Below are positions 1 to 64,000 of a DNA stretch of 64,000 bases, piece after piece (positions within the stretch are counted from its first letter, which is position 1; every line of letters starts with the position of its first letter). Source of the DNA: Parietichytrium sp. I65-24A (taxonomy: Eukaryota; Sar; Bigyra; Thraustochytrida; Thraustochytriidae). The notes under the pieces are model-generated. The model ran no database searches. It had not been told where the DNA came from and saw only the letters and a list, made by a program, of their open reading frames with translations. The stretch spans positions 1-64,000 of the forward strand of contig BLSF01000016.1 in NCBI GenBank assembly GCA_012862575.1, read 5' to 3'. The position numbers and the translations under genes are program-made.

Positions 1-1470
1 TCGGAGATCTGGTCCAAGATGACTAAACTCCTTCGCTTTTCACCAGGAGCGACTTTCCAGCGATTGTCTGAGCCCGTGGTTGAATTGAGTTCTGGCGGGG
101 TGCACTCCAAGATAGCTCCACGGTGTCCCTCCATGCGACGGTCCTACGCAGCCGCCAACCCCAGGTCAGCAGAATCCCGACAAGAATACGACAAACGAAC
201 CATCAGGCCAAGGGCTACTTACCATTTTCTTCTTGCTCTCCAGCTTGGTGATTACCTGCTTGCCGCACTTTGCGGCCGCTTCCAAAACCTCCTGCTGTGT
301 AATGCCGTGCCCCCAAAACAATGAGTCGGGCTCCTCTTTTTGCAGATAGAGCGACCCGTAGGCTTTTCGTGAGCCTGCGAGCACAGCTGCAGCGATCGCA
401 TGCGGATTACCCAGGTATTCCATACCTGGTGAAGGGCTATCCACGGAGAGCCCCTGTCGGGCATTCATTTCCGACTTGGCCATTGCGGGTCCACCTCGGC
501 GCTCTGTGCCTCGGCGTTTATCGCGTCGGCGTCGGGACTCTTCGTCGGACATGCCATCAAAAGCATCGAATTGGCTGGGGGATGATTTTTCCACAAAAAC
601 TCTGTCTGCATCATCTTCCCCATACCGATGTCTTTGCGCAGGTCTCCGCGTCTCTCTTCCAGGTCTTTCGATCCGCCACGCACTTTGACCAAAGCTCCTT
701 GGTTCATCCCGAAATGGATACCTCTGCTGCTCGCCGCGGTTTTCAAAACGGTTATATGCCGGCTTGGTTCCTACCCCCCCACGGTCGTTTTCCCAGCGAG
801 AACCGAGCTTGGCCGCACGTCCTTCGCCGCGGCCATCGAATCTTTTCGAACGACCAAACGAAGAATCCTCAGCCTCGAACCTCTTTTTCCCATCGCCACC
901 AAACCTCGGCAGCATCTCCCTAACGCGATCAACGCCACCATGCTCTTCCAATTCCTCAAACTTGTGTTTGGGAGCATTAGCAAATCTGGCACCGAGCTGG
1001 CGGCTGTTGTCCAGACCAGATCGGCGAGACGCAAAGTTCCTGGGAAAATCGTCAAAGTCATCAACATTCTCGTTTTCCTTCTCCGCGAATTTTGGCCGCT
1101 CAGGGCGGTCAAATGGAGGTCTCTCGAAGCGATTTTTCTTTGCACGGTCTCCTCTGAACTCAGCATGTTTCTTTTTCTTGTCGGAATCCTTAAAGTCCTC
1201 GAGCCCAAGGCGCCCCGCACTGGGCTTCTTACGCGCACTGTCGAAAGCGTCCGCGTACTCTTCCAGCTGCTGGAACACCTTCCTTCTCCCGGTTCCGGCA
1301 GGAGAACCCACAAGACCATACTTGAGAGCTAGGTCCTCGTTGTCACCCGCAGACCCGGACAGTCCCCGCAGGAACGTAGAGCGCGAAGGGGCTTTCCCCA
1401 CAGCCCCTGCAGCTGCAGCTCCCCTCAGTACCCGCCCACAAGTAAGTGCCTTTGCCATCGCCAAAGCCAT
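1..1470 (-). CDS. SpoU/TrmH-family rRNA 2'-O-ribose methyltransferase, MRM1-like, partial
   Basis: Likely mitochondrial large-subunit rRNA ribose methyltransferase. Exon 1 runs from the ATG at 1470 to 223. It begins with an Ala/Arg-rich, acid-poor stretch typical of a mitochondrial presequence, followed by about 280 residues of Arg/Glu/Phe-rich low complexity. A substrate-binding-like segment (GNPHAIAAAVLAGSRKAYGS) starts near residue 350. A 79-bp phase-0 intron (144-222, donor GTAAGT, acceptor TAG) is followed by exon 2 (143 down to the window edge). Exon 2 reads RGAILECTPPEL, then VILDQIS, the usual run-up to the SpoU motif 1 DPxNxGAxxR, which would lie just outside the window. The catalytic knotted domain is therefore not seen. 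The long Arg-rich linker is unusual for the family. The gene is divergent from the DNA glycosylase. The family call rests on motif recall and the consistent spliced frame; the mitochondrial location is inferred. Confidence 0.7.
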
Positions 1471-1473
1471 TTC

Positions 1474-1504
<31 letters not shown>

Positions 1505-2523
1505 CTCTCTCTTTCCCTCTCTTCTCTTTTCTATTCGCGCTCTCCAGGAGTCCCTTTTGTCTCCTGACTCACTCGTTGCTTTGCTTCTCAAAACTTTTAT
1601 TTTTGTCCACCCAGCTTCTTTGCGCACCGCAAAAGAACAACTTGGTTGCGGGACGCCGGGGTTACCGGCAACGTTAACAGTCTGCCTAAGTCCCGCAGCC
1701 CGCCCGCACGGTGATGTGCGCGCTGTCCTACAGTTGAAGGTAGCGCGACGATAAGACCCCACTCAGTCCTCCTTAAATGCACTCTCAAACCTTCTCCAAC
1801 CAGCCAAACAAATAGCCTAGCTAGTAGATAAGCTGTATGAATACCGAGGAACGCTTTTGACAAATCTAGTTCTACTGGCAAGATTATGATTAGTCTATTG
1901 AAGAACGGAACCTACCTCTCCCTCTCGCATTTTTGGGTTCCTGGGTTCTGCAATGATAGACGAAACACTAGCACTATCCGGTTCCGTGGTTCTTCATGGC
2001 GCTTTCAAAGTTCTGAGTCAGAACGTCTCTCCCAGTGCTGTGAGTGTGTGAGAGAGAGAGAGAGAGAGGAGGAGCTGTGTGGTGCACCTCCAAAATCCGC
2101 GATTCACAAACAAGCAAACGATACGGACCGATAGCTTTCTTGCGCACGATAACCTCCCACTCGCTCGGATCCCTTGCAGAATTTCACAGTTTGTTTGGAG
2201 AATCTTGACAAGATTGTGAAGAGGCGTTGGGGAACGTGATATCATAACTTTGAAAGTGCGGAAGACGAAGCCATAAAGAGAAGGAACGGAACATCAGAAC
2301 ATCAGAACATCAGAACATTGGAACATCAGAACATCAGAATATCGTGCGCGGATGCTACTGGCGATCGGTAGGAGAGCTCACGTGCCTGTGGGAAGAAGCT
2401 GGTTTAGCTTTGTACTTGGAGCAGAAATGACGACAAGTAATGGTGGGAAGAAGAGGGCAAGCATGGCAGAATGTGAGTCTACCTCCGTGGGAATGATCGA
2501 TGGAGGACAAGGAGAGAGGACGG
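1404..2523. repeat. Duplicated block, copy A (haplotype overlap candidate)
   Basis: About 1120 bp that recurs at 2525-3683 with SNPs and indels. It holds the first 22 codons of the methyltransferase, the divergent spacer and the first 57 codons of the DNA glycosylase (ATG at 2352, stopped at the N). Inside are a CT tract (1471-1535), an AG microsatellite (about 2047-2069) and a tandem array of an AACATCAG-type unit (2289-2342). The array sits directly upstream of the glycosylase start. Confidence 0.9.
2352..2523 (+). pseudogene. Truncated 5' copy of the DNA glycosylase CDS (stub before the N)
   Basis: Fifty-seven codons starting MLLAIGRRAHVPVG, matching the start of the intact gene at 3512 but differing at about eight residues. 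The frame ends at the single N. It is most likely an assembly remnant of the other allele rather than a real truncated gene. Confidence 0.75.
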
Positions 2524-2524
2524 N
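2524..2524. other. Single N, contig-join point
   Basis: This is the only ambiguous base noticed in the window. It lies exactly between the two copies of the duplicated block, so it probably marks a join of two contigs whose ends overlap but were not merged. Confidence 0.9.
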
Positions 2525-2590
2525 CCCCGCAGCTGCAGCTCCCCTCAGTACCCGCCCACAAGTAAGTGCCTTTGCCATCGCCAAAGCCAT
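2525..2590 (-). pseudogene. Truncated 5' copy of the methyltransferase CDS (stub after the N)
   Basis: Twenty-two codons from the ATG at 2590, identical in protein to the first 22 residues of the methyltransferase at 1470 (MALAMAKALTCG...). The stub runs into the N. Read with copy A, this fits a haplotype overlap artefact. Confidence 0.75.
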
Positions 2591-3683
2591 TTCCTCTCTC
2601 TCTCTCTCTTTTTTTCTCTCTCTCTTTCCCTCTCTTCTCTTCTCTATTCGCGCTCTCCAGGTGTCCCTTTTGTCTCCTGACTCACTCGTTGCTTTGCTTG
2701 TCAAAACTTTTATTTCCCGTCCACCCAGCTTCTTTGCGCACCGCAAAAGAAGAACTTGGTTGCGGGACGCCGGGGTTACCGGCAACGTTAACAGTCTGCC
2801 TAAGTCCCGCAGCCCGCCCGCACGGTGATGTGCGCGCTTTCCTACAGTTTAAGGTAGCTAGACGATAAGACCCTGTTCAGTTCTTCTTGAATGCACTCTC
2901 AAACCTTCTCCAACCAGCCAAATAAATAGCCTAGCTAGTAGATACACGAAGTGAGAGCGTAAACAAACCCTATCGGAAGGTGGGGTGTAGTAGATAAGCT
3001 GTATGAATATCGAGGAACGCATTTGATAAATGTAGTTTTAAAGGTAAGATTAAAATTATACTATTGAAGAACGGAACCTACCTCTCCCTCTCGCATTTTT
3101 GGGTTCCTGGGTTCTGCAATGATAGACGAAACAATAGCACTATCCGGTTCCGTGGTTCTTCATGGCGCTTTCAAAGTTCTGAGTCAGAACGTCTCTCCCA
3201 GTGCTGTGTGTGTGTGTGAGAGAGAGAGGAGGAGCTGTGTGGTGCACCTCCAAAATCCGCGATTCACAAACAAGCAAACGATACGGGCCGATAGCTTTCT
3301 TGCGCACGATAACCTCCCACTCGCTCGGGTCGCTTGCAGAATTTCACAGTTTGTTTGGAGAATCTTGACAAGATTGTGAAGAGGCGTTGGGGAACGTGAT
3401 ATCATAACTTTGAAAGTGCGGAAGACGAAGCCATAAAGAGAAGGAACGGAACATCAGAACATCAGAACATTGGAACATCAGAACATCAGAACATCAGAAT
3501 ATCGTGCGCGGATGCTACTGGCGATCGGTAGGAGAGCTCACGTGCCTGTGGGAAGAAGCTGGTTTAGCTTTGTACTTGGAGCAGGAATGACGACACGCAG
3601 TGCTGGGAAGAAGAGGACAAGCATGGCAGAATGTGAGTCTAGCTCCGTGGAAATGACCGATGGAGGACAAGGAGAGAGGACGG
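2525..3683. repeat. Duplicated block, copy B
   Basis: Second copy of 1404-2523, about 39 bp longer. The largest difference is an extra segment of about 52 bp (2945-2996) bounded by the 9-bp direct repeat TAGTAGATA, which is single in copy A; this is a replication-slippage type indel. The CT tract, the AG tract and the AACATCAG array (3449-3502) are present with length changes. It leads into the intact DNA glycosylase gene. Confidence 0.9.
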
Positions 3684-4468
3684 TTCGCAGAGGTCCGATG
3701 CGGAAGGCCAGAAAACGCGATGTGGACCAAGGGCCGAGTGTCCAAAGTGTAGATGTGAACGTGGATGCGAACGATAAAGCAATCTCCAAGAAAAGTCAAA
3801 GGAGCGGGACTACGGCCAAGAAGAGCAGCGGCAAAAAGACGCAGCCGACGCTGGCAGAGTACTTGAACGGGCGACCGATGACAGTGGAAGGCGAAGATGG
3901 AAAGGTGCGGTGTTTCTGGGCGAAGAGCGACGACGGGATCTATGAGAAATACCACGATGAAGAGTGGGGTCGACCACTGCGCGACGACAATCGGCTGTTT
4001 GAGATGCTGTGTCTAGAAGGTGCTCAAGCTGGGCTCTCGTGGATCACGATTTTGCGAAAACGCGACAACTACCGTCGGGCGTTCCACAATTTTGACATCG
4101 ATAGAGTGTCGAAAATGTCTGATTCAGACCTGGACAGAATTTGCCAGGAGACCGACCCTGCCATAGCAGTAGTGAGACACATCGGCAAGCTTCGAAGCAC
4201 CCGCGACAACGCCATTGCTGCCCAAAAGGTTCGAGCGGAGTTTACGACCTTCGAGAAGTACGTGTGGAGCTTTGCGCCAGCGGGCCCTCCCAAAAGCACC
4301 TACGTTGCAACCTTTACGCCTGAGGCGGAGGCGTTCAGCAAGGATTTGAAGAAGCGAGGCTTCCGCTTCGTCGGCCCCACAATCGTGCACGCTTACATGC
4401 AGGCCGTAGGCATGGTCCAGGACCACGTACCCGGCTGCTTTTGCCACCCGCCGCCTACATCTGCCTGA
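3512..4468 (+). CDS. DNA-3-methyladenine glycosylase I (TAG family)
   Basis: Base-excision repair enzyme that removes 3-methyladenine from alkylated DNA. The ATG at 3512 gives 318 residues; the upstream frame has no ATG. A basic N-terminal extension of about 130 residues precedes the TAG domain (about 132 to 315). The domain shows the family zinc set: Cys134, His148 (YHDEEWG), and His305 with Cys309 (HVPGC). It also has EGAQAGLSW and the VGPTIVHAYMQAVG stretch. The family is bacterial and plant-like; the extension begins with an Arg-containing hydrophobic stretch and then Lys-rich sequence, so a second ATG at 3587 could give a nuclear form and the first an organelle form (inference). It shares a divergent promoter with the methyltransferase. 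Confidence 0.93.
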   Translation: MLLAIGRRAHVPVGRSWFSFVLGAGMTTRSAGKKRTSMAECESSSVEMTDGGQGERTVRRGPMRKARKRDVDQGPSVQSVDVNVDANDKAISKKSQRSGTTAKKSSGKKTQPTLAEYLNGRPMTVEGEDGKVRCFWAKSDDGIYEKYHDEEWGRPLRDDNRLFEMLCLEGAQAGLSWITILRKRDNYRRAFHNFDIDRVSKMSDSDLDRICQETDPAIAVVRHIGKLRSTRDNAIAAQKVRAEFTTFEKYVWSFAPAGPPKSTYVATFTPEAEAFSKDLKKRGFRFVGPTIVHAYMQAVGMVQDHVPGCFCHPPPTSA

Positions 4469-4966
4469 AAGAAAGAATCCGATTTCCATCCACAGCACCT
4501 GACTCGCTTATCCAAGGGCAAAACAGAGAATGTTCAACAAAAGCTAACCAAACAATCGATCTCCACCATCCCAAGAAGCTAGCTAACGCGTTCGAACTTG
4601 AAGATCTCGTCAACAGTACCATCCAAATCAACAGCAACCGCAAGGGGGAGGGCAATGAAAAAAAATTGCATTGATTTGCAACCACAAACCACACACATGT
4701 TCCTCGGCTAACATCCCGACGCCTTTCTGACAGCTCTAGAGCTGGCATACCACCACGACAACTCCATCCACCTTCTCTTGTCACTAGTACGCGCAAACCC
4801 TTTCCGGACCGACAGTTGCACGCGAGTACAGGTTTACTGATTACCGTGACAACAGCAGCAGCAGACGTACGTACGTACGTACGTACGTACATGTGTGTAC
4901 ACACATAGGTGCACGAAAACCATTTGAGCAGCAACTACTTTGGACTTCGCGGAGGTCCTTGCGCAC
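4469..4966. other. Spacer with (GTAC)n microsatellite
   Basis: Tandem spacer between two + strand genes. It contains a GTAC array at 4866-4890 followed by a TG/CA-rich stretch, within about 100 bp of the next start. Nothing else was recognised. Confidence 0.6.
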
Positions 4967-6250
4967 ATGTCTCTGCGACGCTTCGCTCTCCTTCTCCTTC
5001 TCCTCCTCTCGGCCGTGGCGTCCTCGCGCACATGCGCGCAGGACCCATACTCGGAGTCGTCCCACTCTCGCTCGGCCGAGGACGCCGGGGGCCTGTCTTT
5101 CTCGGAGCTGGAGTCGCTCGAAGACGACTACGACGAGGACCTCAGCACGCGTACGTCTCGACTCGACATGGTCCTCGGCGAGGACAACGACTTTGACGCT
5201 GCGCTGGGCCACGCGCTGTCAGAGCTGGGCATCTCTGACTCTGAGGAGGCCAGGCGCCGGCAGGAGATGGATGGACAAGAAGGAGAAGAAGGAGCGGCCG
5301 TGCTAGCCGAGTGCGTGAGCGGGACGCTGAGCGAGTGGGCCGCCGAGCTGCGAACGCCAGCGGTGCTCGGGCTCTTCGGACGGCGCGAAGAGCCCGAAGA
5401 GCGTGACGGGCAGTCCAAAGACGGGGCATGTTCCGGGAACGCTGCGGAGATGCGAGCGAGGACGGCGTGGCAGACGTTCGTGGAGCTGGCCGAAGACATG
5501 GCGCCGCTTGGCGTGCAGTTCGCGTACACGATGGACCAGCGCGAACTGTCCGCGGCGGACGTGCGACGGTGGAAGGTCGCTCTCGTGAGTCCAGACTCTG
5601 CCGTGCAGAGAGTCGCGGACGTTTACTTTCCTGCTGATGGCAGCCCGGACGGCGGCATCCCAGGGCTGAAGCAGTCCGCGGTGTTCCCGGGGTCGGAGAG
5701 CGAGGATGCCGCGTGGTCCGCGGCGGAATTGCGCGAGTTCTTGCTGTCGCGTGCGGTGGCGCGGGTGGTGGAGGTGACGTACGAGACCGAGGACCTTTAC
5801 GAGCAGGCGGGGATGCCTGTGGTTTGTCTGTACTCGGACTTGGAGGACCGCGGCGACAGAGAGGCAGCGATGGAACGCGTTGCGACCATGGCCGCGGACA
5901 TCGTGCGCAACGTCCTTGGACGCGAGGGCCAGGACGTCGAGGAGAAGAGGAACGATAACGGAGACGGTCTGATGGCGGCGGTGGTGGACGCCGGCGCAGA
6001 GATGAGCGAGCTGCGCTTCTTCTCGTCGGAGCTGATCTTTAGCGCGTCAGAGCGCAAGCGAATCGGCCGCGGGCTGCGACTTGCCGTGCGAACCACGCGC
6101 GGGATGTACTACAAGATGGACGGCGAGCTGCGGGACGTTTCTGCGGCAGCAGACTTTGTGGTGGCGGCGCTGCGAGGCGAACTGCGCCCGGTCAAGCTCG
6201 AGGGGCAGTACTGGCAGGCAGCACGCGGAATCGTCAAGGACGAGCTGTGA
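4967..6250 (+). CDS. ER-luminal KDEL protein, non-catalytic thioredoxin/PDI-like
   Basis: 427 residues from the ATG at 4967; an in-frame TTG further upstream is not used. The N-terminus MSLRRFALLLLLLLSAVASS is a textbook signal peptide, probably cleaved near TCAQ. The protein ends in KDEL directly before TGA, so it should be a soluble, retrieved resident of the ER lumen. The middle is acidic and low complexity (about 20 to 110). The second half has stretches like redox-inactive PDI b-type domains (AVARVVEVTYETEDLYEQ, then GMPVVCLYSD; ending AADFVVAALRGELRPVK). No CxxC is present, so oxidoreductase activity is not expected; a chaperone or client-binding role is inferred. The CDS is visibly more GC-rich than its neighbours. 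It converges on the RGS gene. Confidence 0.75.
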   Translation: MSLRRFALLLLLLLSAVASSRTCAQDPYSESSHSRSAEDAGGLSFSELESLEDDYDEDLSTRTSRLDMVLGEDNDFDAALGHALSELGISDSEEARRRQEMDGQEGEEGAAVLAECVSGTLSEWAAELRTPAVLGLFGRREEPEERDGQSKDGACSGNAAEMRARTAWQTFVELAEDMAPLGVQFAYTMDQRELSAADVRRWKVALVSPDSAVQRVADVYFPADGSPDGGIPGLKQSAVFPGSESEDAAWSAAELREFLLSRAVARVVEVTYETEDLYEQAGMPVVCLYSDLEDRGDREAAMERVATMAADIVRNVLGREGQDVEEKRNDNGDGLMAAVVDAGAEMSELRFFSSELIFSASERKRIGRGLRLAVRTTRGMYYKMDGELRDVSAAADFVVAALRGELRPVKLEGQYWQAARGIVKDEL

Positions 6251-6486
6251 GCTCCTGGCGACGTGGCGAGACAGGAGGTTGCAACCCCTTGTCGACCCTT
6301 CTCCACGTCCACGTCCTGTCAGAAGTGTCGTGGCGGAGGACAAATTTGTAGATATACATGTCACAACGAACGAAAAGAGGAATTTTGATACGTATGTTAT
6401 GTTTGAGGTCAGGTCTGTTATAATAATGTACTGTGTGCATTCAGGGATGTGAGATGATGATGGTAAAACACGTCCTGTTTCTATTT

Positions 6487-6492
6487 AATAAA
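6487..6492 (+). terminator. Candidate poly(A) signal AATAAA
   Basis: AATAAA lies 237 bp after the KDEL gene's stop, inside the 319-bp convergent spacer before the RGS gene stop. It is a plausible 3'-end signal for the + strand transcript. Confidence 0.45.
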
Positions 6493-6569
6493 GCATTGGC
6501 AACTCTGCGACGCGAGCGTTTAGCGCAAAGTGCGTTTGAAGGAGAACTCGCATGCCTGCGAGTCCGTCT

Positions 6570-7910
6570 TTACTGGTCAGACGACAGAGAATCCTCCGAA
6601 GACGAAGAGAGAGGGTCCTCAGGGGATTCATCTAAGGCGTTCTTCAGCAGCTGCATCATGATGCCACGAACGTGAAATAGGTCCCAGGAGGACTCAACGT
6701 AGATGTTTTCGAGGCGCTCAGTGCTGGCCTGCGTCTCCGGGAACATTAGTTGCACAAACCTAGGGAGAAAATCGGTTTGCATCTCGGAGTACACCCCATT
6801 TTGAGCTTTGGAAAACACCGATCGTGACACATCAAGATCTTTGATCTCATCCTTGATGTTTTGGTTGACGTCATTGCTGCAACATACCCAATTAGGTGCA
6901 TCTCTCGCGAGAAAGTCTGACTGGATGGACTCGGCTTTCGCCTGATTGTCGCCGACCGTGTTGGTGGTGAAGTCGTCTTGAAATCTTTGGCAGTGCTGCC
7001 AAAATTTCAGATTCTCCGATGCATGCTCGGACTTCAAAAAGCTCTCGAACGCAGCGCACGACGCAGAATTCTCATCGTTGATGAGGGAGCGTAGCGACAT
7101 CTGCGACAGCTGATTTCGCTCCTCCATTTTCAGGATTGGCTGGTACTTGTTTACCTGCTCTCGCCGTGCAAGTAGAACCCTCTCGATTTGCTCGCCCAGC
7201 TGTTTTTCGCGCTGCCTCTCTCGCTTTGACGAGGCAGCGGTATCCTCACTTAAAGAGCGGCTTTTCGTGTACTCCGCAACTGGAACCCCGCCCGAATCTC
7301 CCCCGGCGCCCGGGCTGCTTCTGACTCTGTCTGTAGGTTTGTGTCCCGAAGAAGATGACCTCCGCGAGCGACTCTGAGAAGAATGTGAAGATCCGCTTCC
7401 GCTGTTGCCTTTCAACATTTCGATTGCGCCTCGAATGAGCTTCCTGCCAAACGATGGACTGGTGGCGCTCTCTGTCGGCGATGCTTGACTAGACCCAGAG
7501 GGCGAAGTAATTGAGGAAGATGATATGGAGCCTTCGGAGCAAGTCGGGGACTGCGGACCTGACACCACGGTAAGCTTTTTCTTGTCCCTGCCCGCTTTCG
7601 CCTTCTGATTCCGGCTACCCAAAGAGAAGACATGTCGACGGTCAAGGGCTGCTTTCTTGTCGATGTTCGCCACGTCAAGCGAGTGTGGACGCGGCTTATT
7701 GCCATTCTCGCCCAAGGCCATGTCTTGCTGCGTGGCGTTGTGCGGACCTGTGACACGCAATGCGCGGGCGATTGCCTCGTTCGAAGTGTGTGGAGGCGGC
7801 ATGGCTCCATGCTGCGTATTGGTTCGTCCTGGCACCGACCCGTACTCCATCTTGGAGCTGGGCGGCCACATGCCGACGAAACCCTCCTGTGACGAAGGCA
7901 GCAAACTCAT
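6570..7910 (-). CDS. RGS-domain protein (regulator of G-protein signalling)
   Basis: 446 residues from the ATG at 7910. RGS domains speed GTP hydrolysis by G-alpha subunits and so end heterotrimeric G-protein signals. The first about 265 residues are Ser/Arg/Lys-rich and probably disordered, with several serine clusters. The RGS box is at about 268 to 392 and shows CAAFESFLKSEHASENLKFW (helix 4-5 signature), AKAESIQSDFL, and FSKAQNGVYSEMQTDFLPRF near its end, in the family order. A short acidic/Ser tail rich in ED/SSS follows. It may act with the 7TM protein at 29909, but the link is only inference. The open frame extends upstream without an ATG, so an upstream coding exon cannot be excluded. 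Confidence 0.88.
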   Translation of the reverse strand: MSLLPSSQEGFVGMWPPSSKMEYGSVPGRTNTQHGAMPPPHTSNEAIARALRVTGPHNATQQDMALGENGNKPRPHSLDVANIDKKAALDRRHVFSLGSRNQKAKAGRDKKKLTVVSGPQSPTCSEGSISSSSITSPSGSSQASPTESATSPSFGRKLIRGAIEMLKGNSGSGSSHSSQSRSRRSSSSGHKPTDRVRSSPGAGGDSGGVPVAEYTKSRSLSEDTAASSKRERQREKQLGEQIERVLLARREQVNKYQPILKMEERNQLSQMSLRSLINDENSASCAAFESFLKSEHASENLKFWQHCQRFQDDFTTNTVGDNQAKAESIQSDFLARDAPNWVCCSNDVNQNIKDEIKDLDVSRSVFSKAQNGVYSEMQTDFLPRFVQLMFPETQASTERLENIYVESSWDLFHVRGIMMQLLKNALDESPEDPLSSSSEDSLSSDQ

Positions 7911-10900
7911 TTTACGTTGTGCGGTTGTGCACGTGAACACAGCAAGTTTGGAATCTGAGTGTGGAAATGGAAACAAACTGCAACCGTGAGACGTTTTCCC
8001 GGATTCCGAAAAGTGTTCCAATCAAGCGTCAAGCTCCGACGGGTGCAAGAGAGTGTCTGCGCCTCTTTGGAAATCCCTGTCGTGTTGACTCGCAAACCTT
8101 CTCAAGTTCAGAGCACCGCCCGAGCGCGATCCATGAATTTGCGGTCGGAGCAACGTCTTCTGTTCTCGGCAAGCAATTCCTGTTCAAAAAGCAGCTTGCT
8201 ATATTTCTCTGTCGGCACCCACACTGCCAGTACGATTCAAATTGTAATTTGGGGCTTGCGGTGATGCCTCCAAACGCACCGAGCGTATACTTGCACTGTT
8301 GAGTTGCGAGTTCAACAGCCCAGGCCTCTTTCGCTACCTTGGTTACCTTGGCTCTTGCCGCTTCGCTTATGAGTTACCAAGTCTCAACTTTGTTTGGCGC
8401 TTGAAGCACTCTCGCTACAACCTTTGCCGAACTGTCGACGACCAAGCCCTTTCTAAATTTTAATCTCTAATCTCTAATCTCTTGATCTCTCTTTGTGGTA
8501 TAAGTTATCGATGCGGAAATGAATGCGCGCAGCAGCTTTGCAAACGGTGACTGCTGTGATCAGATGTGATCAGGTTAGGTTGCTCGCCTCATTGCTGAAT
8601 ATATTGAAATCCTGAATTCTGAAATTCTGAACTTGTGCTTCTAAGGTTCCCAAATTTGCTTTTACTTTTACTTTCACAACATTATCTATTTTTTTGTGAA
8701 AGACTGGAATAAAGCAAAGAAAGAAACATGCACAAACAAGCAAAGGAAGAAATATAAAGAAATACAAAGGAAAGGAAAGAACGTGACAGAATATGACATG
8801 ACTTGAGCTCCTCCTCATCCTTTTTCCATCTTTCTCTTTTTTTTCCAATTTGAATTTGTCTTTTCAATTCTTATTGCCGTTATTGTAATTGTAAAAACCT
8901 AGCCACTCTTAAGGAGACACGCACTTACTCATCGCGAATAATTAGAAGGATGAGAACTTTGACGAGTCAGGAGTATGTAGTACTACTGTAAACATTAATA
9001 CTATTGTTACTCGCATTTATGCCGGATCACACTTCGTACTCCACCGGTGTCGAATACGGATGCATCTAAGGGACTAATAAGTGACCCTCCTCTTGCCTCT
9101 TCCCGCGCTCAGACAGCTCAGACCTCCGTACAAAGGCTAGCGTTTGACGAATAAAATGTTGTTATTTATTTATTAAGTCTTTTGTTTTACTTCGTGCAAA
9201 AATAGTGCAGTCAGTCAACTCAATCAATCACTCAACCTTAGACCGTAGACAAGGCAGTAGAGAGACAAAATCTCAGTTTCACTCTGACAGTTTTGCTTTC
9301 TCCTCACAACATCTTTCGACCGAGTAGGAGTTCCTAGCCAATCGTCTAGCCAGCATTGGTTGCCCCTGTCGCTGAGAAGCTTATTGATGTGCGTGGCCAA
9401 TTGCTAGCGAGGTGAAATGTCGCTCGGGAGGTTCCAGCAGAGGGAATCGGCAAATAGGGTCTTATTGGGTATATAGAAGTAAGAGTAGAATGTGTTTAAG
9501 TGTGAAGGAGTGCTGTGGAACCAAAAAAGAAGTTTTACTTTCAATTTTCTCAAAGATTTCAACGTCAGCGAGTCAATGTGAGTCAGTGAATACACGCAAA
9601 AAATATAATCCTTTTGATTGAAATACTTGCTGGTTCTCAAATGAGAAAGGTACTGGTACTCGATTATCAGAATCTGTAGTGCAATGTGTTTTCACTGTCA
9701 ATAAAGAATTAGTGATCAAGCAGTCATCTGCTTATCAATTCTTCACAGCGACCTATTCCATCTCAAGCGAGGAGCATCGACCAATAAGTAAGTTGTTTAT
9801 ACAGTCCACGTTGTAAGTTGCGCTCTGTTCTGAACAAGGCGCTGAAAAGAGAAGCTTAGTCCGCTCTTCTGTCTTTTCTCCGACTGCGAAGTAGAACGCG
9901 CTCGATCAAACTTACACCATACTTCAACTCCTATAATCTCTATAATTTTAACGAAGTGAGAAAGGGCGAGCCTGAGAAAGAAGAAGGAATCGCTGTCTTC
10001 GAATCATTTGTGAGGGCGTGTATGTCACTCTTCGCTGCGGGTGTGGCGAGTCTATGCAAAGTTTTCGGGACTGTATGTGGTCTCAAAATGACAAGAGAGA
10101 AAACGCTTGGCTTGTGAGTTGAATAGTTAAGCTTGGAGTCCATCGTCGCCCTTCACTCATGCAATGAGAAATTGAAAGCGATTATTTTGGTTTCCAAATA
10201 TGTTTCCAAAACTGGACCTGCCTAGTAGAGAGTACTGACAGTAGTTGCATCATGTCCCAAGTTCAGAGGATGTACGTAAAGTACAAACTTGGTTATCTCA
10301 GTAGTCGGACTCGGACTTTCAAAGAAATGACTTTGGTCGCAGTCCCGATTTTTACAGGGATTAAATCCAAAACAAAGTATAATATGAGCTAAAACATTGT
10401 TCTGAAATAAAACAGGTGTATAAAATAGCGCACCTCCTCGAGTCAAAAAGTTTCCTCGCTACTGAGTACACGGGTTACAGTTAAATAAACTAAATTGATT
10501 GATTGATTGATTGATTGATTGATGATGGATAAATCGATTGGGTTGATGTGCGGGTTATCTCCAAGATCGACCCTCTTACCTTTTCCTCGGGTAATTGAAA
10601 TGAGAGGATTCACAGTCCTTAAGCGAATTCTATATCCCATTGCCTAGCATTACCCGTTCCAGGATTTCTCATGAGAAGAAGATTATAGTCCCCCACTCTC
10701 CTCTGCATACTACGAGCTACCTACTTGAATCGTTAGAATCTCTCGTGACTTTAGCGCCAGGGAAGAGCAGGTGCGTGTAAGAGTTGTTAGCTGGACGCGT
10801 AAGGGAACTGTGGAGGCAAAAGCGAGGCTGGACATTCAGCACAACTTGTCGCTATAAAAAATTGAAAATTGTTATACATTTTATTCATTCATTCACAGTC

Positions 10901-11722
10901 AATTGATGTTTTCACGCATCACATCATGAAAATTCTGAATCTGAATGCTTCATTCAGGATTCACATTGTCAGTACAGACTACTAAAATTAAATATCAATT
11001 CGTAAAGTCAGAATCCAAAAGTCAAGGTCACTGAAATCTAGCTAACTATCCTCGTCATCACTTCGTTTCTGTTCATTCTTGAACATTGAACAATGAAGGA
11101 GTGAGCGAGCCACGAAAACGATCACAGGCGCTGCAAATCTTCTGTCAAGAACCCAACTTTTCGCCAACTTGCCTGTTCTGATTCTGAATTTTCTGAATTT
11201 CTGAATTCTCTGAATTCTGAATACCAAGTTTCTGGTTCTGGTCCCCATCAGACAAAATTCTTCATTGAACAAAGTAAATGGAGAAAACAAGTTGTCAGAT
11301 TCGTGGACTTCGCGAAAACAACAGAATCAGCTTGCCGACTCCAGAGCGAGAATGTCGGAGTTGCACCAACGTTCGCAGTCTCTCCCAAAATGACCGATTG
11401 GGGCCCCTCGCTGCAGATTCGACCCTCCGCCCGTTCGTGTGAATTGGCGAAACGGGCGCTGGTGCCAGTACGACGTGCGCAGCCAATGCTCTGCGAGAAG
11501 CGAAGGCGTGAAGTAAAGTCTATGCGGCGGTTTTCAGCGGAAATAAGTTGCCGCTGCATGTAGATAGCAGTACACTCAGAGTCGCCGTAAATGGAGTAAA
11601 TGGGGTTGTCTAATAGGAATCCAGCAGGGGAAGAGGATTCCATCTATTCCATCCTGACGTTGCCAAGTTGTAAGCGAAGGCGGTGCGGAGAATGGTCCTT
11701 AGAATTTAAATTGTGGTCTACT
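7911..11722. other. Gene-poor spacer, 3.8 kb
   Basis: No supported gene. The stretch is AT-richer than the coding parts. It holds a (TTGA)n array at 10495-10523 and degenerate TTCTGAA/GAATTC repeats at 8612-8640 and 11170-11225. TTCACWGTCA motifs occur at 9691-9701 and 10891-10905. The longest frame here, 131 codons at 11248-11643 (-), has no recognisable domain. An unrecognised RNA gene is possible. Confidence 0.6.
10495..10523. repeat. (TTGA)n microsatellite
   Basis: About seven perfect TTGA units in gene-free DNA. Confidence 0.9.
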
Positions 11723-13765
11723 TTACTTGCTCGCGAGATAGCGCTTGAGCATGGCCGTGGTGCTTGGGTTGAAGCCAGACACCTCGTCGTCGCTCTTGCG
11801 GGAGGCCTCGAGCTGGGTGCGCACTTGCTTGGCCAAAACTTTGCCAAGCTCCACGCCCCACTGGTCGAAGCTGTTTATGTTCCATACAAAGCCCTGAACT
11901 GCAGATCTGTGTTCATAGAGAGACAAGAGCTGGCCCACCCGCTTGGCATCAAAGCAAGGAAAGAGAATGCTGGTGGATGGACGGTTCCCTGGGAATTCCT
12001 TGTGTGGCCAGAGCTCCTCCGGAACACCTTCGGCCTTGAGGTCATCCTTGGTTTTGCCCACAGCCAAGGCGTCTGGTTGCGCGAAGAAGTTACTCATCAG
12101 CTCGTCATGGTTCGAGACAGACTCGCCGTCCTTCGTGTAGTCGAGCGGTTGCTGAGATTTGACAGAACCCTGCAAGGATGGATGAATTGAATGCGGTTAG
12201 AGACGTTCTCTCGAGTACACTCCAAGTGCGGAAGTACGCTACCTTTCATTTCAACTTACGATAAAATCGCATGGCATCACACGGCCCTGGTGGATGAGCT
12301 GATAAAATGAGTGCTGTCCGTTCGTTCCTGGTTCCCCAAAGTTGATCTCACCGGCATCGAACGGAAGCTCCTTTCCTTCCATGGTTACACGCTTTCCATT
12401 ACTCTCCATGTCGACCTGCTGAATGTGAGCAGGGAAGCGGAGAAGCGCCTGCGAGTATGGCAGGAGCGCGCGAGTAGAGTACCCCAAAAAGGAGGAGTTC
12501 CACACCCCGATAAGGCCGAGGATCACTGGCAGATTATTTTTGAGCGGCGCGCTGATGAAATGCTCGTCCATTTCCCAGGCTCCGGCCAAGAATTGCTCCA
12601 TGATCTCCGGCCCGTATTGCAATGCCAGAGGGACAAGGCCCACAGCCGAGCAGACAGAGTATCTTCCGCCAACCCAGTCCCAGAATCCAAAGACGCTTTC
12701 CGCCTTCATGCCGAACTCGGTCGCTGCAGGAACGTTGGAGGTCACAGCAATCATGTGCTTGGCAATCATCTCTGTGGTGGACGCCCCAAGCTTCTCGGCG
12801 GCCTCAGAAAGCCACCGCTTCAAGCAACGAGCATTGAGCATAGTCTCAGCCGTGGTGAAGGTCTTGGACACGACTACAACGAGAGTAGTCTCAGGATCCA
12901 GGCCGTCAGTCGCGCGTGCTACATCCACCGGATCTACGTTTGCGAGGAAGCGGAGCTTCCTGTTTCCGGCGGCGGACTTTGCGGCGGCGTCAGTCTTGAG
13001 CGCCTCGAAAACAAATTCCGGTCCGAGGTAGCTGCCTGACCAAGGGATGAGTCGATGGTTGCGCAAAACGTATAACAACACAGATGTCAGTCGCTCGCCT
13101 CTTTTTGCACCGAGCTGCCTCAACACCTATTCGCAATAAACTATCCAAACTAACCTCCGATCCCGATCGAGACAACGTTCTCAATCTTCTTCCCGGTCGC
13201 GCCAAGGTGCTCTCCGTTCCTCACCTTGTCCGCAAAGTTGTAGATCTTCTCCTTCACCTCGTGCACTTCGGCGACCACCTCCGTGTCGCTCACCATAATC
13301 TTCTCGCCTTTTGGGGCACGCAGAGCGATATGCATCACCGCGCGACCCTCGGTCTTGTTGATAAATTTGCCTGTGAACATGGCCGACATCTTGGTCGGCA
13401 GATTCACGTAATCTGCAAGGCTGAACAGCTTGCTGCGAATCTCCGGCGTCATCTTTTGCCTCGAGTAATCCAAAAAGATCTGCGCACGTCAAGTCCGGTC
13501 ACACAGAGCACATTTTAAACGCGCAAGCCCAATCAAACACAGCCGTCAGCCCACACCCGCGCGTCCTCGTAGCAAATTTCAACACCCGACCAAACTACCC
13601 ACTCACCCCGTCAAACTCGACTTGCATCTCCTTCACGCGAGCCTCATCCTCCAGGAGCTCCCTCAAGTGCGGCCCGTCCTCGACCTTTGCCGCCAACTCC
13701 TCCAGCTCCTTCCACACGTGCTGCTCCCAGCACTCGCCCCTGCCTGGCTTGCCTCTGGACATCAT
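11723..13765 (-). CDS. GPI: Glucose-6-phosphate isomerase
   Basis: Interconverts glucose 6-phosphate and fructose 6-phosphate in glycolysis and gluconeogenesis. Four exons: 13765-13607, 13479-13155, 13035-12260 and 12169-11723. The introns of 127, 119 and 90 bp start with GTGAGT, GTTAGT and GTAAGT. The spliced CDS is 1707 nt, 568 residues, the normal eukaryotic length. Seen: SIGIGGSYLGP (phosphate-binding region, split by intron 2), [42 protein letters not shown] (PGI signature) and [13 protein letters not shown]. The start is the first of two adjacent ATGs at 13765 and 13762. There is no clear transit peptide, so a cytosolic location is likely. A (CTCTGCA)n array lies about 75 bp upstream. 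Confidence 0.96.
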
Positions 13766-13837
13766 CTTTCCCTTTGATTCGATTCCGTCTGCGCCCCTAT
13801 TCACGTGTCTTCCCGCTATCTCTCCGTTTGCTTTCGC

Positions 13838-13916
13838 GCTCTGCACTCTGCACTCTGCACTCTGCACTCTGCACTCTGCACTCTGCACTCTGCACTCTGC
13901 AATCTGCAATCTGTTC
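13838..13916. repeat. (CTCTGCA)n heptamer array in the GPI 5' flank
   Basis: About nine units of CTCTGCA, decaying to AATCTGC-type units at the right end. It begins about 73 bp upstream of the GPI start, so it falls in the leader or core promoter. Confidence 0.9.
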
Positions 13917-15665
13917 TATGCAATCTGTCTTGTCTGTCTCTCTGCCCACTGAGCATCACTGACCTGCTTGCTCTGCTTGCTCTAACATTGTTTGTCATTA
14001 CTCGTCCAAGAAAGATACTAAGTTATAGAAGTTAGATTCACAACAATGACTCTAAAGAATAAGTTATGAATGGGGATGAATTCGGAGTAGTTGTTCAATC
14101 AATTTTTGGAGTAGTTGTTCAGGTGCTACTAAATTAAGTACCAGGTAGAACCTGTTTTTTTAGACCCTCTTCTTCCATGGAGTATTGGAATTACCTATTG
14201 GCCTGTGCTGTTCCGTTCATCTATTATAAACTAGTGTCTATTAAGGTGGTACTGGGATGTTACGATTTCTGTACTTCTTGTGAGTAAATTCACTGCCAAG
14301 TTACTATCTCTAGTAGTATAGATTAAGGATTAGAGTAGTTAAAGACGCTGGTGCTGGTGATGGTAATGGCGCACCCTCTTAGAGGTGCGGATATTATCCA
14401 GAGTGTGCTATGCGAAATGGTTATGGATAAAGGTAAGAGATTGGTGTTGGAGCGAAGGAGGCGCCTGCGTAGGGACAAGAGCGTGAGACGTCGCGAAGCT
14501 TTGATTGTTGTCGCGTTGCCGAATTGAAATAATCGACAGTGAACGTCAAAATTATTTCAATCGAAGCTCGCCAAGCTCGCCAGCTTATTGGATTGATTAT
14601 TCTGAATTCCGAGTTTTGAACTTTTTGAACATCGAGCTTTAAAGTCTTCGAAGCTCGAATGGAAACCGGAGGGATCTCGTTTCGCTGCGATGGTCAGCCT
14701 GGAAACAAAAGTCATGAAGCTCTTCTATCCACTCCATCCGTCCTTGTGTGTTCGGGCGTTTACAAATTCTAGAATTTAGAATTTAGAAGTTTTGTTGGAT
14801 AAGAAAAGGTCTTGAGGGAAGAGGGATTCCAGCGGCTGGGTCTTCGAAGTCTAGTTCCGAAAGAGAGTCGCCGAGGTTCCGATTTCGGAACAATCTATCG
14901 GCCTTGCCGTTGATTCCGCCGCCGACGCTACGTTGCATTTTGAATTCTGAAATTAAACGTTGATTGACCTGCGAACAGTCCATCGCTTGTGTGAAAATGC
15001 GAAACGAAATATTTCTCACAATCACGCATTCAAAAACTCGACAATCACAACAAGCACACTCCAAAAATGGACCCGTGTCACGCACGTCACATACACATTA
15101 CATTCTTGAAAGCTCGCAATCGCTCTCCTGCTCCACCCATCCACCTCCCCGAAAATCACCTGCAACATGCCGGTGACACGCTGGCTCAACCCCCACAAAT
15201 ACTCCCTTCCTTATCACTAATCGTGTAGCATCACTCAAGCCTGGCGTAAGTCGGAGCATTGGTTGGCTCCTGAGTAGTTTGCACAGAAGACCACACAGAA
15301 GGAAAGAAAGAAAGAAAGAAAGAAAGAAAGTGTCCTCGCGTACATGCCGCGTACCTTAAAGAAGCATCGTTAGGAATTATACAGTCAGTGGCTTGTGTGG
15401 TTAGGGTCAGAGTGAGTGTGGAGATATATATTACGCTCTGGAGGAGACGGAGAGTTGGGCTGGGTCCTCGCAAGCGTTGATACATATATTGGAAGTATAA
15501 TATACACATTGTATGTTATACATTGCGCGGAGGTTGCGCGTATATAGGAGCTCGCAATTGCGTTGGGGTGGATAGCTTTGATAGCTGAAGAGTTTGGGAC
15601 ACTGGAAATTGTGTGTTTGTCCACGCTGGTTCATATTGCTCGGTGTTCGTAAGAGCGGCGCGGAA
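13917..15665. other. Divergent spacer between GPI and UTP7
   Basis: No supported gene. It has an (AAAG)n tract at 15301-15330, GAATTTAGA-type short repeats near 14770 and a GACAGTGAA motif at 14535-14543. It is presumed to contain the promoters of both genes. Confidence 0.6.
15301..15330. repeat. (AAAG)n microsatellite
   Basis: About seven AAAG units, 336 bp upstream of the UTP7 start. Confidence 0.9.
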
Positions 15666-17390
15666 ATGGCGACCATGATTGCCGTGACAAAGCGGCAAAA
15701 GAAGCCCGGAAACTCCGGCAATGATTATGCCGCCCGACGCGAAGAGCGGGAAGGCTTGAAACAGCGGAAACGTGAGCGTGAGGAAGGGTTGTCTATCGCC
15801 AAATACCGTCGCGGCGAGGAGGTCCGCAAGGTGGTCATGGAGACAGGTGACAGCGGGGATGCTGCAGAAGGCGTAGTGGCGGAGATGCCCACTGCCGTGC
15901 GCAATGCAAAGAACAAGCGCTTGAAAGCCAACCTGAAGAAGGAACAGGAGTTTCGAAAAGAGGCAGCCAAACAAGCAGCTCGGGCGGAGATCTTGCTCAC
16001 TGAACAAGAAGGTTATTTGGAAGCCGAGGACGAGATGGACAAGACGTATCGAGTTTCGCAGGAGCAGATGAAGGAGATGGTCGACATGAATACAAGGGCA
16101 AAGATGCTGGACCTCAAGCTGGCCGACCATGCCCCGTACAGGATAAGTTGGACGAAGAATGGTAGGTTTTTGGCCATTGGCGGCCGCAAAGGACATGTTT
16201 CTGTCTTGGACGCACTGCGCATGAGACCGCGTGGCGAGGTGTTCTTGAACGAGACTGTTCGCGACATCACGTTCTTGCACAACGAATCGCTGCACGCTGT
16301 CGCACAGAAAAAGTATATCTACATTTACGACGATAAAGGCGCTGAGGTGCACCGTCTTCGCTCACATATCCAGCCCGAACGCCTCGAATTCTTGCCTTAT
16401 CACTTCCTCCTTGCGAGCGTGGGGCGCGGAGGATGGCTCAAGTATCAGGACACCTCCACAGGCGCTCTGGTGTCCGAACAACGCACAAAGCTCGGCGCAT
16501 GCGACGTCATGACGCAAAATCCGACCAATGCTATCATTCATCTCGGGCACGGAAATGGTACAGTGACCCTGTGGAGCCCAACGGTGTCCAAGCCACTTGT
16601 TAAGGTTTTCTGCCACAATGCTGCTCTCTCGGCAATCTGCATCAACAAAAGTGGACACGAGATGTGCACTGCTGGAAGAGACGGGAAGATCTCCATCTGG
16701 GATCTCCGCATGTACAAACACATGCACTCGTATCGGACACCCCGACCTGTCCAGTCCATGGACGTTTCCCAGACGGGCCTCTTGGCGGCCGCCTGTGGAT
16801 ACCAAACCCTTATTTGGAAAGACGGTGTTCGCACAAAGCAGGAGCTTCCGTACCTCAGGCACGCTCTGCCAGGCCAAGAGTTCATGCACGTCAAATTCCG
16901 ACCCTATGAAGATGTTCTCGGTCTTGGACACACTGGTGGTTTGCAGACTATCGTCGTTCCTGGAGCCGGCCTCGCAAACTTTGATGCATTCGAGGCAAAT
17001 CCATTTGAAACGAACAAGCAGCGCAAGGAGACTGAGGTCCATGCTCTTCTTGAGAAGCTTCAGCCGGAGATGATTGTGTTGGACCCATCTGTTATCGGAA
17101 CCGTGAACCGCACATCTGCAGAAGTCTTGAAGAAGGAGGCCGAGGAAGAGAAGAAGAAGCTGGAGAAAGAGGGCAAGGTCAAAAAGAAGAAGGTCAAAAT
17201 TGGGAAGAAGATTAAGAGTAAGCACAAGAACATTGTCACTGAGGAGCGTGATGAGCTTCGTAGAAAGCTCGCTCGTGACGAGGAGGAGCGGAAAGCGAAG
17301 CTGGCTGCCCGCGAGGAGGCTGAGGGCGAGAAGCCTGCCGTGTACTCGAGATTCGCCAAATCAAAGGGCGCAAATCGCGCGGACTTGTAA
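15666..17390 (+). CDS. UTP7: U3 snoRNP / SSU processome protein UTP7 (WDR46, BING4 family)
   Basis: Nucleolar WD-repeat protein of the small-subunit processome, needed for 18S rRNA maturation. 574 residues from the ATG at 15666, in good context (GGAAATGG); the upstream frame starts only at TTG. Order: a basic, charged coil (1 to 140) typical of the family, a WD40 propeller (about 150 to 400) with blades such as GRDGKISIWDLRMYKHMHSY and NGTVTLWSP, and a BING4CT domain (about 395 to 475: LPGQEFMHVKFRPYEDVLGLGH, then GLANFDAFEANPFE). A Lys/Glu-rich nucleolar-type tail ends the protein. It is intronless and convergent with the Mpv17-like gene. Confidence 0.95.
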   Translation: MATMIAVTKRQKKPGNSGNDYAARREEREGLKQRKREREEGLSIAKYRRGEEVRKVVMETGDSGDAAEGVVAEMPTAVRNAKNKRLKANLKKEQEFRKEAAKQAARAEILLTEQEGYLEAEDEMDKTYRVSQEQMKEMVDMNTRAKMLDLKLADHAPYRISWTKNGRFLAIGGRKGHVSVLDALRMRPRGEVFLNETVRDITFLHNESLHAVAQKKYIYIYDDKGAEVHRLRSHIQPERLEFLPYHFLLASVGRGGWLKYQDTSTGALVSEQRTKLGACDVMTQNPTNAIIHLGHGNGTVTLWSPTVSKPLVKVFCHNAALSAICINKSGHEMCTAGRDGKISIWDLRMYKHMHSYRTPRPVQSMDVSQTGLLAAACGYQTLIWKDGVRTKQELPYLRHALPGQEFMHVKFRPYEDVLGLGHTGGLQTIVVPGAGLANFDAFEANPFETNKQRKETEVHALLEKLQPEMIVLDPSVIGTVNRTSAEVLKKEAEEEKKKLEKEGKVKKKKVKIGKKIKSKHKNIVTEERDELRRKLARDEEERKAKLAAREEAEGEKPAVYSRFAKSKGANRADL

Positions 17391-17711
17391 ACAGAGTAGG
17401 AAATGGTATTGGCCGTTCCGCAGGACTCTTGAACTCTCTCCTGCGATCTCGGGTAACCCGTATTGTCGAAGAAAAATTGAAGCTTGTGTTTCTTTAATTC
17501 ATACAAACAGAATTCTCAAAAATATTGCAGCAAGAGTCCAAGATGACTGCACTCTGGCCGGCAATTTTCAAAATCAAAAAATACACGGGCCGGCTCTACT
17601 AGCATCAAATTGGTAATAAATGAATGAAAGCACACACACAAGTTTCACGGACAAGCAACTAAGCACACCATATTGGACAAATACAGGCATATCCCCACCC
17701 TCCGTGAAAAT
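17391..17711. terminator. Convergent 3' spacer with AATAAA
   Basis: The 321-bp gap between the UTP7 stop and the Mpv17-like stop contains AATAAA at 17615-17620 on the + strand, a candidate signal for UTP7. Overlapping 3' UTRs are likely. Confidence 0.4.
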
Positions 17712-18623
17712 CTACGCTTTTTCTTCCAGTACTGCACGAACGCCAAGATCAGCTGCAACCACGGCAGCTGCATTCGGGAGCGTGGGCGTGGACGATGGGA
17801 GGGAATCGAGGTTGACGCTTTTGTTTGCCATCATACTCAGATAGATGTTCCAAACAACCCCAATCAAGCTATTGGTAATGGCGCGGTACTGCACAGGCAC
17901 AAACCGAAAAACTACCACATTGAACATCGGCCAGTACAGAGCCCCTGCTGCAAACGTCGGCACGAGGTCCGCCTCAATCTTGCGAGCGACGTCATCCCAC
18001 GACTTGGAGGCCTTGCCGCTCTGATCTTTGGACATGAGTGTCACCGCCGAAAACATAACAGGCAGCGACACAAAAAACGCAAACGTGCTGCTCGCCAGAG
18101 TCTTCTGACCGATGCGTTTCCAAGTCGAGCCCGGAAGCTTGTGCTCCAGGATCATGTTCCACGTGTAGCTCACTGGCCCGGACACGAACGTGCCCACCGT
18201 CATCATCACCTTGGTGCGCTCCAAATTGCCCACTGCTCCCGTCGAAATCACTTGACAGCATGCGTCTCCGAGCCCCATACTGATCCCAATCACCACCACG
18301 GACCGAAGAAATTGCTGCAAATGCTTCGCCGCTGTCCACGTTTCAGCAGAGTCTGCGACATTCACTTTGGCAGCTTTCGAGCTCTCATTCGCGATACTTT
18401 GCGACAACCTTTCGGGCACATTGGGAGTCCTCAATTTCTGCGAAGTCGAGCATGAAGATGACGACGATGACGACACCGGTCTCCCGCTCTGCTTGACCAC
18501 GGCCTGCCTTGCGAGGACCTTTTTACATCCGCTCAATCCCCACACCTGTGGGGTAAATTTGCACGCCAGTGGTTTGAGCCTGCCGAGTTTTGCACCGACA
18601 CCCACAAGTGCCACAGCCTGCAT
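17712..18623 (-). CDS. Mpv17/PMP22 family membrane protein
   Basis: 303 residues from the ATG at 18623. Members are four-span membrane proteins of the inner mitochondrial or peroxisomal membrane, some forming channels. The N-terminus (MQAVALVGVGAKLGRLKPLACKF) is Arg/Lys-rich without acids, followed by a Ser-rich linker, which suggests an organelle presequence. The family core starts near residue 120: GISMGLGDACCQVI, then GPVSYTWNMILEHKLPG, and the signature WPMFNVVVFRFVPVQYRAITNS followed by GVVWNIYLSMMANK. Length and helix spacing fit the family; the exact compartment is inferred. Confidence 0.9.
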   Translation of the reverse strand: MQAVALVGVGAKLGRLKPLACKFTPQVWGLSGCKKVLARQAVVKQSGRPVSSSSSSSCSTSQKLRTPNVPERLSQSIANESSKAAKVNVADSAETWTAAKHLQQFLRSVVVIGISMGLGDACCQVISTGAVGNLERTKVMMTVGTFVSGPVSYTWNMILEHKLPGSTWKRIGQKTLASSTFAFFVSLPVMFSAVTLMSKDQSGKASKSWDDVARKIEADLVPTFAAGALYWPMFNVVVFRFVPVQYRAITNSLIGVVWNIYLSMMANKSVNLDSLPSSTPTLPNAAAVVAADLGVRAVLEEKA

Positions 18624-20055
18624 GTTTTTACCTTTTCCTTTTCCCTTTTTCCTTTTCCCACTCTCAGATATTCCACAACTTCTGTTCTCTGTTCTCTGTC
18701 CCCACAGTAAAGTATGTACGCCCACAGTAAGTGTGTACGCCCACAGTACACAGTATGTTTGTTCTTCAATTCGCCGATATCGTGCGTCTGTCGATCTGTA
18801 AGTAATAAGAATAAATCCACAGCCAACCCCACAGCTATCCGCTCTGCCTCTAGGCTATTAGAGAGCTAGTAGATAGATAGATAGTTGGGTAGCTTAACGA
18901 GTAGAACGCCCTAATCCTGCCTCTTTCCGTCCTCGGCTGAGTTCCTTCCTGTGGGGGACTGTGGGAGACACTGGTTCTTGTGAGTGAGTGCCAACAGCGC
19001 ACAATCGAAAAAGGGAAACAGGGTATACATCTCCGATGATAGGGCCTACTAACGCCTTGCTATTGAACGATGCTCATGTTAGATCGTTTTAGTGATATTG
19101 GTAGCCGGCTGAGTTGCGTCATGCCCAGTGCAAGCAATTACAATTTATGGTTGAATACTCGTAATTGGTGTGCATATACTCTAAACAATAGAACATCCCG
19201 ATCTGGTAGCAGTCAACATAGGGTTCATTATAACATTTTGAGCACTCTATGGACGGAAATAGATGGGCCTAGTATCACATCTATTTCCGTTGCCGTTACG
19301 TCACGATTGACCCCTTTGTGACGAGTCTCAACCATCTATCTCACCTTAATGCTGTCACACCTCCGTCCACGTGACGCTTGGAGGTGCAGGGTGTCTTCGT
19401 ATGCACATGCGCCTCCTATACCAGCTGTCTAGCATAAACGATAAGGGTGTACATTCATGTACAGTGAACTTTGGAAGGAGTCAGTGACATACGTCGCGTA
19501 CACCCGACCCGTTTCAACGTTGTAGCAATTTCTTGTATAGTTATTAAGTGGCATACGCATTGGGAAGAGTGGCTCTTGAGGCGTTGGCTGGTGTTCAAGT
19601 GTGGACTTGAAGGATTTGGACAGTGGTGGGAAGTTGAAGAAACAGTGTTTTTGGTTGAGCACAACTTTTCATATCTCCCCCGTTGCCAGTTTGAAACAGT
19701 GCGCCGAATTCGCGTTTGCCATTGCATTTGGCTACTGCAATTGCGTTCCGGAGTGTCCTGGGATTCTCAGTCGGACTCGGATTTGGTCACGAAGTTGCAG
19801 TGACTTTCCTGGCTCTCGGGATTTTTGTTCTGCTTTGCTTTGCTTTGCTTGGGATGAGGTTTTGAGGGTCACAAGAGCAGCGGCAGATTGCGGGGAAGTT
19901 TGAGTCATTATTATTATTATTATTATTGTCGTTGCTGTTGTTGTTGTTGCTGCTGTGTCAACTTGTTCCCATCATTTCACGTGGCAACGCGGGCTTTGAC
20001 AACTGTGTTATCTAGAACAGTCTGAAGCTGGGCTCTGGACATCGATTCCGCGGCG
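18624..20055. other. Divergent spacer with trinucleotide arrays
   Basis: No gene supported. It holds (ATT)n then GTT/GCT-rich triplets at about 19907-19955, within 150 bp of the bZIP start, and AGAT repeats near 18870. Confidence 0.6.
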
Positions 20056-21624
20056 ATGAGTGGAACGCAATTCTCGAACGCGGACGCATGGCACGAGTAC
20101 GGTCCGTATGATGCACAGGACATGGGGATGTTAGAGGCCATGATATTGTTTCCTTCCGACCGAGATGGGGAGAACATGGATTTGAAGATCAGCTCCGCCA
20201 GCACAGAGCCTTGGGATACTGAAATTCAAGCAAATTGGGAAACGAGTCCCAGGATGAACACTTGGGAAGTGTCCGACCCGAGCGTAAAGTGTGAAGAGAC
20301 TTCGAGCAGCTTAGGAGGACATAACGACGAAGACGAGGACAAGCAGAAAAGTGGCAACGAAGACGGGAAAAAGAAGCGCAGAGCCCTGGTCGCCGCTGCC
20401 AGTCGGGCAACCCGGGCGAAAAAGAAGAGAGAGCGCGAGGACCTCGCGGAGAGAAACAAGCGCATGGAAGACGAGCGCGAGCACTACAGGGCAAGGATTG
20501 CGCAACTGCAAACTGAGGTCCAAATGCTTCGCGATGGCGGGGCCATTAACTTAGAAAAAGAGAACGAGCTTTTACGGACGGAAGTTGCGGTAGGTGGATT
20601 GGAAGTATGTGTGTAGTTTTGTTGATGCTGATATTCTGACTGGCGCATTCCCCCGCACCTATTGTGTTTGATTTGTTGTCTACTTTTGTTTTAACAGAAA
20701 CACAAAGCGTTTATTTACAACATCGTATCTGCGACGCGCTCGGTGCCCACGACAACTGTGGAAGAAAAGTTCAGAGTGGTCAAGTATGGATCCGACTCTG
20801 CAATTGGCCAGGTCATCGGGCTTGCATATACCAGCGTCGCGGACCCTACATGGCGAGATGGTCATCTAAACCTCAACGAAAACACGACACTCCGCACGCG
20901 GTACCAGCTACTTCCACTCGGCTGCTCAAACACCGATGTGCGTCGTGTAAATATCAGGCTTGACTTGCCAGATCGGCACGAGAACATCGATTTGCTTCGT
21001 AGCAAGATTTACCGCACTTGGACGGACCCTGATACTGTGAAGAGACTCATCGCCGACGTGTCGGCGTCGCGTACAAAAGCGGAGCTCAAGGAAATCCAGA
21101 CCAACTTTAGTGACGTGACCGCGGGCGAGAATAACATGAGCATCTTTCACTACATCGAGGAAGACGAACCCCTTTCTGAGGGGGAGCCTCCGCGAAAAAA
21201 GGACTCCGTGTTTGTGCAGACATGGAAGTGGACGAAAACTTTTGACCACTCTTTCCCAAACATGCCTGGCCAAGTTGCCGTCGGCTACGAGACCGTCGAA
21301 AATGACGACGATTCCAAGTCAGCTTGTGTGTTGTGCTCCGCAACGACAATCAACGAGCAGGAGTACTTACGGCCAGAACAAAGCGGGTATATTCGCATCA
21401 ACTCGCCTCTCGTGGAGGGTCATATTCTCAGACGTCGCCCGGGTGGAGGCACAAAGTGGACAGCGTGCTTTTCTGCTCCGATCGGCGAAATTTCGTACGC
21501 AGGATTGTCCACTCATGATGGTGTTCTCGTCAATGAGGATGGATCTCTAGGGCCAACGGCGGTACGAATGATCAATAGTATTCTCAAGCTCCTCGAAGAG
21601 ATGGGCGACGAAGTCAAGGAATGA
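20056..21624 (+). CDS. bZIP protein with START-like C-terminal domain
   Basis: Putative transcription factor of the bZIP-plus-START-like type common in oomycetes and other stramenopiles. Exon 1 20056-20589, intron 20590-20697 (108 bp, GTAGGT...ACAG, phase 0), exon 2 20698-21624; 486 residues. The acidic N-terminus (1 to 110) is followed by a basic region (KKKRRALVAAASRATRAKKKRERE, given in part) and a heptad-leucine coil to about residue 185. The rest, about 280 residues, has features of a lipid-binding helix-grip fold: alternating strands, FVQTWKWTKTF, GYIRINSPLVEGHILRR, and a terminal amphipathic helix MINSILKLLEEMGDE. The intron sits at the end of the zipper, separating the DNA-binding and START-like parts. 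DNA and ligand targets are unknown. Confidence 0.8.
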
Positions 21625-22896
21625 TTTCAAACTGACATTTGCCTGGCTGCTCGCGGTAACCTTTGGCTGACCCTGGCCGCCATCTTCAGCAATCGATCAA
21701 TCTATAGCTGTCTTCTGTGCGAGCGGGAGTTGATGCCGCAGGTGTCTGCTAGTCATCAAAGCGTGTTCCGAAATTGAGGAGATACCTTTTTTCAAGATTT
21801 TTTTGGCAAGTTCAATCCAGAATGAACAACAACAGCGTTCAGTGCGCCCTTACTCCAACCATCGCCAACCATTGCACCTGCAAAACAAAATGCTTCTCAA
21901 AGTTACTGCTGATGCCAACCGTCTTTGACGCCCGCCACCCACACCCGTTCAAGCTTCGTCATCTACATTACATTTCGAACCCGTTGTTAAATCTCTGCGA
22001 AGGTTGCGCCCTTTCTTTCCATTATACCTCAATGAACGATACAAGCCACAATCTGTATCGGTCCGGGCACAAATATTCACAGACAGTGTGCGGTCATTCA
22101 CTCGCCATGTAAGCGCCTCGAAAGCCTGGCTTTGAGACATCTTCTGAATTGTAATTCTTCGAGTCCATGCAATTATCCAGCTCATCGCCGCTTTCGGACG
22201 AGAACCATGGCGAATACGCGCGCCTCATCGTGAGCACAGCTGACCCTCAGGAATGTTCCAAAACGAAGATTCTCTCGCTTTCGGCCCCTTCCGTCCTTGA
22301 GCACGTGGCACAACTCATCGAACATGCGCAGAATGAGTATATTCTTTCGAGCTTCTTTCTCTTCGCGTCCCTTCCAGATTATTTGCTATTTGCTATCACA
22401 AATAAAGTAATAAACTCTTCCAAAAAAAAAGGAACTTTCACTCCCTTCTTCCATCATCTTCCATCCACGAAAAGATGTGTCATAACATAACACTATCATA
22501 CTTGAGTAACTTGAGTATACTTATTCCAAGGCTTTATTATGCTCAGGCTTGGGTTGTTGTCACTTGCAATCCGCAAACTCCGCAAGCCGAACAAACAAAC
22601 AAACAAACAAACGAAAGCTTCACGCCACGATCTATCAATAAGCGCGGTTGCATTTGCGTCTTCGTCGCTCTCTCCGTGCGCATCACCCTGAGCTCGTTCG
22701 TCCACGCACGATAGCCACGCTCGAATAACTCTGTGCCTGCGCAGGTTGTGGTAGAGAACGTGTTGGTAAAGTATCCGGAAGGCTGCCTCGGGAGGCAGGT
22801 GGAAGCGGAAGAGAGAGAAGGAAACGGGATCGGATCGGATCGGATCGGAGCCGTTTGGGGATCAAGTGGTTTTTTCGGAGATTGGAATATTGGAAG
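21625..22896. other. Tandem spacer, bZIP to ABC transporter
   Basis: No gene supported. It contains (CAAA)n at 22590-22613 and (ATCGG)n at about 22827-22850, the latter some 50 bp before the transporter start. Confidence 0.6.
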
Positions 22897-25338
22897 ATGG
22901 GAAGCGGAGGAAGAGGCGGGTATCATCGGGGCGAAATTTCGCAGCCGTTGCTTCGCGAGGCGAATATCAGCTCAGAAGAGGCGCTCAAGGTCGATGCTTT
23001 TGAGAAGCGCAAGGTGAGAGTGAATGCCTTGGTTGCCTTGGTCATCGCGGGCGTGAATGTGGTGCTCATCGCGCAGGCCGCAGGCATGGAAAGGCCGTTC
23101 GACGTTTCCGAGTTTGACATGACGCATCACCTCGTGGATCTTTCGTACTTGATGGTCATGCAAACCGTGGTCGTGGCAATCGCCGCAGTGCTCGCGGTGT
23201 CACAGAAGACGCCGGCTACGGCGGTGTCAGTGGCGTACTGGACGGTATTTGCTGTTTTGGTTTACATCGTTGGAAAGCTGATTGCGTTCGATTGGGCCGA
23301 AACGAAAAATCTCCGAGAATATCTGGGCATCTTTGGCGGGTTAGCCTGTGGGATCGCGCAACTGATGCTGCTTACGAATTTGTCACACTGGCTCGAGGAG
23401 CGCCAGAGGTGGGTTGAAAAGGACGTTGACGAGGTCGATGCTATGGAGGGTGGTGGGGTGGCCACGCCGTCGGGCAAAGTCCGTGTGAAGCAGACGCTCA
23501 CAAACGAAAAGAAGGCAGAGCCGTTCTGGTCCAAGAGCATGCTGAAAGTGCTCAAGCCGTATTTCTGGCCAAAAGGTATCGTCAACAAAGTCCGGTGTGT
23601 ACTGACATGGGTATTTCTTGGCCTGAGTAAAGCCGCCAACATCGTGTCGCCCATCTTCATTGGTAACGCAGTGCAGGGTCTTTCACAGACCAAAATCGAC
23701 CTTGACGCGGTTGCGCGCAACGTTATCATCTACTCTGTGCTTGTGCTCTCGAGCAAAGTTCTGAAGGAGATGCAAAACATGATATACCTCAAGGTCAAGC
23801 AGACGGCATACGTAGAGATTGCAGAGCAAACATTCGCTCATTTGCACTCTCTTTCGCTGGAGTGGCATCTGAAGAAAAAGATGGGCAACGTGTTGAGGAG
23901 TATGGACCGCGGTGTCGATGCCGCCAACACCCTGGTTACATATCTTTTCTTGTATCTCGCCCCGTCCATTGCTGAGTGTGTCATCGTTTTCATCATCTTT
24001 TACTCGCACTTCGACATCCCCACCGTGAGCGCGACTGCGTTCATCTCGTTTATGGCATACTCGGTTCTCACCGTTCAGATCACCCTGTGGCGCAAAAAAT
24101 TCCGAGAAGAGACAAACAAGCACGACAACGCGTATCATGACAAGGCGACCGACAGCTTGATAAACTACGAGACCGTCAAATACTTCACTGCGGAGGATTA
24201 CGAAATCGAGAGGTATCGTTCGTCCATTCACAGCTACCAAAAGTACTCCGTGACGACAGCATACACTCTGAGTTTTCTCAACTCCACCCAAAACCTAATC
24301 ATTCAGGTATGCACCGCAGTCTGCCTCTGCATCACCGCCAACGAGGTCAGCCACGGTCGTATTAAAGTGGGACAATTTGTGTCCATTTCTGCTTACATTG
24401 CGAACTTGTTTGCGCCACTAAGCTTTCTCGGCAGCGTTTACAATGCTGTGATCCAGGCTGTGGTGGACATGGCCAACCTGAGCGAGCTCCTACAAGAAGA
24501 GCCAGACTTGGCAGACGCTCCAAACGCCCGGCCTCTAATTCCTGTCCCCACCGGCAAAGAGGGCGCATCCATTGAATTCCGCAACATTATCTTTCACTAC
24601 CCGACCCAGCCGCCATCCAGTGGGTTGCATGGGGTATCTTTCAAGGTGGAGCCTGGTACCACAACTGCGATCGTTGGAAGCACTGGGGCTGGTAAGAGCA
24701 CATGCAGCAGACTCATTTTCAGATTCTATGATCCACTATCGGGTAAAGTTCTCGTCTCTGACCAGGATATCAAGTATGTCACTCAAAAGTCGCTGCGCAA
24801 GGCTATTGGCGTTGTCCCACAGGACACCGTTCTGTTCAACGACACTATACTTCATAATGTCGCGTACGGAAATATGGGCGCCAGCATGGAGGAGATCGAG
24901 AAGGCATGCGAAAGTGCTCAGATCCTCAACTTCATCAAGTCCTTGCCTGAGGGTTTCGAAACGAGGGTGGGAGAGCGCGGATTGAAGCTAAGCGGCGGAG
25001 AGAAGCAGCGAGTCGCCATTGCGAGGTGCCTTTTGAAGAACCCCCCAATCGTGGTGCTTGATGAAGCGACGTCCGCCTTGGACAGTATCACGGAGCGATC
25101 TGTGCAGCAGGCGCTCAATACGCTGGTTGTGAAGCGTACGACGGTTGTCATCGCGCACCGCTTGACAACGATTCAAAATGCAGAGCAAATCATCGTCTTG
25201 GAGAAGGGTCAGATCCTGGAGATGGGAAGCCATCGTGAGCTGCTGGCAAAAAATGGAGCTTACCACAGACTATGGGACTCGCGGCTCGAGGAGCAGCGTA
25301 TTGCCGAAGAGGAACTTGAGAAGACTGCATCTGAATAA
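22897..25338 (+). CDS. ABC half-transporter, ABCB6/HMT1-like
   Basis: 813 residues from the ATG at 22897; a longer frame begins at TTG. An N-terminal extension of about 200 residues with four to five hydrophobic spans precedes the core, which separates ABCB6/HMT1 proteins from mitochondrial ATM1/ABCB7. The transmembrane core (about 235 to 520) has the ATM1/ABCB6 hallmark NYETVKYFTAEDYEIERY. The nucleotide-binding domain (about 560 to 800) shows Walker A GSTGAGKST, Q-loop VVPQDTVLFNDTI, signature LSGGEKQRVAIARCLLKNP, Walker B IVVLDEATSALD and H-loop VVIAHRL. All catalytic residues are present. Homologues carry porphyrins or thiol-metal conjugates across mitochondrial, vacuolar or lysosomal membranes; the substrate here is unknown. 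Intronless. Confidence 0.93.
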   Translation: MGSGGRGGYHRGEISQPLLREANISSEEALKVDAFEKRKVRVNALVALVIAGVNVVLIAQAAGMERPFDVSEFDMTHHLVDLSYLMVMQTVVVAIAAVLAVSQKTPATAVSVAYWTVFAVLVYIVGKLIAFDWAETKNLREYLGIFGGLACGIAQLMLLTNLSHWLEERQRWVEKDVDEVDAMEGGGVATPSGKVRVKQTLTNEKKAEPFWSKSMLKVLKPYFWPKGIVNKVRCVLTWVFLGLSKAANIVSPIFIGNAVQGLSQTKIDLDAVARNVIIYSVLVLSSKVLKEMQNMIYLKVKQTAYVEIAEQTFAHLHSLSLEWHLKKKMGNVLRSMDRGVDAANTLVTYLFLYLAPSIAECVIVFIIFYSHFDIPTVSATAFISFMAYSVLTVQITLWRKKFREETNKHDNAYHDKATDSLINYETVKYFTAEDYEIERYRSSIHSYQKYSVTTAYTLSFLNSTQNLIIQVCTAVCLCITANEVSHGRIKVGQFVSISAYIANLFAPLSFLGSVYNAVIQAVVDMANLSELLQEEPDLADAPNARPLIPVPTGKEGASIEFRNIIFHYPTQPPSSGLHGVSFKVEPGTTTAIVGSTGAGKSTCSRLIFRFYDPLSGKVLVSDQDIKYVTQKSLRKAIGVVPQDTVLFNDTILHNVAYGNMGASMEEIEKACESAQILNFIKSLPEGFETRVGERGLKLSGGEKQRVAIARCLLKNPPIVVLDEATSALDSITERSVQQALNTLVVKRTTVVIAHRLTTIQNAEQIIVLEKGQILEMGSHRELLAKNGAYHRLWDSRLEEQRIAEEELEKTASE

Positions 25339-25637
25339 TCAACCTGACTCATCGGGAAGAACCTGGTCCTCGACTTTTAGTTGCAGCGCGGACTCTGCAA
25401 AAGGGGAAAGAGAATTGTTACTATGCGATCTCGCGGCTCTGTATAAATTCATTCATCAGAACATGTTTTCTTTTTTTTTAATTCACAAGAATTCTCAAAC
25501 ATCGTCTTGATTGAATGAAAAGAGAAAGGAGTTGATTTTGAGGAAATAGGCAAAAGTGATATTATACTTAGCAGTAAATTCATTCAGCCCAGGCGGATTC
25601 TACTTTCTCGGAAAAAACGTATTTACGTGAAGAGTTT

Positions 25638-26258
25638 TTAATTGTACTCTATGAAATGAAAAGATATTGTTAGACGACGCACTCAGATTCCCACGGTATA
25701 CCATGATCTTGACTTCACCCCAAAAACTTACCCTTGATGAATTTGTCAAAGTCCTCGATGGTGCGGCGGCCCTGGTACTTCTCACCTTCGCCAGCGCCCT
25801 CCTTGAAGAACTTAAGGGTTGGGTATCCGCGGATTCCCTGCTCGGAGCAGAGAGTCTTTTGTTGTGTGCCTGTAAACATCAGGATTTGGAAAAAACGGTC
25901 AGCACACAGGCTTCATACTGACACCCTGAAAAAGCACCACAAACAATCACTTACAGTCCACCTTCATGATGCGAACCTTGTCGTCACCCTCGTACATCTT
26001 GGCGAGGTCGCTCCAGGTTGGCGCGAGGCGCTTGCAATGTCCTGTTGATCCAAAACGAAACAATCAACCGTCAGCGCCGAAGCTCACAAAACTTCCCGAG
26101 CGAGCGGAACCAAACTTACCGCACCATGGTGCGTAGAACTTGACAAAGACGTGCTTTCCGTCGCCCTCAAGCGCCTTGAAGTCCTCCGAGGACTTGATCT
26201 CCTCCTGCGCGCAGGCAAGTCCTGCAAAGGCGAGCAAAGCTGCAGCAATGACCTTCAT
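25638..26258 (-). CDS. Single-domain PDI-like secretory thioredoxin
   Basis: Disulfide oxidoreductase of the secretory pathway. Four exons: 26258-26120, 26041-25955, 25869-25732 and 25648-25638; introns of 78, 85 and 83 bp, all phase 1 with GTAAGT donors. Spliced CDS 375 nt, 124 residues. Signal peptide [18 protein letters not shown], then one PDI a-type domain: [19 protein letters not shown] (active site CGHC, its Gly codon split by intron 1), [21 protein letters not shown] with the cis-Pro, and a closing helix [13 protein letters not shown]. The last exon codes only for three residues and the stop. There is no KDEL end, so retention would need a partner, or the protein may be secreted. If intron 3 were retained the protein would end a few residues later. 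It converges on the ABC transporter. Confidence 0.9.
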
Positions 26259-26570
26259 TTTCCCTGTGTTGTCTTCGCTTCACACGCCCATCATCACAGT
26301 CAGATACACATCCCGTCACCCACCACATCACTCTCCATCCCGCCAACCACCACCATCATCTTCTTCTTCGTCATCTTCATCATCATGGAGAGATAGATGG
26401 TTGTGGATGGTTGACGAACATGAAGATCATCCATCTGTATTTCTATGTCCACATCTTCCCCAATACTTTCGACCAGCGACCGCGCTCTCACAAGAGCGAT
26501 TGCACAGTCCATCAATGCCTTCCAACACGCCCGTCTCGCACGTACCTCTCTTTCCTGTTGTTGCTCTTGC

Positions 26571-26610
<40 letters not shown>

Positions 26611-26662
26611 GATGTTTTGTTATTGTTGTTTTGCGCGGATGGATACTGAGTCCTTCGCAGTG

Positions 26663-26699
<37 letters not shown>

Positions 26700-28001
26700 A
26701 TCTCTGTCTCTCTCTTTGGAAGCCTATCTAAACTAAGCTTATCTATCCTTTTTTCCAATAATCTTTGTTAGTTGTTTGGTTTTTGCCACTCGCTCACTCA
26801 CAGCTCAGCTTATCTCTCATATCATCTCTTTTAAGTAGGACTACAATAGCACTCACCACCCATCCCGTAATTGACCGCGCTGGCTAGCGGTCGGTTATTG
26901 GGGAAGGGTAGGGAATGGTGGTAGGAGGGGATAGTGGGAGTGAGTAGGAGTGGGCAACTGCCGCGAGTGAGCGCGCCGCGCTCTTAGGGGAGGGGTGTAT
27001 CGGTGGGTGGGACTTGTTAAGGGTGTAGTAGGAGTGCACGTAAGTGGTAGTGCATTGTTAAGACTCTTATGGGTAGTTTACTTGGGACCGTGTCGCTAGA
27101 AGAGGGCTAATACTCTTATAGAGCAATGTATTCGGTCATAAACACTGGGGTAGACTCTTGTTAATCAATTGCCTAGAGCGAAGGTGCCACATGTGCTATA
27201 GATGAGTTATTGATCGCCATAGACTCGGGTTTCTGTTCCCATCTTCCTTTTACTAGCAAGTGGAGGGTGTATTTTTGTCAGAGTCGGCGATTCTGCCAGA
27301 GGGCAAATCGCCTGTGGGGACATCCTGGGGAGTGTCTAGTGGGAGAACCTTGGAGAGCGTGATTCGAGGGGATCTGCCGAAAAATGACAAGTTGGCGGAA
27401 GAACAATTCGTTGCTCCTATATCTGGTTTACGAAACACTAAGACCCACATCGTATTCAAAGTACGACAATATCACGAAATCATAATTAGATAACGCGAGA
27501 TACAATTTCGAATTAATTCACATTCGTTGTTCTCTATTTGCTCACTTACGGAGCTCCATAGTACTTTCGGTTTGCTGTTTTCAAAAAAGCCACGAAGGTA
27601 CTATTGCTTCAATAGTGTTTAACTTAGGACTCTCGCACAGAGTCTTTGGACGGTCCCAAGTTTTCGAATGTCTTGTTTTTGTGTTGTCAAAAGTGGAACA
27701 ATTGAACGATTGAAGAAACAAAAGCATTTAGAGAGTGTCCTCGCTATTGGGACGTACATACATACATACGTAAGCACTGAGTACGCGTGTGAGGAAGTGC
27801 ATTGTGCTCGAAGGCTAGTGTGTTGGTTGGTTGGTTGGTTAGTTGGTTGGGGCCAGAGCGATCGAGAGCCAGATGTGCTGAGACCAAGTAGTTTGTATCG
27901 CAGCAAAGGGAGGAGAGAGGAGAGTAAAGAGTGGCAAAGTTTGAAGGAAGGAAGGTTGGTCGCCGGAGTGGCGTGCTGGAGACGGACAAAGTAAGAGCAA
28001 A
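26259..28001. other. Divergent spacer rich in simple repeats
   Basis: No gene supported. It contains a (TTG)n run at about 26570-26611, a (TC)n run at about 26664-26695 with decayed flanks, and (TTGG)n at 27821-27850. A GT/AG-rich unique stretch lies at 26880-27250. Presumed promoters of the PDI-like and kinase-like genes lie at its ends. Confidence 0.6.
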
Positions 28002-28839
28002 ATGATCGTGCTCTGCCTCGAAGGATGCCATGGTAAGTGCCTGATTGAGCGGCAGTTTCTTATGATAACCGTTCATTTCATTCGTTAACAAAAAAGTTGA
28101 TGATCATGCTCTTCCAGGAAGCGGGAAGACGGAGCTCTGCCAGCGGTTTGCGGAAGAGGGATTCCAGGTTTTGGATGAAACGTTCTTAGATATGCCGTCG
28201 TATGGCATTCACCCGCAGTCCGTACTTATGGAAACGACGTGGATCTGCTCGTGGTTTGAAAACCTCTTGCGATGCTCCAGGACCCTGAAACTTGAAGGGA
28301 ACAAGGAGCTTGTGTACATAGCTGATAGATCGCCGTACAGTGCGGTTTTTTACTGTCATCACGGCCACTTGCTCCAAGCCGTGATTGAAAAGCAGATTGA
28401 AGAGGTGAGAAAATATGCAAATATATCTATCTACACCGTCTATCTGCACGTGGACAAGGAAATTCTCTGGCAGCGCATCCAATCGAGACTCGGGAATCAG
28501 CCGAAGCGCAAGGAATATCAAGAAGATAAGCGCGAGTGGCTCGAGCAAGTGTACACTTTCTACTCAAATTTTCCGTGGGATTGCAAGGTAGACAACACGG
28601 AAGACGACAGATCAGCCGAGCTTTGGGAACTTATGAGAAAAACAATGAAAGTCGCCGCAGCTCAGGTTCCGAGCCTACGCGATCTCTTCACCTCATCTCA
28701 TCCCGATGTCATGAGTGACTCTGGAGACTGCATTAGCCAGCAGGCGGAGCTTACAGCTGACCACATGGCTACTGTAAAGTTCTCAACTGCTTCCCGAGGC
28801 TCCAGGATTGCGTTTGCTGGCCCACAAGTACAATTTTAA
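28002..28839 (+). CDS. P-loop kinase, deoxynucleoside/thymidylate-kinase-like
   Basis: Probable small-molecule kinase. Exon 1 is only 31 nt (28002-28032), then an 85-bp phase-1 intron (GTAAGT...CCAG) and exon 2 28118-28839; 250 residues. The spliced start MIVLCLEGCHGSGKTELCQRF is a Walker A loop that only appears after splicing: the intron falls in the glycine codon just before SGKT. Further matches to the deoxynucleoside kinase fold are ADRSPYSAVFY (the substrate-site (D/E)RS motif), a strand YTVYLHVD followed by KEILWQRIQSR (LID-type arginines) and YQEDKREWLEQVYTFY. The C-terminal 60 residues look disordered. The substrate is not determinable; guanylate- or AAA-type kinases are less likely alternatives. 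Confidence 0.75.
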
Positions 28840-29908
28840 TTGGATGACGCCACCCAGTTGCCGTCACTAACACTGGTGAGGTCAACAAGCGCTGTACTTT
28901 CGGCCGTTTGGTGGTTCAGGTTCTCGTCAGCCTTGCTTCTTGTTACTTATCAATCTCAATCAAATTAAAAGCGACAAAAAATTCACAGCTTTTTGTAGAC
29001 ACGATTTCGATAATGTTACATCCTCGTGTTAGGTGCGTCGGGCAACAGCACTAGTACAAATGCAAATGTGCGTTGTGGGGGAACACATGATCTCTTACTA
29101 CAAAGCGTAGAGCTCGCTGCCTCGTTCGGTTGGGTGAAATACTCTTGGAGGCTCAGAGGCACCCCCCAACACACGCCGAAGCTGGCAGCGAGCGAATTCA
29201 AAGTGTTAGGAAATTACTTCGGTCTGATTTGGTGGCCTTGGCTGCATCGCCAAGCTGCATTTTGTTTTACATTCAATTACCTCTCCGCTGTCCCTGGCCC
29301 GGCCCGCTTCCTTACTGAACGGATCTATCTCACCATCTTATAGTATATGTTAGATAGAGTTAATGTTCCTGACTGTGAATCCTCCCCAAGTAAAATGAAA
29401 ATTGGAATTTGGCAATTTTGTTTCACACAAAGGAGTGGGAAGCGCGACTGATAGGAAGTACGCTCTTGGTATTAATTTGTTTTCAGATATCTCTCGCGAA
29501 TCAAGTCGATATAAAGGCATTGTTCGTTTAGATGTTTCGAGAAAGAAGGGTCATAGTCTGCGGCGAAAGGTCGTTTGTAAGGCGGCTCTGGGCGTGAGTG
29601 AAGCTTTCAATCGGATATAATCGACGCCGCAAAAGTAGCTTCGCTGTTGGGAAGACCTGACAGAACGAACCAAAATAAGTGGCACCCCTTTACCCGGGAC
29701 TACGAACGATCGCGTCACAACTTTCTTGGAGGAAGGCATTTGTGTGACACTTATAGACGAGGAGGGCGTGGTCGATGGCCGGGACCCCCTCTCATCCTGC
29801 GAAATCCCCGTTGCTTCCCGTGCCACACGCCAAGGCAGGTCCTCAGGCAGTCGTGGAGCGAATCTAAGGCGAGGGCAGCTGTGAGGGGTCAGATGTTGGT
29901 GCGCAAAG
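28840..29908. other. Spacer, kinase to 7TM gene
   Basis: No gene supported. GACTGTGAA occurs at 29371-29379. An upstream exon of the next gene with a signal peptide could lie here, but no convincing one was found. Confidence 0.5.
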
Positions 29909-31120
29909 ATGCTCTGCCCTGAATCCCTCGAAGAATGCGACGTCAACCACGGGTCGTGCTGGGAATACTTCGGGGAGGAGAATGAGACTCGGATAGGTTG
30001 TGCTTGCGATGCGGGCTGGATGGCCGCAACGATGCTCTCAGACGAGCATGGTCACATGGTTTGTGCGCGAAACGTAAAGCTGGAGAGGTTCTGCCTTAGC
30101 TTCACTCTTGTGCTGGCGATACTGGGGTGCGTCGTGAAGGTGGTCACAATCTACAAAACTACGAAGAAATGGCACTCGGCCCAAAAGTTGGCGGTCTGGA
30201 TGTCGTGGATATTTATTGCACAGATCCATTTTCTCGTTGACAACACAGAAGAGGTGCTTGTGGAGCGGTGCTTTGGTAGCTACGCTATTTCAATTGGCTA
30301 CTTTTTCAATGCTGTATTCCTGATCATGTCTGTGCGCACTTTTCTGAACTTTCATCTCCACGTTTCAAAGGCTGCCGGCAGGATTATCGCGACTCAAGGC
30401 TTGGTTCAACGGGGGACTTTCGGGGTGTATATCGTCACAGTGCTCCTTGCTGCGTCGCCAACGATTCTCCTGGGAGCTGTGGAGAACGCTGCTCTGCGAA
30501 TAAAGCTCATATTCGCCTCTTGTGGGCTACTATTCGGAACGCTCTTTGCAGCGTATGCCATTGCCGGCTCCACTATCATCGGCGCGTATTCCCAGGCCAG
30601 GGAATTTGCCATCAACCCAGCGCAGCGCGCGATATACGAGCACTCAATCGCCAAATTCCAACTGAGGAGAAGACTCATGCTTCGCGCAAGCATATTTGCG
30701 ATTCTCTTGAGTGCCATCATCCTTGGGTTTCTCGAAGCTAGTGTCATTTTCACCATGACTTGGTCCCTGGTGCTTGTGCCAATTTTTGCAGCAGAACTTC
30801 AATTTTCTTTGCTCAAGTTTAAATATGACAAAGCAAGGCAAAAGTTGCAAAAGGTGCAAGTTTTGGCTAGTCACATTAGCAACGCCGGAGGCCGGGCAAA
30901 GGCGAATATCAAAGAAATGGTTCGCAAGACCAGCATCAGCACTTCATTTGAGGCATCTTCGCTCCTCCATTTTGGTCGTGTTTCACCTACTCCTAGACTC
31001 ACGCACCGGGCAACCACAACGAATCTGCTGCAGATTCACCCCGAGGAAGGAAATGATTCGTCACTGTCAGGCTGGGTGGCTCCGCAATCCCGTTTCGGAA
31101 CGAGAAGATTCAGCTCATGA
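29909..31120 (+). CDS. Seven-span membrane protein with EGF-like N-terminus
   Basis: 403 residues; an in-frame TGA lies at 29882-29884, so 29909 is the first ATG in this exon. Residues 3 to 52 hold six cysteines (3, 10, 17, 31, 33, 52) with CACDAGW, the C-x-C-x2-G-aromatic pattern of an EGF-like module. Seven hydrophobic spans follow, roughly at 57-80, 91-108, 121-147, 169-190, 197-227, 254-282 and 283-303, then a basic Ser/Thr-rich cytosolic tail of about 100 residues. This is the layout of a receptor, but no known GPCR family signature was recognised. No signal peptide precedes the EGF module, so an upstream exon may be missing, or span 1 acts as a reverse anchor. Confidence 0.65.
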   Translation: MLCPESLEECDVNHGSCWEYFGEENETRIGCACDAGWMAATMLSDEHGHMVCARNVKLERFCLSFTLVLAILGCVVKVVTIYKTTKKWHSAQKLAVWMSWIFIAQIHFLVDNTEEVLVERCFGSYAISIGYFFNAVFLIMSVRTFLNFHLHVSKAAGRIIATQGLVQRGTFGVYIVTVLLAASPTILLGAVENAALRIKLIFASCGLLFGTLFAAYAIAGSTIIGAYSQAREFAINPAQRAIYEHSIAKFQLRRRLMLRASIFAILLSAIILGFLEASVIFTMTWSLVLVPIFAAELQFSLLKFKYDKARQKLQKVQVLASHISNAGGRAKANIKEMVRKTSISTSFEASSLLHFGRVSPTPRLTHRATTTNLLQIHPEEGNDSSLSGWVAPQSRFGTRRFSS

Positions 31121-31331
31121 CATTTCCCGTGCCTTGTTCAAGTTTGAGCTTGCTTCTGCAGCCCTTGCGTTGCTCTATTGGCACTCTATTGCAGCCGATC
31201 AGCCTGCACGAAACTCCTCAGCACATTTTGTTGTCTCGGCAGTCTTTCCGGCCCACGGACGAGACATCGATCTATTCACCTTTTCTTTTGTACAATTCAT
31301 ATCAGGAACAGTATTTTTAATCAGTGAAGAT

Positions 31332-32321
31332 TCACCACTCAAACCGTTTTGCAATGTACCGGCACAGCAATAAATTGGCTCCCAATAGAGGAACGACGAG
31401 GCCCCGAGGAGATTGACCTTCACCAAGCCAGACCCCAGTAGCGGAAATCATCTGCTCGGCTCGAACCTCATGCCAAATCAAAAATGACACTAGCCCTGCG
31501 GTGAGCCCGCTAGAGTACATCGGAATACGATCTAGCACCATCTCCACGGTCTGCTGCTGGAGAAGCAAGGGCAATCCAAGATGCACCAGCACCAAAGCTC
31601 CAGCTCCCATCTGCGCGCCAAACATGCTGAACTTCATCTCCGGATGCAACAATGCCGAATGAAGAATCATAGCCATGATCATCGGGACGCCTTCCACAGG
31701 GCGTGGCTTGCCTCTGCACGCCAATTCCATGAGCGAGGCTAAGACTACACTGCCGAAGACAAGAATCAAGACCTTTAAGCGGCCAATATCGGACTGAAGC
31801 TGGTCTCCGCAGCTGACTATAGCAGCGCATTGGGCAAAGGTTCCAAGGACTGAACCAGACGTGTAGAAGCCTCCCAGCAAGAACGATTGCGGCCTCGACC
31901 ACGCTGGCTTGCATTGCTGATACGTCCAACCCGGCCACTTCACGGAGCAAGCGAGCGCTACCAAACACCCGAATGCCAATAAGAACATGTCATCCTCCAT
32001 ATAGTACGGAACAAACACGCCAAACACACCGATGAAGACGGTCCCGCCTGGTCTATTCTCCCCACCCCGCTTGCTGGAACTTGCGACTGTAAACAATTTA
32101 TAATCCCGGACCTTTCCGTGCCCGATGCTCCACGGCGCGAGCTCGTCGCACCGCTCTTGCCACATGGACTGCACGCTGCGGAGAATCTCCTGCATGGATC
32201 TTGGAGGTCCGTTCCCCAACAGCGCACTTCGCTGCTCCGAAAGCTCGTTCTCTCCAGGCCTGAGTTGAAACAGCAGCGCTGCCAGCACCACCAGTGCGGA
32301 GCCCCCACGCCACCTCATCAT
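31332..32321 (-). CDS. Multi-span membrane protein, possibly rhomboid-like without catalytic residues
   Basis: 329 residues from the first of two adjacent ATGs. MMRWRGGSALVVLAALLFQL is a signal peptide or anchor, followed by about 75 lumenal residues and six or so hydrophobic spans (from about residue 95 to 325). The order and loop pattern loosely recall rhomboids, and GVPMIMAMILHSALLHPEMKF falls where active rhomboids have GxSG and a following turn. No catalytic Ser or His is in the right place, so it would be an inactive member. The relation is weak and may be wrong; otherwise it is an unrecognised membrane protein. It converges on the 7TM gene with 211 bp between stops. Confidence 0.5.
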   Translation of the reverse strand: MMRWRGGSALVVLAALLFQLRPGENELSEQRSALLGNGPPRSMQEILRSVQSMWQERCDELAPWSIGHGKVRDYKLFTVASSSKRGGENRPGGTVFIGVFGVFVPYYMEDDMFLLAFGCLVALACSVKWPGWTYQQCKPAWSRPQSFLLGGFYTSGSVLGTFAQCAAIVSCGDQLQSDIGRLKVLILVFGSVVLASLMELACRGKPRPVEGVPMIMAMILHSALLHPEMKFSMFGAQMGAGALVLVHLGLPLLLQQQTVEMVLDRIPMYSSGLTAGLVSFLIWHEVRAEQMISATGVWLGEGQSPRGLVVPLLGANLLLCRYIAKRFEW

Positions 32322-33401
32322 GTAGAGCTCTTTTCACTGTCACTTCGCGTTATGCTTTTGAATCACTTCACTCCAAAAACAAACAAACAAACGTGCACGT
32401 CTTTGTGCTACGCAGGCGGCAACAGCAGATTGGAGAATTGGAGCGGCGGCACGAGAACTAGTATTTGCTTGGCGCCACCGACCGCGACCTCGCCACGTGT
32501 GGCCTCGTTTGCTGAATCTTACAATCTGACAATCTGACAATCTGACAATCTGACAATCTGACAATCTGACATGAGTAACAACCTGCCATGCACACAACTA
32601 CTACAAACTATTCCGCCAACGTGACACCATTCTTACTCTCCATGATCTATCTCCAGGACCAAAACCACCCTCCCACCGCGAACTTATCAGCTCGCGCGCC
32701 AGCCTATCGTCTCCTTCTTCCACGTATCCCAAGCCGCCCATCGCCACCAGCTCCTCCCAGCGTACCGAGCGCCGGACTTTCGGTTCGTGTATTGCTCTTG
32801 TTTGTTTTCTTGTTTCCGATGCCATGTACAAGAACCAACGTTGAGATATGATGAGATTAACAAACCAATTTGCTGTCGCGAAGGGCCCAATGTGATGCCC
32901 TGCCGCTTGCTGCGAGTCGCATAATCTTGGATAGCGTCAGCTCATTGTAACGTTTGCGCCTTTAGTTACATCTCTCGCAACTCCCTTCGTAGCCGTTAGC
33001 GCCAACAGAGGCCCGGGACAGCTCCGGAAAGTGGCATTGTGCCGCGCAGGAAGGGCGAGGTGAACGTGGTTCCATATCCCATCTCCAACAGAATATATAT
33101 ATATATATATACATGTGACATATCTATATTTATATATGTGTTATATATATGTATATATATGTACATTGTGTGTAATGCGCAGTGCGGAGTCAAGAATAGT
33201 TCGGACAAGACGTTTTGTTTGTTTATCGAAATATACTGGTTGCTGCGCACTCACAGTCACGAGGAACGGGACGAGGAAACATACGTGACTTATATATAAA
33301 TATACATATACTTGGTATATGTGCGCGTGCGTTTATGAGAGATACTCCTCTCGGGGACGAGGTGCCAGGTGTCACTCGGCCGCGCAAAACCGGCGAAGAG
33401 A
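32322..33401. other. Divergent spacer with minisatellite and AT tract
   Basis: No gene supported. It contains a 10-bp tandem array (CAATCTGACA, about five units, 32522-32570), an alternating AT/TA-rich stretch at 33090-33165 and a TCACAGTCA motif near 33252. Confidence 0.6.
32522..32570. repeat. (CAATCTGACA)n minisatellite
   Basis: About five exact 10-bp units with no unique spacers, 200 bp upstream of the membrane protein start on the opposite strand. Confidence 0.9.
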
Positions 33402-36400
33402 ATGGACCCTCGCAATGGCCAAGGCCGAAAGAGAGCACGACGAAGCGTCGAAAGTGCCTCGCGGTCGGCAGCGCATGAGGCAGCTTCAATGGAAAACGGC
33501 GAGCAAGACGCGGCTTGGGATGGCGAAGCGAATGAATTGAATGAATTGAAGAGTGAGCTCGACGCTGATGAGAAAACGCTGAGCAGGGATAGGAGCAGGA
33601 ACAGGAACAGGAGCAGGTCTCGGGGAGGCAAGGACGTGGCGTCGAATGGGGTGAAGCAGCGCAAGGGCAAAGATGGCGAGGATGTTGAGCAGAAGAAACG
33701 AGGGGTGAACGGCAAGAAGCAAGTCGTGATTCACAGTCAGTCCACTGGTGATCTCGGGCGGGAGGCGAAAGGCGACTTGCTGCAATCGCGGCTGCAGCGA
33801 GCGTACTTGCCTAAACATTCCGGGTCTGGGCTGAACAGCAACGTGGAGAAGCGGGTCAGAAGGGCAAGTCGAGGTCAGCGGCGGGAGCCCGCCACTTCGA
33901 GCGAAGAACACCCAAGAAGAGATGGGACCAAGAACAAAACTGAGCAAAGCGCTGATGCGCTGCCGACGATTTTCATTCCGCTCAAGTCGTTCGACACTAG
34001 AGAAGAGGAAAGCGAAGGTCGGGAGGATCAGAGCGACCCGATGGCTGTGAAGAAGAGGGTTGCAAAGGGCAAAGACTTTTTGTCGCCAACGAGCAACGCC
34101 GTTGCAAAATTGCAGAGCGGCGGCGATTTCTCCTCGTGGCTTGAAAATATCGTAGCGGACGGAAAGCGCGAGGCACCAAAGTCGAACAACGAAAAGAATG
34201 CTGGGGAAACAGCAAAACCAAAACCAATCTCAAAGAAAGTGACGCTTGCACCGCTCGCTTCAGCTGCTTCGATGGAGAAGCGCACGTCACAGATGCAAAA
34301 GGATCTCGAGGATGTTGCAGCTAGGGAGCGCAAGCTGTTTGCGAAATTGGAAGAAGACGGAAAGCAGGCCATAGCAGAGCTTCCTGTGGAGTTCCTGCAA
34401 AAGATGAAGCTGCAAAACTTTGTTTATGCAAAAGGGGCGCACACAATTCAAAAGATTTTCACTCGGGTCACAATGGCGCAGTTTTCCAAAGTTTTTGTTC
34501 AATGGACAGCCTTCACGCAATGGCACAGAGAAGAATCCCACAAAGAGGACCTTTTGCGGTACGCGCAGGGAAACGGACTCCGGGTTATAACAAAAGTTCG
34601 TCTTCGGGTCACGAGAGGAGCACTGACGAAAGCTTTTTCTAGATGGACGGAAGTGTCTCTCTCTCATCCAAACCGCTTGGAACAACTTGCAGCCGCCCTT
34701 CAAATTCAGCGAGCAGCCAGAGGCGCACTCGCTCGGAAGTTGTGCAGAGCAAAACGCCGCGAGCACCTGCTTGCTCTGCAAGATAGTGCTGCCTCAGTGA
34801 TCCAGAGGTTTATCCGCAGCATGCTTGCTCGGAGGCTTTCAGCGAGACTTGCACGAAAACGGCTTGAGAACAAGAGCGCGCTCATAATTCAGCTCTTCTT
34901 CAGAACTATCGTTGCAAAGGCAGTAATGAGAGCAAGGATTGTACTCATGGTTGAAGAAAGACGGCGCGAAGCTGCTGCTACAAGGATACAATGCTGGTCT
35001 CGATGTCAAGTTGCACGCGGGATTGCAGTTCTTTTGAGGGGTGAGCGAAGGAGACACTTGGCAGCTATTACATTGCAATGCATGGTAAGATCTCGGAAAG
35101 CAAGAGGTGTCGCATTTACACTGCGGAAACAAGTAATGGAGGCTGCGTTCGAAGCATTAGAGGAAGCTGTGCAAATTGCGGAACGCCAAGTCGCTGCGAT
35201 AAAAATCCAGCAAGCGTATGGCAAGTATCGTGAAAGCGCAATTCATCAGGCTGCCGCGCTCGCCGCGGTTGAGATGGTTCTTGCAGCCGAAGATCATATC
35301 GCGGCCTTGCAGATTCAAAACTACTTTCGAGAAGTTCAGGTGCATCGGATGGTGAAGAGAATAACCAGGGAAGTTGACTATCTCGTTTTGAGATCGACGA
35401 TTGTTCTCCAAACCGCCACGCGAGGGATGCTGGCCAGGAAACAACTCCTGCAACTTAAATTAGAAGATCGCGCGAGACGGATCGCTGCAGTAAAGGTTCA
35501 GGCTGCCCGAAGAGGTCAAAAAGGTCGTGCATCCGCTGCCGAAAAGAAAAGAGAGATTCAAACACTTGTGAGCCGCGTGGAAGAAGCACGCTGGCTCCAG
35601 CTGAAACGGCGGCTTGGTCGACGCGTGGTTCGTCGCTACACTGTCCAGAGGAGTCAACGCCTGCAAGTTTCCTTTGATGGTTGGAAGCAGGTCACAATGC
35701 AAAGGTTGGAAGAGCGCGCAAAGCAAAGACTTCAGATCGCTGTCAATCATTTCCTCATGAATCTTCAAGCCCGAAGCTTGCGTGCCTGGGACGCTTTTGT
35801 CACGATGCGGAAAGAAAACCGGGCAAAAGTCCAAAAGGCAATCAACCACTTGCGCGGGTCAACCAGCCTAAAGTACTTCAATGCTTGGTTGAACCAAGTC
35901 CACCTCACACACCAGCACAAGCAAAAGCTTGTTAAGATTTTTCTCGCATGCGTTCCAATAGAAACGCATAACTCCGGTCGCCAACGTGCTCTGCGCGAGC
36001 TTTCCCTAGGTTTGGAATATGCCCAAATTCAGCGCACAGGGTGGAAAGGCCTCGTTGAATTCCTCGCCGAGCGCCGAAGGCTGTGGGAGGTTGCATGCGA
36101 GTGGCGAAGCCAAAGATTCGCCTCTCGGGCCCCGAGACTGGCGTTGTTGGACTGGACGCGGTACACTGCTGAACGGAAGGAAAAGGCCGCAAATTTGAGA
36201 CAGGCTGAATTACATCTGAAAGAATTCGGCAAACAGCTGGGATTGCGGAAGTTGCAAATTCTAGTTGAAGAGACGAGATGCGCACAGCTTGCTTGTAACA
36301 TGAGCGACATTCAGTTCTCGTGCTTTAGAAAACTGCGCGCAATGAGAGCCATGATGTCCAACGTTATCGAAGTCCGCTACGACCAACTTCAGAAGGAGAA

Positions 36401-39400
36401 GGCACAGACATTTCTACACCATTCAATTCAGAAAAGCCACTTTCACAAGCTGGCAGCTTACCTAGTATACCGGAGGCAAAAGGCGGCCAAAAAGGGCACA
36501 GCAGATGGGCACTTTTGTAAGGTGCTTGTCAGAAATGCGTTCCAACAATGGTACGTCGTATCTCACGAAGAGTTGCTTCGAAGGCGCAACGCAGCTGCTG
36601 TTCGAATACAAACTCGAGCGAGAATCAGGCTTGCAAAGCTGGAACGCTTCAAGCGCAAAGCTCATCGCCAGTACGTCGTTGAGAAGGATCTCGCAAAGGC
36701 CTTCGCCGTCGAAAAGGAGTTATTCTTGAGGCGTCGAACGCTGAAAGGACTGGGCAATAGCTCGGAGCTTGAGGATCTGGTCACAAGATCGAGCAAAGAT
36801 GATGATGCAATTGCTGCTGTTCTATATTATGCTCCCTGGACAAGTAAGCGGACGACTTTTAACATAGAGAGCGCTCTGGCGTTATCGTTGGAGATGGTCG
36901 AAGGGAACCGGGTTGAGTTTGCGAAAGCTTGTGTGCAGGATATTGGCGTTGACGCTTGTGTAAAGCGGGGCGTTCGAACATTCCCGTGGGTTGCATTCTA
37001 CTGGAGGGGACGTTCGATTAATTGCACAGTGCCAGAAAATAAGTATTGGAAAATGGTTCTCGAACCGCTGCACAAAGTATCTGCAGAAATCCCGGTAATG
37101 AAGTTCACATTCGATGATGCAAACCTCTACAAGGGAACTGGCTCGGAAGATGAGGAGTCTAGAGCCCAGCATTTGGCAGGCAAGTTGAAGGAGTCTCTCG
37201 TTCTTGCACGTACGAGTCTCGATGCGGCTGCCATGCTTTTGCAAAAGGTGTATCGCACACGGAAGTCGAATGGAGTCCTGAGAAAGTGGCAATCCCTCGT
37301 GCCTGATGTATGCAGGTTTTTCGCAAGACTTAAAGCAGAGGAGGATTGGGAAAATCGTACGTTCACCGAATTTGATTGCGATCCACACCCTCGGAAAATC
37401 GCAGACGCTCCAATTGATCCAAAGCGGAAGCGCTTCCTCTTTAATCACAAAGCGTTGGAGGCGACATGGGACGATCCTGTCCCGCCTCCAGAGAGATTCC
37501 TCGACATCGTGGCTGTTTTTGCCAGTGGCCATCGAATGCGTATCAAAGAAATGAAGAGAGGGTCAACTCTGGAGGACCTTTTGAAGTACATTGGCGATGC
37601 GAGAGGCTGTGCACCTCAGACTGTCAAAATTGCACTTCGCTCTGCCGGGATTTGGTTTGACCAAAACGTGATGGCACCAGCTTACAACACTGACTCGAGC
37701 GCCAAGATAGGGGCTGGTTGCGTTGTACAATACAAGCCTGAAGACCACTGGCAAGACTTTCGTGTAACAAAAGTCTATGAAGACGAAAGCGTCGATCTTG
37801 TGTCTCTTCAAAGCGTAACAGAGCAAAGTTCGCAAAATGTCCCTGAGGCACAAAATGAGGCTACGTCGGCTAATGTCGAAGCAGAGTCTTTGCCTGAACC
37901 TGAGAAAGCCGACGAAAAAAGCCCTCCCTCTAAACGATCTGGTGAGATTGGAAATGTTAGTGTGAGCCAAGCTGAGGAAAGTGATAAAACTTTCACGGGT
38001 GGTGAAGCAGACAAGGAAAACATTTCAGTGGGAAACAATCAAGACGAGGCATCTATGGTTTCGTCCAGAAAAACAGAAGCTGAAATGGCAACTTATCAAA
38101 ACGTAGCTCGCGGGGAGATCAAATTGCGGAAATTCAAAGACGGTGAAAATTCGCAAACGCTGAGTGACTTGGGCTTCACGAAGCTTTCCGTGGTGGAGGT
38201 GGACGAAGTGAAAGAAGACGACAAGTCTGGGCCAACCTATGATCTACTTAACGAGTATGGTGTCTTGTGCTCGGCGTGCAAGACATCAACGGGTGACATT
38301 CTCTGTCAAGATTGCAAAAGAATTTTTTGCGAGAGCTGCTGCACAAAACTGCACCTCGCCGAGGACAACGGCATGTCGCTTCTTGTTCCGGTCCCAAATC
38401 GAGAAAGGATTTCTGAGCTCGGGGAGTACGACGCATACCTTTATCGGAGAATTCTGGCTCGGCATTGGTTTGTGCCAGTGCAAAGAGAGTATCTTGCCAC
38501 GGCAATGCGGTTTGCTGCAGAAAAGGAAAAGATAAAGGCAGAGCAACAACGGGAAGGCTCATCTTCGCAACGAAGCAGTGCATCTGGATCATCTGATTTA
38601 CCTCCTCTCGTTTGTTCACTTTGCAATGTGCAAAGCATCACGAAGCGCTGCGAAGCGTGCAAAAGCGACATGTGCAATGCTTGCGCGCACCACATGCACC
38701 GGAAAGGTAACCGGCACGCGCACCGAGTAGTAGACTTGGAGGAAGGTCAACCGCGCAAGGGCGATGAACTCGAGTTGCCAGCAGTCCGAGCGAGAGGATG
38801 GAGGAACCAATTTTTAAAGAATCTCGAGACAGAAGAAGAGGAGGAGCGAAAGAGAATTATGCAGGCAGATCGCGCAGCTGCGGAGGAAATTTTAGGGGAA
38901 GCCTTTAAAAAGTACGACGCCGACAACAGCGGTTCTTTGGATGCAGGGGAGCTGTATTCGTTCTTGCGATACGAGATCTGCGAACCAATCACCGAAGAAG
39001 AGGTTCAGGAGGCAATCAAAGAAATGGACAAGGACGGAAATGGACTCATTGAGTACAACGAGTTATTGGACTGGTTCGCAAACCTTGGGAAGCAAGAAGG
39101 GAGGGATACCGCTCAGCTCCGTATGCTCCGCATTAACTTGCAAGCAAAGAAGCGAGTGAGGCTGCTTAAGAACCAATTCAACGCCGTGCTGCCGAAACAA
39201 AAGCTTGAAAACACGAAGAAATTCCTCGAAGAGCAAGCACAGAAGTGGAGAGAGAAGCGGCCGCCTGTACCGGGCTACCCGCGCGTATCTCAGTTGCGGT
39301 CATCAGATTTTGAGCCTTACCTGTATCTCTTCGAGAGATTTGTCAGGAGGGAGTATCGTATTGCTTGGAGGGTGAGTGCTTCGGGGTCCCCGTACGAGCA

Positions 39401-40259
39401 ATATTTGCTAGCCAAAGGCCAAAAGCTCTCCCTTCGGCGAATGTCGAAAGGGACCGGATTCGATTTTCAGCAAGACTCGGAACTGCCACTAGCATACCGT
39501 GAGAGAGTGAAAACTGCATTTGAAGGAATTTTTCTGCCCGCTTTCAATGCGGGCAAGCTGAGCAAAGCATACTATGACGATGGTATCGAGATCCAAGATG
39601 GATCTGACACCTACAGGCAGATTTGGGATGATAACAAAGGGGAGTTCTTTTATCATAACCTGGACACCGGTGAAGATGTCGAAATTAACCCTCTTCATCG
39701 CAAGGCCCACGAAGACGAGATTAATATTGCTTTCAACAAGTACGACGACGATCAATCCGGGCACCTAGACCTGAAGGAGGTTAGAAAATTTCTGGAGGAT
39801 GAGCTTTGCGTAAAGCTCACCAAGCAGAAGCTGGCCAAGGCAATGGAGGAGCTCGATGTAGACAAGGACCAGCGCGTGAGTCGCGAGGAATTCCTTCGCT
39901 GGTTTTGCCGTGGTCTCGATGTTGGCGATCATGACATCTCTTACGAGCTCCGTGCCAAACGAAAGATGCGCGCCATGCGAGCTTTAGGAACTGCGGCAGC
40001 GCAAATTATGACCGAAAACACCGCACATGTCGGGCACAGTATCAGGGACATGACGCTAGCTGGAGGCAAGAGCTTCAGGAACAACCTCGAGAGTCTGGGA
40101 AAGGGTCCCTTGTACAAACAGCTTTTGGAAGAGGGTTGGAACGGAGCAGATATTCAGAAAGCTATCGATCGCTGCAAGAAGGTGAAAGGCGAGGAGCATG
40201 ACAATGCAGTCCGCGAGTTCTTGGAAAAGTCTTGCACAAAAAAGGGTGAGCGGTCGTGA
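33402..40259 (+). CDS. Giant IQ / WW / B-box / EF-hand protein
   Basis: 2285 residues in one exon; ATG at 33402 (the longer frame starts at GTG). Disordered basic N-terminus (1 to about 340). IQ motifs cluster at about 430-710, for example ALQIQRAARGALARKL and TRIQCWSRCQVARG, with another near 1065; these bind calmodulin or light chains. Helical Trp-bearing repeats (SFDGWKQV, SLRAWDAF, SLKYFNAW) around 760-850 resemble Sfi1/centrin-binding repeats. A WW-like segment lies at about 1335-1360. Two B-box-like zinc modules begin near 1622 and 1737. Four EF-hand loops start at residues 1839, 1876, 2115 and 2152 (DADNSGSLDAGE, DKDGNGLIEYNE, DDDQSGHLDLKE, and the weaker DVDKDQRVSREE). A WW-like stretch lies near 2080. 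A calcium-regulated scaffold of basal body or axoneme is inferred. Confidence 0.85.
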   Translation: MDPRNGQGRKRARRSVESASRSAAHEAASMENGEQDAAWDGEANELNELKSELDADEKTLSRDRSRNRNRSRSRGGKDVASNGVKQRKGKDGEDVEQKKRGVNGKKQVVIHSQSTGDLGREAKGDLLQSRLQRAYLPKHSGSGLNSNVEKRVRRASRGQRREPATSSEEHPRRDGTKNKTEQSADALPTIFIPLKSFDTREEESEGREDQSDPMAVKKRVAKGKDFLSPTSNAVAKLQSGGDFSSWLENIVADGKREAPKSNNEKNAGETAKPKPISKKVTLAPLASAASMEKRTSQMQKDLEDVAARERKLFAKLEEDGKQAIAELPVEFLQKMKLQNFVYAKGAHTIQKIFTRVTMAQFSKVFVQWTAFTQWHREESHKEDLLRYAQGNGLRVITKVRLRVTRGALTKAFSRWTEVSLSHPNRLEQLAAALQIQRAARGALARKLCRAKRREHLLALQDSAASVIQRFIRSMLARRLSARLARKRLENKSALIIQLFFRTIVAKAVMRARIVLMVEERRREAAATRIQCWSRCQVARGIAVLLRGERRRHLAAITLQCMVRSRKARGVAFTLRKQVMEAAFEALEEAVQIAERQVAAIKIQQAYGKYRESAIHQAAALAAVEMVLAAEDHIAALQIQNYFREVQVHRMVKRITREVDYLVLRSTIVLQTATRGMLARKQLLQLKLEDRARRIAAVKVQAARRGQKGRASAAEKKREIQTLVSRVEEARWLQLKRRLGRRVVRRYTVQRSQRLQVSFDGWKQVTMQRLEERAKQRLQIAVNHFLMNLQARSLRAWDAFVTMRKENRAKVQKAINHLRGSTSLKYFNAWLNQVHLTHQHKQKLVKIFLACVPIETHNSGRQRALRELSLGLEYAQIQRTGWKGLVEFLAERRRLWEVACEWRSQRFASRAPRLALLDWTRYTAERKEKAANLRQAELHLKEFGKQLGLRKLQILVEETRCAQLACNMSDIQFSCFRKLRAMRAMMSNVIEVRYDQLQKEKAQTFLHHSIQKSHFHKLAAYLVYRRQKAAKKGTADGHFCKVLVRNAFQQWYVVSHEELLRRRNAAAVRIQTRARIRLAKLERFKRKAHRQYVVEKDLAKAFAVEKELFLRRRTLKGLGNSSELEDLVTRSSKDDDAIAAVLYYAPWTSKRTTFNIESALALSLEMVEGNRVEFAKACVQDIGVDACVKRGVRTFPWVAFYWRGRSINCTVPENKYWKMVLEPLHKVSAEIPVMKFTFDDANLYKGTGSEDEESRAQHLAGKLKESLVLARTSLDAAAMLLQKVYRTRKSNGVLRKWQSLVPDVCRFFARLKAEEDWENRTFTEFDCDPHPRKIADAPIDPKRKRFLFNHKALEATWDDPVPPPERFLDIVAVFASGHRMRIKEMKRGSTLEDLLKYIGDARGCAPQTVKIALRSAGIWFDQNVMAPAYNTDSSAKIGAGCVVQYKPEDHWQDFRVTKVYEDESVDLVSLQSVTEQSSQNVPEAQNEATSANVEAESLPEPEKADEKSPPSKRSGEIGNVSVSQAEESDKTFTGGEADKENISVGNNQDEASMVSSRKTEAEMATYQNVARGEIKLRKFKDGENSQTLSDLGFTKLSVVEVDEVKEDDKSGPTYDLLNEYGVLCSACKTSTGDILCQDCKRIFCESCCTKLHLAEDNGMSLLVPVPNRERISELGEYDAYLYRRILARHWFVPVQREYLATAMRFAAEKEKIKAEQQREGSSSQRSSASGSSDLPPLVCSLCNVQSITKRCEACKSDMCNACAHHMHRKGNRHAHRVVDLEEGQPRKGDELELPAVRARGWRNQFLKNLETEEEEERKRIMQADRAAAEEILGEAFKKYDADNSGSLDAGELYSFLRYEICEPITEEEVQEAIKEMDKDGNGLIEYNELLDWFANLGKQEGRDTAQLRMLRINLQAKKRVRLLKNQFNAVLPKQKLENTKKFLEEQAQKWREKRPPVPGYPRVSQLRSSDFEPYLYLFERFVRREYRIAWRVSASGSPYEQYLLAKGQKLSLRRMSKGTGFDFQQDSELPLAYRERVKTAFEGIFLPAFNAGKLSKAYYDDGIEIQDGSDTYRQIWDDNKGEFFYHNLDTGEDVEINPLHRKAHEDEINIAFNKYDDDQSGHLDLKEVRKFLEDELCVKLTKQKLAKAMEELDVDKDQRVSREEFLRWFCRGLDVGDHDISYELRAKRKMRAMRALGTAAAQIMTENTAHVGHSIRDMTLAGGKSFRNNLESLGKGPLYKQLLEEGWNGADIQKAIDRCKKVKGEEHDNAVREFLEKSCTKKGERS

Positions 40260-40731
40260 GGGAACTACTTGTAATCTTCTTTTTTTTTGCAGACAAAGAG
40301 CATCACTGTGCTTTTAAGTCTTGATTGAATATAATTTGAACAATACCTTGATTGATCAATTTTGAAACAAAATATAATACATGTGAAACTTTTTTCCCCA
40401 GAGGGTCAATGTCAAGTACGCAAGACGCGACCTCAATCCAACGCCCAGAAAAATAAAGATAAAGTAAATTGATCAGATTGAAGTAAATTGCAAGCACACG
40501 ATCGAAGAAGTCTACAAGGAAACAGAGAAACAAAACAAAGAAATGCGTGATGCTGGAAGAGAATTTGTGCCGATTGCCGCTCGACTTGGCCAACCCGCAC
40601 CGGCATGTGTGCGGGTGTGTAAGCGCAGCATCGCCAGCTGCATTGAAGGGGGGAAATTTGAGGTATATAAAATACATGAGGTCACTCCAGCAAAACTTTG
40701 GCAAAAGCCCTCCCATCAGTGGAAATTCAGG
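40260..40731. other. Convergent 3' spacer
   Basis: 472 bp between two stops; AT-rich with a poly-T run right after the + strand stop and AATAAAG at about 40450. Nothing else seen. Confidence 0.5.
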
Positions 40732-41436
40732 CTACCCATGCTCAGGCATGGTTCCGTACATTTTCTGTCTGTAAACCTTGCTCACGGCAGCCAGGTCGCC
40801 TTCAGCCTCGAGGTCCATGCCCATCAAACTCTCATTTTGCTTCGTGCTCTTCATCTTTCGAATGATCAAAGAAATCGCAGCGATGGCTAGGCCGGACCAA
40901 AGAACAAAACTAAACCATTGTGAAGCTCGTCCTTGCCTGGAGCCATCCACGCCCTCATCGCCACCGAATATTTTAGCGATTTCCCCAAAGAGATCGTTGC
41001 TGTCAGCAGTAGTGGCTTGCGAATTGACCATGGAATTTTCAACAAATTCCACGTCCGGAGAGTCTTCGGCGACAGTTGCGAGGTGACTGCCAAAAGCCTG
41101 CTTTCCCCAAACATGAACATAATCATAATCCCCGCCCTTTCCAGCAGTGTCACCTTTGGCAACGCCGTTTTCGTACTTGTTACCGCACCTGTACTCACTC
41201 TTGTTCTTGGGGTTCTCCTCGCAGGTCATTCCGATGCAGCATGGCAGTCCACCGTCCGGATCGCACAATGGGAAAGTGCCACCGCTGGTAGGTCTGATGC
41301 ATTCTGGAGTGTACATAGGATTGCCCATTTTGTCGTCCTTCTTCCGCTGGCGCGTTTTTTTGGCCTGAGTGAGCTGTGGCTGCGTGATGGCCAAAAGTAT
41401 CGTTGCCACAAACAAGCACACCAGCGTTGGATTCAT
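40732..41436 (-). CDS. Cys-rich type I membrane protein, unrecognised
   Basis: 234 residues from the ATG at 41436; the frame extends upstream only from a TTG. Signal peptide MNPTLVCLFVATILLAITQPQ, then a lumenal/extracellular part with a compact Cys cluster (about 45-85: TPECIRP, FPLCDPDGGLPCCIGMTCEE, YRCG) resembling small disulfide-knotted modules. An acidic linker follows, then a membrane span (WFSFVLWSGLAIAAISLII, about 175-195) and a short basic-then-acidic tail. No family was recognised. The layout suggests a surface or Golgi receptor-like protein. It is divergent from the TFIIB-like gene. Confidence 0.65.
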   Translation of the reverse strand: MNPTLVCLFVATILLAITQPQLTQAKKTRQRKKDDKMGNPMYTPECIRPTSGGTFPLCDPDGGLPCCIGMTCEENPKNKSEYRCGNKYENGVAKGDTAGKGGDYDYVHVWGKQAFGSHLATVAEDSPDVEFVENSMVNSQATTADSNDLFGEIAKIFGGDEGVDGSRQGRASQWFSFVLWSGLAIAAISLIIRKMKSTKQNESLMGMDLEAEGDLAAVSKVYRQKMYGTMPEHG

Positions 41437-42526
41437 TTCTAACTTCCGGCCCCGCCCACAGACTTTCGCCCCAATGACCTCGGCACCCAAGTTCAACTTT
41501 GGGCAATTGTCTACAAAGCACAACTTCAAAATCGATCGCGCCAATGCAGGCCCTCAGACTGCGCGTATCCTCGGCCAGACTGAAATTCTCACCGACCTTC
41601 GTAAAGGCGTGCACAGCGAAAGATATCACAAGAAGACCAGCAGCGACTTGGCTCTCGTGGGAACTCGTGTACCCTCACGGCCGCAGGCACGCATGTATAT
41701 TTCTCTCAACCGATATTGCGTTGATCTTTCCAAGTCGCGCACTTGTGCTCTGGCCTTGCCTCTCCCTTTGCTCCGTACACAGTTGACGCACCTTCCACAC
41801 CTTCCACCGTCCCTGCGTGCGTCTCCTTTCAAGTCTCATACTATCTCATACTCACCATTCTAATTAATGTCTATCATGTTGTGATTGTTGTGATGGCCTT
41901 TTACGATCTTTCTCATTTTTCATGATGAAATCAACCAATTCACAGTCAATTCAATTGAGACAGTGAATGAAAACAAGAAAAGCTTTCTGCCACTTCCGAA
42001 TCCAGTTTGCTGAACAACAAGATTGGAATATTAATCCAGATCCATTCTAAACCCCGTATTCTCCATGAACGCATCTCTCGAGCTTTCCGAAAGATCAAAT
42101 GGCATAACATTTAACATAACAAAAAACAACACCATCGCAACCATCGCTAGCTGTGACTCGAGCTCCGTCCCCCACGGAACCACTTTCCTCTCCATCAACC
42201 CCGCGTGCTCCATCTCGGCGCTCCCGAGCGGTCACAGTTGTCGCAGTTGTCGCAGTTTCGCAGTTGTCGCAATTGTCGCAGTTGTCGCAGTTGCAATTGT
42301 GTGCATAGCGAGACGTTTGGACGGCGCCAAGTATTACCGAGCTGTGCGCGCGGGCTGGTGCATGCCGGTCGAGTTTACTTGTTCGTTCGTTTGTTTGTTT
42401 GTTTGTGTATTTGTTTGTTTGTTAGTTTTCGTGCTTGCCCGTGTTGAAAGTGTTGAAAGGAAGCTCGTGCAGGCAGACGGGTAGAGAATCAGGGCGCAAG
42501 TTGCGGGCAGGAGAGCGGCTTCGAAA
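41437..42526. other. Divergent spacer with motif palindrome and nonamer array
   Basis: No gene supported. An imperfect inverted repeat at 41938-41969 has arms TTCACAGTC and GACAGTGAA. A GTTGTCGCA-type tandem array lies at 42231-42300 and a (GTTT)n run at 42380-42424, about 100 bp before the TFIIB-like start. Confidence 0.65.
42231..42300. repeat. (GTTGTCGCA)n nonamer array
   Basis: About seven imperfect 9-bp units in the promoter region of the TFIIB-like gene. Confidence 0.85.
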
Positions 42527-43615
42527 ATGAATGCGGCGCTGGTGGAGAACATCTTGAAGCGGCTGTGCCCGGATAAGAGTCTGCAGTTGGTGGAGTCGCA
42601 GTTCCCGAGCCTGATTGAGGTCCGTCAAGAGCGACTCGCAAAGCAACAAAAGAGTCAAAAGGCGAAGCTCGCATCTACCAGCTACAAGTGCAAGTATTGT
42701 AAAAATTCGGACCAAGGGCAGTTCACGGAAGACGCGAAGAGGGCGAGTGTCACTTGCTTGCGATGTGGAAGTGTCGTGGAGGACCGTAAAGTTCACGATG
42801 GAGAGTGGAAGCGTCAGTTTGCGGACGAAGACAATCCTAGTCAACACGGTCCAGCGCCAGACCCGAGGTTTTCGAGCGGACACAATCTGCGAACAAACAT
42901 TGTGCTCGCTAGCGGGAAAGGCAGTGGTGGCAAGGTGACTAAGAAAGACTTGATGGATCTGAAAAACGCGCAGGAGAAAGTTGAAATGAATTTGAGCAAT
43001 ATGAACGGAGTAGATCTGAGAACAACTCGTATTGGATACAAAGATAAACAGAAAAAAGAGGTGAGTTGCTGGAGGGAATTTCTTTGGTTGTTGACCCTTC
43101 TCAAAAATTGTGAATGGAGTTCTCAATCCGTTCTATTGTCGCTCACATTCGTTCATGCTCTATAGGTTTTCCAAATGCTGGACGATGTCGGCGAGAGTCT
43201 TCAGCTGCACCAGAAAATAATAGAGACTGCGAAGGGGTATTTCGCAGACTACCGTTCCGCAAAGGAGCAGATCCAGATGCGAGACGTGGTTACCGCTGCG
43301 TGTTTGCTGCTAGCATTGCGCGATGCCACTAGTGCGGGAGAGGATCTCCTAGCTAGCTCGGCCACCGATGGAAGTGACCGCGACGCGAGTAGGAAGCGCA
43401 AACTGGACTCATCCGGCGTTGAGAGTGCGGAGCAGACTGGCCGCCGTATTGCTCCGAAGAACTTGCCCAACAATACTGCGCAGTCGACACGTTTTTTGTG
43501 CAAATTTTGCAAAAGAGACTTTAGCAGCAAGAAGGATGTACGGCTACATACCTTGACGTGTAAGAGCAAGCAAAGCGGTGCCAATGGGTCTGCGCCAGCG
43601 GCTGCTTCCAAGTAA
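42527..43615 (+). CDS. TFIIB-type zinc-ribbon protein with single cyclin-like region and C-terminal C2HC finger
   Basis: 327 residues. Exon 1 42527-43060, intron 43061-43165 (105 bp, GTGAGT...ATAG, phase 0), exon 2 43166-43615. Zinc ribbon: Cys55-x2-Cys58 and Cys77-x2-Cys80, with CLRCGSVVEDRKVHDGEWKR and DEDNPSQHG, closely matching the TFIIB ribbon and B-reader region. Exon 2 starts with one helical region (about 180-235: ESLQLHQKIIETAKGYF, then MRDVVTAACLLLALRDA) like a TFIIB cyclin repeat; a second repeat is missing. The C-terminus has a finger Cys290-x2-Cys293-x12-His306-x3-Cys310. TFIIB recruits RNA polymerase II; with half of the core missing this is more likely a divergent regulator than the general factor. 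The architecture is not one I know. Confidence 0.8.
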
Positions 43616-43767
43616 GATAATTTTTATTGAAGGGAAAAAAGAGAAATTTAGAAACTCAGTGAATGTAGAACATGAAGGTACAACATCTAGCCAGACCTTC
43701 CTTATCCCAAGCATAGTTTTAGAACCATTCCTTTTTTGTTTCGTGATATAGCCTTCCACGATGCAAT

Positions 43768-44925
43768 CTAGAGTGTCCGTTTAAATCCAAAATGACAAAG
43801 CATCGGTTCATCGCTCGTCGCAAAGCCCGTTCTCCTATAATGAATAGCGAGTGAACAGGCATCCAAGAGAAAAGGTATAAACGTTTCATTTGACAAGGAC
43901 CTTGCGTGCTGAACCGACCTCTCGCACTCTGCAGGGTATGGGCCAGCTTCTTTGTTCCACATGAAGAACTTTATCTTTTCTCTCAAATCGGTGTCTATTT
44001 CTTCTGCATGAAAATACAGATACGCTGCACATCCCAGTCGATCGATGTCCTTCTCGAACTCAAGCTTAGGGCGTAAGCCCTGCTTATTAGCGAAGAAGCT
44101 CTCCTCGATGCCACTCGGCACGCTATTGAATTGGCCCTCATTTGGAGAATTTGTGTTGCCTATCGGATCAGAGTCCTGGTCTGCACTGATAAAGCTTTTC
44201 CCGTCTTCGGATTTTCGGGTATTCCAACCACATTTCCCATTCAGATCTCCCACGACACTTGAAGACGCCTTCTCCTCGATCGGAACTTCAGCTTTGGCTA
44301 CCTTCGGTGCGGAGCTAACCCAATCTTTTTCTAAGTCTGGCGAAGAGTCTTCTGCTCCGCCACGTTGGGTCTTTTGCCGTTTCGGGTCGGGAGTGAAGTC
44401 GGTATCTGACTTTTTCATCATAGTTTTGTTCTTCTCAATATTAACGGTGCGAAAAGTGGCATCCGCAGAAGATTCAAATCCTTCTCCTGACGCGGAGCGT
44501 GTCGGGGTGTGTAGTTCTTGCCTCAATACTTCCTGTTCCTTCAGTAATCGGGCCCGTGTTAATTCGGCCGTCTTGATCTCAAGAGTTTTGCCAATATAGG
44601 GCACTATTTTTAAAATTCTAGAGCTCACCATCTCGACGTGTTCCTGTGTAAAGTTTCTCAGAGCCTTTAGCTGTTTGTTGGCATCACCGACCTCAGAGAT
44701 ACCGGACTGAAATAGTTCTTCTACCCTCTGAAAGCTCTCCTCCAATTCGGCAGCCTTTTGATGAAACGCCTTTCTTTCCGCCTGGATCTCCGCAAACCAG
44801 TCATCATCGGGGCGATAATTCTTCGCTATATCTTTTGTTCTCTTGTTCATTGAAACTTGCTCCTTCACTTTGTCGAACAGCTCTTTCAGGGCCATGCCCA
44901 GCGTGGATTCTTCATTCGAGGCCAT
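43768..44925 (-). CDS. Coiled-coil protein of unknown function
   Basis: 385 residues from the ATG at 44925. The first about 150 residues are strongly helical and charged (AERKAFHQKAAELEESFQRV, then LEIKTAELTRARLLKEQEVL), a likely coiled coil. The middle is Ser/Lys-rich and disordered, with possible nuclear-localisation lysines (KRQKT). The last about 90 residues form a compact-looking domain (DRLGCAAYLYFHAEEID, then FIPFLLDACSLAIHYRRTG). No family recognised. Only 152 bp separate its stop from that of the TFIIB-like gene. Confidence 0.7.
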   Translation of the reverse strand: MASNEESTLGMALKELFDKVKEQVSMNKRTKDIAKNYRPDDDWFAEIQAERKAFHQKAAELEESFQRVEELFQSGISEVGDANKQLKALRNFTQEHVEMVSSRILKIVPYIGKTLEIKTAELTRARLLKEQEVLRQELHTPTRSASGEGFESSADATFRTVNIEKNKTMMKKSDTDFTPDPKRQKTQRGGAEDSSPDLEKDWVSSAPKVAKAEVPIEEKASSSVVGDLNGKCGWNTRKSEDGKSFISADQDSDPIGNTNSPNEGQFNSVPSGIEESFFANKQGLRPKLEFEKDIDRLGCAAYLYFHAEEIDTDLREKIKFFMWNKEAGPYPAECERSVQHARSLSNETFIPFLLDACSLAIHYRRTGFATSDEPMLCHFGFKRTL

Positions 44926-45836
44926 CTTCTTTCCCTCTAAACCGAATCGGCCGCCAATTTCGGCGGGTTCAAAAACTCTGCCTTGCCGCGAGAAAGGCCT
45001 TCTTGACACTGAGAGAAGGGGGGGAAAAAGAAGCTAGTAACCTTCTTCAGCGCAGCCCCCTCCTTCTCAAGTCTGGAGGAAGGAAGCCTTGGCTCTCGCG
45101 TTCAACGTCCTCTCGACGCTCTCAGCCCTCGCCTACTACCCTCCTCGCCACCTCCTCCTCGCGAGTTGTACATACTCTGCCAAGCGACCAGCTTTGGTGC
45201 TGGAAGACTGTATCCATCTGTATCCCGCGCTATTTATGATTACTATTTATACACGTTTGTTGTTTTGTACTCGAAGATATAAAGGAAGAAAAAAAGAATA
45301 AAAAAATGTTGAACTGCAAGCAGACTGCAAGCGGGAATATGTTATTGATAATCAACTGTACAGGATTTGGTAGCTTTCGTTCGCGTAAAAATTGTAAAAA
45401 TCAAACGAGCACCCAGAGCACCCCAAAAGATTTCCCGTCATCGTGGTGTGTGACATTTAGCCTTTGCTCGTATTTTTAAGTTGAATCCAAGAGAAGCGAG
45501 AGGAAGAGAACGGACGATATACTTCAATATATATTGTAGGATGGAGGGTCGAAGAGCGCAGAGCTGACCATATAGGCACGAAAGAAAAGAGGAACTGGAA
45601 TGTCGATCCCAATTAAACTGTAAAGAAAATAGAAAAAAAAAAGTAGCAAGGGCGATGTTTCTTTCACCTCTAGAAATAACTGGGGCCGACTCAGTACACC
45701 AAGGACCAAGAGATACCGAACTGCCCGTTTGATAGGGCATTGACAGCGAGAAGTGGGTTTTGCACCCGACACAAAAGAATATGAGCGTGGTGTTGAATCT
45801 TGTCTACCCGGAACCTTTCAGTAGGCTGCATGAACG
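44926..45836. other. Spacer between two - strand genes
   Basis: No gene supported. It is AT-rich with A/T homopolymers (for example near 45290 and 45630). It should hold the promoter of the coiled-coil gene and the 3' end of the 510-residue gene. Confidence 0.5.
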
Positions 45837-47369
45837 TCAAATGGAGCCATCAACACTGCTTTGACAAAGGCTCAGATATTTTTGGAATGTAACCTCAGCA
45901 GCCGTTTCATCAATATCCCTCTCTTTGCGTTGGACGAACATTGATAATCGAAACTCGAAAAGTGCATACTCCAGAATTTGGCCGACGTGGCGGATCTGCT
46001 TTTGAATTGGATTCTTCATGGCCGGCTCCTGGATAATTACATCACGTCCGTTTTTCCCCGTTTTCGTCTTGCCGACCTTGACTTTGGTGAATACCGTTTG
46101 TGTGAAGTCGTCCGGTTTGCCTTCCGATATTCGTGTGGAAAAATCGTCGCACGAAATAGAGATTCCCAGCACAGATCTCATGCAGAGCAGAACGTCGATC
46201 AGGTCGTACAATTCCATTTGCTGGAGAAAAGATCCGTCGAAATGGGATTCGTTTTCGAGCCAGACCTTGAGAATGCGTTTCAAAGACATACTCACCTCGC
46301 TCGATACATTTGCATGATGCATTTTGAAGCAAAAATCATGCAAGAGGAGCATCAAGATGGCGTTCCGTGGAGTCCTAGCTTTCACGCACTTCTTCAGCTT
46401 CGGCAAGCAAGATCTTATTTCCTCATCCTCAGAAAGTTGCACAAAGAAGAGGAGGTTGTTGATGGCAAAGAAGTCCTGAGCAAATCGCAAAGGCAAAACT
46501 CGGCGAGCCAGATAGTCGAATACCTCAGGCGTGAAATCATGTTCCGCGGCCTTGTAACTTATGTTCGGCGCGATTTTATTCAGGCTGCTTAAAGCTGCAC
46601 GTGACGCACATCGAGAAGCGACCTGCACAAACTTTGACGTGCCAAGAAATTTTGAGTTTATTTTTTTCTTCCTCCCCTCGAGTTCACCGAAACTTCTGTT
46701 CATAAAAGTAGCAAAAAGTTGGAACAGAAGACTGGGCTTGCCTGCTTTGGTCGTGAAACCGTCGCATATCTCCGTCATTCGCTTGTTGAAGCTCGACGCA
46801 TCATTTCCGTGCGCGTCCATGTCTAAAACATATTTGGCAGGCACTTTAGAGTCATACCAAAGAAGAGCAATCATAAAAAACATGGAAACATCAAAAGGGA
46901 GCTCGATCGGTGCCCAAGGAGACCGGGACAATCGGTGGGAATTGTTATCCTGCATAGATAGCAGCCTCCGGAAACACTTCAGCAGTCCCATGGACCCATT
47001 ATCGTTCTTCGCTACCGTGTATTCGTCCAAGAGCTTGTGCCCGTTATAGTTGAACACTTTCAGCCACTCAAGGTTCTTCTCATCCTTGGGCACCACCTGG
47101 TTGGACGTCATCATTTCCAAGTAGCTCTTGTAATACATGCGAATCAGAGAGTCGAAACCTTTGTTGTTGAACCTTTCTCCGACAACCCGTCTAAGCCACT
47201 GAAGCATTGTAGGCTCTTCGCTGCACACCTCGTGCGAAGGCGACTCCGTTTTCACCTCACGTAAACGCTTGCGATTCCCAGACATGGACGTAGCACTATT
47301 CTCACCGGCAGAGAGCTTCCTCTCCAACAGATTGCCAGCTGCCTCAGAGCCCTCTGCTTCGTCGCCCAT
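45837..47369 (-). CDS. Unrecognised 510-residue protein
   Basis: Single exon, ATG at 47369. The N-terminal 50 residues are acidic and disordered with a basic patch (GNRKRLREVK). The remainder is mostly helical and hydrophobic in an all-alpha pattern, without membrane spans: LKCFRRLLSMQD, FDVSMFFMIALLWYD, FARRVLP-like segments and LYDLIDVLLCMRSVLG. The tail TFQKYLSLCQSSVDGSI ends the protein. It could be a helical-repeat scaffold, but I cannot name a family. The 20-bp palindrome at 47543-47562 is about 175 bp upstream. Confidence 0.7.
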   Translation of the reverse strand: MGDEAEGSEAAGNLLERKLSAGENSATSMSGNRKRLREVKTESPSHEVCSEEPTMLQWLRRVVGERFNNKGFDSLIRMYYKSYLEMMTSNQVVPKDEKNLEWLKVFNYNGHKLLDEYTVAKNDNGSMGLLKCFRRLLSMQDNNSHRLSRSPWAPIELPFDVSMFFMIALLWYDSKVPAKYVLDMDAHGNDASSFNKRMTEICDGFTTKAGKPSLLFQLFATFMNRSFGELEGRKKKINSKFLGTSKFVQVASRCASRAALSSLNKIAPNISYKAAEHDFTPEVFDYLARRVLPLRFAQDFFAINNLLFFVQLSEDEEIRSCLPKLKKCVKARTPRNAILMLLLHDFCFKMHHANVSSEVSMSLKRILKVWLENESHFDGSFLQQMELYDLIDVLLCMRSVLGISISCDDFSTRISEGKPDDFTQTVFTKVKVGKTKTGKNGRDVIIQEPAMKNPIQKQIRHVGQILEYALFEFRLSMFVQRKERDIDETAAEVTFQKYLSLCQSSVDGSI

Positions 47370-48767
47370 CGTTCCCGCGCAAGCTTGAAGCTGCCAATCC
47401 CCAACACCGTGACCTCGTCTCCTTTAATTGCCACCTCTGCCTCGCACCACTTGGCCACGTCTCGGCATGTCTCGGCCTCGCAGTATCTCGCAGTGATATG
47501 AATTATGATAATACGTGGGTGATAATGTCAAGAACCGGTACTCACTGTCAGTACTGACAGTGAATATGCTTTTTTATAGCTTCCGTATCCCCTCGGTACT
47601 CTTGGATGAATAAGCAGGTAAATAAAAATAAATGCGTCGGCCCGGAGAACTCCGTCTATTTTTTATCGTCGAGAACAATAAACATAAATACCGGTACTTA
47701 TGAAAAGCCTGAGGATTTGTTGATCAATGATTGATCAAGAGAGAAATAGATAAATAAAAAATGATTTGGATTTTTTTTTGAATTTTGATTTTTGGAGTCG
47801 AGGGTGTTGGTGTCAGATTATCGATTCCCCTATTCAACCATCAATCAATCAATCAATCAATCAGCGAAATTCTTACTAATTTACTCCAATTGAGCGCTCT
47901 CTATTAGCTATCGTAGTGAATTGGTTAGCCGAATTGATACTAATTACTAATTACTCTTATGTGGCATCTTCCTAGTGGAAACTATAGTGAAAAAGAGCGT
48001 AAATTGTAAGCACTCTTAACAATATCTCCTAGTTGCTCTTGTTAGGTGATTGAAATGCCATGTGGCGCTACTCAAGAGCCTATACACCGAGTAAGCCTAA
48101 GATGAATTGGAAACTTTTTTGGAAACTTTGAACTCTGGAAATGCAACGAACGCAACCCTCAAAATCAAAACTCTCGACCATGAAGAAGACCAAGGCCGCT
48201 TGTGTCTTTCGTGCCTTTGGCTATTTGATGCTATTTGGCACTTGGGCTTGCGTTGATTGCGTTCATACATTGCGCTCACACATTGTGTTCATTGTGTTCA
48301 CTGACATTGAAAGAGAGAGAGACAAAGTATAAAACTTACGAGACGGGAAAAAAGGGAGCGTGGCAAAAACCCAGTTTACGTTTTTCGCCTATTGATCTTA
48401 TTCTTGCGAACTCCTCCCTCCCTTTTCAATATATATATATACTATGTCGATACAACTGCTAACTAATTATTACTGTGCACAGAATAGCAATTACTATCGT
48501 GTGCTTTAGCTCTGCCGCGGACACTTTGAAAGCGTTGAACGCGTACGCGCAGTACGGTCAAGACTAGCGCCTTTCTACTGGTACGAAGCTGTAGCATTCC
48601 GGCTGATCAAGAGTGCTCGAGTACTTCCAAACCTGTGGGAGCAGCACATACGCCTGAACAGTTTCAAGAGGACACCGTACCTGCGATAACTTGGTTGCGT
48701 TTTTTTGGTATTGGGAATATCAAAATCTGAGCTGAGGCGCGGGCTGTTATAGCGCAGCGGCGGCGAA
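47370..48767. other. Divergent spacer with perfect palindrome
   Basis: No gene supported. It holds a 20-bp perfect palindrome at 47543-47562, (CAAT)n at 47841-47862 and an alternating AT tract near 48430. Confidence 0.65.
47543..47562. promoter_or_regulatory. Perfect 20-bp palindrome CACTGTCAGTACTGACAGTG
   Basis: The two halves are exact reverse complements and extend the dispersed TTCACWGTCA motif. It sits in a divergent promoter region, 174 bp upstream of the 510-residue gene's ATG, and would suit a dimeric DNA-binding protein. Function is inferred only. Confidence 0.4.
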
Positions 48768-50287
48768 ATGGAGTACTTGGGCGACCTCGATATGGACCGG
48801 TTTCCATGGGATGACTTGGAGTCGGAAGCTGCGAACACGTTCAGCGGCGCTCAAGGTAGGTTTTCTGGAGGTGTATGTTTTCCAGGTGTGTAGGCTTCAA
48901 TTGTGTGGGAAAAGCACTGCGGTGCGCATCTGACAATCTCGATTTATGTGTTGCGTGAACTGCTCGTGCTGATTGTGGATGGGGGAATGGCGGAATGGCA
49001 GATGAGTCTGCGATGTCGAGGGCCTTGAGGACAGCCACTGAGATGCACAATCATGGGATACTAAATAACGAGGAGAAGTCCGCCTTTAAGCAGCTTGTGT
49101 TGCAGAAAGACCCGAAACTGGAGCAAGACCTGTCAGCCATGCAACAAAAGAACATGACTCCGATGGAGCGCAAGAGCAGCCTTTTGAATCTGAAGCAAAC
49201 ACTGCGGAAAAACACACGAAAGCACAGCCTCGGGTTTCCTGCCGCTGACATGGATGACTCGTTGGACAACTTGACAGACTTGCTGGGAGCACACGATTCT
49301 CTGGAGATGTTGGACTTTCAGGATGGGCTTGGAGGAGGGGCTCATGGGAACGGTTATAACATGCACCACGGCTTCCCTCCGCATGCCGGACAGGGAAATG
49401 GGCATGGCTCTCATGACCCAGCTGCACACTCATCCCATCCGCACTATGGGGCGGGGCGTCATCCGAGCCAGATGTCGTACCACCACTACCCGCATGATCA
49501 GCAAGGACACGCACATCATCAACACCCACACGAAATGCAACCGCAACACCTCGGCGCACCCCACGCAGGTCAATCGCACTACCACCACGCGCAACAACGT
49601 CACTCGCAACATCAACAACAGATGCATCACCTTCATCATCAGCAACACCATGCGCAGATTCAACAAGGTGCACCTGGCGCGACCTCGTCTCAGTCGAAGA
49701 CGAGTAAGCCGCAGTTGCAAAGACAGCAACTACAACAGCAACAACAGCAACTTTTGCGGGCTGCGCTCAACAACAAGAGGAAAAATTCCCCTATGTCTGC
49801 TCCTGCTGCCCCACCAGACGGACCAAAGGCACCGGCGCCAAAACCTGCAGTCCCTCCGCCAAACAATGTAGTTAGCGCAGCAGCTGCTGCAAGCGCTGCT
49901 CGGCGAAACTCTTTACAGGGGCCAGGAGGCTCAAAGTCTTGGCAAATTAGCCCGGAAACAGCCGCGCTGGCGAATCAACTCGCCTTACGTGCACCTGTGC
50001 CATATCAGCTTAAAATGAACACCATAGACCTAGACGCTGGACTCGACAACTTTTCCGCAAAAGAGAAGAAAAATGAGCGCGAACGCAGAAGGCGTCTTCA
50101 GGTCAGCCACGGCTTCAACGACTTGTTCAACATACTCAAGTTGGATGACAGCGCCAAGACCGAAAAGTCTATTGTGCTCATGAGTAGTATCGAGCGCATC
50201 AGAGAGCTTGATTTGATTTGCAAAGACTTGGAGCAGAAGAACAAGGCGCTCCGTGAAGAGGCGCAAAAGCTGGGGATTAAAATTTGA
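48768..50287 (+). CDS. bHLH transcription factor
   Basis: Exon 1 48768-48855 (88 nt), intron 48856-49001 (146 bp, GTAGGT...GCAG, phase 1), exon 2 49002-50287; 457 residues. An ATG in the intron just before exon 2 gives a shorter alternative start. Acidic N-terminus (MEYLGDLDMDRFPWDDLE), a helical part, then a long His/Gln-rich stretch (about 120-260) and Ala/Pro-rich linker. The C-terminus has a basic region (KEKKNERERRRRLQVSHGFN), helix-loop-helix (DLFNILKL, then SIVLMSSIERIRELDLI) and a short Leu-bearing coil (LEQKNKALREEAQKLG), so bHLH with zipper-like extension, at about 385-457. The basic region keeps Glu and Arg residues needed for E-box contact. Targets unknown. Confidence 0.88.
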
Positions 50288-50521
50288 GGAGGCAAGAAAT
50301 CATTTTGGAAGGGCGTTCTCTGCGAAGTCGCGAATTGCACCGACTAGACGCGAGGAGAGCTGGTAGCTATTTCATTTGTGAATAACACCGAACAAGAAAT
50401 ACAACCTTTCCCTTCTTTATTATTTTTTTCTTTTTTCCAAAGATCAGAAATGGGTCCTAGTCACATTGACATCTTCTTTGAAACCCTTCTTTTTGACGCT
50501 AAGCAGTGACGCGTTGCTATT

Positions 50522-53500
50522 TCAAAAAGCCCGGCTTTGTTCTTTAAGATGAAGGCTTGTCACTTCACGTGCTGTCTGGTACACGACCTCGAACGGAACG
50601 TCCACGCGCTTTCCCCAGAGATGATGCCTTTTCCAGTCCACTAGAGGGAATGCTGGACTTGAAAGCCCGTGTTGGATGCGAGCAATAGCGAGTGGAGTAA
50701 GTGGAAGGCCAGTTCGGCCCTTCCCCTCGTACAGTAGACCTTTCGCTTCCGAGAGCAAAACCTTTCGCAAGGCTTGATCTTCACCATTGACTGGATAAGG
50801 AATGGGCAATTCGCACACCTCATTTCCAGAAAAGTAATCAGAGATATACTGTTCCGGCGACCTGTTCTCTGCCTTCCAGTCCTTCATGGCCAGCTTGATA
50901 TCCTGTGGCAGTTTGTTCTGGTCACAAACAGCACACAAGTAAGTGAACATGGAGCCTATGCGCTTTCTGTGAAGATCGTCAATGGATTGCATCTTTTCAA
51001 TTAGTTCTTCTGCAATCGATCTTGGATCTGCCAAGATAGAGTTCTGCAGCGCGCCCGTATGTGAGTCATTCAACCGCACAAACATGCACGGATCCGTAAA
51101 AGTAAGAGACAACTCCTTTTGTTCTTTCAGTGTGCTCAGCGAGCGAATCAATAGAGACACCGAGATCCCCAGCTTCTCACTGATTTCAACAAGGTCGGCC
51201 GTGTACTCCCCGGCACTACTTGTCCCGTTCTTATCGCTTGCTCGAGCAATCGCCAAAAAGTGCAAATCGTGCCGCAACACCGTGCTGTTTGGTCGAAGGG
51301 GCTTCACCTTTACCGTTGCAAACCCGCCAGGAAGCAATCGAATCACCGAAAACGGTTGCAACGAAAGATATACGAGCAACGTTTCTAACACGCCCGGTTT
51401 CAAATCCAGCTCCACTGAAAGTTTGTTGGGCACCACAGACACCTGCCTTTGATGCATTCCGGCCTTTAGAAATCGGAGCAATCCCAGAACGCCAAATTTG
51501 TCAATGTGGTCTCCATATGACAAGGATTTCAACTTTCTCGCATCCGAAGCGTCGAAAAAGGTGTAACAGAGCGCTTCCATTCCGTCTCGTCCTGCACGGC
51601 CAATACCTTGAATATAGTCCTCGATGGAGCGAGGCACTCCCAGATGCACCACTCCGCGAATGTTGGACTTGTCTACACCCATTCCGAAAGCAATTGTGGC
51701 CACTACAATTCGGACGCTTCCTTTCATAAAGGCGCACTGGACTGAATCGCGGTCGGCTCCAGTCATGCCTCCATGGTAGAACTTTGCTGGGAGCTGTTGT
51801 TCGCAAAGTCTTTCCGCCACCGTTTCTGCCTCAAATTTGGTTCGAACGTACACCACGACAGGAGAAGGCTTAGCAAGTGGCCCCTCATCAGCGAGCAACT
51901 CAGCAAGCGCTTTGAATCGTTTGGCGTCGTCCACAAAAACTGCGTGCTCCAGGAGGTTGTCGCGCTCCCATGAACCCACTTTGGTGCCTGATGCAGTGTC
52001 GATGCCTAGGACGTTTGCAACATCATTTACAACACGATGTGTTGCTGTTGCCGTGAGAGCTAGCACGCATCGCGGGCGAAGTTGCGCGAGATCGTGCTCG
52101 CCTTCGTTTGTTGGTGGACCAGCGCCCGATCCTCCTCGAGAGGCGAGGAGTAATTCTCGGAGACGCAGATATGATGGCCTAAAGTTGTGCGACCAAGAGG
52201 AAATGCAGTGAGCCTCATCCACACAAACAAGAGAAATAGGGGGCAACAAGCCGGGAGTGCGGAGCAACCTTTGGAAGCTAGAAGAGAATAGCCGCTCAGG
52301 AGACAGGAACAAAACTTTGATTCTCCCACTCTGTAGAGCTTTGATTGTTCGCGCTATCTCCACCCCAGACTGTCTTCCATTCAAGCACGCCCCAGGAATG
52401 CACAAGGGAAGCGATTTGAGCTGGTCTTCCATCAGGCTGATTAGAGGTGATATGACAATTGTGAGACCGGGCAAAAGTAAAGCAGGAAGCTGGTAGCACA
52501 AGGATTTCCCACTGCCTGTCGCCTGGACCAATAACGTGGATGCGCCATTTAGAACTCGCTGAATCGCCCACTCTTGATCGGCGCGAAAGGATTCAAATCC
52601 AAACACTTTGTGCAACACATCCTCAATCTTGGCGTCGTGCTCGGGACTATCTGGGGAACTGCCAAGGTTCATCTCTTTGATGAGTTCGACGTCTGCCAAG
52701 TTTGCCTCCATCAGCCGCTCAATCAATTCGCTCTTTTTCCCACCAACGGCAAGCGACTTTCGTTGTAAGAGCTCTTTAAGTTGCGCCAAGCTATAGGACT
52801 CCAAGGTTTTGCGAAACTCCTCCGCTCTATGACTTGCGTAATTCTCTTGAGACGTTTCTGACGACCGAATCGTCTCCACAATCTTCTCCGTGCTATCGTC
52901 TGCCCACATAAAGTATTTGCAGCCGCGATCCCCTCCACCAAAGCTATTCCTTCCCTTTCCAGGATTCCATGACGACTGCGCCATACTACAGATGAAAAAC
53001 TGCCTGCCAAAATTTCGGTTCCGCTTCTTCACGGTAAGCAGCGCACATGGAGCATTGTGCCCAGGGCACAATGGTCTTTCCGCCATTTCCCGCATTTCTT
53101 TCGCATGTTGTGCGCTCAACGTTGTGAGGACCTCTTGCAGCTTGCTGTGAGCAGGGTCGTCAGCACTGTGCTTTAATTTGTCCAGCACAACATCCATGCA
53201 ATCCACTTCCTGTGAGCGAGGGGGGGCGTCTTCATTGCGCCCCACTGTAGGCTCGCTTGACTCTTCCTTGGAAATGTACATCTCGCGGCGTTCTCGACGC
53301 ATCTGGGCCGCTGCCGTCCCGCCCTTCTTTCGCATCTGCCAAGAATTCTTCTTCAAGTTGATCTTGACAAAATTTTGCGAGAGCTCTTTCCGAATGACAT
53401 GTTGCTTCTTTGTCGAGCTCTCTTTAGTGGCGGTATTTGAGCTTGATGCACCGGAGGCGATCCTATTTTCCGTGTTCTCGAGCTTTTCCGACACAACTGC

Positions 53501-54748
53501 GGGCGCTTTTCTCATGCTTCCTTGTGCCTCTGCAGAAAAGTGGCTTTCGCTCTTACCAGCGCTTGCGACTTGATCACCTACTTGACTCAATTTAAGTTCA
53601 GCGCCAAACAGGTTCTTGTGCGATTTCTTTCTATCTAAACGCTGGTTCCCTAGTGCAAACGCTCTGCTTGCCAGAGGGACTTGAGCGAGAGGCGACCTCT
53701 CTCTCAGGGGACTATTTTGCAACGGGGAAGCTGCACAGAGGGCAGCTTGCCATGCACCGTCCGTATTTGCTCGTTGCGGCTGAAAGACGGAGTTTGTTAC
53801 AGGGACAACCTTGGCACTGCTCGCCCTTGACAGCTGTCTGATTTTCACGCTTTGAAGAAACTTGGAATCGGGCGGAGGGCTTAAGGCCATCTGAATTCGT
53901 TGCCGTTTCCGCCCAATATCAATAGCTTCCTGCCTCGCGCCGTCTACATTTGGCGAAGCCGCAAAACAACCTGCTCCCGGGGAGGCTGCGATGCAATCCA
54001 CCCTACTCTGCGTCTTCGTCTTAACAGGCGTCCCTAGCACCGCGCCGTCCTCGCCACCAGAGAGAAGTCTTTTTCTTCCGGCGTTCTTAAACACATGCTG
54101 CAACGGCGATGTGGGCACCATCTCGCGTTTCATCATGCCATCACGTACGCGATTTCTCTTTTTGACCTCACCAGCCCCTTTCTTGTATCTCGAGCTGCTG
54201 CCTGCTGTCAAGCTCTTCTTTGGCGACTCGCCCACAGTCGCAACATTTACGATTGTGCCCCGCATTCCCATCCCATGTCCCATTCTCAACCCATTCTTCA
54301 CTCCAACATTCTCCACATTTTGCTTTGCACACATTCTCCGCTCTCTATGATCTCCAAACTGTCCCTGTCTCTCTTGATTTTCTTCCATGTCTTTTGTCTT
54401 TGTCTTTGTCTTTCGAGCCATCTCATGACATCGGAATTCGTCATGTCCGTCACTATTTTGGCAAACCTGACCAGCATTCTTCGTGTTTTCCCGGCCCTCC
54501 GGAGCCGGAGCCGGAGCCGGAGCCGGAACCGGAACCGGAACCGGAACTCTCTGCTCGCTCTGCGCCGATGGGTTCTGCTGCCTCAGTAGCGCCTGCAATT
54601 CGCCCAGCTTCCTGTACTTTTCGCGAACGCGAACGTAGTTCTGCACGTCATCTTTGGTGGGGGCGCGCCCATTCTCGCGCAGGAACGATTGCTCCCACCC
54701 GCGCAGCCACTCCCGCAGCTTCCTCGCCTGCTCTTTGCGCGCGTCCAT
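50522..54748 (-). CDS. RECQL4: RECQL4-type helicase with Sld2-like N-terminus, GRF finger and SAP domain
   Basis: 1408 residues in one exon, ATG at 54748. The N-terminus (ARKLREWLRGWEQSFLRENG, then RAPTKDDVQNYVRVREKYRKL) matches the Sld2/DRC1 element of RECQL4, which helps load the CMG helicase at origins. A (P/A/V)-rich dipeptide run from a GGAGCC-type DNA repeat follows, then a long basic disordered region. A GRF zinc finger lies at about 555-620 (RPLCPGHNAPC, FFICSM, CKYFMWAD) and a SAP motif at about 646-683 (LAQLKELLQRKSLAVGGKKS). The helicase core starts near 719: FRADQEWAIQRVL, Walker A QATGSGKSLCYQLPA, DEAH box CVDEAHCISSW, motif VI GIGRAGRDG. The C-terminal zinc/winged region is RECQL4-like. 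GRF and SAP are not in the animal protein. Nuclear; replication initiation and repair. Confidence 0.9.
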   Translation of the reverse strand: MDARKEQARKLREWLRGWEQSFLRENGRAPTKDDVQNYVRVREKYRKLGELQALLRQQNPSAQSEQRVPVPVPVPAPAPAPAPEGRENTKNAGQVCQNSDGHDEFRCHEMARKTKTKTKDMEENQERQGQFGDHRERRMCAKQNVENVGVKNGLRMGHGMGMRGTIVNVATVGESPKKSLTAGSSSRYKKGAGEVKKRNRVRDGMMKREMVPTSPLQHVFKNAGRKRLLSGGEDGAVLGTPVKTKTQSRVDCIAASPGAGCFAASPNVDGARQEAIDIGRKRQRIQMALSPPPDSKFLQSVKIRQLSRASSAKVVPVTNSVFQPQRANTDGAWQAALCAASPLQNSPLRERSPLAQVPLASRAFALGNQRLDRKKSHKNLFGAELKLSQVGDQVASAGKSESHFSAEAQGSMRKAPAVVSEKLENTENRIASGASSSNTATKESSTKKQHVIRKELSQNFVKINLKKNSWQMRKKGGTAAAQMRRERREMYISKEESSEPTVGRNEDAPPRSQEVDCMDVVLDKLKHSADDPAHSKLQEVLTTLSAQHAKEMREMAERPLCPGHNAPCALLTVKKRNRNFGRQFFICSMAQSSWNPGKGRNSFGGGDRGCKYFMWADDSTEKIVETIRSSETSQENYASHRAEEFRKTLESYSLAQLKELLQRKSLAVGGKKSELIERLMEANLADVELIKEMNLGSSPDSPEHDAKIEDVLHKVFGFESFRADQEWAIQRVLNGASTLLVQATGSGKSLCYQLPALLLPGLTIVISPLISLMEDQLKSLPLCIPGACLNGRQSGVEIARTIKALQSGRIKVLFLSPERLFSSSFQRLLRTPGLLPPISLVCVDEAHCISSWSHNFRPSYLRLRELLLASRGGSGAGPPTNEGEHDLAQLRPRCVLALTATATHRVVNDVANVLGIDTASGTKVGSWERDNLLEHAVFVDDAKRFKALAELLADEGPLAKPSPVVVYVRTKFEAETVAERLCEQQLPAKFYHGGMTGADRDSVQCAFMKGSVRIVVATIAFGMGVDKSNIRGVVHLGVPRSIEDYIQGIGRAGRDGMEALCYTFFDASDARKLKSLSYGDHIDKFGVLGLLRFLKAGMHQRQVSVVPNKLSVELDLKPGVLETLLVYLSLQPFSVIRLLPGGFATVKVKPLRPNSTVLRHDLHFLAIARASDKNGTSSAGEYTADLVEISEKLGISVSLLIRSLSTLKEQKELSLTFTDPCMFVRLNDSHTGALQNSILADPRSIAEELIEKMQSIDDLHRKRIGSMFTYLCAVCDQNKLPQDIKLAMKDWKAENRSPEQYISDYFSGNEVCELPIPYPVNGEDQALRKVLLSEAKGLLYEGKGRTGLPLTPLAIARIQHGLSSPAFPLVDWKRHHLWGKRVDVPFEVVYQTAREVTSLHLKEQSRAF
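54498..54546. repeat. In-frame hexamer array (GGAGCC/GGAACC) inside RECQL4
   Basis: Tandem hexanucleotides that code on the minus strand for alternating Pro-Val then Pro-Ala dipeptides in the disordered N-terminal part of the helicase. Because the unit is six bases, length changes keep the frame. Confidence 0.85.
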
Positions 54749-55681
54749 CTCCTTCCCTTTCCCGCTCTTTATACGGGGACCGAAAAGGTGTCCTCGCTGG
54801 CGTATGCGTCGGCGGTTTTGCGGGTACACTATTGTACAGTCGGTGAACTTTGAAAATTTGGTGTTTTGAATTTTGCTTTTTGAATTTGACTCTTGAGGGT
54901 CAAGAGAGAACAGTGAACTGCTCGGTGAATTGATCCGTTCGCGGTTTTTACAGCCTGAGCTGAGCCTGAGTTTTACAACTTGATCTTCAAACGTGACGGT
55001 GACTGTCGAGTTGAAATTTTTTAAGATTTTGAACTGATTTTCGAGTTCAGGTTGTCAGGGTTAGTGTCAGTGCGAAGTGGAATTTGTATTTTGCTGTGAA
55101 TTTGACAGGTTTTGGGATTCAAACCAACTTGAAAAATTGGATATTTTATAATTTTCAATGAATATTGATTGAACGTAACGTAAAATAGAATTTGGGATTC
55201 TTTGGTCTGAGAGATGAACATGGGGATCATCGTGGATGGCTTGCGACCGACTCGTGGGCGCTCGAAAGCTTTGAGAGACATAGAATCTGTAGGTCGCTGC
55301 GTGGCTCAGTACTCTGCTCTAAAGGCCGACCCTGAATGAACAAGTGTTCCGATGATCGTGTGATTGTCATGTTGGGCAGCTCGCACTTGCATGGTAGTTC
55401 TGTTATGGCTCGGAGAAGCTTTTGGCGACAGTGGCTAGTTCAAGTCGAAACGAATCGCATAGGGAATACGAGTTAAACTCACTAAGCCCATCGCAGATAG
55501 TACGCACATTTCTTCCAGCTTGAGCTCGGATGGAGCTCTGGGTTTGGCCCGAAGACTTGCAACAAGAGATTCGGCGACAACCGCGACGGTGACTTGGGCC
55601 CGACAAGCCTAGCTTTAAGCAAAGTGACTGCGCTGGAGCGGGCGGATCTCGAGAGGCGTCTCGGTTGCAAGAGCATCCAAA
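54749..55681. other. Divergent spacer
   Basis: No gene supported. AT-rich to about 55200, then more GC-rich towards the 191-residue gene. No notable repeats. Confidence 0.5.
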
Positions 55682-56257
55682 ATGTCCAGCTTGGCGGAAG
55701 TGGACAAAGACAGCGAAAGACTGTATGCGCTGGTGGAAACGCGAAAGGCGCTGCTCGACGAACAGGCAAAGCTTGCCCGGGAGTTCAACGAGTGGCTGAC
55801 ATGCAAAGGAGAAGCTGACCACAACGATGACGGGGCAATCGAAAACAGCAAAAAGACAATGAAGAATTTGGAGGCTGCGATTGTGCAAGCGAAGAATCCT
55901 GGCTACTTTGAGTACCACAAAAAGTCCAAGAAGGTGAAGGACATGGAGAGACGGGGGGTCTTGAAGAAGTTGGCTGAGCAAATTTGCCAAGTTGAGGAGA
56001 GGCTGCAAGCTGTGAAATCAGAGATAAAGGATATAAACGAGGCGAGAAAGCGGGCAATAGAAACTCATCAGCCTCCCACTCTATCTGGGTTTAACGAGTG
56101 GTTCAGCAGGTATGGGCAGCCAAGCGACAATATGAAGTCCATCGCAGGGCTTAAAAGTGAGTTTGTGCACAATTCCAAAGTGTACGGGGGTACGTCGCAC
56201 CACAAGGCATTCAAGTCATTATCTGTGACCTTGAAAAAGGGAAGACTAACTCGCTAG
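55682..56257 (+). CDS. Small coiled-coil protein, unrecognised
   Basis: 191 residues, single exon, ATG at 55682. Helical and highly charged over most of its length (VETRKALLDEQAKLAREFNE, KKLAEQICQVEERLQAVKSE), so probably a coiled coil, followed by a basic C-terminal tail (KSLSVTLKKGRLTR). No domain recognised. AATAAA at 56281-56286 is a likely poly(A) signal 24 bp after the stop. The gene converges on the next with 132 bp between stops. Confidence 0.65.
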   Translation: MSSLAEVDKDSERLYALVETRKALLDEQAKLAREFNEWLTCKGEADHNDDGAIENSKKTMKNLEAAIVQAKNPGYFEYHKKSKKVKDMERRGVLKKLAEQICQVEERLQAVKSEIKDINEARKRAIETHQPPTLSGFNEWFSRYGQPSDNMKSIAGLKSEFVHNSKVYGGTSHHKAFKSLSVTLKKGRLTR

Positions 56258-56280
56258 ATAGTAAGTAGGTAAAAACGAAG

Positions 56281-56286
56281 AATAAA
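56281..56286 (+). terminator. Candidate poly(A) signal AATAAA
   Basis: Lies 24 bp after the stop of the small coiled-coil gene, in a 132-bp convergent gap, so both 3' UTRs must be short or overlap. Confidence 0.5.
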
Positions 56287-56389
56287 ACAAATGTTCAAAA
56301 TTGTCCTAAAATCGCAGAGAGACAAAAATGAAACATATTCTACACAGAATGTGATTTTCGGCATGCATCGCACGACGAGTGACGATTTC

Positions 56390-58216
56390 TTAAGCACCGT
56401 ATGTGACGGAGAATGAGAATTTGTTGGTGGTCAAATACCTTAGCACATCATTCATGGCCTCTTGCGGCATGTCGCAATGCTTGTCCACGAATGCTTGCAT
56501 TGCCGGAGAGAACTGTACAGACTCCATTCTCACTCGCATTTTCGGAACAGAATCAAAACCGTGAGAGAGCACAACTACTATGACCGGCAACGAAGTTGCA
56601 CATACATAAAAATAGTTCCACACGACTTCTAGCCAAGCGCAGGATGCTGGGATGGTGACTATTGGAGCTAAATAAAGTGCACTGTGTTCACCGCTGGCGA
56701 TCGGCACTGGTCCCATTTCACCGCCAGCTAAAGCAGGATGGGACACCAGACCGCCGACACTCTCGGAGCCAGCATCTCCATGCAAAGGTTTTGTGCTTTG
56801 GGCATTTGACTCTCCCAAGTCTTCACTCACAGCTGCGTCAATGCTCGCCAGTGTAGGCGGTACATCCGACTCTGGCGCCGGTTGACGTTGATTCGACCCA
56901 GCCTGCGATGAAGCCTCTTCGCTTGACGCAATGTCACTGGCCTCAGCACTCACCCCTGGAGAGCTTTCCGTGGGCTCTCTTATCACAGACGGTGCGATCT
57001 CTGTCGAGGCTACATCATCCTCAGCTTGCTCCTCTTTTATTACTGGTGCGCTACCCGCGCCATCAGAGTTCGGCTCGAGCTCAGAGCTTTGCTTCTTCAT
57101 AGCCTTGGCAAAGGCATCCTTAATAGGGGATCTCTTCAGCGTTTCGCTCGCAGCTTTGCCGCCTCGTTTCTTCTTTTGCGGTGTACTTGTTAGTGGAACA
57201 CCGGCTTTGCGTTCGGCAGCCCGCTGCGACCCCGCAAGGACTGACGTCTTCGCAGTTGGGCTGTCCGACGCTGGTACTTGGAGAACATCGTTCCTGCTAT
57301 CTCCATTTGAAGCCATGCTTTGCGAGGAAAACGACCGTGCCACTTTCGCATGAGGTCCGCCATCAACGCTCGACTCGGACCCTGACCGAGCCCGCTTCAG
57401 AGTGGACTCAGCTCTGCCGCCAGCGGCTGATTCGACGGAGAAAGACTCATGGCTTAGTTGTTTCTCGCGAGAAGACCTGGGCTGCAGCCCAGAATCGACG
57501 GCACGAGCTTTAGTATCGGCTATGCCCTCGTCTTTGCCCTCCTCCGTGCCGGCTCGCGTGGGAGAATCAGCATCCAACCCGTCCCCTCCTTCAATCCCGC
57601 CCGTCTTCGCACTTGTGTCTCCATTTTCATTCGCACTTGCGATCTTCATTGGCTGCTGCGCGGTGTGCAAGCTAGGTTCTGTGCGCCCACCTGTATCAGC
57701 AGCTGCGTTGAGCGTAAGAATGGCATCCAAAATTTTCCTCGCCAAGTCAAGGTCTTCCGGCTCCCTTGGCGCAAAGCACGAGCCCCATTTCATTGTGGCT
57801 TCCTTAAGCCTTTCAAACGCCTCATTCTCCTGCTCAATTGCCGCAGACACTTGCACCATACGCTCCCGTTTCGCAATGTTATCCTGCCTCAACTGAACCA
57901 TACGCTTGCGTGCATCCAACTGCTTCATGCCAACTTCCAGTTCCTCCACCAAGTTTCGTCGCACAGTCGCGCACTGGCACTTGCACTTGCTGCACGCCGC
58001 CTTGGTATCCCGGGCCAGCTTGGCCACGTCGCCTTCTGAGTATTCTTCCAGAGAAGTCTCCGAGGAACCTTTCCCATTCTGGACATCGAGATGTTGCTGT
58101 TGCTGTTGTTGTTGCTGCGCCAAAGCTGCTGCCCGAGCCAGTTGCACTTTCCTCAGTGCGTCTTGCAGCGCTTGTACGTATGCTTTTTGAGGATCATCGG
58201 ACATGCTGAAACGCAT
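56390..58216 (-). CDS. Unrecognised disordered protein with poly-Gln and Cys cluster
   Basis: 608 residues from the ATG at 58216; MSDDPQ at 58204 is an equally likely start. After a short helix comes a run of about eight glutamines, a small cluster CSKCKCQC near residue 75 and a coiled coil (about 85-140). Residues 165-480 are Ser/Glu/Ala-rich and disordered with basic patches (PQKKKRGGK), suggesting the nucleus. The last about 100 residues look folded: CAWLEVVWNYFYVCATSLPV, then MQAFVDKHCDMPQEAMNDVL. No family recognised. A GGTACTC...GAGTACC inverted repeat lies some 35-70 bp upstream. Confidence 0.65.
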   Translation of the reverse strand: MRFSMSDDPQKAYVQALQDALRKVQLARAAALAQQQQQQQQHLDVQNGKGSSETSLEEYSEGDVAKLARDTKAACSKCKCQCATVRRNLVEELEVGMKQLDARKRMVQLRQDNIAKRERMVQVSAAIEQENEAFERLKEATMKWGSCFAPREPEDLDLARKILDAILTLNAAADTGGRTEPSLHTAQQPMKIASANENGDTSAKTGGIEGGDGLDADSPTRAGTEEGKDEGIADTKARAVDSGLQPRSSREKQLSHESFSVESAAGGRAESTLKRARSGSESSVDGGPHAKVARSFSSQSMASNGDSRNDVLQVPASDSPTAKTSVLAGSQRAAERKAGVPLTSTPQKKKRGGKAASETLKRSPIKDAFAKAMKKQSSELEPNSDGAGSAPVIKEEQAEDDVASTEIAPSVIREPTESSPGVSAEASDIASSEEASSQAGSNQRQPAPESDVPPTLASIDAAVSEDLGESNAQSTKPLHGDAGSESVGGLVSHPALAGGEMGPVPIASGEHSALYLAPIVTIPASCAWLEVVWNYFYVCATSLPVIVVVLSHGFDSVPKMRVRMESVQFSPAMQAFVDKHCDMPQEAMNDVLRYLTTNKFSFSVTYGA

Positions 58217-58248
58217 AGTCCAGTATAATGGCCTCAAACTAAACTGTT

Positions 58249-58286
58249 AGGTACTCGGCGTGTACTCAGTACTGACTGTGAGTACC
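58249..58286. promoter_or_regulatory. Inverted repeat around CAGTACTGACTGTGAGTAC
   Basis: GGTACTC at the left and GAGTACC at the right flank the core, which contains the dispersed ACTGTGA motif. It lies 33 to 70 bp upstream of the 608-residue gene's first ATG, so it is likely in its promoter or leader. Function not known. Confidence 0.35.
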
Positions 58287-58434
58287 TTTCACCGCGGACA
58301 CTTTGGAGAGACGTTACTACCGTACAGCGCATGAGGGTAACATACGCGATACGCGATACGCGAAACGATCGGTGCGGAACGCATCGAGCGCATGTCTCAG
58401 CAGACTACATAAAGACCAAGGGAAAATTATGGTC

Positions 58435-58532
58435 GACCGTGTGGCGCAATTGGACAGCGCGTCTGACTACGACCGAGGTAAAATAACTCGATTGGTATCA
58501 GGAGGTTGTGAGTTCGAGTCTTACCATGGTCA
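58435..58532 (+). tRNA. tRNA-Arg (anticodon ACG) with 24-nt intron
   Basis: Full cloverleaf seen. Acceptor stem GACCGTG (58435-58441) pairs with CATGGTC (58525-58531) with one G-T wobble; discriminator A at 58532. The D arm GCGC/GCGC contains the A box TGGCGCAATTGG. The anticodon stem TCTGA pairs with TCAGG (one wobble), loop CT-ACG-A...A. A 24-nt intron (58473-58496) sits one base after the anticodon, the standard eukaryotic position. T arm GTGAG-TTCGAGT-CTTAC includes the B box. A T run at about 58538 fits RNA polymerase III termination. ACG would be modified to ICG and read CGU, CGC and CGA. Confidence 0.93.
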
Positions 58533-59437
58533 TTCAATTTTTGTTTTTTCTTTTCTCTTTTTTCTACTCCTTCAACTATAATAGGAATAATAGTTGTTGG
58601 TTTGGAAGGGAATGTAATGCACACTCTTTTGGTTGCACACTCTTGTTATTCACATTCATCGTTGGATTCAGAGAACACATTCACAGTCAATGAACATTGA
58701 CATTGAACATCTTTTCACAGTCAGTCAGAAGCTTGAAACACTTGAAAGGACAGTGAACACAAGCAACCTTGCTGTACCGGTATCTGTAAACATTGGCAGT
58801 GGGAAAGCCTTCCAGCCAACTTGAACAAAGTTCCACATGTACGCTTCGAAAACTTTTGACGACTACCTTACGACACATGACTCGTCTGACCATGATGATT
58901 GCCTCCACACTGTCACCTCAACACCTCAACGACAACGCCGACCTCTCTTTCTATTATACAAAGCGTTTCATCAACGCTTATCATTCTTCATCAACTCAAT
59001 TCTTCTATTGAAAACAAAGCCCCGATGCTTGTCGACGGCGAGAAAGTACTAGCATTCAATCCATCAGCGTCGAGTCATGTCGAGTCCCCATCTTGTCATC
59101 ACTGCCATCGCTGTAAGGTGCACGAGTACACAACGCGTGTATCGCACTAATTACTTCACGAAAGCTCCTCCTTCGTCCTGCTCCGGCACACTCACTCAAG
59201 CACGGTCACCTACTCAGGTCGGCTGCGCGTACTCGAGTACCCAGTACCGGAGGCTTGCTTCTTGCTTCTTGGTTCGCAGCGGAGCGAGTGCAACACCAAG
59301 GAGGCCAGGTCTGGCGCACAGGCTGCGCGGGGGATTGCGGGCCGCGCCACACGGTGGTTTATCGCAGTAGCAAGCCCGGAGCAAGTAGCCCGTCGTTTTT
59401 GCGCATGCCAGTGGTGTCTTAACTCGAGGTGGCCGGC
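58533..59437. other. Spacer after the tRNA
   Basis: No gene supported. TTCACAGTCA-type motifs occur near 58676, 58717 and 58760, a local cluster of three within 90 bp. Confidence 0.55.
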
Positions 59438-62400
59438 ATGGAGAAAAGAAAAGACAAAAACACACACTCAAACTCCTCACGCAACGAATGGAGCTTTCGG
59501 CTGGCGAGCAGACTTTCACATGTATTGAGCACCTCCCATGGCCGGAGCCAAACTTGGATTGGTCGACGACGAGGCAAAAGGCTCGGAGCTAAACTGCTCC
59601 AGGCCGCGCCCAAGTTGACTGAGGAATCCAAAAGCAAAGTGCGCGCAGACGCAGCGATGCTCAAGCTTTTGAGCACTCTGGAAGCGATGTCTGAGCTGGA
59701 CGACGTCGCGGACATTGAGCAGCACGATGGCGACGAAGAAGATGATGACGCGTTTGGCGCGCAATTTGAAGTGGGGAGCAATGAAGATGGCCTTGCTTCG
59801 AGCAAATGCGGTCTTTGGATGCCCGCGATAGTGGAGATATTGATGGCAGAGCATGTGCGAGGGCTCATGCAAGAATGCGAAGCCGCCCTCGAATACGTGT
59901 CAGGCGGGGACGAGGATTTTCAGGATGCGAACATGAATTTGGAAGAGGACAACAGATCATTGCGGCTTTCAATTCCGCAGGAGGACTACGACGGCCAAGT
60001 GGATGGAAACCACGACGGCGAGGACGGTGAAGCAAACCCGGGTTTCACATTTATAGAAGATAAGGTGTACCCGGGGTTTTCCTTTGCTGGAGAAGACGAT
60101 GACGAAGCGTCTTCAGAGGAAGCGGAAGACCGCAAGGACAGGGAAGCAGAGCTGAACAACCTCCTTTCTCTGCTTGCTCTGGATGAGAGCGAAGGGGCGT
60201 TGGAGGCACGTGAACTTATAGGGCAGTTGTCACCGCAAGAACTGAATGAAGAACTTGCGCAGCGCAGCTTGATCTCTAGGTTTATGCACTCCGTTTCGTT
60301 TGACTTTCTCATTAAAAAATTTCGCGAAGCTGACTCTCAAGGCACAAGTGGAGTAGACATCGCTAGCAATTGGAATCCAGGAACCATTTTGCAAGGACGC
60401 TTAGGGGTTTGGAAGTACTCGCGGAGAGCAAACGGCACCGTTGCAAAGAGTCTCTCGAGATCAAGTATTTTTGAAGATGAGGAGGCCGAGAGTGTCGCAA
60501 TTCAAAACCAGCTTGAAGCCCTTGAAGAGCTCAGGCGGTTGAAAGCTTCGTCGACAGAAAGCAAATACATTGCCCACGTTCTTCGATGCGTCGAGCGCCA
60601 CGGGGAGCTGTGTGTGGAGATAGAGTGTTTTGACCTCTCTCTAGCTGACGCATTGTATGGAGGAAAGCTGACGGATTCTAGCTTCAAGATGTTTGAGGGC
60701 GTAGCGAGGGGCATTCTTCTCGGTCTTGAAGCGATGCATTCGCAATTTATGGTGCATGGGCGGCTGCGGCCTGCTAATGTGCTGATAAGCTCTATCTCTG
60801 GTGCAGTCAAGATCTCAAATTTCGAACTCTTGATCCTAAATGATGATGAGTGCTCCTCTCATTTGTCGGAGTACACCTACCTGGCACCTGAAGTTCTTGT
60901 AGAAAGCTCTCCGCTCTGGACGCCAAAGGCAGACATTTACGCCTTTGGGATGCTCTGCTGGGAAATGCTTCACGGTAGGAGCCCACTCGGCAAATCCGTG
61001 CGCTATGGCGCGATCTACCAGGCAATTGTCCTCGACCAGAAGCGACCAAAGTTTCGCGCGGACGGAAACTTTTTGCCTTGGTACACATCCGTTGTGGAAA
61101 GCGCCTGGACTCAAATGCCGCACGAGCGACCGACGGCGTCAGAGCTTCTCGCCGTGTTTCATGACAACGCGAAATCCCGTCGGTCTTCCAATTTTACAAA
61201 ATCCATCTCCACCTTGATCCGGCGAATATCCGTCTCAGCCAAACCCACCGTCGAAGCCGAAAACGCTGCGGGCGAAGCGGAAGACCCGGCGCCCAAATCT
61301 CGTATCGCTTCTCGCGAGGACATTGACTTAGTTGCTCAAGAGTTCGAATCGGGCGACAAGGAGGTGTACAAAAATGCAGTCGAACGGCTTCAAGGCTTTG
61401 TAGGCTCAAGCACGGACGTTTTTTCCGAGGACCCGAGCGAGCTGAGAGCCCTGAGGGACTATGCTTGCAGCCTTCCGATCATTTTTACCACAATTGCAGC
61501 GAATATAATCTCTCTGGAAACTGTGACACGGGACAATTTTATTCCACCAGTCTCCACTCTGGTATCGCTGCTCCGAACGCCTTCGTGGGATGAGCATGCG
61601 AAACAATTGATGGAAGATCGCTCACTGCGTGATTTTGTGTTGAATGTACTGGCTGCGAAACCAGGGGATGCGAAAATCCAGGCTGCTGGTTTTCAGCTTC
61701 TCGCAAAGCTGTCGGCGGGCAAGGAACATCGCGCCGAACTTATTCAACGCAAATCCGCAAACGTATTGAGGGCGTGTGGCGCTCATTCCACCGATCCTGA
61801 CGTACTCTGCGCAGCATTCCGACTCATTCGTGTACTTTGCAAAGATGAAAAAGACCAGCAGCTTCAATATTTGAACGCGGGGGCAGCGAACATTGTTGCT
61901 GCCGCGATGAGGCGATTCTCAAATGTACCAAAGCTGCAAATATGGGCCTCATTCGCACTCACGGGTCTCTGTGGGGCCACTGCATCGCACAGAAGCATTG
62001 TGTTCGACACCATGGCACACCAGGATGTAGTCGCTGCGATGAAAAAGTTCCCTGATAACGCTAGCGTGCAGGCGCGAGGATTCGGTGCGCTTAAAGCCAT
62101 GTGCCATAACAAGAGCTTTCGAGAGTGCATTAAAAATCTCGAAGGGCTGCGGTTGCTGCTCACTGCGTTTCATAGGCATGCCAACAACCCTTCTGTTTTG
62201 GAAATGGCATGCGGGTCCGTGGGAAACTTTTGTGCAACTTGGGAAGACGAGAAACGCAGGTACATGGACAACGGCGTCGGCAAGCTGGTGACGGACTCCA
62301 TGAAACGATTTCCTCAGAAATCCGCTGTTGTTGGGTGGGGTTGCTACGCAATAGGTCACCTTGCCGCAGGCTGTCCCGACAACAAAGATGCATTCAGGAA

Positions 62401-62761
62401 ACTCGGGGCGGTAACCCTCATCGTTTCCGCAATGCGTGATTTTCCTCTCGACGGAGTTGTTCAAAAGTGGGCATGCGCTTCGCTCGGAAACGTTTCCACG
62501 GCGAGAAATGCTAACAAGGCCATGAAGCAAGGAGCTGCGCCACTCATCGTCCAGTCCATAACGTGTCACCCTGAGGACAAGAAGTTGCTTCAGTGGGCTG
62601 CGTACGCGGTGTCCAACATTTGCAAGCACAACTCAAAACATGGCAGCGCTTTCAAGGAACTCGGAACCAAGAACCTCTTGGAGAGCGCGATGCGGAGAAT
62701 CCCTTCAGGCTCCGCGCCTGAATTGCACCGGCGATTAAGATCCGCATTGAACTACCTCTGA
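59438..62761 (+). CDS. Pseudokinase fused to armadillo/HEAT-like repeats
   Basis: 1107 residues, single exon, ATG at 59438 (a GTG nine bases earlier is not used). The N-terminal 260 residues are acidic and disordered, with a repeated GFTFIEDKVYPGFSFAGEDD pattern. The kinase-like domain is at about 310-570: MVHGRLRPANVLISS in place of HRDLKPxN (residues 440-442 are HGR) and ISNFELL in place of DFG (NFE at 461-463), but with a normal TYLAPEVLVES and DIYAFGMLCWEMLHGRSPLG. Both catalytic aspartates are lost, so it should be inactive as a kinase and serve as a scaffold or allosteric partner. Residues about 620-1105 are helical ARM-like repeats (VLRACGAHSTDPDVLCAAFR, WGCYAIGHLAAG, WACASLGNVSTA, WAAYAVSNICKH). 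The kinase part looks tyrosine-kinase-like (TKL). Confidence 0.85.
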   Translation: MEKRKDKNTHSNSSRNEWSFRLASRLSHVLSTSHGRSQTWIGRRRGKRLGAKLLQAAPKLTEESKSKVRADAAMLKLLSTLEAMSELDDVADIEQHDGDEEDDDAFGAQFEVGSNEDGLASSKCGLWMPAIVEILMAEHVRGLMQECEAALEYVSGGDEDFQDANMNLEEDNRSLRLSIPQEDYDGQVDGNHDGEDGEANPGFTFIEDKVYPGFSFAGEDDDEASSEEAEDRKDREAELNNLLSLLALDESEGALEARELIGQLSPQELNEELAQRSLISRFMHSVSFDFLIKKFREADSQGTSGVDIASNWNPGTILQGRLGVWKYSRRANGTVAKSLSRSSIFEDEEAESVAIQNQLEALEELRRLKASSTESKYIAHVLRCVERHGELCVEIECFDLSLADALYGGKLTDSSFKMFEGVARGILLGLEAMHSQFMVHGRLRPANVLISSISGAVKISNFELLILNDDECSSHLSEYTYLAPEVLVESSPLWTPKADIYAFGMLCWEMLHGRSPLGKSVRYGAIYQAIVLDQKRPKFRADGNFLPWYTSVVESAWTQMPHERPTASELLAVFHDNAKSRRSSNFTKSISTLIRRISVSAKPTVEAENAAGEAEDPAPKSRIASREDIDLVAQEFESGDKEVYKNAVERLQGFVGSSTDVFSEDPSELRALRDYACSLPIIFTTIAANIISLETVTRDNFIPPVSTLVSLLRTPSWDEHAKQLMEDRSLRDFVLNVLAAKPGDAKIQAAGFQLLAKLSAGKEHRAELIQRKSANVLRACGAHSTDPDVLCAAFRLIRVLCKDEKDQQLQYLNAGAANIVAAAMRRFSNVPKLQIWASFALTGLCGATASHRSIVFDTMAHQDVVAAMKKFPDNASVQARGFGALKAMCHNKSFRECIKNLEGLRLLLTAFHRHANNPSVLEMACGSVGNFCATWEDEKRRYMDNGVGKLVTDSMKRFPQKSAVVGWGCYAIGHLAAGCPDNKDAFRKLGAVTLIVSAMRDFPLDGVVQKWACASLGNVSTARNANKAMKQGAAPLIVQSITCHPEDKKLLQWAAYAVSNICKHNSKHGSAFKELGTKNLLESAMRRIPSGSAPELHRRLRSALNYL

Positions 62762-64000
62762 TGCAATGTTTGCGCACTTACTGGGACCAGGAGTGCAACC
62801 TATGCAACTCCATCAACTGCCTTCCAGCTTCAGCTCTAGCTCGCAATACTCGCAATACTTACTCCCAATGCACGCTCGCAACGCTCGCACTGCTCGCACA
62901 GTTTGCACGCATGCGAAAGGTGGAAAATGGCTCGGAGTCGGTCAAGGTGGTGTACATGCTTAGTAAACTTACTCTCTATACACAACACTCCCACTTTATC
63001 ACACTTTATCTGAACTGACAGTGAATTCTGCTCACTTCCTGAACTAAAGGTGCTGAATTCTGCAAAGACTGCAGCGTCCAGACTCGCTGCGATTCCACCA
63101 TGGGTAGGATCGCAATACGCAGTGCAGTGCACTGCACTGCACGTGCTGGGCACAAATCTGGACCCCCCGACCCTACCGTTCCGTGGTGAATCCAGATCAC
63201 TATAAGTTTCCTACCATACTTGCAAACCTCGTTCTTCCCTTCAAGTCATGTCAACTCCCCAGTCTCCCAACATCTCCCAACTTGAGGAATGTCCATCCCG
63301 TCAGAGCAATCTACACAATGTGCTCTTCGGGCACTACGCGCTTGCGTCATGCCCATGCCTTCCTTGAACATGGAACGACAACGACATGACAATGGCATGG
63401 CAATGGCATGGCACTCACATGACATGTGCGGACAGTCACGGCAAGCTTAGTATTTAATTGTTCGCGAAGTCGACTCTTATGAAAATAGTAATCGCTCGGC
63501 GAGAGCGGAGAGTGCGGAGAGAGAAAGTGAGAGCCTGAGGTGAGGGTTGGACACCTTGGCGAGACTCTGGAATCCTACACTAACTAACATATAATTTGTA
63601 CCGGTATATGCATCTGTAAAGGGGGGGTGAGCTGATATACCCGTACCATAGCGCACCGTGAATTAGTTTATAGTTTATAGTTTAGATAAGGCGTTTCTGG
63701 CCGATGAGCACAATAATCTATTGCTCACGTGGCTCGCTGTTCAGACTATTGAGATAATAATGCTGAATAGGAAAGCATAAGCAAGCAAGCACTTGAGAAA
63801 GATACAGTGTAAAACATACTGTTAAGTAACTTACATGTTAGATGAGATACGCCTGGAGGTTCAGGAGGCACAGGAGGCCTCGAAAAGCAGACCCGTAATC
63901 AGTTTGAGCAGATCGTGGACATTCAACACACAGAGCGCGAAGAAGTACACGTAGAAGTTACATTGACGTAAACGGAGGCACAGGACAATTTGGCGGCATC
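62762..64000. other. Right-edge gene-free DNA
   Basis: No gene supported up to the window end. It contains an ATGGCA-type short array at 63386-63411, a GACAGTGAATTC motif at 63015-63026 and a TGCAGTGCACTGCACTGCA-like palindromic patch near 63120-63140. Confidence 0.55.

Follow-up and report, generated by a model that had tools for sequence, protein, structure and literature searches.

Can RNA polymerase II be served by a relative of TFIIB that has kept the part facing the polymerase and lost most of the part facing the promoter? The two-repeat core of TFIIB, which clamps TBP on DNA and sets direction, is for that reason regarded as shared by nearly all archaea and eukaryotes, humans included, and so a gene with a genuine TFIIB beginning and very little of that core deserves a close look. 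Such a gene lies at 42527-43615 of the window, by which we mean the whole 64,000-nucleotide stretch of Parietichytrium sp. I65-24A DNA that was analysed. A preliminary description had placed a two-exon gene here, and both our reading of the open frames and the codon scores agree, giving two exons in one frame on the plus strand and a product of 327 amino acids, made up as follows:

42527..43060, plus strand: exon 1, residues 1-178, open from its ATG up to a GT donor at 43061, with an in-frame coding score of 0.165.
42527..42682, plus strand: N-terminal extension, residues 1-52; no Pfam family is confined to these residues at E <= 1.
42683..42802, plus strand: TFIIB-type zinc ribbon (PF08271), residues 53-92, with C55, C58, C77 and C80.
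42803..42907, plus strand: stretch resembling the B-reader and B-linker, residues 93-127 (EWKRQFADEDNPSQHG...NLRTNIV), from phmmer and hhalign.
43061..43165, plus strand: predicted GT-AG intron of 105 nt, GTGAGT...TAG, coding score -0.37.
43166..43615, plus strand: exon 2, residues 179-327 and the stop; its frame has a coding score of 0.115, above those of the other five.
43166..43324, plus strand: residues 179-231, proposed from profile matches and shuffles as helices 1-3 of cyclin repeat 1.
43325..43492, plus strand: linker, residues 232-287, in the place of helices 4-5 and repeat 2, pLDDT about 46-58.
43493..43570, plus strand: C2HC zinc finger, residues 288-313, C-x2-C-x12-H-x3-C (C290, C293, H306, C310).

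Is this a real gene? As far as its sequence goes, it is. The codon score was trained on ten long open reading frames of the window, which themselves range from 0.086 to 0.294, and a level of 0.131 is attained by 5% of random 450-nt frames drawn from the window, genes among them. The parts of exon 2 differ, with 0.186 for the core piece, 0.136 for the linker and a neutral 0.002 for the finger with its tail. The intron has a length divisible by three and carries an in-frame TAG at its 3' end, so that if it were retained the frame would stop after 212 amino acids. With the splice predicted from sequence alone and the finger and tail neutral in composition, the gene might therefore be mis-modelled, either as this 212-residue ribbon protein or as a gene whose further exons hold the rest of the core, which we consider improbable for several reasons. 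The core piece and linker have coding composition, no piece resembling cyclin repeat 2 was found in any frame of 40000-48000 (the top score in a profile search being 3.2 bits), an opposite-strand open reading frame of 413 amino acids ends at 43768, just 153 nt downstream, and a second gene elsewhere in the genome, L006, carries a ribbon and a like finger in a single open frame with no intron.

What does the first half of the protein look like? Here the preliminary description, which had seen a TFIIB ribbon followed by a B-reader-like region, was right on both counts. The N-terminal C2C2 zinc ribbon scores 31.7 bits with PF08271, above the cut-off of 29, and is the top match of that family in the assembly (35.7 bits, E 3.2e-7), the runner-up being a frame on contig C61 at 35.4 bits. 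Residues 93-127 are aligned by both phmmer and hhalign with EWRTFSND..SRVG..LSTMI of human TFIIB, and in the phmmer alignment the reader motif EW..F is as in TFIIB; our own profile also points to a reader and linker region, at the level of sequence. The phmmer match, to residues 15-168 of human TFIIB, has an E of 1.5e-4 for the whole sequence and 0.0035 for the stretch, and hhalign against a TFIIB profile takes in residues 51-231 (probability 93.8, E 1.7e-7). In human TFIIB, 14 residues stand ahead of the first ribbon cysteine in the alignment, whereas the window gene has its 52-residue extension.

How much of the cyclin fold remains is a harder question, and the answer is a part of one repeat at most. 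The NCBIfam TFIIB model PRK00423 matches residues 45-231 over positions 6-180 of its 312 (E 5.2e-8), with a score of 32.3 bits that is far below the curated membership cut-off of 384, and our own full-length TFIIB profile, built from seven sequences, matches residues 56-230 over 10-175 of its 319 (E 1.4e-8, set for 1000 sequences). In both of these, as in hhalign, the alignment runs out where helix 3 of repeat 1 finishes (CLYIACRQ in the human protein), and none of the three finds helices 4-5. PF00382 has no match in the window gene at E <= 1. The match to the cyclin repeat starts just before exon 1 ends. Against a repeat-1 profile the core piece scores 9.6 bits, a value that a single shuffle in 2000 attains and none of the 393 tiles cut from other open reading frames of the window; an earlier, four-sequence version of the profile gives 10.4 bits, again with 1/2000 shuffles and 0/393 tiles. 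The same piece scores lower with repeat 2, at 3.2 bits, which 49 of the 2000 shuffles and six of the 393 tiles attain. Exon 2 alone scores 6.1 bits with repeat 1 and ranks first among 223 open pieces of 40000-48000, a chance piece reaching 5.6. These comparisons suggest that the gene carries helices 1-3 of cyclin repeat 1, on evidence weaker than that for the ribbon and reader, yet beyond chance.

A full cyclin repeat is not what the sequence shows, the match ending after helix 3 of five. The preliminary description had spoken of only one cyclin-like repeat; it was correct that the core is reduced and, by profile, that no second repeat is hidden here or elsewhere in 40000-48000, and too generous about the repeat itself, of which at most three of the five helices are left with the fold unconfirmed. 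The structure prediction that it had proposed does not bring out a cyclin bundle: AlphaFold, given exon 2 as a single sequence, returns two long helices of moderate confidence without a three-helix bundle, a model that is compatible with a partial cyclin fold but does not demonstrate one. TFIIB has two five-helix cyclin repeats, and its upstream BRE contact is made by a helix-turn-helix in repeat 2, which the profile comparisons do not find here along with the rest of that repeat. Because it does not have the two full repeats, the gene should not be classed as TFIIB.

In place of the missing core there is a 56-residue linker and then the C-terminal C2HC finger that had been proposed from the letters, and which is supported by its spacing and by an AlphaFold pLDDT of 92-93 (blocks 111-130 of exon 2). 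The spacing fits the C-x2-C-x12-H-x3-H/C pattern of C2H2 and C2HC fingers, the Pfam zf-C2H2 models match it below their cut-offs, and in a Foldseek search with the exon-2 model the top rows are C2H2 fingers at E 0.43 or worse, among the best 50 of 110 listed; none of the 110 matches at E <= 10 reaches E <= 0.001. The C1_4 family of TFIIH p44 was tried as a home for the finger and set aside as weak and below cut-off.

Does the organism have a canonical TFIIB somewhere else? The search, suggested in the preliminary description, came out against one. The assembly searched amounts to 42.5 Mb, and the searches see single exons. Human TFIIB finds only BRF1 and the window gene at E <= 10, and PF00382 finds only the two BRF1 repeats, whether the threshold is E <= 0.001 or E <= 10. 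PF08271 has 11 matches in the assembly at E <= 1, eight of them with assigned loci, the window gene included, and the frames on C61, C25, C148 and C1, BRF1 on C4, and L009 and L010 contain no canonical TFIIB; the frame reading left out three weak places, on C59, C63 and C60 (E 0.12 to 0.51). BRF1 (L001, on C4) is identified as such because of its PF07741 block, which scores 42.8 bits beside 162.6 bits for both repeats. As a control, a family search found TBP, in three exons. The host TBP keeps EPELFPGLIYRM, which we take to be the TBP stirrup bound by TFIIB and BRF1, and BRF1 alone would also explain why it is kept. The TFIIA-gamma N-terminal domain was not found in the assembly (best E 0.8), though TBP and BRF1 are, and for this reason the absence of TFIIB may in part be artefactual, reflecting exon splitting, divergence or missing sequence. 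The missing TFIIA-gamma is also an observation in its own right, pointing to a set of general factors that is possibly unusual or split by introns. Searches for relatives returned none, whether the window gene, L006 or the pair was compared with viral contigs, or the pair with genome contigs (a search without the eukaryote collection).

Among the PF08271 places, near-identical ribbons of the form C-x-HC...CSSCG were seen in L007 (C148) and L010 (C14), one closing a 419-aa frame and the other lying within an 80-aa frame, and seem to form a repeated and possibly mobile family.

The runner-up ribbon needs a word, since it offers a quite different explanation, namely that the Pol II B-factor is L004 on C61, perhaps captured from a large DNA virus, which would leave the window gene as a relic or a regulator. 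L004 is a TFIIB-like open reading frame with a PF08271 ribbon above cut-off (32.3 bits) and with length enough for two divergent repeats. Against this, it has no PF00382 match and no clear repeat match with the TFIIB profile, and it sits on a 278-kb contig where the three stretches read have a GC content of 0.40-0.42, compared with 0.50 in the window, and densely packed open reading frames, and which has TBP-like frames of its own. C61 would be explained most simply as a viral contig, from a large DNA virus or a virus-derived insert with its own factors; L004 is unlikely as a host factor, and we would give the idea that it is the Pol II B-factor very little credence. The TBP-like frames are L018, L020 and L023 on C61 and L019 and L021 on C156, one of them having identical scores on the two contigs, and six of the ten frames scanned on C61 (of 21 listed) are without a Pfam match at E <= 0.01.

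A second gene of similar layout was noticed on contig C25, at 286428-287525 of the minus strand: L006, intronless and 366 amino acids long, has in order a ribbon, a possible core piece, a finger and a long tail. Its ribbon reaches 22.1 bits with PF08271, below the cut-off of 29, and is all that NCBIfam recognises in it. By BLASTP it resembles the window gene in finger and ribbon only, with 14 of 26 finger positions identical, although its finger ends in H-x-C, which makes the zinc site less certain. Cut out, the core piece scores 10.9 bits with repeat 1 (reached by none of 2000 shuffles) and 8.8 bits with a second profile (2/2000), whereas within the whole frame it scores 3.9 bits, which is chance level; hhalign against the TFIIB profile (probability 91.5) ends in helix 2, and the full-length TFIIB profile puts the piece in a different register. 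Nothing significant was found among PDB sequences, the two genes do not retrieve each other in a genome-wide protein search, and an AlphaFold model of residues 1-219 has a mean pLDDT of 39.8 and no usable fold. Finger, ribbon and order are what mostly suggest that L006 and the window gene are likely kin.

How does all this compare with what is already known? In TFIIB, the ribbon sits on the dock of the polymerase and the linker extends far into the enzyme, and it is the cyclin repeats that hold TBP and DNA, the second of them contacting the BRE (PMC7865254, PMC7289017). The window gene is like TFIIB and archaeal TFB in its ribbon and its reader and linker, with weaker evidence for helices 1-3 of repeat 1, and unlike them in that helices 4-5 and repeat 2 were not found and that a C2HC finger and a 52-residue extension are added. 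BRF1 of the same genome shares the ribbon family and differs in having both repeats and PF07741. Another parallel is AtBRP3 of Arabidopsis, described as having a ribbon, a linker and a single cyclin fold, and as one of 15 family members beside a true TFIIB, in passages that mention no finger (PMC7865254); in the window gene the fold is incomplete, a finger is present and no TFIIB was found beside it. Likewise, Sulfolobus TFB3 is described as a truncated B-factor without B-finger and helix-turn-helix that competes with TFB1 (PMC2246294) and seems to be an activator in trans (PMC7289017). It resembles the window gene in its truncation, its kept polymerase-binding ribbon and its absent helix-turn-helix, and differs in lacking the B-finger (reader) and in coexisting with TFB1 and TFB2, and the passages on it mention no added finger (PMC2246294, PMC7289017). 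Among protists, Paramecium is reported to have no TFIIB by similarity search, and EMIT3 and TFIIBL1 of Tetrahymena are TFIIB-like proteins of a protist group that includes Paramecium (PMC12716044, the latter as cited there); TFIIB orthologues have been reported from oomycetes (PMC3520976).

In the open-access literature on unusual or protist TFIIB, the titles listed include no finger-for-core layout without a canonical TFIIB. Going by PRK00423 and our own profile, the window gene has the core reduction of a single-cyclin B-factor, in a 42.5-Mb assembly where canonical TFIIB was not found. Since truncated and single-cyclin B-factors are already known beside intact TFIIBs, the preliminary proposal of a new class of initiation regulator survives only where it concerns the finger and the setting, which do look new.

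These precedents also provide the most serious rival, in which the window gene encodes an accessory regulator comparable to Sulfolobus TFB3 or Arabidopsis BRP3. It would dock on the polymerase by its ribbon, and activate or repress beside a canonical TFIIB that the assembly lacks or that escaped detection. Truncation has its examples in both of those proteins (PMC2246294, PMC7289017, PMC7865254), and truncation together with a second, more divergent gene such as L006 would suit regulators; on the other hand, PF08271 (with three weak places unread), human TFIIB and PF00382 brought up no canonical TFIIB, and the reader that is lost in TFB3 is kept here. We judge this rival to be unlikely, though it has to be taken seriously, and were it nevertheless correct, the gene would be a eukaryotic counterpart of archaeal TFB3.

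Could the gene instead serve another polymerase? It might be a Pol I factor, or one that works at some of the Pol III promoters (like Rrn7/TAF1B or Brf2), with or without L006. Sequences of Rrn7/TAF1B diverge strongly, and apart from the C61 frame only BRF1, the window gene and L006 are in sight here. Most eukaryotes are described as having three B-factors for three polymerases (PMC7865254). The window gene is nevertheless closest to TFIIB, with neither an Rrn7 nor a BRF family among its Pfam matches at E <= 1, with no match at that threshold to the PF07741 block that follows the repeats in BRF1, and with an EW..F motif that is TFIIB-like, so that a role with Pol I or Pol III seems to us distinctly unlikely.

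This leaves the reading that we favour, tentatively and at a little short of an even chance, in which the window gene codes for a polymerase-docking factor derived from TFIIB, its core truncated, that serves as the Pol II B-factor. The ribbon, the reader and the absence searches are its main supports. The failure to find a canonical TFIIB is what shifts the picture from an extra regulator toward what is possibly the B-factor itself: if there is no other TFIIB, then this protein would be the Pol II B-factor, and if another exists, then it would be a regulator like TFB3. The absence searches favour the former and the missing core favours the latter, and the main counter to the B-factor reading is that the core by which TFIIB acts, in binding TBP and DNA, is mostly missing.

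With the polymerase-facing part kept and the promoter-facing part mostly gone, we infer that the ribbon and reader would bind RNA polymerase II in the manner of TFIIB, and that the promoter tether would come from the finger or from partners. Little is left of the regions with which TFIIB holds TBP and the DNA on either side of it, so the C2HC finger may take over this tether, through contact with DNA or with another protein, for instance a TFIID subunit; the protein would then act as the Pol II B-factor of this organism, and L006 would be its sister, perhaps working with a different polymerase or set of promoters. A bolder version, which we think doubtful, is that two-repeat TFIIB has been lost in this lineage, that a minimal B-factor of ribbon, reader and three helices, its TBP- and DNA-binding core replaced by the finger, does the Pol II job, and that L006, similar in plan, works for a second polymerase or class of promoters. 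In that case, Pol II initiation would not need the TFIIB core. A lone TFIIB-like candidate for Pol II without most of its core would make the question of which parts of TFIIB are needed a testable one, and likewise whether a zinc finger can replace the promoter tether.

We do of course have some smaller observations to add from the same genome. The TPI-GAPDH fusion is a mark of stramenopiles and was not seen in the two loci read, L035 being a TPI without GAPDH and L036 a frame of 256 amino acids, about the length of TPI alone. Rfam had no match in the first 10 kb of each of the 14 last-numbered contigs (10-18 kb). The PfaA PUFA-synthase model found nothing above cut-off in the assembly, with 13 partial matches. 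Four matches to this model, presumably to its ketoacyl-synthase part, fall in a 5583-aa open frame on contig C66 (L025-L027), probably a multi-module polyketide synthase. Within the window itself, a 2296-aa open reading frame on the plus strand at 33369-40259 has two EF-hand pairs, a B-box-like zinc domain just below cut-off and, by eye, IQ-like repeats, and a RecQ-like helicase frame of 1435 amino acids on the minus strand at 50522-54829 combines Drc1-Sld2, GRF zinc finger and SAP domains in one frame, a combination that we take as a likeness to RecQ4.
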